This document shows, piece by piece, positions 1 through 64,000 of a DNA stretch of 64,000 bases (position 1 is its first letter; each line of letters opens with the position of its first letter). A program made the position numbers and the translations under genes. The DNA is from Mesocentrotus franciscanus. Its lineage: Eukaryota > Echinodermata > Echinoidea > Camarodonta > Strongylocentrotidae. Under the pieces are notes generated by a model. The model was not told where the DNA came from. It saw only the letters and a list, made by a program, of their open reading frames with translations, and did not search any database. The DNA lies in the NCBI GenBank assembly GCA_037976565.1, contig CP137686.1, positions 4,134,019 through 4,198,018 of the forward strand, written 5' to 3'.

Positions 1-272
1 AGCTCACAGGCAAAGGTAAAAACAGTGAAAACTAATATATAAGAATAATACGCATTAGAAGTAGTAAAAGAAACAAAAAACGACAATGTAATAATTCTAA
101 TTAACAGCGGAAAAACATCAAATCACTTAAAAGGCATTAAAATATCACCAAAAAGATTAGAAGAGGAGAAAAGATATAAGGAAATTGGTAGAGTAGAGAA
201 GGAAAGAGAAAAGAAAGAAAGAGAAGGAAGAGGGAGAGGGGAGAGAGAAATAAACCATGTCAAGAGCAGTAT
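1..272. other. A-rich/purine-rich flank, no gene seen
   Basis: AT-rich DNA with a short GA-rich tract at about 200-250. I see no exon, RNA gene or clear repeat boundary before the LINE fragment that begins near 273. Confidence 0.5.
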
Positions 273-920
273 ATGAATGGGCATTGTATCACACAGGTTC
301 AGAATGCTGCTGCTCGCCTTGTAACAAACTCTAGAAGATCATCACATATCACTCCTATCTTGAAATCTCTTCACTGGCTCCCTGTTCAACAGCGTGTGAT
401 CTATAAAATTCTTCTCTTAACCTATCGTGCACTAAATGATCTAGCTCCAGAATATATTTCATCCCTTCTATCTCCCCACTCCACAGGTCGTTCTGGTTTA
501 CGTTCATCACATAATAATGTTAGGCTTAAAGAAATACGTACCAAAAGAAATTGGGGGATCGAGCATTTGCATCAGCCGCTCCTTCTTTGTGGAATAAGTT
601 ACCTTTCTCTATTCAGACGGCCAACACTCTTTCTACTTTTAAAATTGGGCTTAAAACTCACCTGATGCTTAATGCATATTGTTAAATTTCAATGTTTTCT
701 TTATACAATGCATGCCAAACAAATAATCACCCTGTGCCACATTGTATATACCATGTCGATGCCATGATGAATTTACATGTAAGTTAATATTTAATATTTC
801 TTTAATCTTAAGTATGTTCAATTCCTAATATAAATTTAAATTTTTTGTATGCGCCTTGAGCATCTCTAGAGATGGATATGTTGCGCTTTATAAATATTGT
901 TATTATTATTATTATTATTT
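273..920 (+). mobile_element. 3' end of a CR1/L2-like LINE (reverse-transcriptase C-terminus and 3' UTR)
   Basis: The translation from 273 has the typical post-RT C-terminal block of CR1/L2-like elements: QNAAARLV, then HWLPVQQRVIYKILLLTYRAL and a leucine/serine-rich stretch. Near 555 the frame changes, and the expected AFASAAPSLWNKLP block continues in another frame to a stop near 684, so this copy is broken. A 3' UTR follows and ends at about 888-920 with TTGCGCTTTATAAATATT plus (ATT)n. The 5' two-thirds of the element is absent. The clade assignment is by motif memory only. Confidence 0.8.
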
Positions 921-2815
921 ATTAAAAAATTTGTCCTTGTACATACGTTTAAAGACATCGACAGATTTAGCATTTTGAAGAACATAAGGTAAACTATTCC
1001 TGATTTTACCACCAGCGTATCTAAAACAATTCTTAAAACATTCAAGAGTAGGCTTGGGTAAAACAACATTCAACGTATTGGCAAGTCTAGTGTTAAAACC
1101 ATGTCTGTCAAAAACCATTTCCACTTCATTGCACAATCGTACCGGGGCTTTTCTATGAATACAGTTGTAAATAATACATGCTAAAAATAGTCACGTCTAG
1201 TGTCAATGGATTGCCATTTCAATGAATTCATTATTATATTCAAACATTAACATCATAATCAAAATTCCCTACAACAATACGTGCAGCTCTTTTCTGTAGT
1301 CTTAAAAGAATATTTCTGTTTTTGAAATAACAGTTCCCCCATACGGAGCAAGAATAATCAAAGATTGGCTGTATGGTACATTTGTATATTTTATTCAAGA
1401 TGGAAGAGCTTAGAAACTTACTGAGCTTCTTAAACTAAAAATCTTATAACTTAACGATTTGCTAAGAGATTTAATGTGGATATCCCAAGATAATCTGTCA
1501 TCAATTTCAATTCCTAAATATCTGATACTTCTTACTTGTTCTATTATTTCATTATTAATATGCACCTTCAGACTAATTTTATTGTTACCTCGTGTGTTAC
1601 TACTCAACAGCATAACATTGCTCTAATTAGTATTAAAGGCATCGTTTAACAATGTCAAATCTGAGATGCATGGCCCAACGTGTTATCAGTGTCTGTGGTA
1701 TGGTGTAATATTGAAGCCCTAAAAAAATGGTGCTTCAAAATGATCATGAAGTACCTCAAAAAAAGTAAAAATCATTGAGTGACCGGTTTTACCATACTCA
1801 TTATTGCTAATAGACTGTATAGTTATAAAAACCGTTAGGAAAACGAATTCTGACATTTCTAATTCCAATCATAGATATCTTGATAATGAGACAGGCGATT
1901 GGCTTGTAAAAGTCATGGGATTCATGTATGACCTAAAGGTTTATAATCATGATTGCAGCATGAGCTAAATCCAGGATTTTTTTTTTAAATCTGAGGCAAA
2001 GTTACCCAATTCCTTTAATACGTAATCTATTTTTACAATACCATTCATTTATAGCATATAAATCTGCTTGGAGCTTAGATGTAATGATATTAATATCCAC
2101 ATCAGAAACATATAAGACAACATCATCAGCGTATATATTACATTAACCGTAAACAATCAGTTATATCATTTATAAAAACAAGAAAAAGGGAGGGGCCTAA
2201 AATACTCCCCTGAGGAATTTCTATAGTAATGTCCCTTGTATCGGATAGTTTACCATGACAATAAACTGCTTGTTTCCTATTAGATCAAAAACTAGAAAAT
2301 CATTCAAGTTCAGTATTTAAAATACCATACTTATTCAATTTGTGCAACAAAAGTTCATGGTCAATACAATCAAAACGTTTTGAAATATCAAGAAAACATA
2401 CACCAACTTTTTCCTTTTCATTAAAAGATTCATACCAATCATCAGTGACTCTATGTAAACATGTATTAGTTGAATGATTTGGAAAGAAAGCATATTGGTC
2501 AACACTAATAAGATGATTGGTCTGCAAGTAAGTTAAAAAGTGAGACTGAACTTCCTTTTCAAGCAATTTAGCAATATGACATACGACTGAGATGGGTCTA
2601 TAATTTGAAATATCATTCTTATCACCATTACCTTTAAAAACAGGCGTCGTTCTAGCCAGTTTCCAATCATCAGGAAAAATCCACAATTTAAACTTTCATT
2701 AAAAAGATAGTTGAGAGAAATATTAATATAAGGAGCTGAGATTTGAAGTAATTTTCTATCAAACTCTAAGATATCGATGCTATTATTATTTTGTTTATCC
2801 AGAGAGGCCTTATCA
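904..2815 (-). mobile_element. Broken Jockey/CR1-like LINE, reverse orientation, split by a MITE
   Basis: Read on the minus strand from about 2815 to 904. RT signatures are visible: FPDDWKLARTTPVFK and NYRPISVV (2300-2686), DISKRFDCIDHELL, a PQGSILGPLLF-like block in a shifted frame near 2170-2220, a YLGIEIDDRLSWDIHI block (1410-1613), and the C-terminal GGKIRNSLP block (915-1136). The minus-strand 3' end is the (AAT)n tract at about 904-920. Frames are broken several times. A separate repeat occupies 1633-2018 inside the element. No functional ORF remains. Confidence 0.8.
1633..2018 (+). mobile_element. MITE family B, copy 1 (TTAA-flanked, ~385 bp)
   Basis: Starts TTAAAGGCATCGTTTAAC and ends GTTACCCAATTCCTTTAA, imperfect terminal inverted repeats with TTAA on both sides. 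Related copies are at 17517-17897, 19921-20305 (reverse) and 37171-37548. It interrupts the reverse-oriented LINE: RT-like coding resumes on both sides, so it inserted after the LINE. Confidence 0.8.
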
Positions 2816-2929
2816 GCAAGAATGCTGTTGTTCCTTATGACCCTATATAGTTATTATTGCCCCAGCAATTGCCAAGTACCCATTTTACACCCGGGTGGAG
2901 AGTGGCAAATATGGATGAAATCCTTGCTA

Positions 2930-4250
2930 TTAGTAGTAGTAGTAGTATTTATTAAAAAAACAACATGCATGAAACATACAAAGCGAAATATTTACATTAT
3001 GATACATACGGTTGGATGGCCCTGCTCAGCAATAACAACATGCTATCGCTGGTTTTCAGAGGGGTCCAAAGCAACACATAGTACACAATATACGAAAAGT
3101 AAAATATAATTGAACACAATTAAACGATATCAAGGAAAAACAAAAGGAGACAGGCAATAAAGATAATCGGGGAGGTGTGGGTGTCGTTGTACGAAATAAC
3201 TATATAATATTAAAAAGGAAAGTGCTTGTTAATCTCAGAAATTTTCGATTTAAATATATATACACTGGTAAAAGATTTAACATCAATAGGAAGAGCATTA
3301 AACGCCTTTGCATAATTATTTATATTGGAATGACCTTTTCAAAGATTTTGTTCGTGGTTTTGGTAATCGTATATTTATTTCCGAAACGGGGATGGGGGTA
3401 GGGGTGAGTTACAGGCTCAAATTCATTTTTCTAAATAGGCAGGGATTCAGTCATTCAATATTTTATATGTTATTACAAGGGAATGATCATGTCTTCTTTT
3501 TTTCTAAGAATTGCCAGTCTAAGGCGTTTTGTAACTCAAGAACCAAAACATGGGATTCAGGTTTTATTCTTAATATTCTGTAATTTTTGTAGTTTATCCG
3601 TATACTTCTTGAAAGCTGACTTAGAAATAATATCACCATAATCAAATTGAGGAAGAATTAGTGATTATTTTTTTAATTAATTTAAAAACAGATTCACTTA
3701 ACGAAAGTCTTAAGCTTCCAAGAAAGCCAACCATTTTCCCATTCTTTTTTCAAAATAGTTTCAATATGCAACTTCCTATTTAAATTTTCATCACATATCA
3801 GACCAAGGTACTTAAAATGCCGAAATTGATTTTAAGGAGTGTTATGTAAGGAAACTCTTAATACAGTTTGCTTTGACATCATATGGTTGCTTCCTAAAAG
3901 CATACAATACATGTAGTCGTCTGACAATTGGCACTTAACTTAGTTTGGAACATGCAATTATAAACTTTTTCTAGGTCCGAATTAAGTGCAAGTTCACTCT
4001 TATGGATTGAAAAGTGAAAAAAATACAGGACCGTGTCATTGGCATGTAATTGTACCTGGCATGATTTTACACATTTAACTAAATCGTTTATATGAATAAT
4101 AAAAAGCAGATGTAACAGTAGGGAACTTTTTGGGACTCCACATGTTATAACAGATTCAAATGAAAGCTCGGAATTTAAAAGTATCTGACAAACTCTGTCC
4201 GTCATGTAACTTTTCAACCATGCACACGGGATACCAGTAATTTCTATTTT
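2930..4250 (-). mobile_element. Degenerate LINE fragment, reverse orientation
   Basis: On the minus strand 3894-4217 shows an RT palm-like segment with LLFIIHINDLVKCV followed by HANDTVLYFF, the catalytic YADD box altered to HAND. Near 3220-3340 there is a degraded C-terminal AFNALPIDVKSFT block. The 3' UTR-like end at about 2930-3090 resembles sequence at 59368-59460. Several frameshifts and stops make this a relic. Confidence 0.65.
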
Positions 4251-4335
4251 TTAAGCTTCGTAATCCAAGTATTTAGAAGATCTTATTTAGAAGATTTAGG
4301 TAATCAGCCATGGCATGAAATCCTTGATTGTACCT

Positions 4336-6490
4336 GTGTCAATGAAGCAGTCAATAAATGGGAAAGTTTTCTTATGAATGTTTTAATCACCATATGCCTA
4401 TCAGAAGCCAGAAAATAAGGGATAAGAAAACCCCATGGATGAATTCAGATATTTTTAAATTGATCAGAGAAAGGGATAAATTAAAACAAAAAGCTTGGAA
4501 AAAATAAAGATGAGAAAAAGATGAAAGAATACAGAAAATTAAGAAATAAAGTTACTTATGAGATTAGGAAAAGAAAGAAGAGCTATTACTCTGAACAATT
4601 ATTAAACATTAAAGTAAATGCTGGTAGCACCTGGAAGGTGTTGAAATCATTATTACCTTGTAATAATAGTAACAAAAACATAGTTCAAACCGATAAAGAA
4701 AAACTGTTTGAACAAAGTGAAAATTTGGATGAGTACTTTGCGAACGTTGGAAAACTTTTAGTATCTACAATTCCAATCACACATAAATCTGTTTTTGATC
4801 AAGAGTGTCAGGCTGTATTTTCATTTAATTTTAGAGTGATATCAGAGGAAGATGTTTTGAAAGAAGTTAAACTATTGACAAATAAATCTTCATGTGGAAT
4901 TGATGGAATATCTGCACAGCTATTGAAGTTGTCGGCTCCTGTTATAATTCCATCTTTAACATATTTGTTCAATAAATCACTGTTAGATTGTGTTTTTCCT
5001 AACCAATTTAAAACTGCTAAAGTGATACCATTATTTAAATCAGGAAACAAAGATGATCCTTCTAATTTTAGGCCCATATCCATTTTGTCATCCGTCTCAA
5101 AAATTCTGGAAAGACTAGTATGCAATCAACTGAATTCGTATATGAAAGAAAACAATATACTCTGCGCCGAGCAATCAGGTTTCGGGCAAAAGCATTCGAC
5201 TGTAACGTCTTTATTGAAAGTCACCGATGATTGGTTGAAAGCATTGGATGGAGGCCTTTATACTGGTGCTGTGTTTATCGATCTGAAAAAGGCGTTTGAC
5301 ACTGTGGACGTTCAAATACTTGTAAAAAAAACTTTCCGGCATCGGTGTTTCGAAGGACACTTTACCTTGGTTCGAAAGTTACTTGTATAACCGAAAGATG
5401 TGTACCTGTATTGATTCTGCTATATCAAATATTTTGAATATAGATTATGAAAGTCCTGAAGGGTCCATACTTGGCCCTATTTTATTTACTTTTTATAAAT
5501 GATCTTGTGAAACAAGTTTTAAAAAAATTGTAAATGGCATCTGTATGCAAATGATACTGTGCTATATTTTTCTCATAAAAGTGTTGATATTGTTGAAAAA
5601 AATATTAATTTCGATCTACGTAAAATATATAGCTGGCTATGCTGTAATAAACTCAGTCTTAACGTTGACAAAACCATTTGTATGTGATTTGGAACTGGTG
5701 CAAAGTTATCGAAATGTAAAATCTTAAATGTAAATACATCTGGTAAACGTATTGTTAAAAGAAATACTGTAAAATTTCTTAGAATGCATCTTGATACCAA
5801 GTTAAAATGGGATACTCATATTTACGAAATGTGTAGAAAAATAAGTAAAGTTATAATTTTTTTTGCTCGCCTTCGACATTTTATATCGGAATCCAATCTG
5901 AAGATGGTATATAATTCAATTATTCTTCCACTGTTTGATTATACAGATATTGTTTATGATTCGGCATGCAAGAAACACACTGACCGCCTACAAAAATACA
6001 AAACGGGGCGGGCCGTATCATTTTGAAAATTAATCCTTTTAACCATGTTTCAAATGACGATATTCATGTTAAATTAGGGTGGAAATCTCTCCAATCAAGA
6101 CGTAAATTGCATCTAAATATAATGGTCTATAAATCCCTGAATAATTTGGCTCCTCCTTATTTAGAGGAGTCCTTCAAATACTGTAATTATCCATATTCTC
6201 TACGATCACAAGGAAATATTAAAATCCCCAAACGAAAGAGTGAATGCTGCCGGAAAATGTTTTTGTATAAAGGCCCACGTGAGTACAATGACCTACCGTT
6301 TACTATTAAGCTATCCGACAGCTTAAAAACTTTTTGCAAAAATCTAAATTTAAGAAATTCAGTTTTGCTCTGATCTGTAATGGAATATGCTTGGGATGGG
6401 GGTTTTATGCTTCTCTTATATGTTTTAGGTTTTATTTGTATATAAATTATATTATTGTATGTTGTATTGTTATTCTCTTTGTTGCACAAT
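4336..6490 (+). mobile_element. Long but broken CR1/Jockey-like LINE, forward orientation
   Basis: The best preserved LINE here. A 289-codon frame (4521-5390) begins with a basic linker (RNKVTYEIRKRKKSYYSEQLL), then RT motifs: CGIDGISAQLLK, SNFRPISILSSVSKILERL, EQSGFGQKHST and AVFIDLKKAFDTVD. It breaks near 5330. The palm block with PILF..FINDL and a mutated YADD equivalent is at 5460-5580 in other frames. C-terminal pieces follow at 5784-6026 and 6023-6373 (YKSLNNLAPPYLEESF, then GPREYNDLP). No endonuclease domain is seen upstream, so it is 5' truncated. Several indels make it non-autonomous. Confidence 0.85.
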
Positions 6491-6675
6491 AGCTGTTATT
6501 ATCTTAATTTCCTGGACCCCAGGGAAGAACAGTTTTGATATTCTAACAAAGCTGAATAAGTTATCCAGCCGTTCACTATACCATTGAATTTACTATCTAC
6601 ATGCATTTTCTTTATATTGTTTTTTAATATTGTGATATGGGAATTAAATACCCATACCAATACCAAAATTTTTTA

Positions 6676-6790
6676 AGTCAACGAAAACAGCACTCGTATA
6701 CTCATTTTTATCGATTGCCTAAAGCCAGTCGTTACCTTCATGGGTGTAGTGATAGTACAATGGCGCGGCCTGAAACCAGATAGTTCGGAC
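6676..6790 (-). mobile_element. Short LINE RT fragment, reverse orientation
   Basis: The minus-strand translation contains ASELSGFRPRHCTITTPMKV, matching the RT finger motif (E/S)QSGFRPxHST...LLKVTDD seen in the larger LINE at 5170-5240. Only about 40 residues are recognisable. Confidence 0.55.
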
Positions 6791-6799
6791 GCCAAAATG

Positions 6800-7748
6800 T
6801 TATTACAACCCTCAACAATTGAATTGAGAGTCAACTGAATGAACCACTGTACCACGGCAACGGTGTATAAGCTAATTGCGTTCACAGGCTGATTAGCGCA
6901 AGTAATAATGCAACAGAATGACGCACTGTACGTGTTCAGCATCCATTCGCGCATACGAGGAATCATTAATTTTTGCACCATTGCTTGCGCTAATCAAACC
7001 GTGGAGGCAAATAATGCATACACTCATAACAGCAACGTTTGCGCTGTTCAATTTTGTATTCATAATTTGTACGAAATATCACTCTCACATGACGCATCAA
7101 AGACCGCGCCAGTCGTTGACGCAGCCCTGCGTCAAGCAAATGACTCCTCGTGTACAACGATTATTGTTTTGCGATCTTGTGCCGTGTATTGGAATGTGCT
7201 AAAGCCAAGTTGATAATATTCGAGCACCAGAAGTGGCAGTGCTAGACATTAGCGCTATACGGGAACCCACTATCGTAATTATGATCATAAATGCCCAATA
7301 TCATTATTCAATGCTAATTATTTAATTGCCTGTAATAGATTTCAAATGTAAACTAAATTTTCCTTTTCTCTACAGATCCTTTCTTCTCTTTGTTGACGAT
7401 CTTCCCCAGTTTGTCTCCTTTTCTGTTCTTGCTATATTATGAAAAATATTTGTTAATGATTATTATCATTATGTTCGATGGCTAGAGTTTATTATCATTT
7501 TAAAGTGCTATAGGTTGAACAATTCTGCTTCATTTCTTATCCCATGTTCGTTCCTTAATTTGTCAGTTTTGGTGAATTTATTCTTCCATATAACTTTGAA
7601 CAATGCAACTTTGAACAATGCAACTATGCAATCTTTGTATGTATCAATATTTAGACTTTTTGTTTTAAACTAATTTACTTTCAATAAAGCGACATAAAAT
7701 AATGAAGAAAACAAATTATCCTATTACATCCTCGTTCTCTGGTTACAG
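6800..7748. other. Unassigned stretch upstream of the first visible CAP exon
   Basis: I see no convincing exon. A short inverted repeat is visible: TGATTAGCGCAAG at about 6890-6905 and its complement at about 6980-6998. The 5' exon of the CAP gene (signal peptide and first helix) would be expected here or further left but was not found. Confidence 0.4.
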
Positions 7749-7976
7749 AAATGGAGCAATATGATTGCAGATTTGGCACAGACGCGGGCTAACCAATGCG
7801 ACTCCGGAGACACTGACAGGCACTTTACAACAGAATATAGTAGTGGTGGAGGCACGAACACCGCCTTTGGGCTCGACAGTATTTCTTCTTTGATGGATTC
7901 GTGGTATAATGAGAAGGCTGATTATAACTTCGAAGACAACACATGTGCTGCCACAACCTGTGCCGACTACACTCAG
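7749..7976 (+). CDS. CAP gene exon (core helices)
   Basis: Acceptor ...GGTTACAG|AAATGG, donor CTCAG|GTAAGT, 76 codons, phase 0 at both ends. It encodes the WSNMIADLAQTRANQC helix, a Gly/Ser/Thr-rich loop, the SLMDSWYNE helix and the C...CADYTQ segment. The first methionine inside it (7761) is not taken as the start, because the CAP helix already runs upstream of it. Confidence 0.8.
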
Positions 7977-10101
7977 GTAAGTTTCAAAGCTCAAAACCTT
8001 TTCTAGCCATCGACAATACATACAATTAACAACTAAATTATTCATACCCTTACCAAGTTTGGTCATTTTTAAGTTCGTGATAAAAAGATTTTTCCTTATT
8101 TATGTTTCTTGAACATGTGACACATTACAGCTTCTATCTAAAAGTATTCAACAAAGGCCCTAATTCAACCAGTCCGCCTTTTATTCTTGAGTTACGAAAA
8201 ACATATTTAAATTTACCAGAGGTTTGAATAATTTAACTGTATGTTGGTGGCGTTCTTTTAACAAAAGGCGTACGACGACGACGACGATGATAGTGATGAT
8301 GATGATGATTATTATTATTACTATCATTATTATTATAAATATTATTATTTGTATTATCGTTATTATCATCATCATTATTATTTTGTTATAAATTATTATC
8401 ATTATCCTTATTATCGTTATTATTATAAGTATATTAGTAGTACATGTAGTAGAAGTAGTGGTAGTCGTCGTTGTTGTCGTTGTTGTTGTTATTTTTGTCC
8501 TTTGATTGTCATTACCATGTTGTTGTTGTTTTTTCATTTTGGTATATACAGATCGTCTGGGCTGATACCATTCAGATTGGATGTGGCAAGGCTGAATGTC
8601 CGACAACGACTGGAGGCACAACGGAAAATTTCAATTTATTAGTCTGTAACTACTCACCCGGGTAATATATTGTCATCATGGCATGGTCATTCATTGTTCC
8701 CATTTTTACCGGGGATATATTAACCCACACACACACACACACAAACACACACAAACACCCACAAACACATACACTTTTAAACAAGGCTCTAGTTTATAAA
8801 TGTATATATATATTTAAATACATGTACGCAATATATGATGAAAATAGAGACGATTAATGCTTTATAGAACCAACAGTTGTATTAGGTCACGTGGCCTAAT
8901 AAAAACTGTTGGATTTAAAGCGGATGACTTTATCTTCATCATTGCGTACTTGTATTCATATATATATATATATATATGCGTGTGTGTGTGTGTGTGTGTG
9001 TGTAATGAAATGCAACAGTTTTTAATAGGTTGTTAGTAGATTTAAGTAAAAAGCTATTCTTTATATGTTTTTTGCATCATCCTAATGCATCTTTAATGAT
9101 AGTCGTGTGAATGTACTTTACCACTTTCATGACAACTCAGAGTGAAATAATTGACTTTAGTTCATAAAATCATGAGAAAACAAACTTGGTCGAGTTGTCC
9201 AGTTCGAGTGAGACCCTACCCTGGACAACTAGACCTAGTCGAGTTGTCCAGGGCCTGTGGTAGGGTTACCCAGGGTCGATCTGTCTGTTGGGCGGGCTGT
9301 CAGGACCCATATAGAGACCTACTAATATATGTATAAAGATTACAAATAATTTAGGCCTAATGTGGAAATTCGTCCGTCATGGTTATAGAAATAATTTTGA
9401 AAAAAGTTTGAATAAAGATTTGGATAAAGAGTTTCAATTCACTATTACCGGTTTCAATCTATTTCGTCAGATAGTGAATTCAACATTACAAACAAGTGCA
9501 ACAAACTGTATACCAAAAATTAGTACATGACTGTGTACATTGCGTTGAAATGGTACATTGCTTGGCAACGAAATTAGCATATTATGTATTGTTACATCAT
9601 AGTCATAATTTATATATTTACCTTTCTCTATTCGTGGAGAAAAAAAATATCGGAGAGACAGGAGATATATGTATTTTAAGGAATAGAATGATAATTTAAT
9701 TCATCGTAAACAAATCAGAAATAAAATCAAATACTTAATATAAGTAAACATATTTCAAGATGTGCAAAAAGAAAAAACTCTGATGATATACAATTCTATA
9801 AAATTAAGAAAAGAAAACGAAACTAAACGTAAGACCCCCAAGAAAAAAAGTACAATGCATGTTATAGAAAAATTTCCACCACAGCTGAACAAGTTTCAAT
9901 TCAAAATAGTGAAGAATGTTGGGTTTATTAAACTTGTCCTTGAGCTGATTTCTCGAAAGTCTTGATATTGAATCGTTCTTTTACTCTCTTCCAGAGGTAA
10001 CGTGGGGACAGATCAGCCATATGAATCAGGTACGTCTTGTTCTAATTGCCCTAGCGGTATGGGACCTGTTACATTTAGCTGCTATGATAATCTCTGCACC
10101 T
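7749..10101 (+). CDS. Secreted CAP/CRISP-family protein, partial (three clear exons)
   Basis: Exons 7749-7976, 8552-8661 and 9995-10101 join in frame with consensus GT-AG sites. They encode about 148 residues of a CAP (PR-1/CRISP/SCP) domain: WSNMIADLAQTRANQC, SWYNE, the YTQIVWADT signature, IGCGKAEC, NLLVCNYSP, then GNVGTDQPYESG and the CxxCPxG / NLC hinge. CAP proteins are secreted, cysteine-stabilised alpha-beta-alpha folds; many bind sterols or act in venom, fertilisation or immunity, but no specific role can be assigned here. The usual GHYTQ is ADYTQ, so the conserved cavity histidine is replaced by Asp. The usual GEN(L/I) box before the Trp-Tyr helix is not recognisable. The N-terminus with the signal peptide is missing. 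A likely terminal exon lies at 11297-11310. Confidence 0.8.
8021..8241 (+). mobile_element. MITE family G, copy 1 (TA-flanked, mariner-like), in CAP intron
   Basis: About 220 bp with inverted ends: TACAATTAACAACTAAATTA at the left, and GGTTTGAATAATTTAACTGTA at the right, which reads as the reverse complement with mismatches. Copies at 44949-45185 and 52576-52846. TA at both edges suggests a Tc1/mariner-type target site. Confidence 0.65.
8278..8500. repeat. Compound trinucleotide microsatellite (GAT/ATT/GTT)n
   Basis: A run of ACG, ATG, ATT, ATC and GTT triplets in the CAP intron. The reading frames across it are low-complexity artefacts. Confidence 0.9.
8552..8661 (+). CDS. CAP gene exon (CAP1 signature)
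   Basis: Acceptor ...TATACAG|ATCGTC, donor ACCCGG|GTAATA; 36 codons plus 2 bases. Joined to the preceding exon it completes YTQ-IVWADTIQIGCG, the CAP1 signature, followed by a Thr/Gly-rich loop and the LLVCNYSPG strand. Confidence 0.8.
8730..9003. repeat. (CA)n, (TA)n and (TG)n microsatellites with intervening unique DNA
   Basis: CA-rich tract at about 8730-8775, TA-rich at 8806-8815 and 8958-8978, and (TG)n at 8980-9003. All lie in the intron between the second and third CAP exons. Confidence 0.85.
9995..10101 (+). CDS. CAP gene exon (hinge region)
   Basis: Acceptor CTTCCAG|AGGTAAC, donor CACCT|GTAAGT. It encodes GNVGTDQPYESGTSCSNCPSG followed by CYDNLCT, the strand and CxxC hinge that closes CAP domains in CRISP-like proteins. 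If the donor is ignored the frame runs into repeat DNA and stops near 10154, so splicing is preferred. Confidence 0.75.
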
Positions 10102-10131
10102 GTAAGTATTCAATTCAATTCAATTACGATA

Positions 10132-10624
10132 AAAGCAGAAAAAAGGAACAATAAATTAGTGACAGTTTTAGAGCAATATTCGATTGAAATTAGGAAAGTT
10201 ATACATTTTTGAAGTTTTCATCAGTGGAACACAAATTGGCAACACTGTGACGTATCTTGCGAGCTCCTCTCCAATTCTCTCTGTACAGAAAATTTCATAA
10301 ACTTTCATTTTCTTAGTTATTGATGACATAATAGTAAGTGTCGTACGGGGGTTGTATAAAAACAGTTTGCAATGATTTTATTTAGGGTGAATGTATGATT
10401 GAAAATGTTCAGAAGGGAAAATATAATTTTTTACTTTTTTAGTACAGGGGACCTCGCAAGATACGACACAGAGTTGCCAATTTGTATTTGATTGATCACA
10501 CCTTCAAAATTCATAACTTTCCTTCTTGTAATCGGTTTGCTTCAAACTGTCACTGACCTGTTTCTTTCATTTCTCTGCTTCTATTAAAACCAATTCAATA
10601 TCAGGGTGGATTACCCCTTTAAAC
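10132..10624 (+). mobile_element. MITE family C, copy 1 (foldback; left end missing)
   Basis: Shares with 16428-16958 the inner arm ACAAATTGGCAACACTGTGA and its inverted partner near 10480, and the right end ATCAGGGTGGATTACCCCTTT. The left terminal repeat is absent. It starts about 30 bp after the CAP hinge-exon donor. Confidence 0.65.
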
Positions 10625-11027
10625 ATGACTGGTATAGTCACAAACTGAACTGTACATATTTCTACAGTGCAAGTAAAATACAATATTTATACAAATTGCA
10701 GCAATAAGAAAACACGTACAATAGAAAGTAATAGGTACACGAAATAGATTACAGTAATAACACAGTAATACAAAAGCATATAAATGACTGTTAAATACAT
10801 TAGCATTGCATCCAATTACCTCACTGCTCTCATTGTAAACATATTGCACGATAATGAACAGTACTAGGTCAAAGAAAAGGAAGGATGTGTTTCTGGAAAG
10901 ATAAATATACTGTAAGCAACAAAATACGAGATATAAGATACTGAATTGAGGAAGAAAAAGAGTGGTGGATTCTATTTGAAACAGGAAAGAGAAACACAGG
11001 TATCCCTTTACCCATTTACACCGGGGG

Positions 11028-11072
11028 TCCGTTTCATAAAACTTACCACCGAGGTTAACTTTGCCTTTAATT
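11028..11072 (+). repeat. Fragment of foldback family F
   Basis: Contains TCCGTTTCATAAAACTTACC, matching the left end of the elements at 31512, 37571 and 44662. Only one arm is present. Confidence 0.4.
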
Positions 11073-11296
11073 CATATTGTTGTAATACGTGGTAGATGCA
11101 TTCGATGCGTTATATTTATAATAATAATAATAGTGAACGTGTATGATGCGCCATGTCTGTCAAAATATTGACACTCCTGGCGCTGTTGTGAGAAAGTTGT
11201 ATTATTGTGGGCATACGACTATTAAGTAATTCAAGAAAGAAAGTTAAATACACATAAGTTTAAGTTTAACATCTTCTCATTATTATTCTCTTTCAG

Positions 11297-11310
11297 TGGT
11301 AGTTGGCTAA
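11297..11310 (+). CDS. Possible terminal exon of the CAP gene
   Basis: A good acceptor (pyrimidine tract, TTTCAG|TGGTAG) at 11296. In the phase left by the 10101 donor it adds LVVG and the stop TAA (11308-11310), ending the protein shortly after the NLCT hinge. Inferred from splice signals only; a later exon is possible. Confidence 0.35.
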
Positions 11311-11573
11311 TGGCTTTGCCAGGCTGACATGACAACGAGATTGGACTGAACTACCCAACAGCCAACTCCAACACCTCCAAAGGACCTGATTACATTTTTA
11401 AATTTTACTTCTACTCATCTTGACTTCGCGGTAATGCGTTAAACCGCCACACAAACCCGGGCTTTTTTTTTGTAAGGGTTAAAACCTGCTGGTTGTGGTT
11501 TACTTCAGTTAATATATATAAAGGCCTTCTTTTCATTGATATCGGGAAATCTGTGTTGGTAAAACCTATCCTT

Positions 11574-12100
11574 TTAAAGGTACTATGTCCCATTTGCAGG
11601 CCAAAAAAATGAAAAGGTTAAATTCCAACGGCATTTGAAAGACAATACTAATTTAGAACTTCCCTAAAAAAGGGGGGCTTGAAAATGTCTTTAAGTGGGA
11701 AAATAACGACTATTAGTTGTCGAATCGACTTAGGAGCTATAGAGCCAGTAAGTAATAGTCTGATTTTCAGACCATTGTACCGAATGGTCATACGTTTTTG
11801 CTGCGCAAAGATTCAATCAGTTTAATTTTGGCCATTACAAGAAGTGGGTTATTGATGTAGACAAATGCTCATGTACCCTTTACAGCTCATTTTTTGTATG
11901 TTATTACCAAGATGAAAAAAGCCACTCAATAGTGTCTGACCGTGAAGTCTAGCAAGTAAACGGGTTTCCTTGCATAATTTGAATATTAGGACACTGCTCA
12001 AGTTTAAATTTCACAGATAAGACATACATAACATATTCATAATTCCTGCAAAGTTCTACAGAATTTGATGTTGGCTGCAAAAGGGACATAGTATCTTTAA
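11574..12100 (+). mobile_element. MITE family D, copy 1 (~530 bp, TTAA-flanked)
   Basis: Inverted ends TTAAAGGTACTATGTCCC and GGGACATAGTATCTTTAA. Three other copies (33313-33843, 57906-58446, 58817-59341) are reverse-oriented. The reading frame shared by the other copies starts near 11684 but is shifted by a missing T in the TTTT run near 11766. Confidence 0.85.
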
Positions 12101-15100
12101 AGCATTGTATACTGCATTCTATTCAACATTGTCTTGAAGACTTTAGTGCTGTTTGGAGACATGGGAATTATGGTCTTCTTTCTTAATCTTTACCGTTCAT
12201 GTCTATGTAACCATTATTTGTTTTTATTTGATGCTCTCTGTCTTTTTTACCATTATTTAAATCTTGATTTTTTTTTTTCATCAATGAATATTTCATCGTT
12301 GAAAGACATTCTTCATTATTATCCCTAGCATATAAGTTTATTTCGTTCATTCAATTGTTAACTTATACTTCTTTAAAAATGAGAATTCTTCTGTCACAGC
12401 CCTAACTGTGTAAACCAAGTTAAGTCACATTTCAGGGATTTCAGGGAGGACGTTCCTGAAATCAAGAAAAGTGCCCTTGTATATACGCCGCGGATTAGGC
12501 GGTAATAGAAGGGTCAATTTTTACTACTTTGGAGGTGAGTTTTTCTTTACGGGAGGGGCCGGTATGAATAGGCAATTTGTGCTTTAAAAAAAAGGCAATA
12601 ACAGGATTATTAACATCAGAAAGGGGGGTGTATAAAATTAACTCGCCTTAGGCAATATTCAAAATCTAGAAGGAAAAATGTCTCACGATTAGACCTCAAG
12701 AATCAAGTCAATCCTTTGTAAAATCGTTCAAGTAACCCACCTTATACATCTGTCAACATCGTTTGAATGGCTAAGTTCTATCACTTTTCAATCTTAGATA
12801 CTAAACAAATCAATTTTAATCAATAAAGTGTATCATTTGACCTGAATATTTGACCCTCTCTTGAAGGTATTTTTGGTAAAGTTATTTATAAGCTCAACTT
12901 TAGTACATTTTGCTGTATTTCTTCTGAATAAAAAGCTGGTATTAAAGGGAAACAACTAAATGTCTTTGCATTTTTTATTTGTCTCGATTGGGTTATACAT
13001 GTATTTCATTCTTAAGTAGGCTGAGAGGCAAGGAAATATCCATATTTTTCCCCCAAAGAAAGAAAGACCTTGTCAGTGATAAACACGCGTTGTAAAGGTT
13101 CGGTATAAAAATGTCAGAGGTAAAAATGCCAGATTTAAAAATGTCAGGGGTAGAAAAAATGCCCAAAGTGACAATTCTACACCATCGATTTCGATAGATG
13201 CATTTCCATTTCGCCTCCACATTTCCTTTTCTTATATCAATTGAAAGTGCCCCATTAGCTTTGTAAGAAGTGCCCCTATTAAATTGTAAAAGTACCCCTT
13301 CCCCTTTTCACCTCTGATAAACGCCCCATTTATTTTGACATGTGCCCCTTTTCCTTCCACAAGGTCCCATTTTCCTTTGCAATAAGTGTCCATTTTCCAT
13401 TCTCATATGTGCCCCTTTTAATCTCTGATAATTGCCCCATTCAAATCTGCGAGGTGCCACGTTTAACTTGACAAGTGCTCATCCCCCTTTTAATAACTAC
13501 CCCGGCTGTTTAACTCGGATAAACGCACCTTATATTTTCACATATCCGTTTGGGGGTAGTTGTCAGTTCTGCGACAGGCCTGATATCTACTATTTGAAGC
13601 TGGTTGGGCCTTGCAACAACAACAACAAAAATTATGATTTTACTGTTCACATGACAACTGCATAACCAGAAACTTAGGCGACTTGAAACATGAAACCAAG
13701 CATTTGCAAGGCAAAAAAACTTGCAGGAATTTTTATTTCAATGTTTTAATTATTTTTCGCCTTTTAACTTATGAAAACTCTCAAACATTTGTGCACATTA
13801 AAGTTTTTTGGGGGTTTTTTAAACAGTATTTAAACCTAAATTGGGTTGATTTAAAATTTCTAAATTTGATTTCTAATGATAGTGCAAATTCTTCGATTGG
13901 CTTTACTTGTTTGACTGCTTACATAATGTGTTTGGTATGTGCTTGTGGTGAAGACGTAGGCCTGTATTCATAAAAGTAGACATAGTTGAACCTTCTGCCA
14001 CAGAGTCTATACCGTTTTATTTTACTGGTTACCGGTAACTAGTGCCAACCTCTTTATTCTGTATATTCTGAAATCTGAACAATGAACATGCAGCCATGTA
14101 ATGGAAAAAGAAAATCGACTCAACGTTAATTTCTGTTTGTTCATTTGACAGAATTAAGGATGGAGAGTTTGATAAATTACTTCATCAATGAGAAGGCGAA
14201 TTCTATGCTTGCTGTTTTAATGAATACTGGTCAAAAACTTTCAATCTTAATTGGTTAAGTGTACAAAATGATGCCGTGTGTGAGATTGAGGAAAGATCTT
14301 TATGATCATACGCACTAATACAAGACAGTGTAGCCTATAATAGCAATCATTTTTTTGTAAAGGTGGAATTGGCAATGGCCTTTATAATGACTTGATTGTA
14401 AAGTTATTTAGATATTATTATCAAGGTAATAAAATGAAATTGAGAGAAACAGAGAGAGGGAGGGGGAGAGGGAGAGAGAGAAAGAGAGAGAGAGAGAGAC
14501 GGAGAGAGAAAGAGCATAAGTTACAATGTAGTTGGTGCATGCAGAGGTGCCACTATAAGGGGGCACCGGCGTCACAGGGATGGGGAGGGGAAACTGAAAT
14601 ATTAGGTAGATGAAATTGCAAAAAAAAAAAACGAGTGAAGAGACGAGGAGGGAGTGTCATAATATGACCCTCATTTGTTCATGTTCCCTTTCATCTCTCT
14701 TTTCTTTTTCGATCTTTTTTTTGGCGTGTTATTGAGGGGGCCGTGGTCCTTAATTGTTCCTGCCATGCACTAGCTGCGTAATGCCTCAGCAGCCTCACTG
14801 GTACCCATTGATTCCACTATTGTTCCTTCCTCTCTGTTAGCTCCCCGAGTCCTCTTCGATCCTCCTCCTCGGTCCTTCTTCTTCTCATAATTCTTTTCTC
14901 AATTCTTCTTCATATTCTTCTCTTCTGGTTCCTCTTCATCTTCTTCTTCGTCTTCTCCATCTTCTTCCTTCTACTCCTTATTCTTCTTCTGCTATGCCTT
15001 CTCCTCCTCCTCCTCCTCCTCCTTCTCCTCCTCCGCCTTCTTCTTCTCCTTTTCCTCTTTCTCATTCTTCTCCTCCTCCTCCTCCTTCTTCTTTTCTTTT

Positions 15101-16427
15101 CTACTTTTCCACAACGTCACCTAGTATCTTCCTCGACTCTATCTCTTATCAAATTATTATTATTAACTCGGCGAGACTGCCTCTAGAGGTCGCACCCATT
15201 GAAAATTTCAACATACACAGTCAACATTGCGATCCGTCAACTTATTTCCTGACGTGGAATGGTTTCTTTTTGTTTGCCTGACTCGAATAAAGTGAGTTGT
15301 TATCCGATGTAATTCATTGTTCATTTTGATAATGTTAGTGTTGATGGTCTAAGTAAAAAGTGTAAGTCTGAATGTTTAGTAAACAAAGTTATTTAGACTC
15401 GTTTCATTTTCAACCTCAGCTCTGCATGAATCTCGTTCAATGACGGGATCTTGCCGGACACGCACCCCTAAAGTGACGGGCTAAGGAGCGCACTGTCTCT
15501 GTTTTATCAGCTGCATTACCGTGACTCGACTGGTTAATACCAGACGTCAGACCGTGTGATAAATTAAAAGACAGACGAACATTTTGTAATGGCCATTTAA
15601 CTGTATTATTTGTGTTAACATTATTGGTAGCGTAGTGGTATCAATAATATACAATACACTAATGGTATAATATCATCACATTTTAAAACATTCATTGAGT
15701 GAATTGTGGAGAAATGAAGAAAATAACATTATAATATTGGCATGCATTGCCATTGGCATTGACATGATTGACATTGACATTGACATTGTGATCATATCTA
15801 ACTAGCCTTAAATTCCTAAGTTAAGATTAAGGGCTAGGTGATAATATGATATATGACCGATGTTAATGTCACCTAGTCGCCTTAATTGGCACCCATAACC
15901 CTGCGTGAAGAGGGAGGTAAACGTACTATAAAACAAAAACTAAAATGTGTTCGTAATCAGCCCTCCCGACGAAACAGATGAAACCGACAAACATTACTGG
16001 CTTTGGAGTTTTCTAGCGCTAGCGCTAGAGGTCTCTTCTTTCTTCTCATACAAATTACAATATTACAAAGCACTTTGAAATCGGTCAAGAATTAACAACA
16101 AATACGAGATTTTTATACCAGAGTGATGTCGATTTGCTTCTAGTTATCTTCCATGTGTTCCTGATGATGAGTAGTACTTACATGTAAAGTGCAATTTACA
16201 TTACAAAAAAGCTGACCTATTATTGTAAATTAAGTATCAAATTTGTTGTGCTTTTTTTTTACACTGGTTCTAAAGGAGCAAGGTGCACTAATATTGCTTT
16301 CTCTATCTGGCCAATTGTTCTCAATATCATGCACATTTATGTGCCATACAGTAAGTTCATATCAATCATATATGACTTTGAAATTTCTTCCATACTAAGA
16401 CTGCAGTCAGATCATTTATTTAAGAGG
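12101..16427. other. Intergenic DNA, no gene recognised
   Basis: Holds simple repeats: GA-rich at 14440-14515 and a long pyrimidine (CTT/CTC)n tract at about 14860-15110. An ATTGAC hexamer repeat lies near 15755-15790 and a TAGCGCTAGCGCTAG-like palindrome near 16013-16028. Scattered open frames (for example 13432-13973 and 14994-15281) are low-complexity or lack any recognisable domain. Confidence 0.5.
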
Positions 16428-16958
16428 AAGTCCACCCGGACATTAAGTTGGTTTCAGTAGAAGCAGAGACATGAGAGGAACAGGTCAGTGAAAATTTGAG
16501 CCAATTCCAATGAGAAATAAGGAAGTTATGATTTTTTTTTTAAATTAAGATCAATTGAACACAAATTGGCAACACTGTGACGTATCTTGTGAGCTCCTCT
16601 CCAATTTGCTCTGTACAGAAAATCTCATAAACTTTCATTTTCTTAGTTCTTGATGACGGAATAGATTTGGTTGTTGTATAAAAACATACCGGTGCATGTA
16701 CATACAGTACATGTATTTGCAATAATTAGGACCTATATTTAGGAAGAATGTATGATTGAAATTTTTTTTAGTACAGGGCAAATGGGAGGGACCTCGCAAA
16801 AGACTTCACAGAGTTGCCAATTTGTATTTGATTGAAAAATTCATGTTTCTTATTTTTAATCAGTTTTTGCTCAAACTTTTACATACCTGGTACATGTTCC
16901 TCTCATTTTTCTGCCTCTATTAAAACCAACTTAATATCAGGGTGGACTTCCCCTTTAA
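16428..16958 (+). mobile_element. MITE family C, copy 2 (complete foldback, ~530 bp)
   Basis: The left end carries AGGAAGTCCACCC then TTAAGTTGG. The right end carries CCAACTTAATATCAGGGTGG then ACTTCCCCTTTAA, a long terminal inverted repeat. The inner arms ACAAATTGGCAACACTGTGA and its complement are also inverted, so most of the element can fold on itself. Confidence 0.8.
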
Positions 16959-17014
16959 TGAAAGCCCCCTGTAGATTAATCCAACTGAATTATCCATTGT
17001 ATGGTGGTGCAAAG

Positions 17015-17210
17015 GATTATTATTTATTTATTTATTTATTTATTTATGTATTGCTGCATGGTTCATGGCATTACATATGATCAAGATAACAAACAACAAA
17101 ATATGAGAGAAAATAGAAAATACAATAACAGAATTAAATGATTATATGATCATAAAACATGTATGGATAAAGAATTAACATGCAGTGGTATGGCAATATA
17201 AGCTAAAGCT
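17015..17210 (-). repeat. LINE 3'-end-like sequence with (TTAT)n
   Basis: A (TTAT)n run at 17020-17047 followed by A-rich sequence. The arrangement resembles other reverse-oriented LINE tails in the window (19480-19740, 35826-36110, 55546-55740). No coding remains. Confidence 0.45.
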
Positions 17211-17516
17211 TGAAGTGTTGTTACACCTTTTCATTTCTAAAAAAATACAAATAAATGGGGAAACTAACAAATGACTAATCATGATATAAGCAACATACCT
17301 ATTTTTTTTTTTAAACATAACACTATGTACTGTATGCATTGCATTTTAAACAGTTATCAATGCACAACAGGAGAGGAAAATGATCTAGCTGTGGAAAACT
17401 TCCAAAGAGATTATGGTAAAAAGAAATACCTGTAGGGATTACTTCAAGAAAAGCTCACTGTTTCAGTTTGGCAAGTTAACAAGTGTAACATTTTGGGGGA
17501 TCATGAGAAGGAGTAT

Positions 17517-17897
17517 TTAAAGGCATCGTTTAACAATGTTAAATCTGAGATGCATGGCCGTACGTGTTATCAGTGTCTGTGATATGGTGTAATATTGAAG
17601 CCCTAAAAAAATTGAGCTTCAAAACGATCATGAAGTGCCACAAAAAAGTAAAAATCCTGGAGTGACCGGTTTTACCATACTCATTTTCCCCAATAGACTG
17701 TAAATGTTATAGAAACCGATAGGAAAACGAAAAATGAAATTTCGATTTCCAATCATAAATATCTTGATAATCAGACAGGCGATCGGCTTGTAAAAGTCAT
17801 GGGGTTCCTGACTGACCTAAAGGTTTATAAGTATGATTGCAGCATGAGCTAACTCCAGGATTTTGTTTCATAAATCTGAGGCAATGTTACCGAGTTG
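17517..17897 (+). mobile_element. MITE family B, copy 2 (right end degraded)
   Basis: Left end TTAAAGGCATCGTTTAAC and an interior nearly identical to 1633-2018. The right inverted repeat is lost after GTTACCGAG. Confidence 0.75.
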
Positions 17898-18289
17898 TTG
17901 CTCTGTACTAATATTTCATTATTGTAGTTTTGTGGTAGATCATGCAAATTTGTGAGTTAGTGTTGCATTTGTAATCAGAATGAAAAATGTGAAATAATAA
18001 ATAATGCATGTTGGGCTATACTACAGGTACTTGGTAATAACTAAAAAGAATCCTATGTAGTGTGTTCCATGAAACAACTACACTGCATCTCATATGGCAT
18101 GTACATACTGTACTTTGATGCATGAGCTGCCAAATACATAAAGGGATTATAAGATTTTGACCACATTGTGTACATGTAATTGATTTCAGATAATGAAAGG
18201 GAAAAATAAACCTGCATTTTGTTTGCTCGTTAAGTGTACACAACATGATTTCCTGCCAAGTTTCACAGGCACACATGTAGTCATCTAAA

Positions 18290-18735
18290 GGTGCGTTCAA
18301 GTGATTTTTTGAAGCTAGAATCACAAACATGAATCACAAATCAAAACGCTGTTACAAAACACGGTTACTGCGGGAGATCATTCAAGCGATTTTCCATCAA
18401 CGCTGATTCTCGATGATTTCAAGCCTAGCCACTGCGCAGTTTGACCCAGAAAGTATAGGTCAACTAATGCGCACGGTTTCTGAATTTGTTTGAAGCAGGC
18501 CACGATAATAACGTCATAGAATCATGATTGAGATCTCCCTTGCATTCAAGCGATTTTTAGCGAATCACGATACAAAACGCATCTTTTTCAGCGTTTCATG
18601 TTTGCGTTTTGAAACATGTTTATATTTTCGACCGATGAAAAATCGCTTGAAATGGCTTGAACGAAACCGTGTTTTAAACTAAACGTCTTTGAAAACCGTA
18701 TTTCTAGGGTGAAAAGGTGTCGCTTGAACGCACCC
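18290..18735. mobile_element. Foldback element, family J (~445 bp)
   Basis: Starts GGTGCGTTCAAGTGATTTT and ends TCGCTTGAACGCACC, terminal inverted repeats. Internal AATCGCTTGAA / TTCAAGCGATT motifs are repeated. No second copy in this window. Confidence 0.6.
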
Positions 18736-18912
18736 CCAAATGTGTGTCAATGCATTCACATTCCATTATTGTTTTTTTGTTTTGTTCCCCCCTCCCTTAA
18801 TCCATACTGAAGTTGCTATGCTTATAATAGAAATATAATAATGCTGTGAATACGTTGTTAAAGAATGCGTACTCTAGAGGCCATGACCGCCAATGTCTGT
18901 AACATATTACAA

Positions 18913-19206
18913 GGGGGGTATTTAACAAAGACTAAGATCGACTTTAAGTTGGACTTAACTATGGCAGGCTGTTCATGCCACTGTTTGCTCTCACCATTAT
19001 CTCAATTACGATCTTTAGATAATATTTTTTCCTTCAATCATGAATTATTAAAAAATATAGATTCTGTAGATTTGTGACTATGATTTGTACATGTACCTCC
19101 CTTGAGAGACCAATGCCAGTAAATGGTGAGAGAAAACAGTGGCATGAACGGCCTGCCATATTTAAGTCCAACTTAAAGTCGATCTTAGTCTTTGTGAAAC
19201 ACCCCC
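18913..19206. mobile_element. Foldback MITE family E, copy 1 (~295 bp)
   Basis: The left arm has ACAAAGACTAAGATCGACTT then TAAGTTGGACTTAA. The right arm is its complement, ending TCTTTGTGAAACACCCCC. Inverted arms of about 80 bp flank a central loop. Copies at 50986-51278 and 53231-53506. The overlapping open frames are products of the palindrome. Confidence 0.8.
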
Positions 19207-19479
19207 TGGCACATGAGGATGATGATGATGAATTGATGAAGATGATTCTAGTGTTCATTTTATTCTTAAACGCATGTCTAGCTTGGTTTTATAATATGAT
19301 TGTGGCATTATTTTGTACATGTAAGTAGCAATATGTGTGTTACCGTCACTTTTCTCTTTGGGTCAATCAAATCAATCTATTCATTGACATGTATGGTTGT
19401 TGTTGTTTTCACAGAAATTTGTTGAATCATCAATGGGGATTACATTAGAAATAAGTTTAATGATTTTAATTCAATTCAA

Positions 19480-19740
19480 TTAGTCTTTATTTCCAATTAA
19501 ACGATAAAAAGTATACAAAATAGACAAAAATTAAGTTTTAAAAAAGTACACACAATTGACAGTACACGATTCAATTTGTCTGTATTTCCGATCAAACAAT
19601 AAAAATTATACATAATAGACAGAAATTTTAAAAAGTACACAAAATTGACAGGTACAAAATATATACACAAAACAGTGGATATAATAAATCTCAATTTCAA
19701 TTTTATACATTGTACATTCAGCTTCCTCTTCCAGCAAACC
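19480..19740 (-). repeat. LINE 3'-tail-like A/T-rich repeat
   Basis: Two internal similar blocks (19500-19560 and 19585-19645), both containing AAAGTATACA/AAATTATACA and ATAGACA motifs. It probably derives from the 3' end of a reverse-oriented retroelement. No coding is supported. Confidence 0.4.
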
Positions 19741-19920
19741 ATGAATAAATATCAATAATGTCATGAAATGAAACTGTAATTTTTCTCTTGTTTTTTTGTT
19801 TTCAAGGTTGTATTGAACAATTATTGGAGGTTGATTTCATTAGGGACATGTTTTATTTATGAGATTGTGTAGCAGTGCTAGCAATGGGCTGATTTACTTT
19901 TCTCCTTCAACAAAGAATAT

Positions 19921-20305
19921 TTAAAGTGACTTGCTAACATTGCCTCAGATTCTGAAACAAAATCCTGGATTTAGCTCATGCTGCAATCATAATTATAAAC
20001 CTTTAGGTCAGTCAGGAATCCCAAGACTTTTACAAGCCGATCGCCTGTCTGTTTATCAAGATATTTATGATTGGAAATCAGAATTTTATTTTTCGTTTTC
20101 CTAACGGTTTTAATAACACTATAGTCTATTGGGGAAAATGAGTATGGTAAAACCGGTCACTCAAAGATTTTTACTTTTTTGAGGCACTTCATGATCATTT
20201 TGAAGCACAATTTTTTTAGGGCTTCAATATTACACCATATCACAGACACTTATAACATGTAGGGCCGTGCATCTCAGATTTAACATTGTTAAACAATGCC
20301 TTTAA
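19921..20305 (-). mobile_element. MITE family B, copy 3 (reverse)
   Basis: Full-length reverse copy with TTAA at both ends (19921 and 20302). It lies about 360 bp upstream of the TMCO3-like start codon, within the probable promoter or 5' UTR region. Confidence 0.8.
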
Positions 20306-20666
20306 TTCATGTAATGTAATAATGTAATCTTCCTTTTATCTCCCCAGAGTTGCATTTAACCAGTAATGAGGCAGACTACGTGTACATTATAAGCTCTGCG
20401 GCTGTGAAGCATAGCAGCCTATGTCAACAAAAACACAAGCCCCTTCTTCTTTTCTATGGTCTTTGGCAAATAACGAACAAAACACTTGGAGAGCTGTGTA
20501 TGGAGACCAGACTGCACTAGAATGTCTCTCACTCCGATGAGGGAATAAGCAGTCAACAATATTCAACAAGAACTGGGCTCATTCCTGAAGAACCTCCACC
20601 CACCTCTGTCTGTTCATTGTAGTTCAACCTCTATGAACATGTAGTTAGGATTCTTAAATTTTTAAA

Positions 20667-21101
20667 ATGGCACGTGTTAGTTCACGAAGGATTCCAGGCT
20701 TTCCAGCAGCTTCGTGCTATCTTGTGTTGACCGTTGTGTTGGCGTTCGTAGCGGTGACATCGACGAATGCAGAGAACCCTAAAGTTTACAAGGAAGCACT
20801 AAAGGTGAAAGAAAAGGGAGCTCAATGGGAGATGCCAGTCGGAGGGGCAGTGGCAAGACGCGCCCAACGAGAGGGTTACTGGCTGACGAACTCCTGCGGG
20901 AAGCTTACAGCTTTGATGCAGACCAAGAAGAAGGTGATTGACAAGTTGAATCAGACCATCTATGACGTTGATCAGAAATTTCAACTACCCAAGGAAGAGA
21001 GGGCTTTCCAGATACATACCTTTCAGATCTTTCAAAAAGAGATCAACGAGAGTGAGAATGAGATCTTCATGGCCATTAATGGACTACAGAGGGCACTCCA
21101 G
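20667..21101 (+). CDS. TMCO3: TMCO3-like exon 1 (start codon, signal peptide, coiled coil)
   Basis: ATG in the context AAAATGG, with an in-frame TAA 12 bases upstream (20655), fixes the start. 145 codons. A basic N-terminus is followed by a hydrophobic run ([13 protein letters not shown]) and a likely cleavage after TNA near residue 35. Then a heptad-rich segment with [20 protein letters not shown] and LQRALQ, diagnostic of TMCO3. Donor CTCCAG|GTATGT. Confidence 0.92.
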
Positions 21102-23280
21102 GTATGTTACATGCAGAACCATCTAAACACAGCGTTAGGCAAACAAAATTTCAGACAACATGGCATATATTCTTTTGTTTTGTGCTTGCCCAACAAGGCA
21201 GTATTAGCCATATTGTGTTCAAGTCGAACCAGGTTGGATAAACTCTCCTTATCAATAGCACCAGTTGCACATCTTGCAAACTTCAAAAGGACCATTATGT
21301 AATGTGATGTTATTGCAACAATCACTACACAATACAAACATATTTGTGTTTTTCCCAAATAATCCCTTTTACATGTACATGTAAATAGGCCTGTGAAAAA
21401 TAATGTCTGCTACTACAATTTAGAGTAACCCTCACAGAGTGGGTGTACAAAACTTTTACATAAAGACCACCTGCCTATAAAGACCATTTTTCTGTTTCCC
21501 TTGAGTGGTCTTTATATACAGGTTTCACTAAATGATGATTACATTTGTAGATACATTCTTGTAGTTGAAAGTCAAATGTATTTCACATTATAATCAAAAG
21601 GACCTTGATCAGTTTCAGCCATAAGTTTGAGTAAACATTTATTGCTTGCCTTGAACATATTTAGTCAAGCACAAAATCGAAAGGAAAATCAAATTTGTAA
21701 TATTTGATTTTATTGAACCATGAATTTTTTTTTTTTCTTCATTTGTATTGGTACAAAATGTATATTGTAGTAGAGAAGTATGCTGCTTTCATTGTAACCC
21801 ATAACAGTTCAGAGTTTCCTAAAGGTTTCAATAAATCAGCTTTTCTCCCCAAAGTGGCACCAAGTATTTATTTTGCACTCCTACATGGTTAAAAAATTAA
21901 ATATGTACATATTAAATGAACCAGTATGAATAACATTTACAAAAAATCAACAAGAAATTGTCAATTCATACATGAATATAGGATTATAAATTTCACTCTG
22001 CATTGCCAATTCAGAGACCTTAATGATTTGTTTTTATTAAATTGCTCTTATTCATGAACGCCTTGAATGCCACAACATAATGCATCAGAAATGGTCTCAA
22101 ATCTTCCAGTGATTTTTTTTTCCGCTTTCTGCTCATGTACAAGACGTAATGTAAAACATTCTGGATTGAAAGATAAATATAAAATACCACTAAAAGATGA
22201 CACTAAACTGCTAGTGTCTAAAGCCCCACTGCACTATTTGTACAGTGTAGCTACTTGCTCCCTCTATATAGAAAACAATGCCTAAGCGGTGCCCGTTGGT
22301 CCCCCATGATCCTCTTTTTCTTATGTTAATTGAGAGCTGAGTTGATGAGATAACCATCTGTCAGTGACCATGCTGGGAGGTCTAATCCCTCCTGGCCAAA
22401 CTAGTGCAGAAGGGCTTTAATAAAGCGAACTCACTCATATCCCCTACGTGAACATCACAGGGCAATTACAAGGACATCATTAACATGAAGGAGAGCAGCC
22501 GTCTGCGTCTGGGTGCCTTGCGAGGCAACTCTGATGGAGGAACAAGAGTTCAATGACATTGTAGCTGCGGAGAAGAAGCAGATAGCTGCTAAGGTTCACC
22601 TTCAGCATCTCAATTTTGGGAACTCCTCAAACCACACCAAGGTGGAGACTATTCTAGATGAAATATTTCAGGTTTGTCCTTTTACATGTAAATGATGGTT
22701 TTATAAATTATAAATCAATAAAATTTATCAATGTAATCAACAGAAATAATGATGATAGTGATGACGTGATGATGATGATGGTGACATGATATTTGTGATG
22801 ACGATGATGATGATGAGAAGGATGGTGATGAGGATGAGATTTGTCATTTTGAATGATGGTTTAGAAATTATAAATCAATATAATTGTATCCCCCGGCAGT
22901 ATGCCGGTGGGGTACTTTGGATTCAGCAGCGTTACGCCACCACGTCCGCCGCGTCATATTCTTGTGTGCACTCTAACTACCACATTCCTTGATGGATTTC
23001 TTTCAAAAGTTGTATGGAGGTGTGTCTTAGTACATCTACACACATATTGTTTTGGTGATGCTGCTCCTAGTCTTGACAATAGTCCAAGCCACTACTAGTG
23101 GCGATCTATACGTCATTCTTTTGTTTCAGAGAGGGGAGAGGGGATCTTTGTCCCTCCTTCGAACATAAGAATGACACAAAATCGCTGCCACTGCCAGGGG
23201 ATACATTCACATTGCACAGCAATACAGATTGCGATATTTCTAGTTGTCATTGTAATAGGCAGAAATGATGATGATGATGG

Positions 23281-23322
<42 letters not shown>

Positions 23323-23588
23323 CATAATAGTGTTTAGTTTGGGATGTATGCACATTGTAAATTTATATATTCATATTATTTTTTGTTTTTTGTTGTTTTT
23401 CGTTTTGGTTGTTGTTGCTGTTGATGTTGTTGGAGACGATGGTGCGGGTTGTGTTGTTCCTGTCGTCATCATCATCGTCACCGCCATCATAATTATCAAT
23501 GTAACTATCATCATCATCATCATCATCATCATCACATCATCATCATCATCACATCATCATCATCATCATCACATCATCATCATCATCA

Positions 23589-23632
<44 letters not shown>

Positions 23633-23722
23633 CCATAATCATCATCACCATAATCATCATCATCATCATCACCATAATCATCATCATCATGACCACAATC
23701 ATCATCATCATCATCATCATCA

Positions 23723-23766
<44 letters not shown>

Positions 23767-26700
23767 CATCATCATCATCATCACATCATCATCATCATCA
23801 CATCATCATCATCATCATCATCATCACATCATCATCATCATCACATTATCTCCATCATCATTATCACCATTATCATCATCATCATTATCATCATCATCGT
23901 TATCATCATCATCATTATCATCTCCATCACCATAATCATCATCATCATCATCATCATTATCACCATTATCATCATCATCATTATCATCATCATCGTCGTC
24001 ATTTTTTAGTGTAAATTGTGAGTTTCAATGTGATTCACAAATTACATGTACATCTTCTACAGGAGGTAGCTGAAGCGGCAGATAAGCTGGAGATTGACAT
24101 AGAAGAACATGCTTTTGACAAGAGCAAAATGGTGAGTTTGTTTTGTTTATAAATGAATAATAATGTGAATTAACAGATGACGTAGAATAGCGAAAGTGAT
24201 ATGCAATTGCTGGCAAGCATGCAAGTTTTACTTGTAGTTAGTAAGGGCGGTATTCTGAAAATGATGTTATATATTATGTTACGGAAAAATGATGTTGACT
24301 GTCATAACAAACTCAAAATGCGCAGGACTAACACTTAACATTGGTGCTTGTGCAGATGTCTCTTTTAATTTTACACAAACACAGCCAGCTTTGGGCAGGC
24401 ATTAATCAATTACTTGTCCTAATTTTGATTCACTATGACAATCAACATCATTTTACTATTAAACATAGAAAGTTTGCAATGTTTTCAGAATACCGCACCT
24501 GGAGGCCTGCTAGTCAGTGGTATAGCTATGAGGTGATGTGCCAGCTAGGCACCCCCATTAAATGGGGAAAAGGGACAAATGAGAAGAAAGACGATAATAA
24601 GAACTCCTCTACACTTTCCCCCTAACCCTATATAGCCCGGGCGATTTTGAAACTGCATAGCCTGGGGGCTTCTAAGGCTCCACCCCCTATGATCTCGGCC
24701 ATGAAACGGCCGATCGGCGCAAAAATTTGCATGCATGTCAAGTGAAGTGTATAGAATACTATGGTAATACTAATGGTAATTCAATTTTTTGAAAAATTCA
24801 CTCATTTGCCTATATATATATATATATATATATGGGAATTTATGCAATTAAGGTCATAAAATTCACATTTTTACACATCAATCATATATTCTTCATTCGT
24901 TTTCACTACATATATCCATTTGGAATAATAATACAACAAACAAATTTGGAAGAGGCAGGTTGTTCCTTATGTTATCTATTGTTTTGATAATTTCTTATGT
25001 ATTTCTTTGTTTCTTCAACTTATGTATTTTATTGTTTTTGTTGTTTTATTTCATTTCTAACTATAATTCAACTATTTTGACCCTCAAAACAAACACCTAA
25101 ACTATAAACAAGACCAAATAACCATTGTTTTATCTCTTTTTTGAAATATGATATTTCCATATGTTTTGTACCGAATGACCGATTTTGGGCTGACATGCAA
25201 AGACAAAAGGTCACATGACCTTGTAACGGTCCGATTTTCTAAAAATTTGTTTCAAAAGATGCGCAAGCCCCGAAAGAAAAAAGTCATAAAATTTCAGCGC
25301 AAAATTTATTTTTGGTTAAAAAATTATCACAAAAAATGTAGAGGGGGCTTCTAAAACCCCCCCTAGGCTATATACTTATAGGGTTAACCTGTTGCACAGT
25401 GTCTTCATTATGCATTTCATCTATTTTATTAAAGAACAGTGTCACCCCCCATCAATGGCTGAATCCAAGCTATGCCCCTGCCTGCCGTTTTAACCAGAAG
25501 TATATTAAAATATGTACCCGATGGAGTTGCTGATGTAGCTCCCACAATTGCTTTGCGTGAGAAGTGGCACAACATGTAGTGGAATAGACGGAATATAATG
25601 TACTGTACAATTAAACCTGTTTCAGTGACCAATTGTATAGAAAGACCACCTGTCTATAAAGACCTAATTTTTTGTTTCCTTGAATATGGTTTTCCATTGA
25701 AACCTGTACTACATGTAAAAGAACCTGTACATAAATACCACCTGCCTGTAAAGACCACATTTCATGTTTCTCTTGAGCAGTCTTTATATACAGGTTTCAC
25801 TGTATTCATAATATATTCAAAGTATCTGTGTACAGTATCCGTGTACATGATCATTTGATAATGTACTGTGTAATTGTAAGAATGTAATGAGGATATTCTC
25901 TCGCTCTATTGAGGCTTTCAAGACAGTAATTCCTCATTTTGTGGTTTGGCTTAGATTTTGATTCAGAGCCCTAAAAAATATATCAGATGCATGAGTAGAA
26001 AGGGCAAAAATGTCTTCATACTCTGTGCGTAATTTTGTTGCATGACCATATTGCGTTTGATGCTAGGAATTTAAAAAGGAAGCTTTAAAATACTTAAGTC
26101 AGCAACACATGGAGAGGTTCAATGTCATTGTTTTTTCGATAGAAACTAGCCTATATTCACAACTTTTCGACAAAGCTTTGGCCCATATATTGTTTTAAAG
26201 GTATAACATTTTATTAGAATGATGTAGCATTATTAAGAGAAGTATCATTATTGCCAATCCTAATGTTATGAGCCAGAGCAATATAACACTGAGTTCCCAT
26301 AGGCAATCTTTTTATTCAGATGGTTATATCTCAGCCAATACTTAACATATTCAATTGGTTTTCGACATTTGGACATTATTTTTGGTGGTCTTTCGGAAAA
26401 TGAAGAAAAAATTGAGAAATTCCAAAAATTGATTTTTATGACGTCACAGCTTCGGTACTCTATTACATTTTCTGTACAGAGCGAATTGGAGAGGAGCTCA
26501 CAAGATACGTCACAGTGTTGCCAATTTGTGTTTCACTGATGAAAACTTCACAAATCGGATATTGCTCAAACTTTCACTAATCTGTTTCTATCATTTTTCC
26601 GCTTGTATTGATACCAAGTTGATATCAGGGTGGACTTCCCCTTTAAACAAAAGTATAGCTAGTACCGGTACATGTAAAATGAAGGAATATGTATGAACCT

Positions 26701-29297
26701 TGATGATATGAGCTACAGCCATTCAGCAAATGACTAGTTGCTGTAGCTTCAATGTGACATCCCTTTCACATAGAGGATACATGTATTCAGCAGCTAAAAT
26801 TATTTCTAATCATAGATGGAACTGTCTGGTATGGATGTTTCATATACATGTATGGATGTTTTAATACAAGTGGAAAAATATAAGGTCATAGTCAACAAGT
26901 TATGTTCTAATTTCATGTGTGCTATTACTTCTACTGTTTATTATCTTTAAAGTGATAGTTAACTTTTTGGCGACAATCATTCCACATTTTGTGGTTTGGT
27001 TATTTAAAGAACCTTTGATTTAGAGCCTTGAAAATATGCCAAATGCATTAGGAGCAAGGGCAAAAATTTCTACACACCATGCTTCCATTTTTGTTTCACA
27101 ACTTTATTGCGTTTGATGCCAGAAATTCTGAAAAGGAAAATGGGCTTTAAAATTTTTTAATTGGCAACACGTTCAGAAATTTGAAATCATTGTTTTTCTA
27201 TCAAAATTTGCCATTTATTCAACTTTTTCATCAACATTCTTGCCCATGAATACTGTTTTCAGAGATATTACATTTAATTTTTTAAATGTAGAAGCAATAA
27301 AGAAAAAACATTGTTGCCTATTTGAAGAGCAATATGTGATCAATTTAACCTTAAAAATAAATACTGTCCTGAAACGAGTTTAAACTGAATCATCAATGCA
27401 TGGACCAGGAACCTCAATTTGTTATGACGAACTCCATTGAGTGAGAGTAGGATTAAGACTTACTGTAAGTGATCTTATGAATAATGCAGGGTGCTTTGTA
27501 AACATGTACCATACAACTTATTAGCTCGTCTGCTGCACAGATCCCTGCTCGATTTCTAATGCAAAGGTGAAGAGTAGACTTTTAAAGGGATAGTTGATTT
27601 TGTTGCAGAGGGCGCTACACAAAACAATTTGTTTGTGAGATAATGAAAAACTGAGTGTCAAATTTGAAAGAATATACAATTTAAATGACAAAATCATCTT
27701 TGGTTGATCTAAATCGGTTCAGAGACGGCTGAAATATCCATAAATATAACGACTTCTAATATTTGTGGTAGTACATAAATATTAAATAATTTGAACCAGC
27801 CGTTGAAAAAACGAGATAGCGCCTTGTACGTTTTATTCCAGCCAATGCCGATGTTTGCTTTTTCGTGTTGGTTATAATACGCACAACCAGCCGGCCCGTG
27901 TATCGTTATTATTAATTAATTAATTAATTAACGGTCCTAGCATTTTTTAAAAATGTTTAATGGAGCTGAATTGGTACGATCGTATTGGCTAAATATCACA
28001 CATTTTGGGGTCTAAGATTACCTTCATAGCAATTTCCAAAACTGGTCTATACCTTTAACCGCTATGAAAATACACGTATTTGTACATGTTTGTAAATTCT
28101 CAAGTATTCAGTCATTTCGATGAAGACATATCATGTAATCATGTTAATGAAAAGAGGCTTAAAACGGAACTCCAAATAACACGTACACAAATACTCAAAA
28201 ACGATCCGTCATGATTTTTAAATAATGGGAAAATTAACATCAGGGTTTCCGAACTTGAACTTTTGCAAACAAATGTAGCGCACGCGATCGCTCAAAGATC
28301 AGTACAGTGACAAATACTAGTTACACAGTACCAACTAGTAAACAAAGTACGTCCATGCATGCCCTCCTCGCTTAGCTAGCTCGCGCCTCGTCGATCGACA
28401 CAGCGCTATGAATGATTCACAAATTCATGCCGCGCCTTCGTACAATATGAATGACTGAGGTGAACAAATGGGATCGCGTAAAACGCGGCAAAATGCATGA
28501 TGCATGAGGTAGCGTGAATACGTTATAGGCGAGGGCATGGCTCTGCGGCTCGCGTTATGAATGGCTTGCGCACTACCTACGGCGCATGGTAGTTTGGACT
28601 CAACAAACCACAATACCACATGTCGGTCATTTGTAAAACTAATGAATATTCATTACACATTCATGACACGTGCTCGCTCCCTCGACCAAACCATGGGATT
28701 GATGCATCGACGAAAATAACAGTTAAACAGTCTTGATGAATGCGGCCGTCGGTTAAATGTTTTGACTCAGGCTTAGTCCACATTCACTTGCCGACTATTT
28801 ACATTTCCAAATGGGGGAGGGGAGGGGTCGGTGCCCTGGGCCCCTGTTAGTGTTGAGATACGTGTATTGTCGTTTTAAGTTTCAATTGTTCAATTTTACA
28901 CCTCCCTGCAGGCTAAAGGATCCCAGATCGAGGCTGTCGTTCGCATCGATGAGATCCTCGGCAATTACAACAACTCCAACTCCGTACGGAAAAGAGCCAT
29001 ACAGCCAGGAATGAGTCTACTCATCGATACAAGTAACAATCAGTATGTACTCACCAAGCCGAAGGATACAACAGTGCCGCTTGAAGATCATAATTTTATA
29101 AAGGTAAGACTTTTTAAGAAGAAACCTAAACAAAAACATTATTTCGTTGTTTTTCTTGTTATTTTGTTCACGATGCGTGATTCTGATACTGCTCCACATT
29201 TAAAAAAAAAAAATTTATGGGAGATGATTTTTATGTGCTACTTAAACAATAATGATAATAATAATAATAATGATTAATTGCGTATAATAATGATGAA

Positions 29298-29337
<40 letters not shown>

Positions 29338-30396
29338 TCTTGTGTACCCAGGGTAGACTCATCAAGTCGTACTCCCTAAGGGTTCTGCAATCATATTATT
29401 ACTCAAGCTTTAACTATTGGAAGAAGAAAATTTGATAACTTGTCAATAATGTTATGAGAAGCAAGACAAGGTGGTAAAATTCATGTGTTTTTTTTTCTTC
29501 AAGTTACTCCTCTCTAGTTTGCGGTGATGTTAATGGTTTTAAGGTTGTTCATACTATGGAACAAATATAATGATTCTTTCTTCATATTGGACAACGATAT
29601 TTTCCGTACTAAACATTAAAAAATTGAAATACCACTAGGATGCTTGACAATGTGTGTTTTTTAAAGATTTATTGTTTCGGTGAGCAGCATTACTAAACCT
29701 GTTCCATATTCAAAACATTCCTATATTTCAGGTTTTGATTTCACATACTAGACCCCACACATACAGTGTACATGTATGATGTGGGGAAATAACTGTACTA
29801 GGTTTCCCTGTGAAATATTCCAGTAACACTAACCGTGTATTGCTAATTTCCTTGTTGACAGGATATCATCTTAATGATGGTGTTGGCATCCGTCCTGGGC
29901 TGGGGAGCAGTTTCCATATTCAAATCATTCTTATAGTTTAGGTTGTTTTTCACTTAAAGCCCCACTGCACTACTTGTAGGTACTTGATCCTCTATATAGA
30001 AAACAATGCCTAAGTGGTGCCCGTTGGTCCCCCATGATCCTCTTTTTCTTATGTTAATTGAGAGCTGAGTTGATGAGATAACCACCTGTCAGTGACCACG
30101 CTGGGTGGTCTAATCCCTTCTGGCCAAACTAGTGCAGACAGGCTTTAAATGTACTATTAGATCCCACACATACATGTATGGTGTGTGGAAATCAATAGGT
30201 TTCCTTGTGAAATCGTCCAGTAACACAATAACCATGCTTTCCATTCTTTGACAGGATATCATCTTCATGGTGGTGTTGGCCTCCATCCTGGGCTGGGGAA
30301 GCAGTGCAATGGGGTTTCCTGCTATGTTTGGTTACATCATGGCTGGCGTTATACTAGGATCAGATGGGTGTAATATCATCAAGGTAATGATGATGG

Positions 30397-30453
<57 letters not shown>

Positions 30454-33400
30454 GGATGGTGATGATGATGGTGATGGTGATGGTGATGATGATGATGATG
30501 ATGGTGATGGTGATTTTGATGATGATGATGGTGATGATAATGATGAGGGGTGGCTGTGCTCATGGTGTTGGTGATGGTGAAGATAGTGATGATGGTGGTG
30601 GTGGTGAAGGTGATGATGATGATGATGATGATGATGTTAGAAATGATGGTGATAATTATGGTGAAAATGATGATGATAATGATAAGGGGTGATTGTGCTA
30701 ATAGTGGTGGTGAAGATGATGATGATGATGATGTTTGTCATGATGATGATGGTGGTGATGGGGAGGTGGTTAGGGAGGTGGTGATGATGATGATGATGGT
30801 GATGGTGATCGTGATGACGATATATAATGATAATAATGTCATGGTATTTATGCTTATCAAATAATAAAAATTGTTTTCAATGTTTATTTTACCCTCTTCA
30901 ATTGACAGGCAGTGGTACAGGTGGAAAGCCTTGCTGAGTTCGGTTCTTTCTTCATTCTTTTCTCTGTTGGGTTAGAATTCTCTCCTGAAAAGATTAAAAA
31001 GGTAAGTACCAGTCAGATTTCAAAGTATATAAAAAACAAATAGATACTCAAAACACCTGAGATGTGTACATGTATATGAAAATCTGTTTCCTTTCAATTA
31101 TTGTGTTCAGCATCTCAATTTTGCCTAGAAATTTATACTTATCGGAGGCTACATCAGGCTATTCTATTTTGAAATGTCATGAAATATATCATTTTGAAAA
31201 GAATCTCTGTCCTATAAAGTATTATAATTCAGATTGATCAAAACTTATTCCAATCAGTGTCAAAGTTACAGTTAGCTATCTCCTTTTAACGACATTCAGT
31301 CCCCTTCATTTACAATATTGACTTAATTATGTACGTGACAAATGTATGTTTCATACTAACATTCATAAAAAGCAACTAGAGTTGAATATTAGATAGCCTG
31401 CATTATTTACACTGTCCTAAATGAAATACACGTAGTAGAAGTTTCATTACCGAGCCAAGTTGAGCTAAAATTGATAGATATAAGTCATATCTTTTTATAG
31501 GAAGGGGCTCTGGGCCCCTGTTTCATAAAACTTTGTATCAATAACAAGTAACAATAACTGTTATAAGCTAATGAAATCGTGACATTTGATTGGGTGAGAA
31601 CAAATTTGTCATAGAAATGTAGCGTTTGTTATTGATAACAAGTATTGTGAAACAGGGCCCTGGTGTTCATCATTTTAATTTGGTTTCTTCCACAGGTATG
31701 GAAGGTAGCTCTTATAGGCAGCGTAGCCATGAGTGTCCTCATGATCGTCTACGGGGTTCTCTTCGGTTTCGCCTTACACATCATCCCGAGGCAGAGTGCT
31801 TTCATTGCTGCCTGCCTGTCTCTCTCCAGCACTCCACTGGTTGTCAAGTTCCTCAGCGCAAGCTCAAACTCCACACGCAGAGATAAAGAGGAAGGTGAGA
31901 TAACCATGTTTGTTTGTTTGTTTTGCCTGACTGCTTAGAAAAGCGTGTGTAAGCTTGGAAGTAAGTGACCAGGGGACTGACAGCTTTAAGTCCTCTCCAA
32001 AGGGGACTTGGTAATGAGGATGATGCCTTACCAAAGGGCACTATAGTGCATCGAATTGGTTTCGAACCCAGGATCTGTTACCTGATAATTCTTTCTCCTA
32101 CGTGTATGCGAGAGGACAAATGTCCTCCGATTTGATTACCATGATTACAGTCACAACCACACTCTCCTGGGCATATTGGAAATGCAGAACATCCAGTTTG
32201 ATCACATAGTAGCAATTATTCCCACATTGACTCGGACAGACATTTCACTTCTTATTAATGTGACCTTTAACCTTTTAACCTTTGACCTCTCTCATCGAGA
32301 CATTACAGACCATGATTATGATCACGGTCATACTCTCCTAGGGATACTGGTAATGCAGGACGTTCAGTTATTCTTTGTAGCAATCATGCCTTCTTTTGCA
32401 GAGACTTAGATTGCCTTCTACAATGCTAGAGTACAAATCCAAAAAAAATATATATTATTTGATGTTTAACCTCTGACCACTCTCATGCAGATGTTGCAGA
32501 TCATGATTACAGTCACACTCTCCTAGGGATACTGATAATGCAGGACGTTCAGTTATTCTTTTGCAGCAATCATGCTTACTTTTGCAGAGACTTGAATTTC
32601 CATCTCCAATGCTAGAGAACAAATACAATCTTTTTAATTTGACCTCTAACCTTTGACCTCTCTCATGCAGATGCTGCAGATCATGATTACAGTCCCACCC
32701 TCCTGGGGATACTGGTGATGCAGGACGTCCAGTTAGGTCTTCTTGTAGCCATCATGCCTATGCTAGCTGGAGCTGAGAATGCCTTACCCAATACCAAAGG
32801 AGAGGCGTCTATTCTCGTCAGCATTGTAGGAACTTTTAGCCTGATTCTTTGGCTGGCATTAGGTAAAAGAGATCAACTCTCTTTCTTTAAATATTTTTTT
32901 TTGTATGCAGTAGTCAATAAAGAGAAGGTTGAGTTCTGGGGAGAGGTGAAAAATAATTTGTGAGCGTTTTCATTGTTATTTTGCAAGTGTGGGAGAACAT
33001 GAGAGAAAAAATGTTCCCTGAAAAGCATGGCTCTTCAAATGCCTTCATATTCTTAATATGACATGTAACAGCTTAAAAATGTGGGCCTCATTTTTATGCC
33101 ACATGTTTGTGTAGTCCCATGTACATCTTTCTGTGTACAGTGCTTGTTACTTTTACCAAGACTGGACCAAATTTCTTATCATTTTGATGATTCTTGAACC
33201 TTGCAGTACACACCAATACTTATATGCTACATGTACATGATCAACCGTTTCTGATCGATTCCACACCGTTTCTTTCACAATGCAATCGCATGACCAGAAC
33301 TCAACTTTATCTTTAAAGATACTATGTCCCTTTTGCAGCCAACATCAAATTCTGTAGAACTTTGCAGGAATTATGTCCTGTATGTCCTATCTGTGAAATT

Positions 33401-36400
33401 TAAACGTTAGCAGTGTCCTAATATTCAAATTATGCAAGGAAACCCGTTTACTTGCTAGACTTCACTGTCAGACACTATTGAGTGACTGACTGGCCTTTCA
33501 TCTTTGGTAATAACATACATAAAATGAGCTGTAAAGGGTACATGAGCATTTGTCTACATCAATAACCCACTTCTTGTAATGGCCAAAATTAAACTGATTG
33601 AATCTTTGCGCAGCATAAAACGTACGACCATTCGGTACAATGGTCTGAAAAATCAGACTATTACTTACTGGCTCTATAGCTCCTAAGTCGATTCGACAAC
33701 TAATAGTCATTATTTTCCCACTTAAAGACATTTTCAAGCCTCCTTTTTTTTAGGGAAGTTCTAAATTAGTATTGTCTTTCAAATGCCGTTGGAATTTAAC
33801 CTTTTCATTTTTTTGGCCTGCAAATGGGACATAGTACCTTTAAAGGAAGTGTCACATAAAACAGGCTACAAACCATGCTCATAGGATTGTCTTGGCAGCA
33901 AGAAAATTATAATATTAGGCTTGGGGTGGAATATTGCTTAGATAAATTGCATTTAGAGAGTTTTATCATTTGCCCAACTGATGCTTTCAAATGTGATCCC
34001 AGTGCAAGCTCTCCTTTAAAGGGACTTGGTAACATTGTTCAGATGAGAGAAAATGGTGCTAAGGTAGTGACTTCAATGCTAGATGTAAAATTAAAGATAA
34101 TCTGAAAGTTTGAGTGAAAACAGACCATTATTAACGATAAAAATTGGGTAAAACTGATCTGATCGATTCCTTAATTCTCCCAACTTTATTATAACAATTT
34201 AATTACATTTTCGGTGAATGTAAATCGTAACAAGGCTATGAATTGGCTCTATATATCATTCTAGACATTTAAGTGTTGAAAGATTTGTAAAATCCTGTCT
34301 TATGTCTTATTTTCATGGAAAAATGGTTGGAAAAATTCAAAAATGGTTGGGAGAATTGACTGTTAGAAGGTGTTGACCAGGGACGCCTTCAAAGAAAACC
34401 ATAAATATCTTTGTGATTTGAGAATTTTTTCAGGATATTTTGCTGACATTCAACTGTAATTGAGAGTGTGCTCAATTATCTCTTAAAGCAAGAAAATGAG
34501 CTGAATTGTTAATATAAACCCCTCAAAAAAGTTTGAAACTCAAGTTAACTGATTACATCTCTCTTGCTATGGCATAATTATCACTATATTTAGTATTTAG
34601 TCAAAAGTGAAAAGGTACAAAGTGTACTGCTCTTGTTCGGCTGGGCATTCTTCTTTCTTTGAAGAGTGTAGGGCTGTAGTGTAGTGCACTGCATAACAAT
34701 ACCAGTGCTTACCAGTGCAAATATGGTATCATTTTAAAGAGGAATAAACATACTTTCTAATAATTTTAAACAAAGTAATAATTATCCCATGACGAGTGAG
34801 ATATAATCGATCAAACTTGCGTTTCCAAATTTTTTTGAGGGGCTTATATAAGCTGTAAGTACAAGAATACTTAATTTCTTAAACTATACATTTTTTTCCT
34901 TAGCAAAAATAGACATGTACACGTATAAGTTTAAGAGCCACTTTTCTATGTACACCCCCTCCCTCCTCTTATAATACAATGTATGGCATGTCATTCTTGC
35001 CAAACATGATGTCCAAACTAATCAAGTGACCTTTGATCTCTCCTACAGCCATGGGAAGCATTTTACTATTAACCTACACCTTCAGTAAACTAGTTGTACC
35101 CGTCATCTTCAATCGCTTAAAACGCGAGGGCAACAAAGAGATATTACTCCTTGCTACGATATCCTGTGTATTTATTATGCTCATGGTAAGTTGTTTTTCT
35201 TTACATGGACATCGCAGATCGTGTAGCTAAATTGATGGATGTGTGTTTTGATTGACTGTAGGAATTGATATAAGAAGGTGAGGAGGGAGAAAAGAACGAT
35301 TGAAGGAGTGAATGATAGAAGGAGTGAAAAGGAGAGTGAATGATTTAAGTTGGGATGACAATAATAAATGTGTAAGAGAGGGAAAGTGGTTTTGAAATCT
35401 CACTCGCTGACTGTATTTTTCATATTTCTCATTTCATTTATAGATCATAGACTTGCTAGGTGCCATTGCTGAGTACTTTTGGTCGTGTACTCATAGAAGA
35501 ATTAAGTGTGATAGTAGAACCCTTTTTTTTGGGGGGGGGGTTGCTTGCTTGTCCAGATTGTTCAGGGGAATGGTTGTTTTGAAATCTCATTCGCTGACTT
35601 TTTTTTTCATTTTCTCTTTTCATTTTAGATCACAGACTCGCTAGGCCTATCTATGGAGCTTGGTTGTTTTCTTGCCGGAGCAATGTTAAGTACTTTAGGC
35701 CATACATTCATGGAAGAATTAACTGTGTTGGTGGAGCCCATTAGAGATGTCTTTGCTTGCTTGTTCTTTGCATCTATAGGTGAGTTTACCCCCTCTCTAC
35801 TGCACACAGTCTAATGAATGCAATTGTTGGCTGGGTTCATTCATTCATTCATTCATTCATTCAAAATGGTATTTATTTAAAACAATCATGTGTGGCAACA
35901 TTATGTTGAATAGCGCTTAATTTACAATCAAATGATAACAAATAACAAGGATCATACTATTATGTACAAAATAATAATTTACAGTGATGGTTAAAAATAA
36001 CATTAACAGTATATCATATGTAGAAACAAAAGAAAAATACATTACAAAGAAAATTATACATAGTCCTTAACATGATAACATAGTTTTCTCATAAATATAC
36101 TGCAAAAGGTACAGGCAGGGTTTTAATATTGTGATGGGGGTAATTATGAAGAAAAATGTAATACTCTGCTGTACCACTTATTGACGTACTTGTTTACGTA
36201 GAGGTGTCGTGGTCGAGTGGATATGTCACCGGACTGTCGATCAAAAGGTCCGCGGTTCGAGTCCCGCCACGACACTAATGTCCTTTGGCAAGACATTGAT
36301 CTACATTTGCCACACTCAACCCAGGTGAGGTAAATGGGTACCTGGTAGGATTATTCCTTGAAATGCACTGTGCGCTGATAACGGCTGCCGGAGCTAAAGC

Positions 36401-38629
36401 TAGGGTAATAATGTCCAAAGCTCTTTGGAAGCGCATAGAGATGTTATTTCATAACGTATTATGCGCTATACAAGAACTGAACTATTATTATTATTATTAT
36501 TATTACAACTGTAGGTTAGATGAGCTCTTGTGATAAAATTTGATGATTTTTCCATGTGTGTAAGCAATATAATGAGTTCAATGTTTTTTAAATAAACTTT
36601 CAAACCATGACTTCTTGCACTACAGCAATTTATCCAAGTACAACATTAATATTATACAACTTAATGTATTTTGATCAATTGGTTTATAATTTGAAGTGAA
36701 ATGTTAAAGTCGTAAAATTACGATCATATCCGACTGTGGTTTTGTTAATATGCACATTGTTGTCAATGATCCACAAGTAAAGATATGTTGATGGAAAACT
36801 TTGATATTCTAAGTCAGGATATTTAGCTTTGAGTATCATTATTGTCATTTTATTTAATAATAATATATGCGATTTGTAAGGCGCCAAATCCACTTGAAAG
36901 CAAATAATCAAGGCATGCTTGTGAAACAAACGAAGAAAAAGAGATCACATAAAAACATCTGCATTATAAACAAAGGAACTGGAGTAAGATAGAACATATG
37001 AAAGTGAAAGAACAATTAATTATATGCCGAATTAAACAGATACTTTTATTAAAGATTTCTCTCTTTATCTCTTTCTCAGGCCTTCATATCTTCCCAACCT
37101 TTGTGGCGTATGAGCTATCCATTCTCCTCAGTCTCACATTTACTGTAGTTATATTAAAGGTAAGCTATCATTAAAGGCATCGTTTAACAATGTTAAATCT
37201 GAGATGCATGGCCCTACGTGTTATGAGTGTCTGTGATATGGTGTAATATTGAAGCCCTAAAAAAATTGCGCTTCAAAATGATTAAGAAGTGCCTCAAAAA
37301 AGTAAAAATCTTTGAGTGACCGGTTTTACCATACTCGTTTTCCCCAATAGACTGTAGTGTTATGAAAACCGTTAAGTAACGCAAAAATTGATTTCCAATC
37401 ATAAATATCTTGATAATCAGACAGGCGATCGGCTTGTAAAAGTCACAGGGTTCCTAACTGACCTAAAGGTTTATAATTATCATTGCATCATGAGCTAAAT
37501 CCAGGATTTTGTTTCAGAATCTGAGACAAAGTTACCCAATCCCTTTAAGGGTTTCTATCAAAGATTACCAGGGCCCTGTTTCATAAAACTTGTTATCGAT
37601 AACTAGTTAGAATAACTGTTATAAGCTACTGAAATTGTGGCACTTGATTGGCTGAAAGCAAATTTGTCATAAAATTTTAGCATGTGTTATTGATAACAAG
37701 TTTTACAAACAGGGCCCAGGATATGAAAGCAAATATGAAGGTTATCTTTTGTTGTATTTTACTATTTTAGATATTCAGAGTTGGGTCAACCTAATAGGCC
37801 ATTATCGTAATGTAACTGAATTTATACTTAAGTGCCTCAGTATGAATTATTTCATTCACCTGTTACGAATAATTATATTGTAAAAGTCAGAATGCAAAAT
37901 TGCATATATGCTACGTGTTGTTAGGTAGGGCAAGAAATAATGTTTGTCCTACCTAGCAACAACTAATGTATGCAATTTGAATTCTGACTATTGAGATACA
38001 TTTATTCATAACAGGAGAATTAAATAATTTGTATCGAGGCACTGACATGCTATTATATATCCTGAACAATCTATTATTTCAATCAATTGTTCACGTTGTT
38101 TAATTATTTTTCTTCTAGTTTTTGACGGGTGTCTTTGTACTTGGTATTCTTCTACCGTTGAGTACTAGACACATCAAATGGGTCGTAGCGTCAGGCTTGG
38201 CTCAGGTCAGTGAATTCTCCTTTGTACTCGGAAGCAGAGCAAGGAGATTGGGAATCCTGTCTAGAGAGGTAAAATTTAATTAAATTTTTATTTTTGTATG
38301 AAGGGTTTTGCTCCGACCGGAGTATCGTTAAATCTTACCCTTGGCGTGAAAGTACCTGGATGACTGTGCAATTGTAAAACGATATATCTCAAGGGTTGTG
38401 AAAAAGTACCTGGATGACCGTGCAATATTGTTTCAATGTCTGTTAATTCTAAGTATCACAATCTTGAGTCTACCCTGAGGCACCTATTTTGTAAAGGACA
38501 ATTATATGTTAAGTATGTCTCTCTGTTTATTTACTGGTATACTGACTGTTCTTACTGTAACAATGGCTCGTATTCTAAAGGAAGATACTTGTATGTCGAT
38601 GTACATTATGAATGCATTATGATCTAACA

Positions 38630-38675
<46 letters not shown>

Positions 38676-41600
38676 CCTCTCTCCCTCCCTCCCTCCCTCC
38701 TCTCTCTCTCCCTCCCTCCCTCCCTCCCTCCCTCTCTCTCCTCCCTCCTTTCCTTCCTCCCTCCCTCTCTCCCTCCCTCCCTCCCTCCCTCTCTCCCTCC
38801 CTCCATCCCTCTGGTCTCTCTCTCTCTCTCTCTCTCTCCATCTCTCTCTCTTTCTTCTCTTTCTCTCTCCCTCTCCCTCTCTCTCTCTTTCTCTCATTCT
38901 ATAGGTTTACCTATTAATTCTAAGTGTCACAACCCTGAGTCTACTCATGGCACCTATTCTATGGAGGATTTCCTTATGGCGATGTAGAAGACATGTACAT
39001 CGTCCAGTCTTAGCCAGGTGGGTATGCTTAAAAGAGAAGAGAAAACAATTTGTGAGCTTTCTATTTCTTTTCCATCAGTTTGGAAGAATATCATAGTAGA
39101 AATGTCTCCTCAAAAGGGTTGCTCTCCAAATAACCTCAAATTTTAATATAGAAAATATATATATATTCAATTATATGAGTGGCAGCAAAAACTTACCGTA
39201 AATCTCTGTGTATAAGATGCACCTTTTTTCTATCAGAAAAATTCAAAAGTTGGGGGTGCGTCTTATAGACAGGTACAGGATATTTTGAGTCCTCAAAATG
39301 CTACTTTTTAGTGGTTTTCGATAATCTCTGTGTCTCAACATAAACTACATCTACTATTTGAAGTTAACCTACGTTCCTAATTTGAAGGGAAAAGAGTTTT
39401 TTTTAGTTTTTTTTTAAGTCTCGATTTTATTATGCCCCTTCACATAGCACTCTGCCGGCCGAAGCTCTGCAGGCCGTAGCTACCCGTGCCCGGTAGAACA
39501 ACGGCATGGTCCCAGCTCACACATACATGGGATATCGACTCACCATTCAGAAACTAGAACCAAACTAGCCTACCGGTATGTCCGAATTTCTGTTTGGACT
39601 CGAAGGAAGATTTGTCTGTCATCTTTAGTTTTAAAACAACATTGTTACTATTATTTTTGAAAAGTTCACAAGCAAAAATTGGTGCCTTCAACTTCGCCGG
39701 TTTTCTAACGTACTACGGTGTCTGCAAAAAAGCATAACATTTTTTTGGGGGGGGGGGAGGTCTTAAAAATAGGGGTGCGTCTTATACACAGGTGTGTCTT
39801 ATACACAGGTGCGTCGTATACACAGAGATTTACGGTATATATCTATGCACACAATATATCTATGCCTGAATTCATATTTGCTTACTAATGCTAATAACGT
39901 TCATGCTGTGATTTCATAGTGGAAAACTTCTCATGAATATATACGATACGATATTGTATACACGTATATGCCTTGATGCATGGCACTGTATAATCTCATA
40001 ATCTCTTCTATTCAATATTCTTAGATTTTGAATATTCATAGAAAGCTTTAAACCCTATATAATCACTATATAATCTCTTATATTCAATATTCTTAGATTT
40101 TAAATATTCATAGAAAGCTTTAAACCCTATATAATCACTATATAATCTCTTATATTCAATATTATTATATTTTTAAATATTCATAGAAAGCTTTAAACCC
40201 TAAAGTCTTGTTCACAAATGCCACAGTAAATTGTATCATATTATCAGTGTTCTCAAAGAATGGCAAATGGTATTTCAGAAAAGTATAAAGAAAGGAGCTG
40301 TACATAACATACACTGTAGGTCCTACCTATACCCATCTATATGGTAAGTTATAACCCATTGGCTACGGGATCCCGGTAGATCCTGTACTAAACCTATTGG
40401 GTGGTATTCTTGAAAGTGGACTAACTTTAGTCCATGGTTTAATCCTCCGACTAAGTACGGAATGCCAAGTCATCATCAATAGTGATCTGTCAGTTTATGA
40501 CAGGTTCAGTGACCCAATCAGAGTTCTACTTCAAGTGTCTCTCCAAGTACTTCGGTCTTTAGCCATCCGTTTCAGCATTTCATATCCTGTTGCTCCACAT
40601 TCTGCGATTAAATCATCTAGAAAGCCTTTACGAGGTCTTCCCCTCAACTTCTTTCCATGTAGACGACCTTCTAGAACTCTGATCATCAAGCCGTCATCAT
40701 GCCGCATGATGTGTCCAAGCCATTTCTTCTGTCTCTTTCTAATCGTTTCAAGCAGCACCCGCTTTTCTTGAGCTCGATGCAACACCTGCCAAGTGTCTAT
40801 ATGAATATATTTTTGAATAATTTGATATGTCCCTAAATTACCATGATAACGTAAATATTTCATAGTTACATTGTTGTTTATTAATTATGTTATTACATTT
40901 TATTTTAATTTAGTGACAGATTACATTATTCAAAAACATATTCATATGGACACTTGGCATTCCATACTTAGTCGGAGGATTAAACCATGGACTAAAGTTA
41001 GTCCGCTTTCGAGAATACCACCCATTGGAAAGAGACAATTCTGTAGTCAATGGGTTATGATACAAAATTGTGAAGTGTAGTACACTGAAGTAAGCTTCAA
41101 TTATAAAAACAGGGTTTACGCTGGCATATGTGAACAAGCCACTTTAGGCCTGTCGTCATCAGCTAGAGTTTGCCAAATAACCCGCTTTTTTCAGACTCGG
41201 GATATTTTCCCCGAAGCTCTGAATTGCGTCTTCACCAGACCGATACGCTCATCACAAACTAGCTCGGATTGGCGCAAAGTAGCCCGCTATTTGGGAAATA
41301 GCGGGATATTTTGGAAACAAGACCAAGATTTCTCAGGATATTTTCTCGAACAAATATCCCGCTAATTGCAACTGCGGGCTGATGAAGACGCAAATTAGCT
41401 GGATAATTTGCGATCGGGATAGTTAAAATAGTGGGTTATTTGGCAAACTCGAGCTGATGAGGATAGGCCTTATGATGTCTTGCATAGAATTTTAGGCCTT
41501 GAAATATACCCTCATTTACTCTTGACATGCTAGACTACCTCAGTTTCGATTTCTCCTTTGAAGCAATGAACAGTCATATGATGGCAATGAATATAAAAAT

Positions 41601-44600
41601 TCTTATTCATCTTTGGATAATGAAATATTCTGAAAGCTGTTAGATGTCTGTTTGAAATATGATATAATATATATATAAATTTGGCATGAAATTCAAAGAT
41701 GAGGGCATCAAGGGCCAAACTTTAGATACCTGCTTGGAATTTAGATTATTTTCACCTCTCATTCACTTATTACTGCACCACTTTAGAATTTATAAAGCAC
41801 TATGGAGCAGATTGGAGTTGTGAGTATATTTATTGACATTCATCGGGTCAAATTTAAAAATAAAATAAGTGACACACTGCTTTTTTAGGCTTGAAGAGAA
41901 GGTTGAGTTCTGGGAAGAGGTGAAAAATAATTTGTGAGCGTTATCATTGTATTATGCAAGTGTGGAAGAACATCAGAGAAAAAATGTTCCCTGAAAAGCA
42001 TGGCTCTTCAAATGCCTCAATATTTTAAATATGGCATGTAACATCATAAAAATCGGGACAGATTTTTATGCCACATGTTCGTGTAGTCCCATATACATCT
42101 TTCTGTGTACAGTGCTTGTAACTTTACCAAGACTAGGTCAAATTTCTTATCATTTTGATGATTCACAACCTTGTAGTACACACCAATACTTATATGCTAG
42201 ATGATCAACTTTTTCTGATCGATTCCACAACGTTTCTTTCACAATGCAATCGCATGACCACAATCCTGTCCACAAGCTGGAAAAGACCCCAAAATTTTCA
42301 TCTGCTTTTATTGTAATATGGTCTGTTGAGAGCCAGAAGGGTATTAACTCTATGTGCCGTTTTGGCTGTCAACAAAGGGTGCATTATACATCATACATGT
42401 ATCATAATGATCATATTTTTTGTTCCTTTTCTTTCTAATTAAAGATAACCGCACATATCTGGTGGCTTTAAGCATATCATTGGTTGCATGGGGCTTACAG
42501 GTTTGTTTCAGCATGTATAGATGAGAATGCCTGTAGACAAAGAGTTGAATGTACACTCTAAAACCAGAAACTCGCTTCTCAAAACTCTAAGAACTGATAA
42601 TTATGGCTGTTTTTCTTAAGTGAATATACTTTGTCATATAATATATCATGTATCCTTATGTTATATAATATATAATTTGTCCTTTGATTTTGAGTGCTAT
42701 TTTTAATGGTACAATATCATGTGAAATGATATGGACAAATTTTGGCTACAAAGAATTATCAAATAAAACCATTATTCAATTGAAAAAATATAAGTTTGCA
42801 AATTGCAAAATTTCTATGCTGCATGGAACTTTTGTAGATCTCAACCACTCATGGAATTCGCAAAAATGTATTTTACGTTAAAAAAAGTTTCTGGTTTTAT
42901 AGTAGATACAAACTTTTTGTCGACAGAATTATTCTTGAGAAGGAATTATCTTTAGAGTCCCTCTTCTTTAATTTCTTTCATTCTTTCATTCTTTGTTTTT
43001 CTTTCTTCCACATGTAGTTAGTAAGCTGTTGTGTATTCATTGCAATTTGTTTAATTTCCTTTTGAATTCATTTTTCTTTCCACAGCTTCATTCTGTCATA
43101 CTCATTTTATGAACCATATACATCCCTCTCTTTTCCCATTACTAACCTATATATTCTGAAGTACTAAAATGCATTGCAATAATCATACTTCCTATTTTCA
43201 TTTTCAAACTCTACCAAACTACAGTATCTGCAGTAGGAGCATGCAAAAAAATTGGTATTACTGCATGCTACCATACGCCATTTTCTGTTTAAAGGGAAAT
43301 CCAACCTTGATAGCAAGCTACTCTAGAGGAAAGCAGAAAAATGATAGAAGTAGACTGGTGAAATTTTGAATGAAAATGAGAAAGTTATGAATTTTTAAAA
43401 GTTTTTTAATCACTATAGGTTTGTGCTCTTCTAATTTGCTGCATCAGTAATGTCTCTGTGATGTAGTGGCATAGAAATAGAAATGTTCGACTCAGGAGGG
43501 TCTTTATCTTTACAGGAGCTATGATAATATGCTATCCATAACATATATTGTTTTGAGTAGTGCCCCAAGGGTGAAGGCACAAGAAAAACAGAAATTAATT
43601 TGTGTACACGACAAACAGGAGAGTTATCCGATACTACGTCACAATCCAAATTGCCAATTTGAGATTCTTATAGACTTAGTGATCTCATATTTCAAACATT
43701 CATAAATTGCTTATCATTGGTCCGATTTATATCAAACTTTCCCCATTTTGTTGATCTTATTTTTTCTGCTCTCATACTAATGAACTTATCACAAGGGTTG
43801 GATTTCCCTTCAAAGGCAAAATCATCCATACGTAAATGAAAATGCCTCTGCTTATTTCTTGAGGTTGTACGTGACATGCTCCTGCTACGATTGCTCTGCA
43901 TCAATTTCCTATACTAACCGAATTCTTAAAGGGGAAGTCCACCCTGATATTAAGTTGTGGCGTGGGCCTGTAATCCAGCTAACAGTGGAAGTTACAAACT
44001 GATTCAGCCGAGGATGCAGGTTCGAAACTGAGTCGCGTCTTTCGGATGGTGACGTTAAAGGTCGGTCCCCAGACGTAAATAATCATATCTGATTGATACA
44101 CGTCTGTAAAAACCCAATACACACACACACAGAAGCAGAAAAATGAGAGGAACTGGTCTGCAAATGTTTGATCAAAATCTGATTAAAAATAAGAATGTGA
44201 CATATCTTGCGAGGTCATCTCCAATATGCTCTGTACAGAAATTTCATAAACTTTCATTTTCTTAGTTATTGATGACTGAATAGATTTGTTTCATACTGGG
44301 GTTGTATAGAAACATTTTTGCCATAAGTATATATAGGGGGCATGTATGATTGAAAATTTTCTTTAGGGAAAATTTAAATTTCCCTCCTTTTTTTAGTACA
44401 GAGTAAATGGAAGAGAACCTTAAGGGAAACTATATATTATTCAAGTTTTTTAGTACAGGGCAAATTGAGGGAACCAAGATATTTCACAGAGTTGCCAATT
44501 TGTGTTTGATTAATCGCACCTTAAAAAATTCATAACTGTCTTATTTTCAATTGGCTTTTGCTCAAATATTCACCTGTTTCTTCCATTTTTTCTGCTTTTA

Positions 44601-46254
44601 TTAAAACCAACTTAATAGCAGGGTGGACTTCTCCTTTGACTTCAAACCGGACCAAACACTAGGGCCGTTGCATAAAACTTACCATTGATGGTAACTTTGC
44701 CATCAATGGCAACTACCATGGTAACAGGGCTCAACAGCCAATCAAAATCAAGGTTTCCATGGTAGTTACCATTGACGGCAAAGTTACCATCAATGGTAAG
44801 TTTTGTGCAACAGGCCCAGGTCTTTATTTTACCCTGAATCTACTCTACAACCCAATTGCAACCCTAAACCTGACGCTATCCCTTTGACCTTATAAAGCCT
44901 AGAGCAATCGTCGCAGGAGCAAATGTCGGGTCACCTATTCTTGGGTTATACAGTTAACAACAGAATTATTCATACCCCCTTGTAAATTCAATGTTTTTTG
45001 TGCTTTTCGTAACTCTAGAAGGAAAGATGGACTGGTTGAATTAGATCCTTTGTTGAATACTTTTAGATGTAAGCTTTAAAATTCCACATTCTCAAGAAAC
45101 GTACATCAGGACAAATGAATTTTTCACCTACTTTGAAAAATTATAAACCTTAGTAAGGGTATGAATAATTTGACTGTTAATTGTATAAGGTACAATATAT
45201 CACCGATTAATTGATAATGCTGATAAAATGACAGTTTTCATTAAAGAAACCATTCTGTGCACATAACATTTGAAATTTATGTAAACAAGTATCCAACGAA
45301 TGTTGGCATCCCCTTTAGAGCTGTTATGAATAATTCTATTGATTTACAGAATGTTGATTCATTGAAAATGCTTAGGTCACACAAATGCATTGAGCCAACG
45401 CGTTTCCATTTCAATGTGAAAACCGGAGAAACGAGCTGACATTGATCCGGAAATGCATGATTTCAAATTGGAGCCGAAGTGGCATCGATATAGCTACACT
45501 GCGTTTCCCATGCATTTTAGGGAAAACGGATCGACAACGCAAAGGCCTGAGAAAATTTTGGACATGTTCAAACTTTAAATTTCCCACTGCGTTTTCCACA
45601 TTATTTCTCTACATCGAACCGGCATTGACACGACAGCGAAGTGACATTGATATTAAAACGCATACTTCGACCCAAGAATGCATTGTAGGGTAGAAACGCA
45701 TGGGAAACGCATGCATTTCAAAAATTGAGAAACGAACTGGCAGCGAAATGAAAAGGTTTCGGTGTGTCCTAGGCATAAGATCATTCATTCAGCATACCCT
45801 TGTGCATGTCAATGAGGATCTAATATACTGTACATGTATGCTGTCATCATTTTCTTGTTTGTTCACCTATCTCCTAATGTATTAAAATTTCATGAATGCT
45901 TTCTGGACAGAATTCTTGCTCTCGATAACTATTTTTAAAGTCTCATTCTCAGGTATTTTTTCACTCTTGGTAACAGGGAAGATTCATAAATTTATCTATA
46001 ATTGGAGAGTTGAGCCTTTATGAAATTAAACTCATGGAAACAATTGGTATTCGTCTTAACTAAATAGTTTGTTGATTTATATCAGACTACTAACCAAGAT
46101 TTGTTGTTGGACTGCACATGTTTTAATAGAAAACCTTTGAAAATCAAACTCTTTGTTCATTAGCCTCTTGTTTTTGCATGTCTTAATCTTCTTTTCCTAC
46201 AGACACAAATCCTGTAGTGAGAGTGATAATGACATTGGGACCAAGACTGTTTGA
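20667..46254 (+). CDS. TMCO3: TMCO3-like CPA2 cation/proton antiporter with N-terminal coiled coil (14 exons)
   Basis: Joined exons give about 734 residues (after allowing for a 2-base lesion in exon 2), close in order and length to vertebrate TMCO3 (about 680). Order: signal peptide (1-35), luminal/extracellular coiled coil (about 60-240, with [15 protein letters not shown] and [10 protein letters not shown]), a linker ending [14 protein letters not shown], then a Na+/H+ exchanger domain (about 304-700). Motifs include [44 protein letters not shown] (Asp about 462), [37 protein letters not shown] and [18 protein letters not shown]. The family is predicted to exchange monovalent cations for protons in endomembranes; substrate and location are not shown by sequence. 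Exons: 20667-21101, 22461-22671, 24063-24131, 28912-29103, 30255-30383, 30909-31001, 31696-31894, 32671-32862, 35049-35185, 35629-35779, 37080-37159, 38119-38268, 38905-39017, 46203-46254. The last exon is the least certain. Confidence 0.93.
21468..21530 (+). repeat. MITE family H, partial copy
   Basis: Contains AAAGACCACCTGCCTATAAA and ends TACAGGTTTCACT, as in the fuller copies at 25606-25804 and 51531-51707. In TMCO3-like intron 1. Confidence 0.6.
22218..22420 (+). mobile_element. MITE family A, copy 1 (~200 bp)
   Basis: Ends AAAGCCCCACTGCACTA and TAGTGCAGAAGGGCTTTAA, inverted repeats; the left TTAA has become CTAA. Copies at 29954-30148 and 47979-48173. It ends 40 bp before exon 2. Confidence 0.8.
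22461..22671 (+). CDS. TMCO3: TMCO3-like exon 2 with an apparent 2-base frameshift
   Basis: Acceptor CATCACAG|GGCAAT, donor TTTCAG|GTTTGT. Entering in phase 0 it reads [21 protein letters not shown], then fails: the expected E-A-T-L reads only if two bases are supplied after CGA at 22523. From 22525 another frame continues as [19 protein letters not shown] through [10 protein letters not shown] and leaves in phase 0. Without correction a TGA follows at 22554. Either a sequence/assembly error or a disabling allele. Confidence 0.85.
23264..23322. repeat. (GAT)n microsatellite in intron 2
   Basis: An almost pure GAT run of about 59 bp. Its complement is the (ATC)n array 190 bp downstream in the same intron. 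Confidence 0.95.
23508..23999. repeat. Long (ATC)n / (CATCAT) microsatellite in intron 2
   Basis: About 490 bp of ATC triplets with occasional CAC, ATT and ACC variants. Repeated ATCACATC phase slips make a short higher-order pattern. Open frames through it (poly-Ser/His/Ile) are artefacts. Confidence 0.97.
24063..24131 (+). CDS. TMCO3: TMCO3-like exon 3
   Basis: Acceptor TTCTACAG|GAGGTA, donor AAAATG|GTGAGT, 23 codons, phase 0 both sides. [20 protein letters not shown] continues the coiled coil and matches the EEHAFD block of TMCO3. Confidence 0.9.
24248..24503. mobile_element. Foldback element, family O (~255 bp)
   Basis: GGCGGTATTCTGAAAATG at the left and CAATGTTTTCAGAATACCGC at the right are inverted repeats. 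It lies in intron 3. Confidence 0.6.
24622..25388. mobile_element. Possible MITE, family N (~765 bp)
   Basis: Left end TAACCCTATATAGCCCGGG and right end TAGGCTATATACTTATAGGG, imperfectly inverted and each beside GGGGGCTTCTAA-like inner repeats (24664 and 25343). A (TA)n run is at 24811-24832. In intron 3. Confidence 0.45.
25606..25804 (+). mobile_element. MITE family H, copy 2 (TA-flanked, mariner-like)
   Basis: TACAATTAAACCTGTTTCAG at the left, ATACAGGTTTCACTGTA at the right; inverted ends with TA edges. The interior repeats AAAGACCACCTG units. Another copy at 51531-51707. Confidence 0.7.
25925..26262 (+). repeat. Repeat family I, copy 1
   Basis: About 340 bp aligning with 26949-27320: shared blocks TTTGTGGTTTGG, AGGGCAAAAAT, TATTGCGTTTGATGC and GCCCAT. 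Ends are not clear. In intron 3. Confidence 0.6.
26466..26645 (-). mobile_element. MITE family C, partial copy
   Basis: Contains TCACAGTGTTGCCAATTTGT and ends ATCAGGGTGGACTTCCCCTT, as at the right half of 16428-16958. Confidence 0.6.
26949..27320 (+). repeat. Repeat family I, copy 2
   Basis: Begins TTTAAAGTGATAGTTAAC; shares ordered blocks with 25925-26262. It contains GGCAACACG and polyA-like stretches, and no coding. Confidence 0.6.
27592..28058. mobile_element. TTAA-flanked MITE, family P (~465 bp)
   Basis: Left TTAAAGGGATAGTTG and right GGTCTATACCTTTAA are imperfect inverted repeats with TTAA at each edge. A (TTAA)n run at about 27913-27931 is inside. Single copy in the window, in intron 3. 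Confidence 0.55.
28260..28911. other. CpG-richer intron 3 segment, no exon seen before exon 4
   Basis: Local clusters of CG dinucleotides with CGCG and palindromes such as GCATGATGCATG around 28370-28580, unlike the AT-rich surroundings. This could be a mobile element or a regulatory segment; neither can be supported further. Confidence 0.3.
28912..29103 (+). CDS. TMCO3: TMCO3-like exon 4 (linker to antiporter)
   Basis: Acceptor CCCTGCAG|GCTAAA, donor ATAAAG|GTAAGA, 64 codons, phase 0. It encodes the end of the coiled coil, a basic VRKRA site and [20 protein letters not shown], strongly conserved in TMCO3. VRKRA is a possible proprotein-convertase site (inference). Confidence 0.92.
29262..29338. 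repeat. (AAT)n microsatellite in intron 4
   Basis: Mostly AAT triplets with a few ATG interruptions. Confidence 0.9.
29700..29927 (+). pseudogene. Decayed tandem copy of exon 5 and its upstream flank
   Basis: At 29862, after TTGACAG, the first ~58 bases of exon 5 are repeated with few changes (reads [15 protein letters not shown]) and then run into intronic sequence with a stop and no donor. The upstream flank is duplicated too: CCACACATACA and CCAGTAACAC blocks recur before the intact exon at 30255. Confidence 0.85.
29954..30148 (+). mobile_element. MITE family A, copy 2 (intact TTAA ends)
   Basis: TTAA-AGCCCCACTGCACTA at the left and TAGTGCAGACAGGCT-TTAA at the right. It sits inside the second unit of the exon 5 tandem duplication, so it inserted after the duplication. 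Confidence 0.85.
30255..30383 (+). CDS. TMCO3: TMCO3-like exon 5 (first antiporter segment)
   Basis: Acceptor TTTGACAG|GATATC, donor ATCAAG|GTAATG, 43 codons, phase 0. A hydrophobic segment ends in [15 protein letters not shown], the conserved FGY..(C/A)G..LGP-like motif opening CPA2 domains. The usual Pro after LG is replaced (GSDG). Confidence 0.92.
30384..30835. repeat. Long (GAT)n microsatellite filling intron 5
   Basis: GAT/GGT triplets begin within four bases of the exon 5 donor and run for about 450 bp, nearly the whole 525 bp intron. Open frames in it (poly-Met or poly-His) are artefacts. Confidence 0.97.
30909..31001 (+). CDS. TMCO3: TMCO3-like exon 6
   Basis: Acceptor ATTGACAG|GCAGTG, donor AAAAAG|GTAAGT, 31 codons, phase 0. 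Contains [11 protein letters not shown] and VGLEFSPEK, the (F/V)GLEFS motif of KefB/CPA2 antiporters. Confidence 0.93.
31512..31660. mobile_element. Foldback MITE family F, copy 1 (~149 bp)
   Basis: GGGCCCCTGTTTCATAAAAC at the left and GTATTGTGAAACAGGGCCC at the right. The interior TAACAATAACTGTTATAAGC block is also found at 37571-37718. It lies 35 bp before exon 7. Confidence 0.75.
31696..31894 (+). CDS. TMCO3: TMCO3-like exon 7
   Basis: Acceptor CTTCCACAG|GTATGG, donor GAGGAAG|GTGAGA, 66 codons plus one base. Two membrane segments ([20 protein letters not shown]) and the conserved [11 protein letters not shown] motif (about residues 420-427), which lines the ion path in CPA transporters by family analogy. 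Confidence 0.93.
32133..32245 (+). pseudogene. Decayed copy A of exon 8
   Basis: CATGATTACAGTCACAACCA continues into CTCCTGGGCATATTGGAAAT, matching exon 8 codons for HDYS...LLGIL.MQ with several substitutions. No acceptor AG is left. Confidence 0.8.
32300..32411 (+). pseudogene. Decayed copy B of exon 8, still open
   Basis: Begins after CTCTCATCGAG. In the phase used by exon 8 it reads [20 protein letters not shown], then [16 protein letters not shown] and a stop TAG (32407-32409). It keeps the QDVQ motif but truncates the exon and has no donor. Confidence 0.85.
32491..32600 (+). pseudogene. Decayed copy C of exon 8
   Basis: A perfect acceptor context (CTCTCATGCAG) and [20 protein letters not shown] are kept. 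The frame is lost after CAGTTATTC, and no donor follows. Confidence 0.85.
32671..32862 (+). CDS. TMCO3: TMCO3-like exon 8
   Basis: Acceptor CTCTCATGCAG|ATGCTG, donor GCATTAG|GTAAAA, 192 bases entering and leaving in phase 1. Contains [20 protein letters not shown], where the buried Asp of QDVQ (about 462) is the probable cation/proton ligand by CPA2 homology. Three decayed copies lie just upstream. Confidence 0.93.
32917..33312 (+). repeat. Segment of intron 8 duplicated at 41889-42265
   Basis: AGAGAAGGTTGAGTTCTGGG, then AAAATGTTCCCTGAAAAGCA and CTTATATGCTA recur in the same order at 41889-42265. A shorter diverged match is at 39030-39145. It ends at MITE D here. Confidence 0.8.
33313..33843 (-). 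mobile_element. MITE family D, copy 2 (reverse)
   Basis: TTAA on both sides and ends AAAGATACTATGTCCC / GGGACATAGTACCTTT. Carries a 79-codon minus-strand frame (33498-33737) starting MKMSLSGKI and containing [19 protein letters not shown]. Confidence 0.85.
33844..35048. other. Rest of intron 8, nothing recognised
   Basis: AT-rich DNA without clear repeats matching elsewhere in the window. The open frame at 33875-34105 has no recognisable domain. Confidence 0.5.
35049..35185 (+). CDS. TMCO3: TMCO3-like exon 9
   Basis: Acceptor CCTACAG|CCATGG, donor CTCATG|GTAAGT. Two bases complete Ala, then [20 protein letters not shown] and [20 protein letters not shown], the GNKE(I/L) loop typical of KefB-like antiporters. 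Confidence 0.92.
35444..35521 (+). pseudogene. Decayed partial copy of exon 10
   Basis: After TTTATAG the sequence ATCATAGACTTGCTAGG mirrors exon 10's ATCACAGACTCGCTAGG. It then skips about 30 bases and resumes with TGAGTACTTT...CATAGAAGAATTAA. The upstream flank GTTTTGAAATCTCACTCGCT also recurs at 35576. Confidence 0.8.
35629..35779 (+). CDS. TMCO3: TMCO3-like exon 10
   Basis: Acceptor CATTTTAG|ATCACA, donor TCTATAG|GTGAGT. Encodes [38 protein letters not shown] and SIG. The [12 protein letters not shown] and EPIRD...FFASIG motifs are strong CPA2 signatures. Confidence 0.94.
35826..36110 (-). repeat. (ATTC)n plus LINE-tail-like sequence in intron 10
   Basis: (ATTC)n at about 35835-35863, followed by TGTGGCAACATTATGTTGAA and A-rich DNA. 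The layout resembles reverse-oriented LINE 3' ends elsewhere here. Confidence 0.4.
36203..36505 (+). mobile_element. tRNA-derived SINE (~300 bp) with A and B boxes
   Basis: The head (36206-36277) looks like a tRNA: GTCGTGG at the start pairs with CCACGAC at the end (7 bp), A box TGGTCGAGTGG, B box GGTTCGAGTCC. The anticodon arm does not pair well, so this is not a working tRNA gene. The D-loop and T-arm spacing recall tRNA-Arg. A tRNA-unrelated body follows, then GCGCTATACAAGAACTGAAC and (ATT)n. In intron 10. Confidence 0.85.
37080..37159 (+). CDS. TMCO3: TMCO3-like exon 11
   Basis: Acceptor TTTCTCAG|GCCTTC, donor TTAAAG|GTAAGC. Encodes (G)[26 protein letters not shown], the [15 protein letters not shown] motif nearly identical across TMCO3 proteins. 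Confidence 0.94.
37171..37548 (+). mobile_element. MITE family B, copy 4, eleven bases after an exon donor
   Basis: TTAAAGGCATCGTTTAAC to TTACCCAATCCCTTTAA, both TTAA present. It begins 11 bases after the exon 11 donor GT (37160). Confidence 0.85.
37571..37718. mobile_element. Foldback MITE family F, copy 2 (~148 bp)
   Basis: GGGCCCTGTTTCATAAAACT at the left, AAACAGGGCCC at the right; the interior matches 31512-31660. Confidence 0.75.
38119..38268 (+). CDS. TMCO3: TMCO3-like exon 12
   Basis: Acceptor CTTCTAG|TTTTTG, donor AGAGAG|GTAAAA, 50 codons, phase 0. Encodes a membrane helix and [18 protein letters not shown], the (Q)VSEFSFVL signature of the C-terminal CPA2 core. Confidence 0.94.
38438..38500 (+). 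pseudogene. Decayed partial copy of exon 13
   Basis: TTAATTCTAAGTATCACAAT, then CTTGAGTCTACCC...GGCACCTATTTTGTAAAGGA follows the intact exon's [18 protein letters not shown] codons with about ten changes. No acceptor is kept, and the copy stops before the C-terminal codons. Confidence 0.8.
38630..38900. repeat. Long (CT)n/(CCT)n polypyrimidine tract ending at the exon 13 acceptor
   Basis: About 270 bases of almost pure C and T on the + strand ending a few bases before ATAG|GTTTAC. All long open frames in it are low-complexity artefacts. Confidence 0.97.
38905..39017 (+). CDS. TMCO3: TMCO3-like exon 13 (last membrane helix)
   Basis: Acceptor TCTATAG|GTTTAC, donor TAGCCAG|GTGGGT. Encodes [20 protein letters not shown] then a basic, Cys/Arg-rich cytosolic tail. 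If not spliced at 39018 the frame reads on to TAG at 39094-39096 through sequence that belongs to a repeat, so splicing is preferred. Confidence 0.88.
39030..39145 (+). repeat. Diverged third copy of the intron 8 duplicated segment
   Basis: AAGAGAAGAGAAAACAATTT then GTGAGC, GGAAGAATATCA and CTCTCCAAAT follow the order at 32917 and 41889 with many changes. Confidence 0.5.
39194..39837. mobile_element. TA-flanked MITE, family K (~645 bp)
   Basis: TACCGTAAATCTCTGTGTAT at the left and ATACACAGAGATTTACGGTA at the right, perfect terminal inverted repeats. Inner GGTGCGTCTTATA(C/G)ACAGG motifs repeat near both ends. Mariner-like by TA edges (inference). Confidence 0.8.
39999..40203. repeat. 72-bp tandem repeat, three units
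   Basis: Units start at 39999, 40071 and 40143 (TAATCTCTT) and contain AAGCTTTAAACCCTATATAA. The first two differ by a few bases; the third is cut short. Confidence 0.9.
40393..41028. mobile_element. Foldback element, family M, carrying a LINE coding fragment
   Basis: Terminal inverted repeats of about 75 bp: CTATTGGGTGGTATTCTTG at the left, CGAGAATACCACCCATTGG at the right. The inner arm ACTTTAGTCCATGGTTTAAT is also inverted. An outer pair ATAACCCATTGGCTAC / GTAGTCAATGGGTTAT extends the symmetry to about 40350-41062. A minus-strand frame at 40531-40863 lies within. Confidence 0.8.
40531..40863 (-). pseudogene. LINE C-terminal coding fragment inside the foldback element
   Basis: Reads [20 protein letters not shown]...[11 protein letters not shown], the C-terminal block common after the RT domain of RTE-like LINEs and LINE-derived host proteins. 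Only about 110 codons are present, so it is a captured fragment. Confidence 0.7.
41145..41472. mobile_element. Foldback element, family L (~328 bp)
   Basis: TTAGGCCTGTCGTCATCAGC and its near complement GCTGATGAGGATAGGCCTTA. AGTTTGCCAAATAACCCGCT is paired with AGTGGGTTATTTGGCAAACT. Confidence 0.8.
41889..42265 (+). repeat. Second copy of the intron 8 segment
   Basis: Closely matches 32917-33312 (GAGAAGGTTGAGTTCTGGG through TTTCACAATGCAATCGCATG). It lacks the adjoining MITE D. Confidence 0.8.
42445..42500 (+). other. Exon-like orphan segment in intron 13
   Basis: 56 bases bounded by ...TCTAATTAAAG and CTTACAG|GTTTGT. In one frame it reads [18 protein letters not shown], a membrane-helix-like segment. 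In the phase left by exon 13 it would stop at once (AGA TAA). It could be an alternative or relict exon, or chance. Confidence 0.25.
43288..43813 (+). mobile_element. MITE family C variant, copy 5
   Basis: TTTAAAGGGAAATCCAACC at the left and GGTTGGATTTCCCTTCAAA at the right, inverted ends; inner CACAATCCAAATTGCCAATT as in other C copies. A sister copy is at 57262-57552. Confidence 0.7.
43926..44638 (+). mobile_element. MITE family C, copy 4, with a nested SINE
   Basis: TTAAAGGGGAAGTCCACCCT at the left and GCAGGGTGGACTTCTCCTTT at the right. The left arm is interrupted after TAAGTTG by unrelated DNA at 43958-44133. Confidence 0.75.
43958..44133 (+). mobile_element. Short SINE-like insertion with (CA)n tail
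   Basis: Contains a B-box-like GCAGGTTCGAAACT and the block CGGATGGTGACGTTAAAGGT, then CGGTCCC; ends in (AC)n. It interrupts MITE C. The tRNA head is incomplete, so the SINE assignment is tentative. Confidence 0.55.
44662..44818. mobile_element. Foldback MITE family F-like, copy 3
   Basis: GGGCCGTTGCATAAAACTTA and TAAGTTTTGTGCAACAGGCC are inverted ends. Inner TACCATTGATGGTAA / TTACCATCAATGGTA motifs make a strong hairpin. Confidence 0.75.
44949..45185 (+). mobile_element. MITE family G, copy 2
   Basis: TACAGTTAACAACAGAATTA at the left, AATAATTTGACTGTTAATTG at the right; similar to 8021-8241 and 52576-52846. Confidence 0.7.
45369..45778. mobile_element. Possible foldback element (~410 bp)
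   Basis: GCTTAGGTCACAC near 45369 and GTGTGTCCTAGGC near 45763 are imperfectly inverted. The interior has repeated AACGCATG, GCGTTTCC and CATTGAT words. Confidence 0.4.
46203..46254 (+). CDS. TMCO3: Probable TMCO3-like terminal exon 14
   Basis: Strong acceptor TTTTCCTACAG|ACACAA. In the phase left by exon 13 it adds [17 protein letters not shown] and stops at TGA (46252-46254). The polar, basic/serine-rich tail is similar in kind to the short tail of vertebrate TMCO3, but the exon is inferred from splice phase only. An alternative end is read-through of exon 13 to 39096. Confidence 0.5.
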
Positions 46255-46900
46255 CATTGGATCCAAGTCTACCTGAAGCATTGTGATTGAAGCCCGTGGC
46301 TCTATGTGATTGAGATTGCAAAGCTATGTGAGCTTGAAATTGGGACCAAGGCTATCTGAGACTCCACCGTGGACCAAGTCTGCCTGAAATATGTGATTAA
46401 AGCCTAATACTACTTGTACTTGTGGTTAAAATTAGGTCCAAATTTATATCATCTTGACATGAGACCCAGGCTGTCTGAGATGTATCATGTGCTTGAAGCC
46501 TAAAACTAGCTGTGATGTAGATTGGGACTTGTGCTATGTGAGCTTGAAATCGGGACCAGGTCTGTCCGAGACTCACTTTTGTACCTAGTGTGCTTGAAAT
46601 ATGTGATGGGTGCATGAGACCATCTGAAATTGGAGACTGATGTGGGACCAAGTCTGCTTCAGATGAGGACCAGGTCAGCTTGATACACAATTAAGTGGAA
46701 GAATGCCTGAGATTGGATAAATAGGGGGAGACAAAGTGTGACCTGGTGAGACTGGAACCAAAACTGCTTGAGATTGGGATTGGCACTATTTTGAGATTTG
46801 AACCTATACTGAGTTTGGGACCTTGTCTTTAGGACCTACTTTATATTGAAATTGGGACCTAGACTAAGATTTGGACCTAGATTGAGATTCGGACTAGTCT
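46230..46900. repeat. Degenerate tandem repeat in the probable 3' UTR
   Basis: Variants of TTGGGACCAAG and CTGTCTGAGA recur many times, with a looser unit near 210 bp (for example GCTATGTGAGCTTGAAAT at about 46322 and 46531). No ORF is maintained. Confidence 0.6.
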
Positions 46901-47004
46901 GTCTCAGAGTACACTGTAAGACCAAGTCTATCTGAGTCTTGAGGTTTGGCCCAGAAGATGAAATCAACATGAAGAATTATTTCATGACAACATTTAACAG
47001 AACA

Positions 47005-47164
47005 GGGGGGCATTTCATCAACATTTGTCCACCGACAACTGTCGGGGCCGACTAAATTTGACCAATCAGAGGCCTGGAAAATAGTCGGTGACAATAAAAT
47101 TGTCGGTGAAAATGATATTAGTCGGTGAAAACCACCGACTAATTGTTTCATGAAACGCCCCCCT
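47005..47164. mobile_element. Foldback MITE family F-like, copy 4
   Basis: GGGGGGCATTTCATCAACA at the left and TTTCATGAAACGCCCCC at the right; the interior contains several GTCGGTG/CACCGAC words that can pair. Confidence 0.65.
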
Positions 47165-47883
47165 GGGTATAGCTTGAGCAGACATCTGCATCACCGGAAG
47201 TATGATGTATTTAACATCAAATATTGCTCAGAGGGTGCTTTGTACAATAGCCTAGAATATTTTTTGTACTGTGTAGCTTTGATGATCCTCCGTAGGTTTG
47301 ATTGATAAGGTTCATAGATATTAATCCAAAGATATTTCAGGGGCATTATTGGTCTTATATATTATCAAATCATGTGGAACTCATTTCTCCATCAGTATTG
47401 ATATAGAAAACAGCCATTAGTTTGATGCCGGGGAATATCCTTTTAACTGATTCTAATGTAAGTACCATACAATTTAAAGTTGTGCAGGTACACCTTCGCG
47501 TTGTGTCAAATGTTACGATGATGTTGTTTATGTTTTGCGTGTATACCCTGTGCATTGTAACATACAAATTAACTTACATTCAATTGTAAAAGTATATTGA
47601 TTCTGCAATCTTACTGCAATGAATTGTATCTTAATGTGCATTGTTTCTATCTGTAACACAATAGTCATAGTAAATTAGTATTTATCGTAAAGTTATGATT
47701 GATTGAAGGATATACAATTCATTGAAAGAGAAATTGTTATAATAGAGGGTCCTGTATTGGTTGTTAGTATAGTGACTTAAGATAGGAGCTTGATATCCAA
47801 ATTAGGCTACAAGTAATGATAATAGATGTATGAGGTTAGTGTGGTATGAACACAACACTAACCCAATGACTAGGAAAGGCTGG

Positions 47884-47889
47884 AATAAA
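47884..47889 (+). promoter_or_regulatory. Possible polyadenylation signal for the TMCO3-like gene
   Basis: An AATAAA about 1.6 kb after the proposed stop. Another is at 48920-48925. Which one is used cannot be told from sequence. Confidence 0.25.
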
Positions 47890-47978
47890 TATAAAACTCG
47901 CCCATCCAGTGTTTCTTATCCCTAAGTGCATGGTTTAATCCGCTTTCTATTTGTGCCAATACCTAAGACTGAGCTGTC

Positions 47979-48173
47979 TTAAAGCCTGTCTGCACTAGTT
48001 TGGCTAGGAGGGATTACACCTCCCTGCGTGGTCACTGACAGGTGGTTATCTCATCAAATCAGCTCTCATTTAACATAAGAAAAAGGGGATCATGGGGACC
48101 AACGGGTACCGCTTAGGCATTGTTTGCTATATAGAGGGCGCAAGTAGCTACAAGTAGTGCAGACAGGCTTTAA
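47979..48173 (-). mobile_element. MITE family A, copy 3 (reverse, perfect ends)
   Basis: TTAA-AGCCTGTCTGCACTA and TAGTGCAGACAGGCT-TTAA, perfect 15-base inverted repeats with duplicated TTAA. Confidence 0.88.
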
Positions 48174-49090
48174 GACTGAGTTGTGCAGCTCCTTTATTGA
48201 ATGGTAGCATAAAAAGAAAAAAAGAAATAAATAAAAGATGAAAAAGAGAAAGGGAAAATTATCAGGAAAAGAAAATGATAAAGAGTGTTTGCACCCCCTT
48301 CCGCTAAACAGTGCCATTGTTTAATTCTCATTTCATCCACGTGGTAAGACAGATGCCCCACTCCCCTCCCCTCCCTTCGAAAACTGGCCCCATGGTATTA
48401 TATTACTTATATTTTGCATATCATTTTTCCCCCTATTACCTAAGGAGACAGGTCAATAAAATATTTTTTGAAGAAAATGTAAAATGTATCATTATTTGTA
48501 AATCCTTAGCAAAACTATAAGTGAAGTTCATCTTTCTGCCTGTTTAGAAAAGTGTGCTAGTTTCAGGCTATATTTTGTGCTTTCAGTTGTAAATAGATAA
48601 CTAAATATATAGAAAGTTAGTTATATCTTAAACCTTTTTATTTGATTTTTATTTATACATGTACATGTAAGTCTAGAGGACAAAATCGTATTTATTTGCT
48701 GCCTTTTCTAGAAAATGCTAAAAATTTGCTCATATTTCATCTAATGGGTCCCTTAAGATTATTAAAAGATTTATTTGTGTGTTTGAAATATATGAAATTG
48801 CATCCTTCTGAAAATCTTAGTACCTTTCTAACACATTTGGACATTTTTGATCAATTTCTTTGCATAATATTTGTGGGTCTGAGTAGAGTTGAGTCCAGAT
48901 GATTGTATGCCAATTAGAAAATAAAGGTTCACCATCGTTTCATACTTGGACTATTTTGTTATGGATCAATTAACATGTTAACAATTTGAAAATCAATAGG
49001 GTGGATTCACAATTAACAGAGACAAGAAATTGTACAAAAACATGAGAATTAGTTTTGTACTCATTGTAGCGACGTTTCAAAAATGACATG
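48174..49090. other. No gene recognised
   Basis: AT-rich DNA. The open frame at 48642-48902 has no recognisable domain. An AATAAA lies at 48920. Confidence 0.4.
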
Positions 49091-49630
49091 TTTAAAGGGA
49101 AATTACACCCTGATTAAATTTGTGTATAATGAAGTGAAAGGAGAAAAAACAATGAGAGAAATACATGTAGATCTGTGAACATTTGAAGGGAATCTGATAA
49201 AATATCACAGTTTAAAGTTATAGTCGATCAAATGCAAATTGGCAACTTTGTGATCTATTTTCCAGCATCTCTCCCATTTGCTATGTATGAAAAAATCATT
49301 AGTTCCTTGGTTTTTGATGAAGAAATAGATCTATTTCTAAAAGATGTTGTATTCAAACGTATGTGCAATGATTATACATGTGTATCTAGGTTGTAGGATA
49401 ATTTTTTTAATTTTTTATAGAGAAATGAAAATTTATGAATTTTATTAGTAATAAACATGAAAAAGTTTTTCAAGGAATGTCACAGAATTGCCAATTTGCA
49501 TTTGATCAATTCCTAATTTAAAACAGTACTTCAAATTGGCTTTTCCACTAAATTTCCTTCATCCGTTTCTATGATTATCCTGCTTTTATTACAACCAGCT
49601 TATTAAATAGCAGGTGGACTTCCGTTCTTA
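49091..49630 (+). mobile_element. MITE family C, copy 6 (diverged)
   Basis: TTTAAAGGGAAATTACACCC at the left and GCAGGTGGACTTCCGTTCTT at the right; inner AAATTGGCAACTTTGTGA and ACAGAATTGCCAATTTG arms are inverted. Confidence 0.65.
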
Positions 49631-50985
49631 ATATTGGTTGTGTGAGAGTTGAAGAATGCTCATATTTGTTTTATTAGTCATAATGGTCACAAAGCACAAA
49701 TCTATAAATTATTGATTTGAGTTATATTTTAGGATCCTGAATGCACATTCCATGTTTGTTTTGTAGATTTGAATCCTTGTATAAAGCAGGCTTATGCTCC
49801 AGTTTAGATGTTAGCTTATGGCAGTTATATACATTTTATTATGTTTAATTTATTTCATGAGAGAACTAATACATTTTTTATGATGCAGCGATGAAAGAAA
49901 TATATAACAGTAGTGAGCTCTTGTAAAGAGTATAAATTTAATAGGTTCTATGTTTGTTTTGTAAATTTAAATCCTTTTTCGGGCTCTGCCCCAATTCAGA
50001 GTGTACATTTATTGAATGATGTATTTTTATTATTGTCAGAGATTGTAAAAGGTCCTTTTGATGACAGAACAATGAATGATTATTTGATATCTTTGTATTT
50101 TGACCCATAGTTTGCACTGAGCTAAGCTACTTTTTGTTTTAAATATATATACCATGTCTTCTGCAGAATTAATAGCGCAATATTCACACAACAATGACAA
50201 CATTATTGTAAGACTTTCCAGAGGACAATTTCAATACCATATTTTTAAAGAAAGGATGTAAAGCATCTTATATCATTGTCTGGATCACCTCCCTCATGAG
50301 TAGCATTGTAAATTCACATTTCATTTTTTCGAGTGCCCCAACCCCTCGTTCCAATGCCGCCCCCCCCCCAATGGGTAGACTCGCGCTATGCCACCATAGT
50401 GAAATATGTAATATAAATGTAATTGTACTTCATATAGAAGTGTTCTGTGAAATTCAACATTTTGTTTTCTTACAACAACTTTCCAAGTATTTGTATTTTG
50501 AATGCCGGACTAATAAAAAATCTTCTGAGTAAGATTGAAAATGCAAAAATGTAAAATGTGATATTTTAGCACAAGGTCCTTCACTTTCTAACTTTTGAAT
50601 GACATCAAAATTAGAACATAAGGTTATGAGGTAAAATTAATGAATATCCATTGGTATCATTCCAGAATTCTGGCTAATAATGTAATGATTACAGTACAGA
50701 ATATCATTGGAGATTGTTCTCCAGCTACAACAGTAATGTTGTGTTTTTAAAACTCATGTATTCATCATGTTTTTGTCTCGCCGGAAGACACGTGCAAATA
50801 ATCCTCTTAGCGCTTGTGCAAGTGTTGATCCATCAACGTAATCCTAAGCTGCATACTGCAAATTGTCTCTTGAGAGTAAAAGCTTGTTCAGATATGGTGA
50901 TGTAAACCTACCACATTTCTTTTAATGTGTAAATTAATGGCAAGTGCAAAAGGACGTGTACGTATTCATTGTCACATTGAGCTCT

Positions 50986-51278
50986 GGGGGGTGTTTCACA
51001 AAGACTAAGATCGACTTTAAGTTGGACTTAAGTATGGCGGGCCATCCATGCCATTGGTTGCTATCCCGATTGGTCACTAAATTATAATCTTTAGATAATA
51101 TTTTTTCCTTCAATAATGAACTATCAAAAAATGTAAACTCTGTAGATTTGAGACCACGATTTGTACGTCCCTTGAAAGACAAATGCCAGTAAATGGTAAG
51201 AGCAAACGGTGGCATGAACGGCCTGTTATACTTAAGTCCAACTTAAAGTCGATCTTAGTCTTTGTGAAACACCCCCCA
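50986..51278. mobile_element. Foldback MITE family E, copy 2
   Basis: GGGGGGTGTTTCACAAAGAC at the left and TCTTTGTGAAACACCCCCC at the right, with the same inner TAAGATCGACTTTAAGTTGG arm as 18913-19206. Confidence 0.85.
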
Positions 51279-51365
51279 GGTTTATTAGATACAGAAATGT
51301 AAAGTGTATACATTTTTATGTCATCAAAGAAAAAGAAAAAAACGTTGCGATTTTGCCGCATCATA

Positions 51366-52050
51366 TCTGAACAAGCCTTTAGAAGGGCCTTTTTTTGATA
51401 TCATCTATGTGCATCCAGAAGGGCGCTAACTCATATCATTATACATTTAGTGTGACCCTTCTGGCTCTCAGCAGATATGCTTTATTAATGAACTGCCAAC
51501 ATTTCTTTTCTTTTAATTATTATTTATCAGTACAGTCAAACCTGCTTAAGTGACCACCTGTCTACAAAGACCACATTTTTCATTTCCCTTGAAAATGGTT
51601 TCTCATTGAAACATGTACTATAGGCACCTGACTACAAAGACCACCTGCCTCTAAATACCACTTTTCTTGTCTCCCTTAGGTGGTCTTTATAGACAGGTTT
51701 CACTGTATTATGCTTCATTTCAGTGTGATAATACTATACCTACTGTGATATATTGCTTTGAATACCATTTGGTGGGAGCGGCCAGAAGGGCATTTTCATC
51801 TGTTTGGAGCCAGAAGGGCGTTAACTCTGTGTTAAAGTATATGAGTCAACCCGCCCCTTGGCTTCAGAGAGACAAATTATACTTGGCTTTCATGAAAAAG
51901 AACTGCTAATAAATTGAAATCATGGAATTAATATGGAAGCCTCTTAACATCCTTTGATTATAATCTGTTCAGACACAGAAGGGCGTTAACTCTGTGTTAA
52001 AGTTTATGAGTTAATGCCCTTCTAGCTCCAAAGGAAAAACGATTTGCTGT
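51366..52050. repeat. Cluster of AGAAGGGC / TTAACTC inverted motifs
   Basis: CCAGAAGGGCG(C/T)TAACTC occurs at about 51416, 51810 and 51969. Inverted forms such as CCTTCTGGCTC (about 51456) and GCCCTTCTAGCTCC (about 52016) lie beside them. MITE family H (51531-51707) lies within. Confidence 0.5.
51531..51707 (+). mobile_element. MITE family H, copy 3
   Basis: TACAGTCAAACCTGCTTAAG to AGACAGGTTTCACTGTA; inverted ends with TA edges and internal AAAGACCACCTG repeats. Confidence 0.8.
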
Positions 52051-52575
52051 ATTTTAAGCACATGAAGTGATACCCTTCATCATCCTCTCAAGTCTCTCAA
52101 TAGATGATGCCATCATCTTTTATGATTTTTGGTTGCTGTATTATTTGGTTTGGTATATCTTATGCACCTTGATCTACCTATAAATTTAATTCATTAGTTT
52201 TCCTTTATTTACTTTGGTGTCGGCTTGAAAGTATTGTATTTATCCCACGTATTTATGCGACACTTTTATGATTTGAGATGAAGTCGACATATTGCAGCTT
52301 CGCTTTAACAATATAATCGTTTTTATTGAGATGGCAGATGATTATGTTGGCCTTGAAACATTAAAAATGTTGAATTATCATAAAAGAGAGTTTGGTAATA
52401 AAGGGTTATTTCTGACTGCTTTTTATACAAGATCAGATCACGGGTGAATGGTAACAAGTTTTTAAATAATTTAATATCTTTTGCAATAAACCTTTGAACA
52501 AGGAAGGTTGCTTGACTATATAGTAGCTTGTGCAAGCTATCTTACATAGGTGATACAATGTCTTTGTGCTTTAGA

Positions 52576-52846
52576 TACAGTTAACAACATAATTATTCAT
52601 ACCCCTTGTAAATTTTATATTTGGCGGATTTTTTTTGGATTTTTTTTTGATTTTTTCTTAATATTTTTTGTAACTCAATTTTGAATGGTGGACTGGTTGA
52701 ATGAGGGCCTTTGTTTAATACTCTTAGATGTAAGCTTTAATATGCCACATTCTCAAGAAACAGAAATCGGGACAAATCAATTTTTCACATGCTTCCAAAA
52801 ATAAAAAATCATGATGAGGGTTTGAATAATTTAGTTGTCAACTGTA
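52576..52846 (+). mobile_element. MITE family G, copy 3
   Basis: TACAGTTAACAACATAATTA to TTTAGTTGTCAACTGTA, TA edges; a T-rich expansion near 52630-52670. Confidence 0.75.
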
Positions 52847-53230
52847 AGTGCTATTTTTATTGCCCAATGCCCTAAGATTTTCGCGGGGCAAAACACACAA
52901 TTTGTCAAATAAAATATCGTATTGAAAAGCATCGTTTGCCCATCGGGTATGGGTATGGGGAGGGGACAGTGAGAGCCAAGGGCAAAGAAGATGAAGGAAA
53001 GGTATAGGGCGGGGCTATGAAGTGGTGTTTAGTGGTGGTTATTTTACCTGACTGCTAAGATGGCATAAATGCTTGTTAGTATATAAGCAACCAGAGGACC
53101 GACGGTTTTACGTCCTCTCCGAGGCATAGCAGTATGAGAGAAAAAAGTTATAATTCATCAACAACAAAGATTTAAAGAATGAATAAGCACTACATTGTTG
53201 CCTATAAATTTTATTAATATTTCCTTACCT

Positions 53231-53506
53231 GGGGGTGTTTCACAAAGACCAAGATCGACTTTAAGTTGGACTGTATAACAGGCCGTTCGTGCCATTGTTT
53301 TCTGTCATCATTTACTGGCATTGGTCTCTCACGGGACGTACAAATCATAGTAAAAAATCTACAAAACTTACATTTTTTGATAATTCATTATTGAAGGAAA
53401 AAATATTATCTAAAGATCATAATGGTGAGAGCAAACAATGGCACGAACGGCATGTTATACATAAGTCCAACTTAAAGTCGATCTTAGTCTTTGTGAAACA
53501 CCCCTC
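53231..53506. mobile_element. Foldback MITE family E, copy 3
   Basis: GGGGGTGTTTCACAAAGACC to TCTTTGTGAAACACCCC; inner arms as in 18913 and 50986. About 20 bases shorter than its sisters. Confidence 0.8.
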
Positions 53507-54119
53507 TGTTTACATTATGTTTGTAACAATATGAGAGATAAAGTATATACAAAACTCTTCTCAAAATTGTATTGATCGATCTCCATGACTCTTCAAATTG
53601 ATTGATAAATTTCTTAAAAGATATGAACTTTATTAATCAATAATAAATCATATTTTCACAATCATGATTATGAAAAGAGGTGAGGACAATTTATTTCAAC
53701 TTTATTGGCAACAGCGTACTTGTGAGAAAACCATCACGCTATATCTGATGTAATGCTTGCCATGTATCAGGATTTTTATTTAGACAATTTTTGCAAACAA
53801 TATTTACTGATCATGCGGAAAATAGGCGGCTGTCTTTATCCCTGTCTACATAGTACTTCCCACATTCTCTTCTCATTATATTATGCGCTGTTTAATATTG
53901 TGTTTGAAGTGATAAATTATTATTGGTATCATAAATTACTGAGTGAGTGTTATAGATGGAATTTGGCATGATGGCCGGTGTGTGCATGTGGTTCATTGTA
54001 CTTTTATTACTATCATCCGCCGGAGAGACGTGAGAAATTACAACAATAAGAGTTGCTTCCTACTGTCATGCATAGACTGTCTGGTTGGTAATGTTATCTG
54101 GATGTAATTGTTGTCCTTA

Positions 54120-54611
54120 TCTCTTTGCCATCCTCATTCACCATTTTTTCTATCCCTCCCTCTCCCTTTTTCTCATTCCAACAGCCTCTCCCCTCTCTCT
54201 CTCTTTCTTTCTCTCTGTATCCCTCTCTCTCACCCCCCCCCCATAAGTCTCCCAAATAGCTTCTCTCTCTTCCTTTCTCTTTCAACCTCTCCATCTGCCA
54301 ACTTGTTTCTGTCTGCCCCCTGCCCCCTGCCCCCTCTTTCTCTCACCATATTCTATCCCATTTTTTTCTCTTTCAACCTGTCCATCTGCCAATTTTTCTA
54401 TGTCTGCCCGCTGCCACCCCAATCCCCTCTCTCCCTCTCTCTCTCTCCCTCTCTCTCTCTCTTCCTTTCTCTTTCAACCTCTCCATCTGCTAACTTGTTT
54501 CTGTCTGCCCCCTGCCCCCTGCCCCCTCTTTCTCTCACCATATTCTATCCCATTTTTTTCTCTTTCAACCTGTCCATCTGCCGATGTTTCTATGTTTGCT
54601 CCTGCCACCCC

Positions 54612-54654
<43 letters not shown>

Positions 54655-54670
54655 ACACACACCCTCTCAC
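54120..54670. repeat. Pyrimidine-rich region with an imperfect ~185-bp duplication
   Basis: CT-rich throughout. The block CTTTCAACCTCTCCATCTGC, then CAACTTGTTTCTGTCTGCCC recurs at about 54280 and 54470, each followed by CCCTGCCCCCTGCCCCC and ATTCTATCCCATTTTTTTC. Open frames here are artefacts. Confidence 0.85.
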
Positions 54671-55479
54671 ACTCACCCACCCCCTCTCTCTTCCCTTCTC
54701 TTGTCCAGTACCACATTCCCATTTTTTTCTGACACCCTTTCTGCCCATGCAGCCCTCCATACACGTGCATCGCTCCATCTTTCATCTCAACTGACTTACA
54801 AGCTGCAGAATATTTCCATGCTATCTCAACGAATTTACTTTGCCCACAGCACATCCTGGACCCATTATGTTGTCCATCCTATGTCTTCCTTTCTCTCACT
54901 CTTTCCTCCTGTATTTATTCAACCCCTCCTCCTTCCTTCCATCCCTCCGTTTCCACCTCCTCTTTATTTAACTTATTTTTCTTCATTATCACTATATAGA
55001 TATTTTAATGACTACTATGTGCCTCACCAGACGTTATAAACAGGGGACGCTGGCGTCGTGAGAGGGCGCATCGGTCGAAATTGGTAAATGAAAAGGAAAA
55101 TAGCAAGGCCGTCAAATAATGGGGTATGAGGTCTTGTCATCTGTTTTTCGTCTTTTCCTCCATCTTCCTTTCCTTATCTCTCACTTTCTCTTCCTCCTTT
55201 TTGTTTTCACCATTCGAGAACTACAACACCAATAACCTACATCAATATAACAATGCGTCTTTGCAATAATGATGGCAGGAGTCGAGAGAATATCGGTAAC
55301 TTCATGATGAAAATTGTCATTTTAGTATTCATTTGTATTATATATAGTGGCAAATATCAGAATATATGAGAACCTACTATATATCTGCTTGCTGGTTGAT
55401 TAATCATGTCATTCTTTCTACAAACTGCAAAAATGGTCATTAGAAGGAAAAAAATCACCCCACCACTCCCCCATACACT

Positions 55480-55545
55480 CACCTCTCTCTCTCTCTCTCT
55501 CTCTCTCTCGCACACGCACACGCACACGCACACGCACACACACAC
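55480..55545. repeat. (CT)n followed by (CACACG)n microsatellite
   Basis: Pure CT run at 55484-55509, then alternating CACACG/CACACA units. Confidence 0.95.
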
Positions 55546-55870
55546 TTATTTATTTATTAATTTATTCATGTCTTCTTTATAAGCAGGGTGGTCCCATTCA
55601 AGCCGCAAGGCCTGCTTTCCAAGGGAGCCCTGCTGTAACAAACAAATCACATTTCAAATATCTTACAATACACATAAAAATACACAAAATATACAATAAA
55701 AACATAATATAAACAAACTATAAAACATTTCATACAAATATAGGAAATTAGATGAAAATGGAATTAACCCACTTGAATTTCACGGACATTTCGTTTAAAG
55801 ATGGGTAGTGAGGCGGAACATTTGGTAAGAATGGGTAGTGACTTATGACTCCCTGTCCGGTTAACATAAT
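55546..55870 (-). repeat. LINE 3'-end-like sequence, reverse orientation
   Basis: (TTAT)n, then GGCCTGCTTTCCAAGGGAGC and a long A-rich stretch. The minus strand of 55770-55905 reads an open segment ending SLPIFKRNVREIQVG, in the style of a LINE C-terminus. Assignment tentative. Confidence 0.4.
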
Positions 55871-57261
55871 TGATAAACTCGCCTCTTAATTTACATTTTG
55901 ACAAATCCAATCAAAGTTATACTCGTCTTTTTGCAATCGAAACCCCCATTAAATTTGTTTTGATCACAAATGTCAAAAAGATATGGACAAGATGGAAAAT
56001 GCTTGGTTTTCATATTTTCATCTCATTTTACGGAGAAATTATACAAACATCCTTAAAGGTTACCGAGAGGAAGGAAATAATAGTTTAGTAATCGGAGGCA
56101 CGGAAGTGCAGCAGACTATAATAATGTTCATATACTTCAGTGCGTAAGCGAATCGGGTGGGTGCGAAGCGAGCCCCCCTATTTGGTAAAATGGAAGCAAG
56201 TCTTCACAGGGATAAAAATAGGTCATACCCTCGCAGTCTTCACTATATAGCACCACCCCCTTCCATCACAGAGAGAGCATGCAGAGAGCTGCCAGGATTC
56301 CATGTAACTTCTTCATCTTTTTATGAAACACATTTGTCACCCCTTATCGACAATAACTTTGGATGTACCCCTGTGAAATTCAAAACATCTGTGTTTACAA
56401 ATGACAAACAATCCTCACAGTTGAAACCGTTGAAAATAATTATATTGAAGTTGAAATTTAATCAATCATTAAAAGAAACCGCACCCCAAAAAATAACTTT
56501 ACTTATTCTGAGAGATTTATTATATTCTTGCCCATTAATCTACAAGATTCCCCATCAAAGTGTATGAGAGAGGTATAAAGTAAGAACAATGTAGTTTCTC
56601 AGCACGACATGGGCATCGCCATTTTCTTGATATAACGTGACGTACTATACGTGAAGCCGTTTATCAAGTAAATGTATTCAAATTTATGGATGTTTCCTTC
56701 CCAGGTGCGTGTGGAGATGAAGCATTTCATTCACCTGCTATTATCATTTGTACTACAATTATTACCAGAACGCAAATTGCATAAATAAGTTGGTGCTTTT
56801 CTGCATGGGGTGAAGGTTTCCAAAAAAATTAGATAGATTTGTCAACTGCTATATTTTAGTATTTTTAAATGAATTAGTTACACTAATAGTGTTCCCCTGT
56901 TATAATATATTCTTCACCAAATATAATATAATCTTCTCAGCTATGATTTTTCCTCATTGAAAAGTAAAGGTTTTGTTATTGATTTAAAAAGTCCTTCCAA
57001 CTTAACTTGGTGGATGATACATGTACAACTTCACCTAGCACGTCACATTTTCAAGAAAATGGCTGCGCCCATGTTATGCTAAAAAGTAAAAGGCATCACA
57101 TCATGCCAAGAATATCTTCATTTCACCGTGAAGTAGTGCTGGACAACTTTCCCATTAATTTTGTTCCAACACACAAAATTACTAAAATTTTAATTTTTTT
57201 TTCTTCTTCAATATGTATGACTCGGGATGGACTTTTCTTTTTAGAGGACCTGTAGTAATAT
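55871..57261. other. No gene recognised
   Basis: A 136-codon open frame at 56157-56567 begins only at a GTG and shows no recognisable domain or splice context. The rest is AT-rich. Confidence 0.4.
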
Positions 57262-57552
57262 ACTCTCTATAATATATTTTGAGCAGTGCCCCAAAGGTGA
57301 AGGCACTTGGGAGAAAAACAGAAATTAGTGATATTTTTGTACACGGCAATCAGGGGAGTTATCCGCGACTACGTCACAATCCACTGACCGAATTGCCAAT
57401 TTGAAATTCGCATAGCTGTAGTGATCTCATATTTCAAAAATTCATAACTTTCTTATTATTGGTTCAATTCATTTCAAACTTTCGCCATTCTGTTTCTCTG
57501 ATATTCTGCTTTCATTTAAATGTATATTACAAGGGTTGGATTGCTCTTTAAA
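57262..57552 (+). mobile_element. MITE family C variant, partial copy 7
   Basis: GCAGTGCCCCAAAGGTGAAG through ACAAGGGTTGGATTGCTCTT matches the right half of 43288-43813. The left end is missing. Confidence 0.65.
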
Positions 57553-57905
57553 TCCTGCTCCCAACTAACAATGAACTGTGTAAGCATACAAAGTTTTGAA
57601 CAGTGCAATATTGGAAATGGAATACCTAGAAATGTTTACATTAGAAGGACACCCCTCTAAGAATTCATATCTTTCATTCTTTAAAATTCTGTACAAAAGC
57701 ATGCAATTTCAATATGCCCTATATAATAACTCATGGAGCTAGAACTAACTCCATGAATAACTCGACCTTGACCAAAACATTGTGTTGTGTATTCATATTT
57801 TTTTAGCGAAAAGTTTATTTTCGAACATCTTAATTTGGGAATGTTTACTTTTCGCATGCATGGGACCAAAATAATGATGATAGGAAAGCCCGTCTTGTTT
57901 GCTTG

Positions 57906-58446
57906 TTAAAGATACTATGTCCCTTTTGCAGCCAAAATCAAATTCTGTAGAACTTTGCACTGAGGAATTATGAATATGTCATGTATGTCCTATCTGTGAA
58001 ATTTAAACGTTAGCAGTGTCCTAATATTCAAATTATGCAAGGAAACCCGTTTACTTGCTAGACTTCACTGTCAGACACTATTGAGTGACTGACTGGCTTT
58101 TTCATCTTTGGTAATAACATACATAACACGAGCTGTAAAGGGTACATAAGCATTTGTCTACCATTAATAACCCACTTCTTGTAATGGCCAAAATTAAACT
58201 GATTGAATCTTTGCGCAGCATAAAACTTACGACCATTCGGTACAATGGTCTGAAAAATCAGACTATTACTTACTGGCTCTATAGCTCCTAAGTCGATTTG
58301 ACAACTAATAGTCGTTATTTTCCCACTTAAAGACATTTTCAAGCCCCCTTTTTTAGGGAAGTTCTAAATTAGAATTGTCTTTCAAATGCCGATGGAATTT
58401 AACCTTTTCATTTTTTGGGCCTGCAAATGGGACATAGTACCTTTAA
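57906..58446 (-). mobile_element. MITE family D, copy 3 (reverse)
   Basis: TTAAAGATACTATGTCCC to GGGACATAGTACCTTTAA. Carries a minus-strand 94-codon frame (58058-58342) beginning [14 protein letters not shown]. Confidence 0.88.
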
Positions 58447-58816
58447 CGGTGGTATGGATTTCTAATTGCTTAACATTTTTTTTAACCGGTTACTTTACAC
58501 GTATACGGTATAACATGATGGTTGTGCATGTAATAGTACAGGAGGAGAGAGAGCTGGTGCCATAATGCTGTAATCCTCAATTGTGAATGAATTAGATTCA
58601 CAACGGGAGATTTAACCATTTTATAAAGGTGGCCTTGGTGGTATCAGACAACACAGAGAATCAAATTAGTGAACATTTGAGCCTGAATTGGGCAAAGAAG
58701 AAGGAATAAGCCTAATAAACTTATACACAGTTCCTCTAAAAGAAAGAAAATCAAAACAAATCAGGGGGGATCAGAGTAACAGATTGGGGAAAGTTTACGA
58801 AATTGGATCAACAACA

Positions 58817-59341
58817 TTAAAGATACTATGTCCCTTTTGCAGCCAACATCAAATTCTGTAGACATTTGCAGGAATTATGAATATGTCATGTATGTCCTAT
58901 CTGTGAAATTTAAATGTTAGCAGTGTCCTAATATTCAAATTATGCAAGGAAACCCGTTTACTTGCTAGACTTCACTGTCAGACACTATTGAGTGACTGAC
59001 TGGCTTTTTCATCTTTGGTAATAACATACATAAAATGAGCTGTAAAGGGTACATGATCAATAACCCACTTCTTGTAATGGCCAAAATTAAACTGATTGAA
59101 TCTTTGCGCAGCATAAAGCGTACGACCATTCGGTACAATGGTCTGAAAAATCAGACTATTACTTACTGGCTCTATAGCTCCTAAGTCGATTCGACAACTA
59201 ATAGTCGTTATTTTCCCACTTAAAGACATTTTCAAGCCCCCCTTTTTTTAGGGAAGTTCTAAATTAGTATTGTCTTTCAAATGCCGTTGGATTTCAACCT
59301 TTTCATTTTTTTGGCCTGCTAATGGGACATAGTACCTTTAA
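58817..59341 (-). mobile_element. MITE family D, copy 4 (reverse)
   Basis: Same ends and orientation as copy 3, from which it is separated by 370 bp. Its minus-strand frame (58978-59235, 85 codons) is again open. Confidence 0.88.
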
Positions 59342-59367
59342 AGTAAAGAGGTTTTGAACATTAGTAG

Positions 59368-59500
59368 TAGTGAGATATTATTTTGTTATTCGTATTAAGA
59401 AAACAACAAAATGAAACATACAAAAGGATTATATACATAATAATACATACGAATGGATAGCTCTGCTCAGCCTTTGTAAGAGGACTGACCAGGGAGAATC
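59368..59500 (-). repeat. LINE 3'-end fragment
   Basis: ATGAAACATACAAAAGGATT and ATAGCTCTGCTCAGC correspond to 2965-3030, the 3' end of a reverse-oriented LINE at the left of the window. Confidence 0.5.
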
Positions 59501-59814
59501 TAACATCTCCTGAGCATATACCGCGGGACCATTATTATACGGGACTCGAATTAATTAGCGAACGGGGAACGCCATCGTGATGTAATATGGGATAAATATT
59601 CTCCCATTTTCTCAACAAAGACAATCAAGGAGCCGAAACGGCCACCCCCGTGTTGGTGCCCCCTCGATCACCTCAAACAAGAAAAGAAAAAAGGGGCGGG
59701 GTGAGAGAATGAGAGGTCGAGAAAAGGAATAAATCATCGGAGAAGCAACTATGAAATTTGAGAGTATAATTATAAGGAAAAGAGAAGGAAGGGAAAGAGG
59801 CCGGGAACAGGAGC

Positions 59815-59915
59815 AAAGGAAGGGAGAGGAGGGCAGAATGAAGGAGAGAAAGAGAGAGAAGAAGAGAGAGAGAGAGAGAGAGAGAGAGCGGAGAGAGAAA
59901 GAGAGAGAGAGGTAC
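59815..59915. repeat. (GA)n purine tract
   Basis: GAGAGAAAG-type repeats on the + strand. The long minus-strand frame across it is low complexity. Confidence 0.95.
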
Positions 59916-60183
59916 AGATGACAATGCACACCCCCTTCTCTTTCGGGGCGCCGGTGGGCGGGGGGTTCCACCACTCTTTGACCCTGGTCAGCATTGTCCA
60001 AGGTAGTTACCGGGTGGGGTCCAAATTGACATTCTATTTGGCCACGAGTACAGTGGTACACAGTTGTGCGTATAGATTGCCCCGAGTTTATCTTCATGGT
60101 GAATTTATTAGACCCGGGGATAGAAACGGGCCAAACCCGCACCCGAACACAAATCTACACCCTAACTGTCCTTTGTTTTAAGT

Positions 60184-60822
60184 TTTCATGATACTTGACA
60201 TTTTGAACCAGTTACACATTGTCTACATTTTTGTCGGTAGGTTTCTAAGAGAAAAGAGCAAAGTGACAGGCTTGCTGTATGCATTATTTTGTGCATATTG
60301 TCCAAAACATAACAAATGAATGCAAGTTTTTATCAATGACTTCGTCTTTCGGGCTAGTCTTTCTAGATAAGTTTTTGCGCACTTTATTGTGAATCATGAG
60401 CCATAATCTACACAGAAATATATGTTTCGGCCTGGACTCAAAACTAGCGCCACATGATCGTTTCTCGCCATTTTGTGTGCTGTGTAGGAACTAATGGCAG
60501 AAAGCTGCCAGAAGATCGGTCTTTTTGAGTGGGGCGAAGTCATTGGACGTCTGACAAATTAAAGCTGTTTTCAAGGATTCTGTTCATTCCAGGATGTTTT
60601 CTTAGATATGGATAAATTCGGAGACATTATATGGAATGTACGCTGGATTTTCGAGGCGTTAGTGGTAAGGTGAAGTAAGAATTTAAGAGGTAAAACAGAG
60701 ATCGACCGCAGACGCTTGTTAGCTTCACCGGCCGATAGCTAGACGTGTGTAGTGTGCATGCACTGTAGCATGCACAATATCGTCAGTGCTGTAGAAGTAG
60801 GTGTACTATTGTGCGTAGCGCA
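60184..60822 (+). promoter_or_regulatory. Probable 5' UTR / promoter region of the TSC22D-like gene
   Basis: Less AT-rich than the neighbouring DNA, with no mobile element recognised, and directly before the start codon. No TATA box or initiator can be called with confidence. Confidence 0.35.
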
Positions 60823-61713
60823 ATGGCGAATCCAGAAGTAGGTGGTGTGAATAGAACTATAGAAGACGGCAATGCTGTCGTAAACTCTGGATCAGGGGCT
60901 AATAAACAAGATCCAGATCCAACGTCAGACACAGAGCAGTATGTTGGTGTGGATATGACTAACCAGAGATCAGGCAGTAAAAAGAAAGCCTGTTTTCAAA
61001 TCACAAGTGTGAGCAAGAGAAACGATGCAGAGCATGACCAAGATGGGAACATGGATGACCCAGACAGTAATGATGAACTAGATGAGAGTCGAGCAGATGA
61101 ATTCTCATCTTCAGAACTTGTAGATTCTTTCAATGTATCCAAAAATAGTATACACGATCTAGACCCATCGGTAGATGATGGCGGTAACACTAAAAGTAAA
61201 ACAAACAGTGCTGTATCTAGTACGATGCCTGCATCAGCAAGTGCTGAAGAACAGTCGTCAAATTCAAATAATGTTACATCCAATGCAAACCAGGCCAATG
61301 GTAATGGTCCCCATCGGTTCAAGGTGGTCAAGGTAGCCACCGAACCAATTAGAAAAGGGAGATGGACATGTAGGGACTTTCCAACAGAAACGGCCAAAAG
61401 TCAAACAACTCCCGAAGGCTTACGAAATCAAGACTCGAGTAAAGAAACATTAGTGCATTCTGGCAATTCAAGTGCTGCAAGTTCTGTTCATTATATTCAT
61501 GGTCAAGACAATTCCGAAAATCCGCTCGCAAGTTGACGAGAGCGGGAAGCCTATCGATTTGGGTAGGAAAGTCAGCACTGCTAGTTTGAAAGACATGAGA
61601 AACCATAGTGATGCTGGAATAGAGCATGATGACCAAAAGGATGATAGGCTTGGTCTGGATCAGTTGAAGGATGGATTACTGGAGCATACGGAATCCACAG
61701 AAGGAGACGATGG
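60823..61713 (+). CDS. TSC22 domain family protein, long isoform, first coding exon (partial gene)
   Basis: ATG at 60823 (caATGG). Two conserved N-terminal boxes of long TSC22D1/D2/D4 proteins are present: KKKACFQITSV (residues 53-63) followed by acidic NDELDESRADEFSSSEL (about 83-99), and HRFKVVKVATEPIRKGRWTC-RDF (about 164-186). These boxes mediate partner binding (for example to NRBP1 and WNK-pathway kinases in animals, from family knowledge). The frame stops at TGA 61534-61536, but an acidic open segment continues in the next frame from about 61538 (DESGKPIDLGRKVSTASLKD) to a good donor GATGG|GTAAGA at 61713. This implies a one-base insertion near 61515-61537. The TSC-box/leucine-zipper exons lie outside the window. 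Which paralog it is cannot be told; invertebrates often have one. Confidence 0.85.
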
Positions 61714-63311
61714 GTAAGAACAATCTCATTAGTTAAACAAAATTAATTATACCCAAGGTGACTTTAAATGAGGGCTTTATTTGTACATGAAGTACTTGAC
61801 TCACAAATGCATGTAAAATAATCATCTTTACCAGGGCTCCAGCTCCACTGTCCTCCACACTAACTATTTGGGAAGGAGGTCCGGTTTGAGTCTTTCAAAG
61901 TCTTAATGCACAAGCTACATGTACAAGTATATATAAGATTTTCACAATTTGGGGGTCCGGAGTTGGATTTTGGGCACCCTTGTGTTCCAGGTGCCTGTTG
62001 GTGTCGAGCCCTGTCTTTACCTTTGTTTCAGGGAATATTTTCAGACCAAATTAAGAATAGTTTTTTTCAGAGTCAGAATTGTTGATAATGTAATGTTACA
62101 GTGTAACTATGTTTTTATTTATTTTGCACAATTTATTTCATCATTACTAAAAGTTTTACCATATTAAAGTTTTTAGAATTTGTCATCCTTTTTTTTCTTA
62201 TTCATTAATTACAAATGTTTATTGTATTTTCATTGATTTTGATTTGTATATTTTTATAATTTGATATAATATATGTTTACAATTGTTATTCTGGTATGTG
62301 TTACAAGTGCTTTTTTGTGTACTTTCCACTGCCTTTTTTAAAAATAATATGCTCTTATTCTCATGAATACATGCATCGCCTTAAGTTCTGCATCATCAGC
62401 ACACTTTAAAAAAGAGGTGGCAGAAAAGGATTTGTTGTGGTAAATTGAAGAGATTAACAGTTGGTAGTGTGTGTTCCCTCTGAAATAGAACATGTCTACT
62501 TTGCTTCTTCCTTTTCATTGTGATGTGAGGAAATAGCTGTGATAGCATTACCTCTGAGCGGAAGTAAAGAAGGACGTTTTCATTCAGACTTTACAACAAA
62601 AAAATCTAGTCTACTACAAGATGGTGACACTGGAAATTTCTTATGGATGTTAAATGACAGTGATGCACACCATACTACAATGTACATCTTTCTTTGAGGG
62701 TGAAAGAGGGCAATGATTTTAAAAGAAAAAGATTTGGTGTTGATCTCATGACTTTTCTTTGAGTGAAAAGATCACAGGCTGTCTTATCTCTTTTTTCTTC
62801 TTTCTTTTTGAATCTCCTGTCCTTATCCTGGTAATTGAATTCTGTGTTATGATCAAGGATACTTCTGTTGTTGGTTTATTGGATTAGTTTTCATGGCACT
62901 TATCATTCAGTTTTGAATATTGAAAGTTATTTTTTAAATATTTTTTTTAAAACTCTTAGTTTAATGTTCAATCTTTATTTTCTGTTGAAAATTCTTGGAC
63001 ATAGATTTATATACATGACTTTGACAATAACCTTCTGTGAAGTTGATGACCATTAACAAAATATCTGTCTTTCCCTTGAGTCCCTTCTCATGATCAGTTT
63101 AAATGCACTTACAGTAGTGTATTTACTGTCAATTAAGGTTCTTATAATATAATATATAATTTACAATTTTTACATGAAACATTGTTTCTAGTGCACTCAC
63201 TTCTCTGTAATTAATCATTTTTTAAAGAACTTCATACAGTATATTTCTGCCACTGAACGATAACCGCAGATCTTGAGATCAGTAATAAATTGATGAATTA
63301 CTTGTATAATT
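61714..63311. other. Start of a large TSC22D-like intron, nothing recognised
   Basis: AT-rich intron sequence. No exon with TSC-box features (DLVKSHL.YAVREEVE) is visible. Confidence 0.5.
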
Positions 63312-63920
63312 TGGATGGCATACTATCCACAAAAGTATCTTCATGGTACAGTAGCTTTCTAGACTAAAGTAATGTGACGTTTCAGTGTGTTACAACTTAC
63401 AAGCACCAGTTTACTGTACCTCTTTTACATGTAAATGTGTAGGAATAATTAACAAAATGATAGTGCATACTGCTCTTCAATTATTTTTTATTTGAAACTG
63501 ATCCTTTTTTTTAAATCCTTGTATAATTTTGGATTCTAGACTAAAGTAGTGTGACATTTCAGTGTGTTACAACTTACATGTATAAGTACCAGTTTACTGT
63601 ACCTCTTTTAAATGTGTAGGAAAATTAACCAAATACTAGTGCATACTGCTCTTCAATTATTATTGATTTGAAACTGATCCTTTTTTTACCCTTGTATGAT
63701 TTTGGATGGCAGACTATCCACAAAAGTATCTTCATGGTACAGTACTGTAGCTTTCTAGACTATTAAAAGTAATGTGACATTTCAGTGCATTACCATTTAC
63801 AAGCACTGGTGTACTGTACCTCTTTTAAATGAGTAGGAATAATTAACAAAACGATAGTGCATACTGCTCTTCATCTATTATTAATTTGAAACTGATCCTT
63901 TTTAAATTGGTTGTTTCTTC
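63312..63920. repeat. Tandem repeat, three units of ~175-220 bp
   Basis: Each unit contains TTTCTAGACTA or TTCTAGACTA, GTGACATTTCAGTG, CAGTTTACTGTACCTCTTTT or a close variant, and GTGCATACTGCTCTTCA. Units begin near 63312, 63531 and 63703. The middle unit lacks about 40 bases (ATCCACAAAAGTATCTTCAT). Confidence 0.85.
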
Positions 63921-64000
63921 CTACATGTACATTAACTTGTGTCTCATCAAATGACCAAAATATATTTGCATCCTGTACACCAGGATTAAGGAAGTTTGCA

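What the first reader, a model, noticed from the sequence alone, without database searches (positions are those of the whole stretch)
29700..39017. Four different exons of one antiporter gene have decayed upstream copies
Exons 5, 8, 10 and 13 of the TMCO3-like gene each have partial copies lying 5' of the intact exon, in the same orientation and carrying flanking intron sequence. Four independent local duplications in one gene, all with the upstream copy decaying, suggest recurrent unequal exchange or replication slippage. They may also be relics of mutually exclusive exon cassettes. All four exons encode antiporter-core segments.
Basis: seen in the sequence. Interest (0 to 1): 0.8.

Follow-up and report, generated by a model that had tools for sequence, protein, structure and literature searches.

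The report
Partial exon copies in introns
A sea urchin ion-transporter gene carries several old, broken partial copies of its own exons in its introns, most likely left by ordinary short local DNA duplications; their position is explained by simple geometry rather than by lost alternative exons.

Summary
The repeats are real. Exons 5, 8, 10 and 13 of a sea urchin TMCO3 gene each have same-strand partial copies upstream (z 10 to 49, 0 of 200 shuffles each). I count seven fragments: one each for exons 5 and 10, three for exon 8, two for exon 13.

The interpretation needs changing. No detectable match reaches the 3' end of its exon or a donor site. A tandem duplication spanning an acceptor must leave the whole exon downstream and a fragment upstream, so 'the upstream copy always decays' is geometry.

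Frame-breaking indels in six of seven fragments, a near-neutral mix of changes and sea-star isoforms that differ by exon skipping argue against former mutually exclusive exons; exon 8 leaves slight room. Local duplications are common in the window. Acceptors are still over-hit (4 of 14, against 13 of 406 non-exonic probes); part of that is probably detection bias, which I did not measure. Ordinary overall, with one small unexplained excess.

The parts
20667..46254 (+). TMCO3-like gene (PF00999 cation/H+ antiporter), 15 coding exons
   Evidence: tblastn of P0003 (S. purpuratus XP_011678640.1) and P0001 (L. pictus) onto the window; Pfam PF00999 E 1.2e-50; splice dinucleotides
30255..30383 (+). 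exon 5, intact
29746..29911 (+). exon 5 fragment: about 110 bp of intron end + AG + first 51 bp of the exon; ends inside the exon
   Evidence: 92.0% (exon part) and 87.0% (intron part) over ungapped sites
29702..29747 (+). intron segment X before the exon 5 fragment; repeated at 29912-29956 directly after it, placing the tandem-duplication junction inside the exon
   Evidence: 82.6% identity, 46 bp, E 1.6e-4
29912..29956 (+). second copy of segment X (start of the second duplication unit)
32671..32862 (+). exon 8, intact
32138..32222 (+). exon 8 fragment c1, the most diverged of the three (77.6%), acceptor not recognisable
32289..32480 (+). exon 8 fragment c2 with intron end and AG, no donor, stop codon after the matched part
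32480..32660 (+). exon 8 fragment c3 with intron end and CAG; the match to the exon stops at 32792 of 32862
35629..35779 (+). exon 10, intact
35386..35552 (+). exon 10 fragment: intron end + TAG + exon with internal gaps of 27 and 5 bp; match stops at about 35764 of 35779
38905..39017 (+). exon 13, intact; a long CT-rich simple repeat lies just upstream
38432..38518 (+). exon 13 fragment a
   Evidence: BLAST 38440-38488 E 3.7e-6; z 10.3; 0 of 1000 shuffles
   Evidence: score 27.0 against shuffle maximum 24.5, 0 of 1000; not significant against fragment a, 172 of 1000
46204..46254 (+). exon 15 coding end; its end is the first unit of a downstream repeat spaced about 105 and 210 bp
46328..46632 (+). 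downstream copies: 46328-46404 of the exon 15 end/3'UTR, and 46519-46632 of the unit at 46313-46422
   Evidence: z 10.1, 0 of 200; the exon 15 end probe was not listed as a hit
22837..22890 (+). downstream copy of the exon 2 donor region 22670-22729 (last exon bases AG plus intron); donor GT reads AT in the copy
   Evidence: (z 14.1, 0 of 200)

Best explanation
The upstream copies are neutral debris of short (about 100-210 bp) local tandem duplications. The duplicated unit began in the upstream intron and ended inside the exon, so it spanned the 3' splice site. The second unit runs on into the original exon, so the whole exon is downstream by geometry. The upstream unit is a 5' exon fragment with no donor, is skipped in splicing, and drifts freely. 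It repeated upstream of exons 8 and 13, where units multiplied like a minisatellite. Duplications across the other end of an exon leave the fragment downstream. Shown: the repeats, how far they match, the lack of a recognisable donor, the junction for exon 5, and the downstream cases. Inferred: that the fragments are never spliced in, that all were partial from birth, and the mutational route (slippage or unequal exchange).
For: Matches stop before the exon end in all four: 30305 of 30383, 32792 of 32862, about 35764 of 35779, and 38968 (at most about 38996 with looser gaps) of 39017. The remaining exon 3' parts, with donor-side intron for exons 8, 10 and 13 but not for exon 5, were sought in the copy tails (6 tests, 2). 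None was clearly found. The two low counts were exon 13 (8 of 300), which led to fragment b, and exon 8 against c2 (25 of 1000), whose match still ends inside the exon. For exon 5 the order X-Y-X' is visible, so that copy was cut inside the exon at birth. Copies at the 3' side of exons lie downstream: exon 15 (z 10.1) and exon 2 (z 14.1). Six of seven fragments carry frame-breaking indels in the exon part; c1 of exon 8 does not (my reading). Pooled over five stretches, changes fit a neutral copy beside a constrained exon (26 replacement of 47, expected 28.6-30.0, P 0.08-0.18). Similar local duplications occur elsewhere: 12 clusters in the window, 7 of them in or at the end of the gene.
Against: Acceptors are hit more often than this window's background predicts: 4 of 14 against 13 of 406 upstream-copy probes (Fisher P 0.0014; binomial P 8e-4). 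In random placement P(>=4 acceptors) is 0.0016-0.0033, but P(>=4 acceptors plus donors) is 0.05-0.10, and only 3 acceptors met the strict BLAST rule there. Exon 8 copies keep amino-acid sequence somewhat better than neutral (c2: 5 silent, 1 replacement change, P 0.011-0.012; c1+c3 P 0.05-0.09). c1 and c2 lie in one 106-codon stop-free stretch, and in the c2-c3 comparison the exon part differs less (9 of 86 sites) than the intron part (10 of 36) and the tail (14 of 72). For exon 10 the match ends only about 15 bp before the exon end, so loss of a former donor cannot be excluded there. No introns of other species and no transcripts could be examined.
Confidence: 0.86

Rival explanations
1. The fragments are remnants of whole duplicated exons that were once spliced in mutually exclusive fashion, now decayed.
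For: Exon 8 copies show fewer replacement changes than a neutral copy should (c1+c3 P 0.05-0.09; c2 alone 0.011-0.012), and c1 and c2 lie in one 106-codon stop-free stretch. Copies keep residues that the intact exon has since changed (H and V in exon 8, L in exon 5, I in exon 10), so they are old.
Against: No recognisable exon 3' end or donor in any copy. For exon 5 the duplication junction lies inside the exon. Lengths do not match. Exons 5, 10 and 13 fit neutrality. The five sea-star isoforms I aligned skip exons 5, 6 or 8 and swap none. By eye, none of the four named echinoid proteins P0001 and P0003-P0005, nor the unnamed P0002, carries a second copy of these segments.
Confidence: 0.06
2. 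The apparent repeats are chance, low-complexity or assembly artefacts.
For: Long simple repeats sit beside exons 5 and 13. Exon 13 copy a is short (49 bp in BLAST) and copy b is weaker and does not match copy a significantly.
Against: Matches survive masking of simple repeats and dinucleotide-preserving shuffles. Differences of 8-31% over ungapped sites with distinct indels are too high for duplicated or mis-joined alleles.
Confidence: 0.02
3. Acceptor regions are preferred targets or preferred survivors of local duplication, for example because the extra acceptor/branch-point sequence buffers splicing.
For: Excess at acceptors, while exon ends with a downstream copy number 1 of 15 or 2 of 15.
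Against: AG is kept in 4 of 7 fragments (my reading), about what 15-25% drift would leave by chance (my estimate, no call). Detection is probably biased, because the intact exon is constrained and pairs stay recognisable longer; this was not measured. One gene only, chosen after the fact.
Confidence: 0.06

Closest known systems
Tandem exon duplication in animal genes, including unannotated copies (PMC9013439, passages read; it cites a 2002 survey giving about 10% of animal genes)
   Same: Local copies of an exon near the original, found by similarity search
   Different: Here every copy is a 5' exon fragment without donor, and several exons of one gene are affected
[quoted passage not shown]
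   Same: A short tandem duplication with a breakpoint inside coding sequence, one copy becoming intron
   Different: Here the unit spans an existing acceptor and no new intron position arises
Mutually exclusive exons, Dscam type (PMC6071210, passages read)
   Same: Thought to arise from tandem genomic duplication of exon plus adjacent intron
   Different: No second complete exon, no donor, no sign of use
Minisatellites (recalled, no call)
   Same: The exon 8 series and the 3'UTR series are tandem repeats of roughly 100-210 bp
   Different: The first or last unit is part of a working exon

Membership tests
Mutually exclusive exons | two or more complete exons, each with acceptor and donor | tested here: not met
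   no match reaches the exon end or a donor; exon 10 stops about 15 bp short, the others further
Mutually exclusive exons | same length and open frame | tested here: not met
   all fragments are partial; six of seven have frame-breaking indels in the exon part, c1 of exon 8 does not (my reading); c1 and c2 share a 106-codon stop-free stretch
Mutually exclusive exons | both copies under coding constraint | tested here: inconclusive
   exons 5, 10, 13 fit a neutral copy (P 0.38-0.52); exon 8 c1+c3 P 0.05-0.09, c2 P 0.011-0.012; exon 13 fragment b not tested
Mutually exclusive exons | alternative transcripts | not testable with these tools
   no transcript data for this species; five sea-star isoforms show skipping only
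Partial tandem (exon) duplication | direct-orientation neighbouring copies including flanking intron | tested here: met
   for exon 13 the intron part is barely detectable
Partial tandem (exon) duplication | head-to-tail junction of unit end to unit start | tested here: met
   exon 5: X-Y-X' order; exon 8: successive units. For exons 10 and 13 the junctions are only approximate
TMCO3 gene | PF00999 domain and best matches to named TMCO3 proteins | tested here: met
   93.8% over 483 shared columns to S. purpuratus

The most novel reading that the evidence does not exclude
Splice-acceptor regions in this genome are hot spots for, or favoured survivors of, short tandem duplication. Upstream donor-less acceptor fragments, above all the exon 8 series that kept its coding sequence better than neutral, once served in splicing, either as decoy 3' splice sites or as short-lived alternative exons swapping the segment that carries the QD motif of the antiporter (motif named from memory).
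Probability: 0.07. Interest if true: 0.55.

Novelty: new member of a known kind. Interest (0 to 1): 0.25.

Why it matters
It shows how a tidy pattern, 'the upstream copy always decays', can follow from geometry alone. Such fragments could mislead gene predictors and searches for mutually exclusive exons. If the acceptor excess held genome-wide, it would bear on where short duplications arise and survive in genes.

Tried and rejected
Chance or low complexity: rejected by masking and shuffles. Assembly collapse: rejected by the level of divergence, without reads. Mutually exclusive exons: see rival 1; the lower identities of the Patiria and Acanthaster isoforms looked like swapped exons, but the alignment of five isoforms showed plain skipping of exons 5, 6 or 8. 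The odd exon 5 in the S. purpuratus model P0003 looked like use of a truncated copy, but its extra residues match intron sequence just before exon 6 in the window, so I read it as a model or assembly fault. The random-placement test used exon ends 1-3 bases off for several exons and required 5 bp on both sides of the junction, so it saw 3 acceptors and not 4; its P values are for >=4. Dispersed repeats shared between introns 8, 13 and 14 are not exon copies and were left out. Background counts as hits some probes that are themselves exon copies or lie in two long repeat pairs; dropping those leaves 5 of 406 (P 2e-5), which makes the excess larger, while using hits on either side (29 of 406) makes it smaller (P 0.015). 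In one search, c2 of exon 8 was left out of the pooled tests because it shares history with c3, and fragment b of exon 13 was not tested.

Paper searches showed no title or abstract start describing these copies; I saw listings only, plus passages of three papers. The TMCO3 search listed 15 of 113 papers, and in those listings I saw mostly cancer and other disease topics.

Full report
What the locus is. The + strand from 20667 to 46254 holds a 15-exon TMCO3-like gene. The translated core matches PF00999, the cation/H+ exchanger domain, at E 1.2e-50, and the best protein matches are sea urchin TMCO3. Over shared columns the window protein (exons 3-13) is 93.8% identical to the S. purpuratus protein, 91.6% to L. 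pictus and about 83% to the two Diadema, so I infer a host close to Strongylocentrotus.

Noticed in passing
22462-22671: Exon 2 changes reading frame at about 22522 relative to the sea urchin orthologues: an assembly error, a polymorphism or a broken allele.
   Followed up: partly
32920-33299, 39032-39146, 41894-42263: A dispersed repeat (89% between first and third copies, 74-76% for the second) starts about 15-74 bp after the ends of exons 8, 13 and 14.
   Followed up: partly
31513-31663 and 37571-37720: Another dispersed repeat pair (84%), the first copy just upstream of exon 7.
   Followed up: no
40534-40884 (-): Open stretch that, from memory, resembles a piece of LINE-type reverse transcriptases; inverted repeats of 73 bp (96%) at 40398-40470 and 40952-41024 lie around it.
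   Followed up: no
30384-30840, 38612-38900, 23425-24011: Long simple repeats; one begins directly after the exon 5 donor and one directly precedes exon 13.
   Followed up: no
57906-58446 and 58817-59341: Direct repeat pair of about 540 bp at 93% identity, 911 bp apart.
   Followed up: no
54271-54611 and 63301-63903: Tandem repeats spaced about 192 bp (96%) and about 177 bp (74-85%) outside the gene.
   Followed up: no
31894 onwards, compare P0004, P0005 and P0061: Diadema TMCO3 models seem to read through the exon 7 donor in frame before exon 8, and one Branchiostoma model has extra residues at the same place, hinting at alternative donors or model faults.
   Followed up: no
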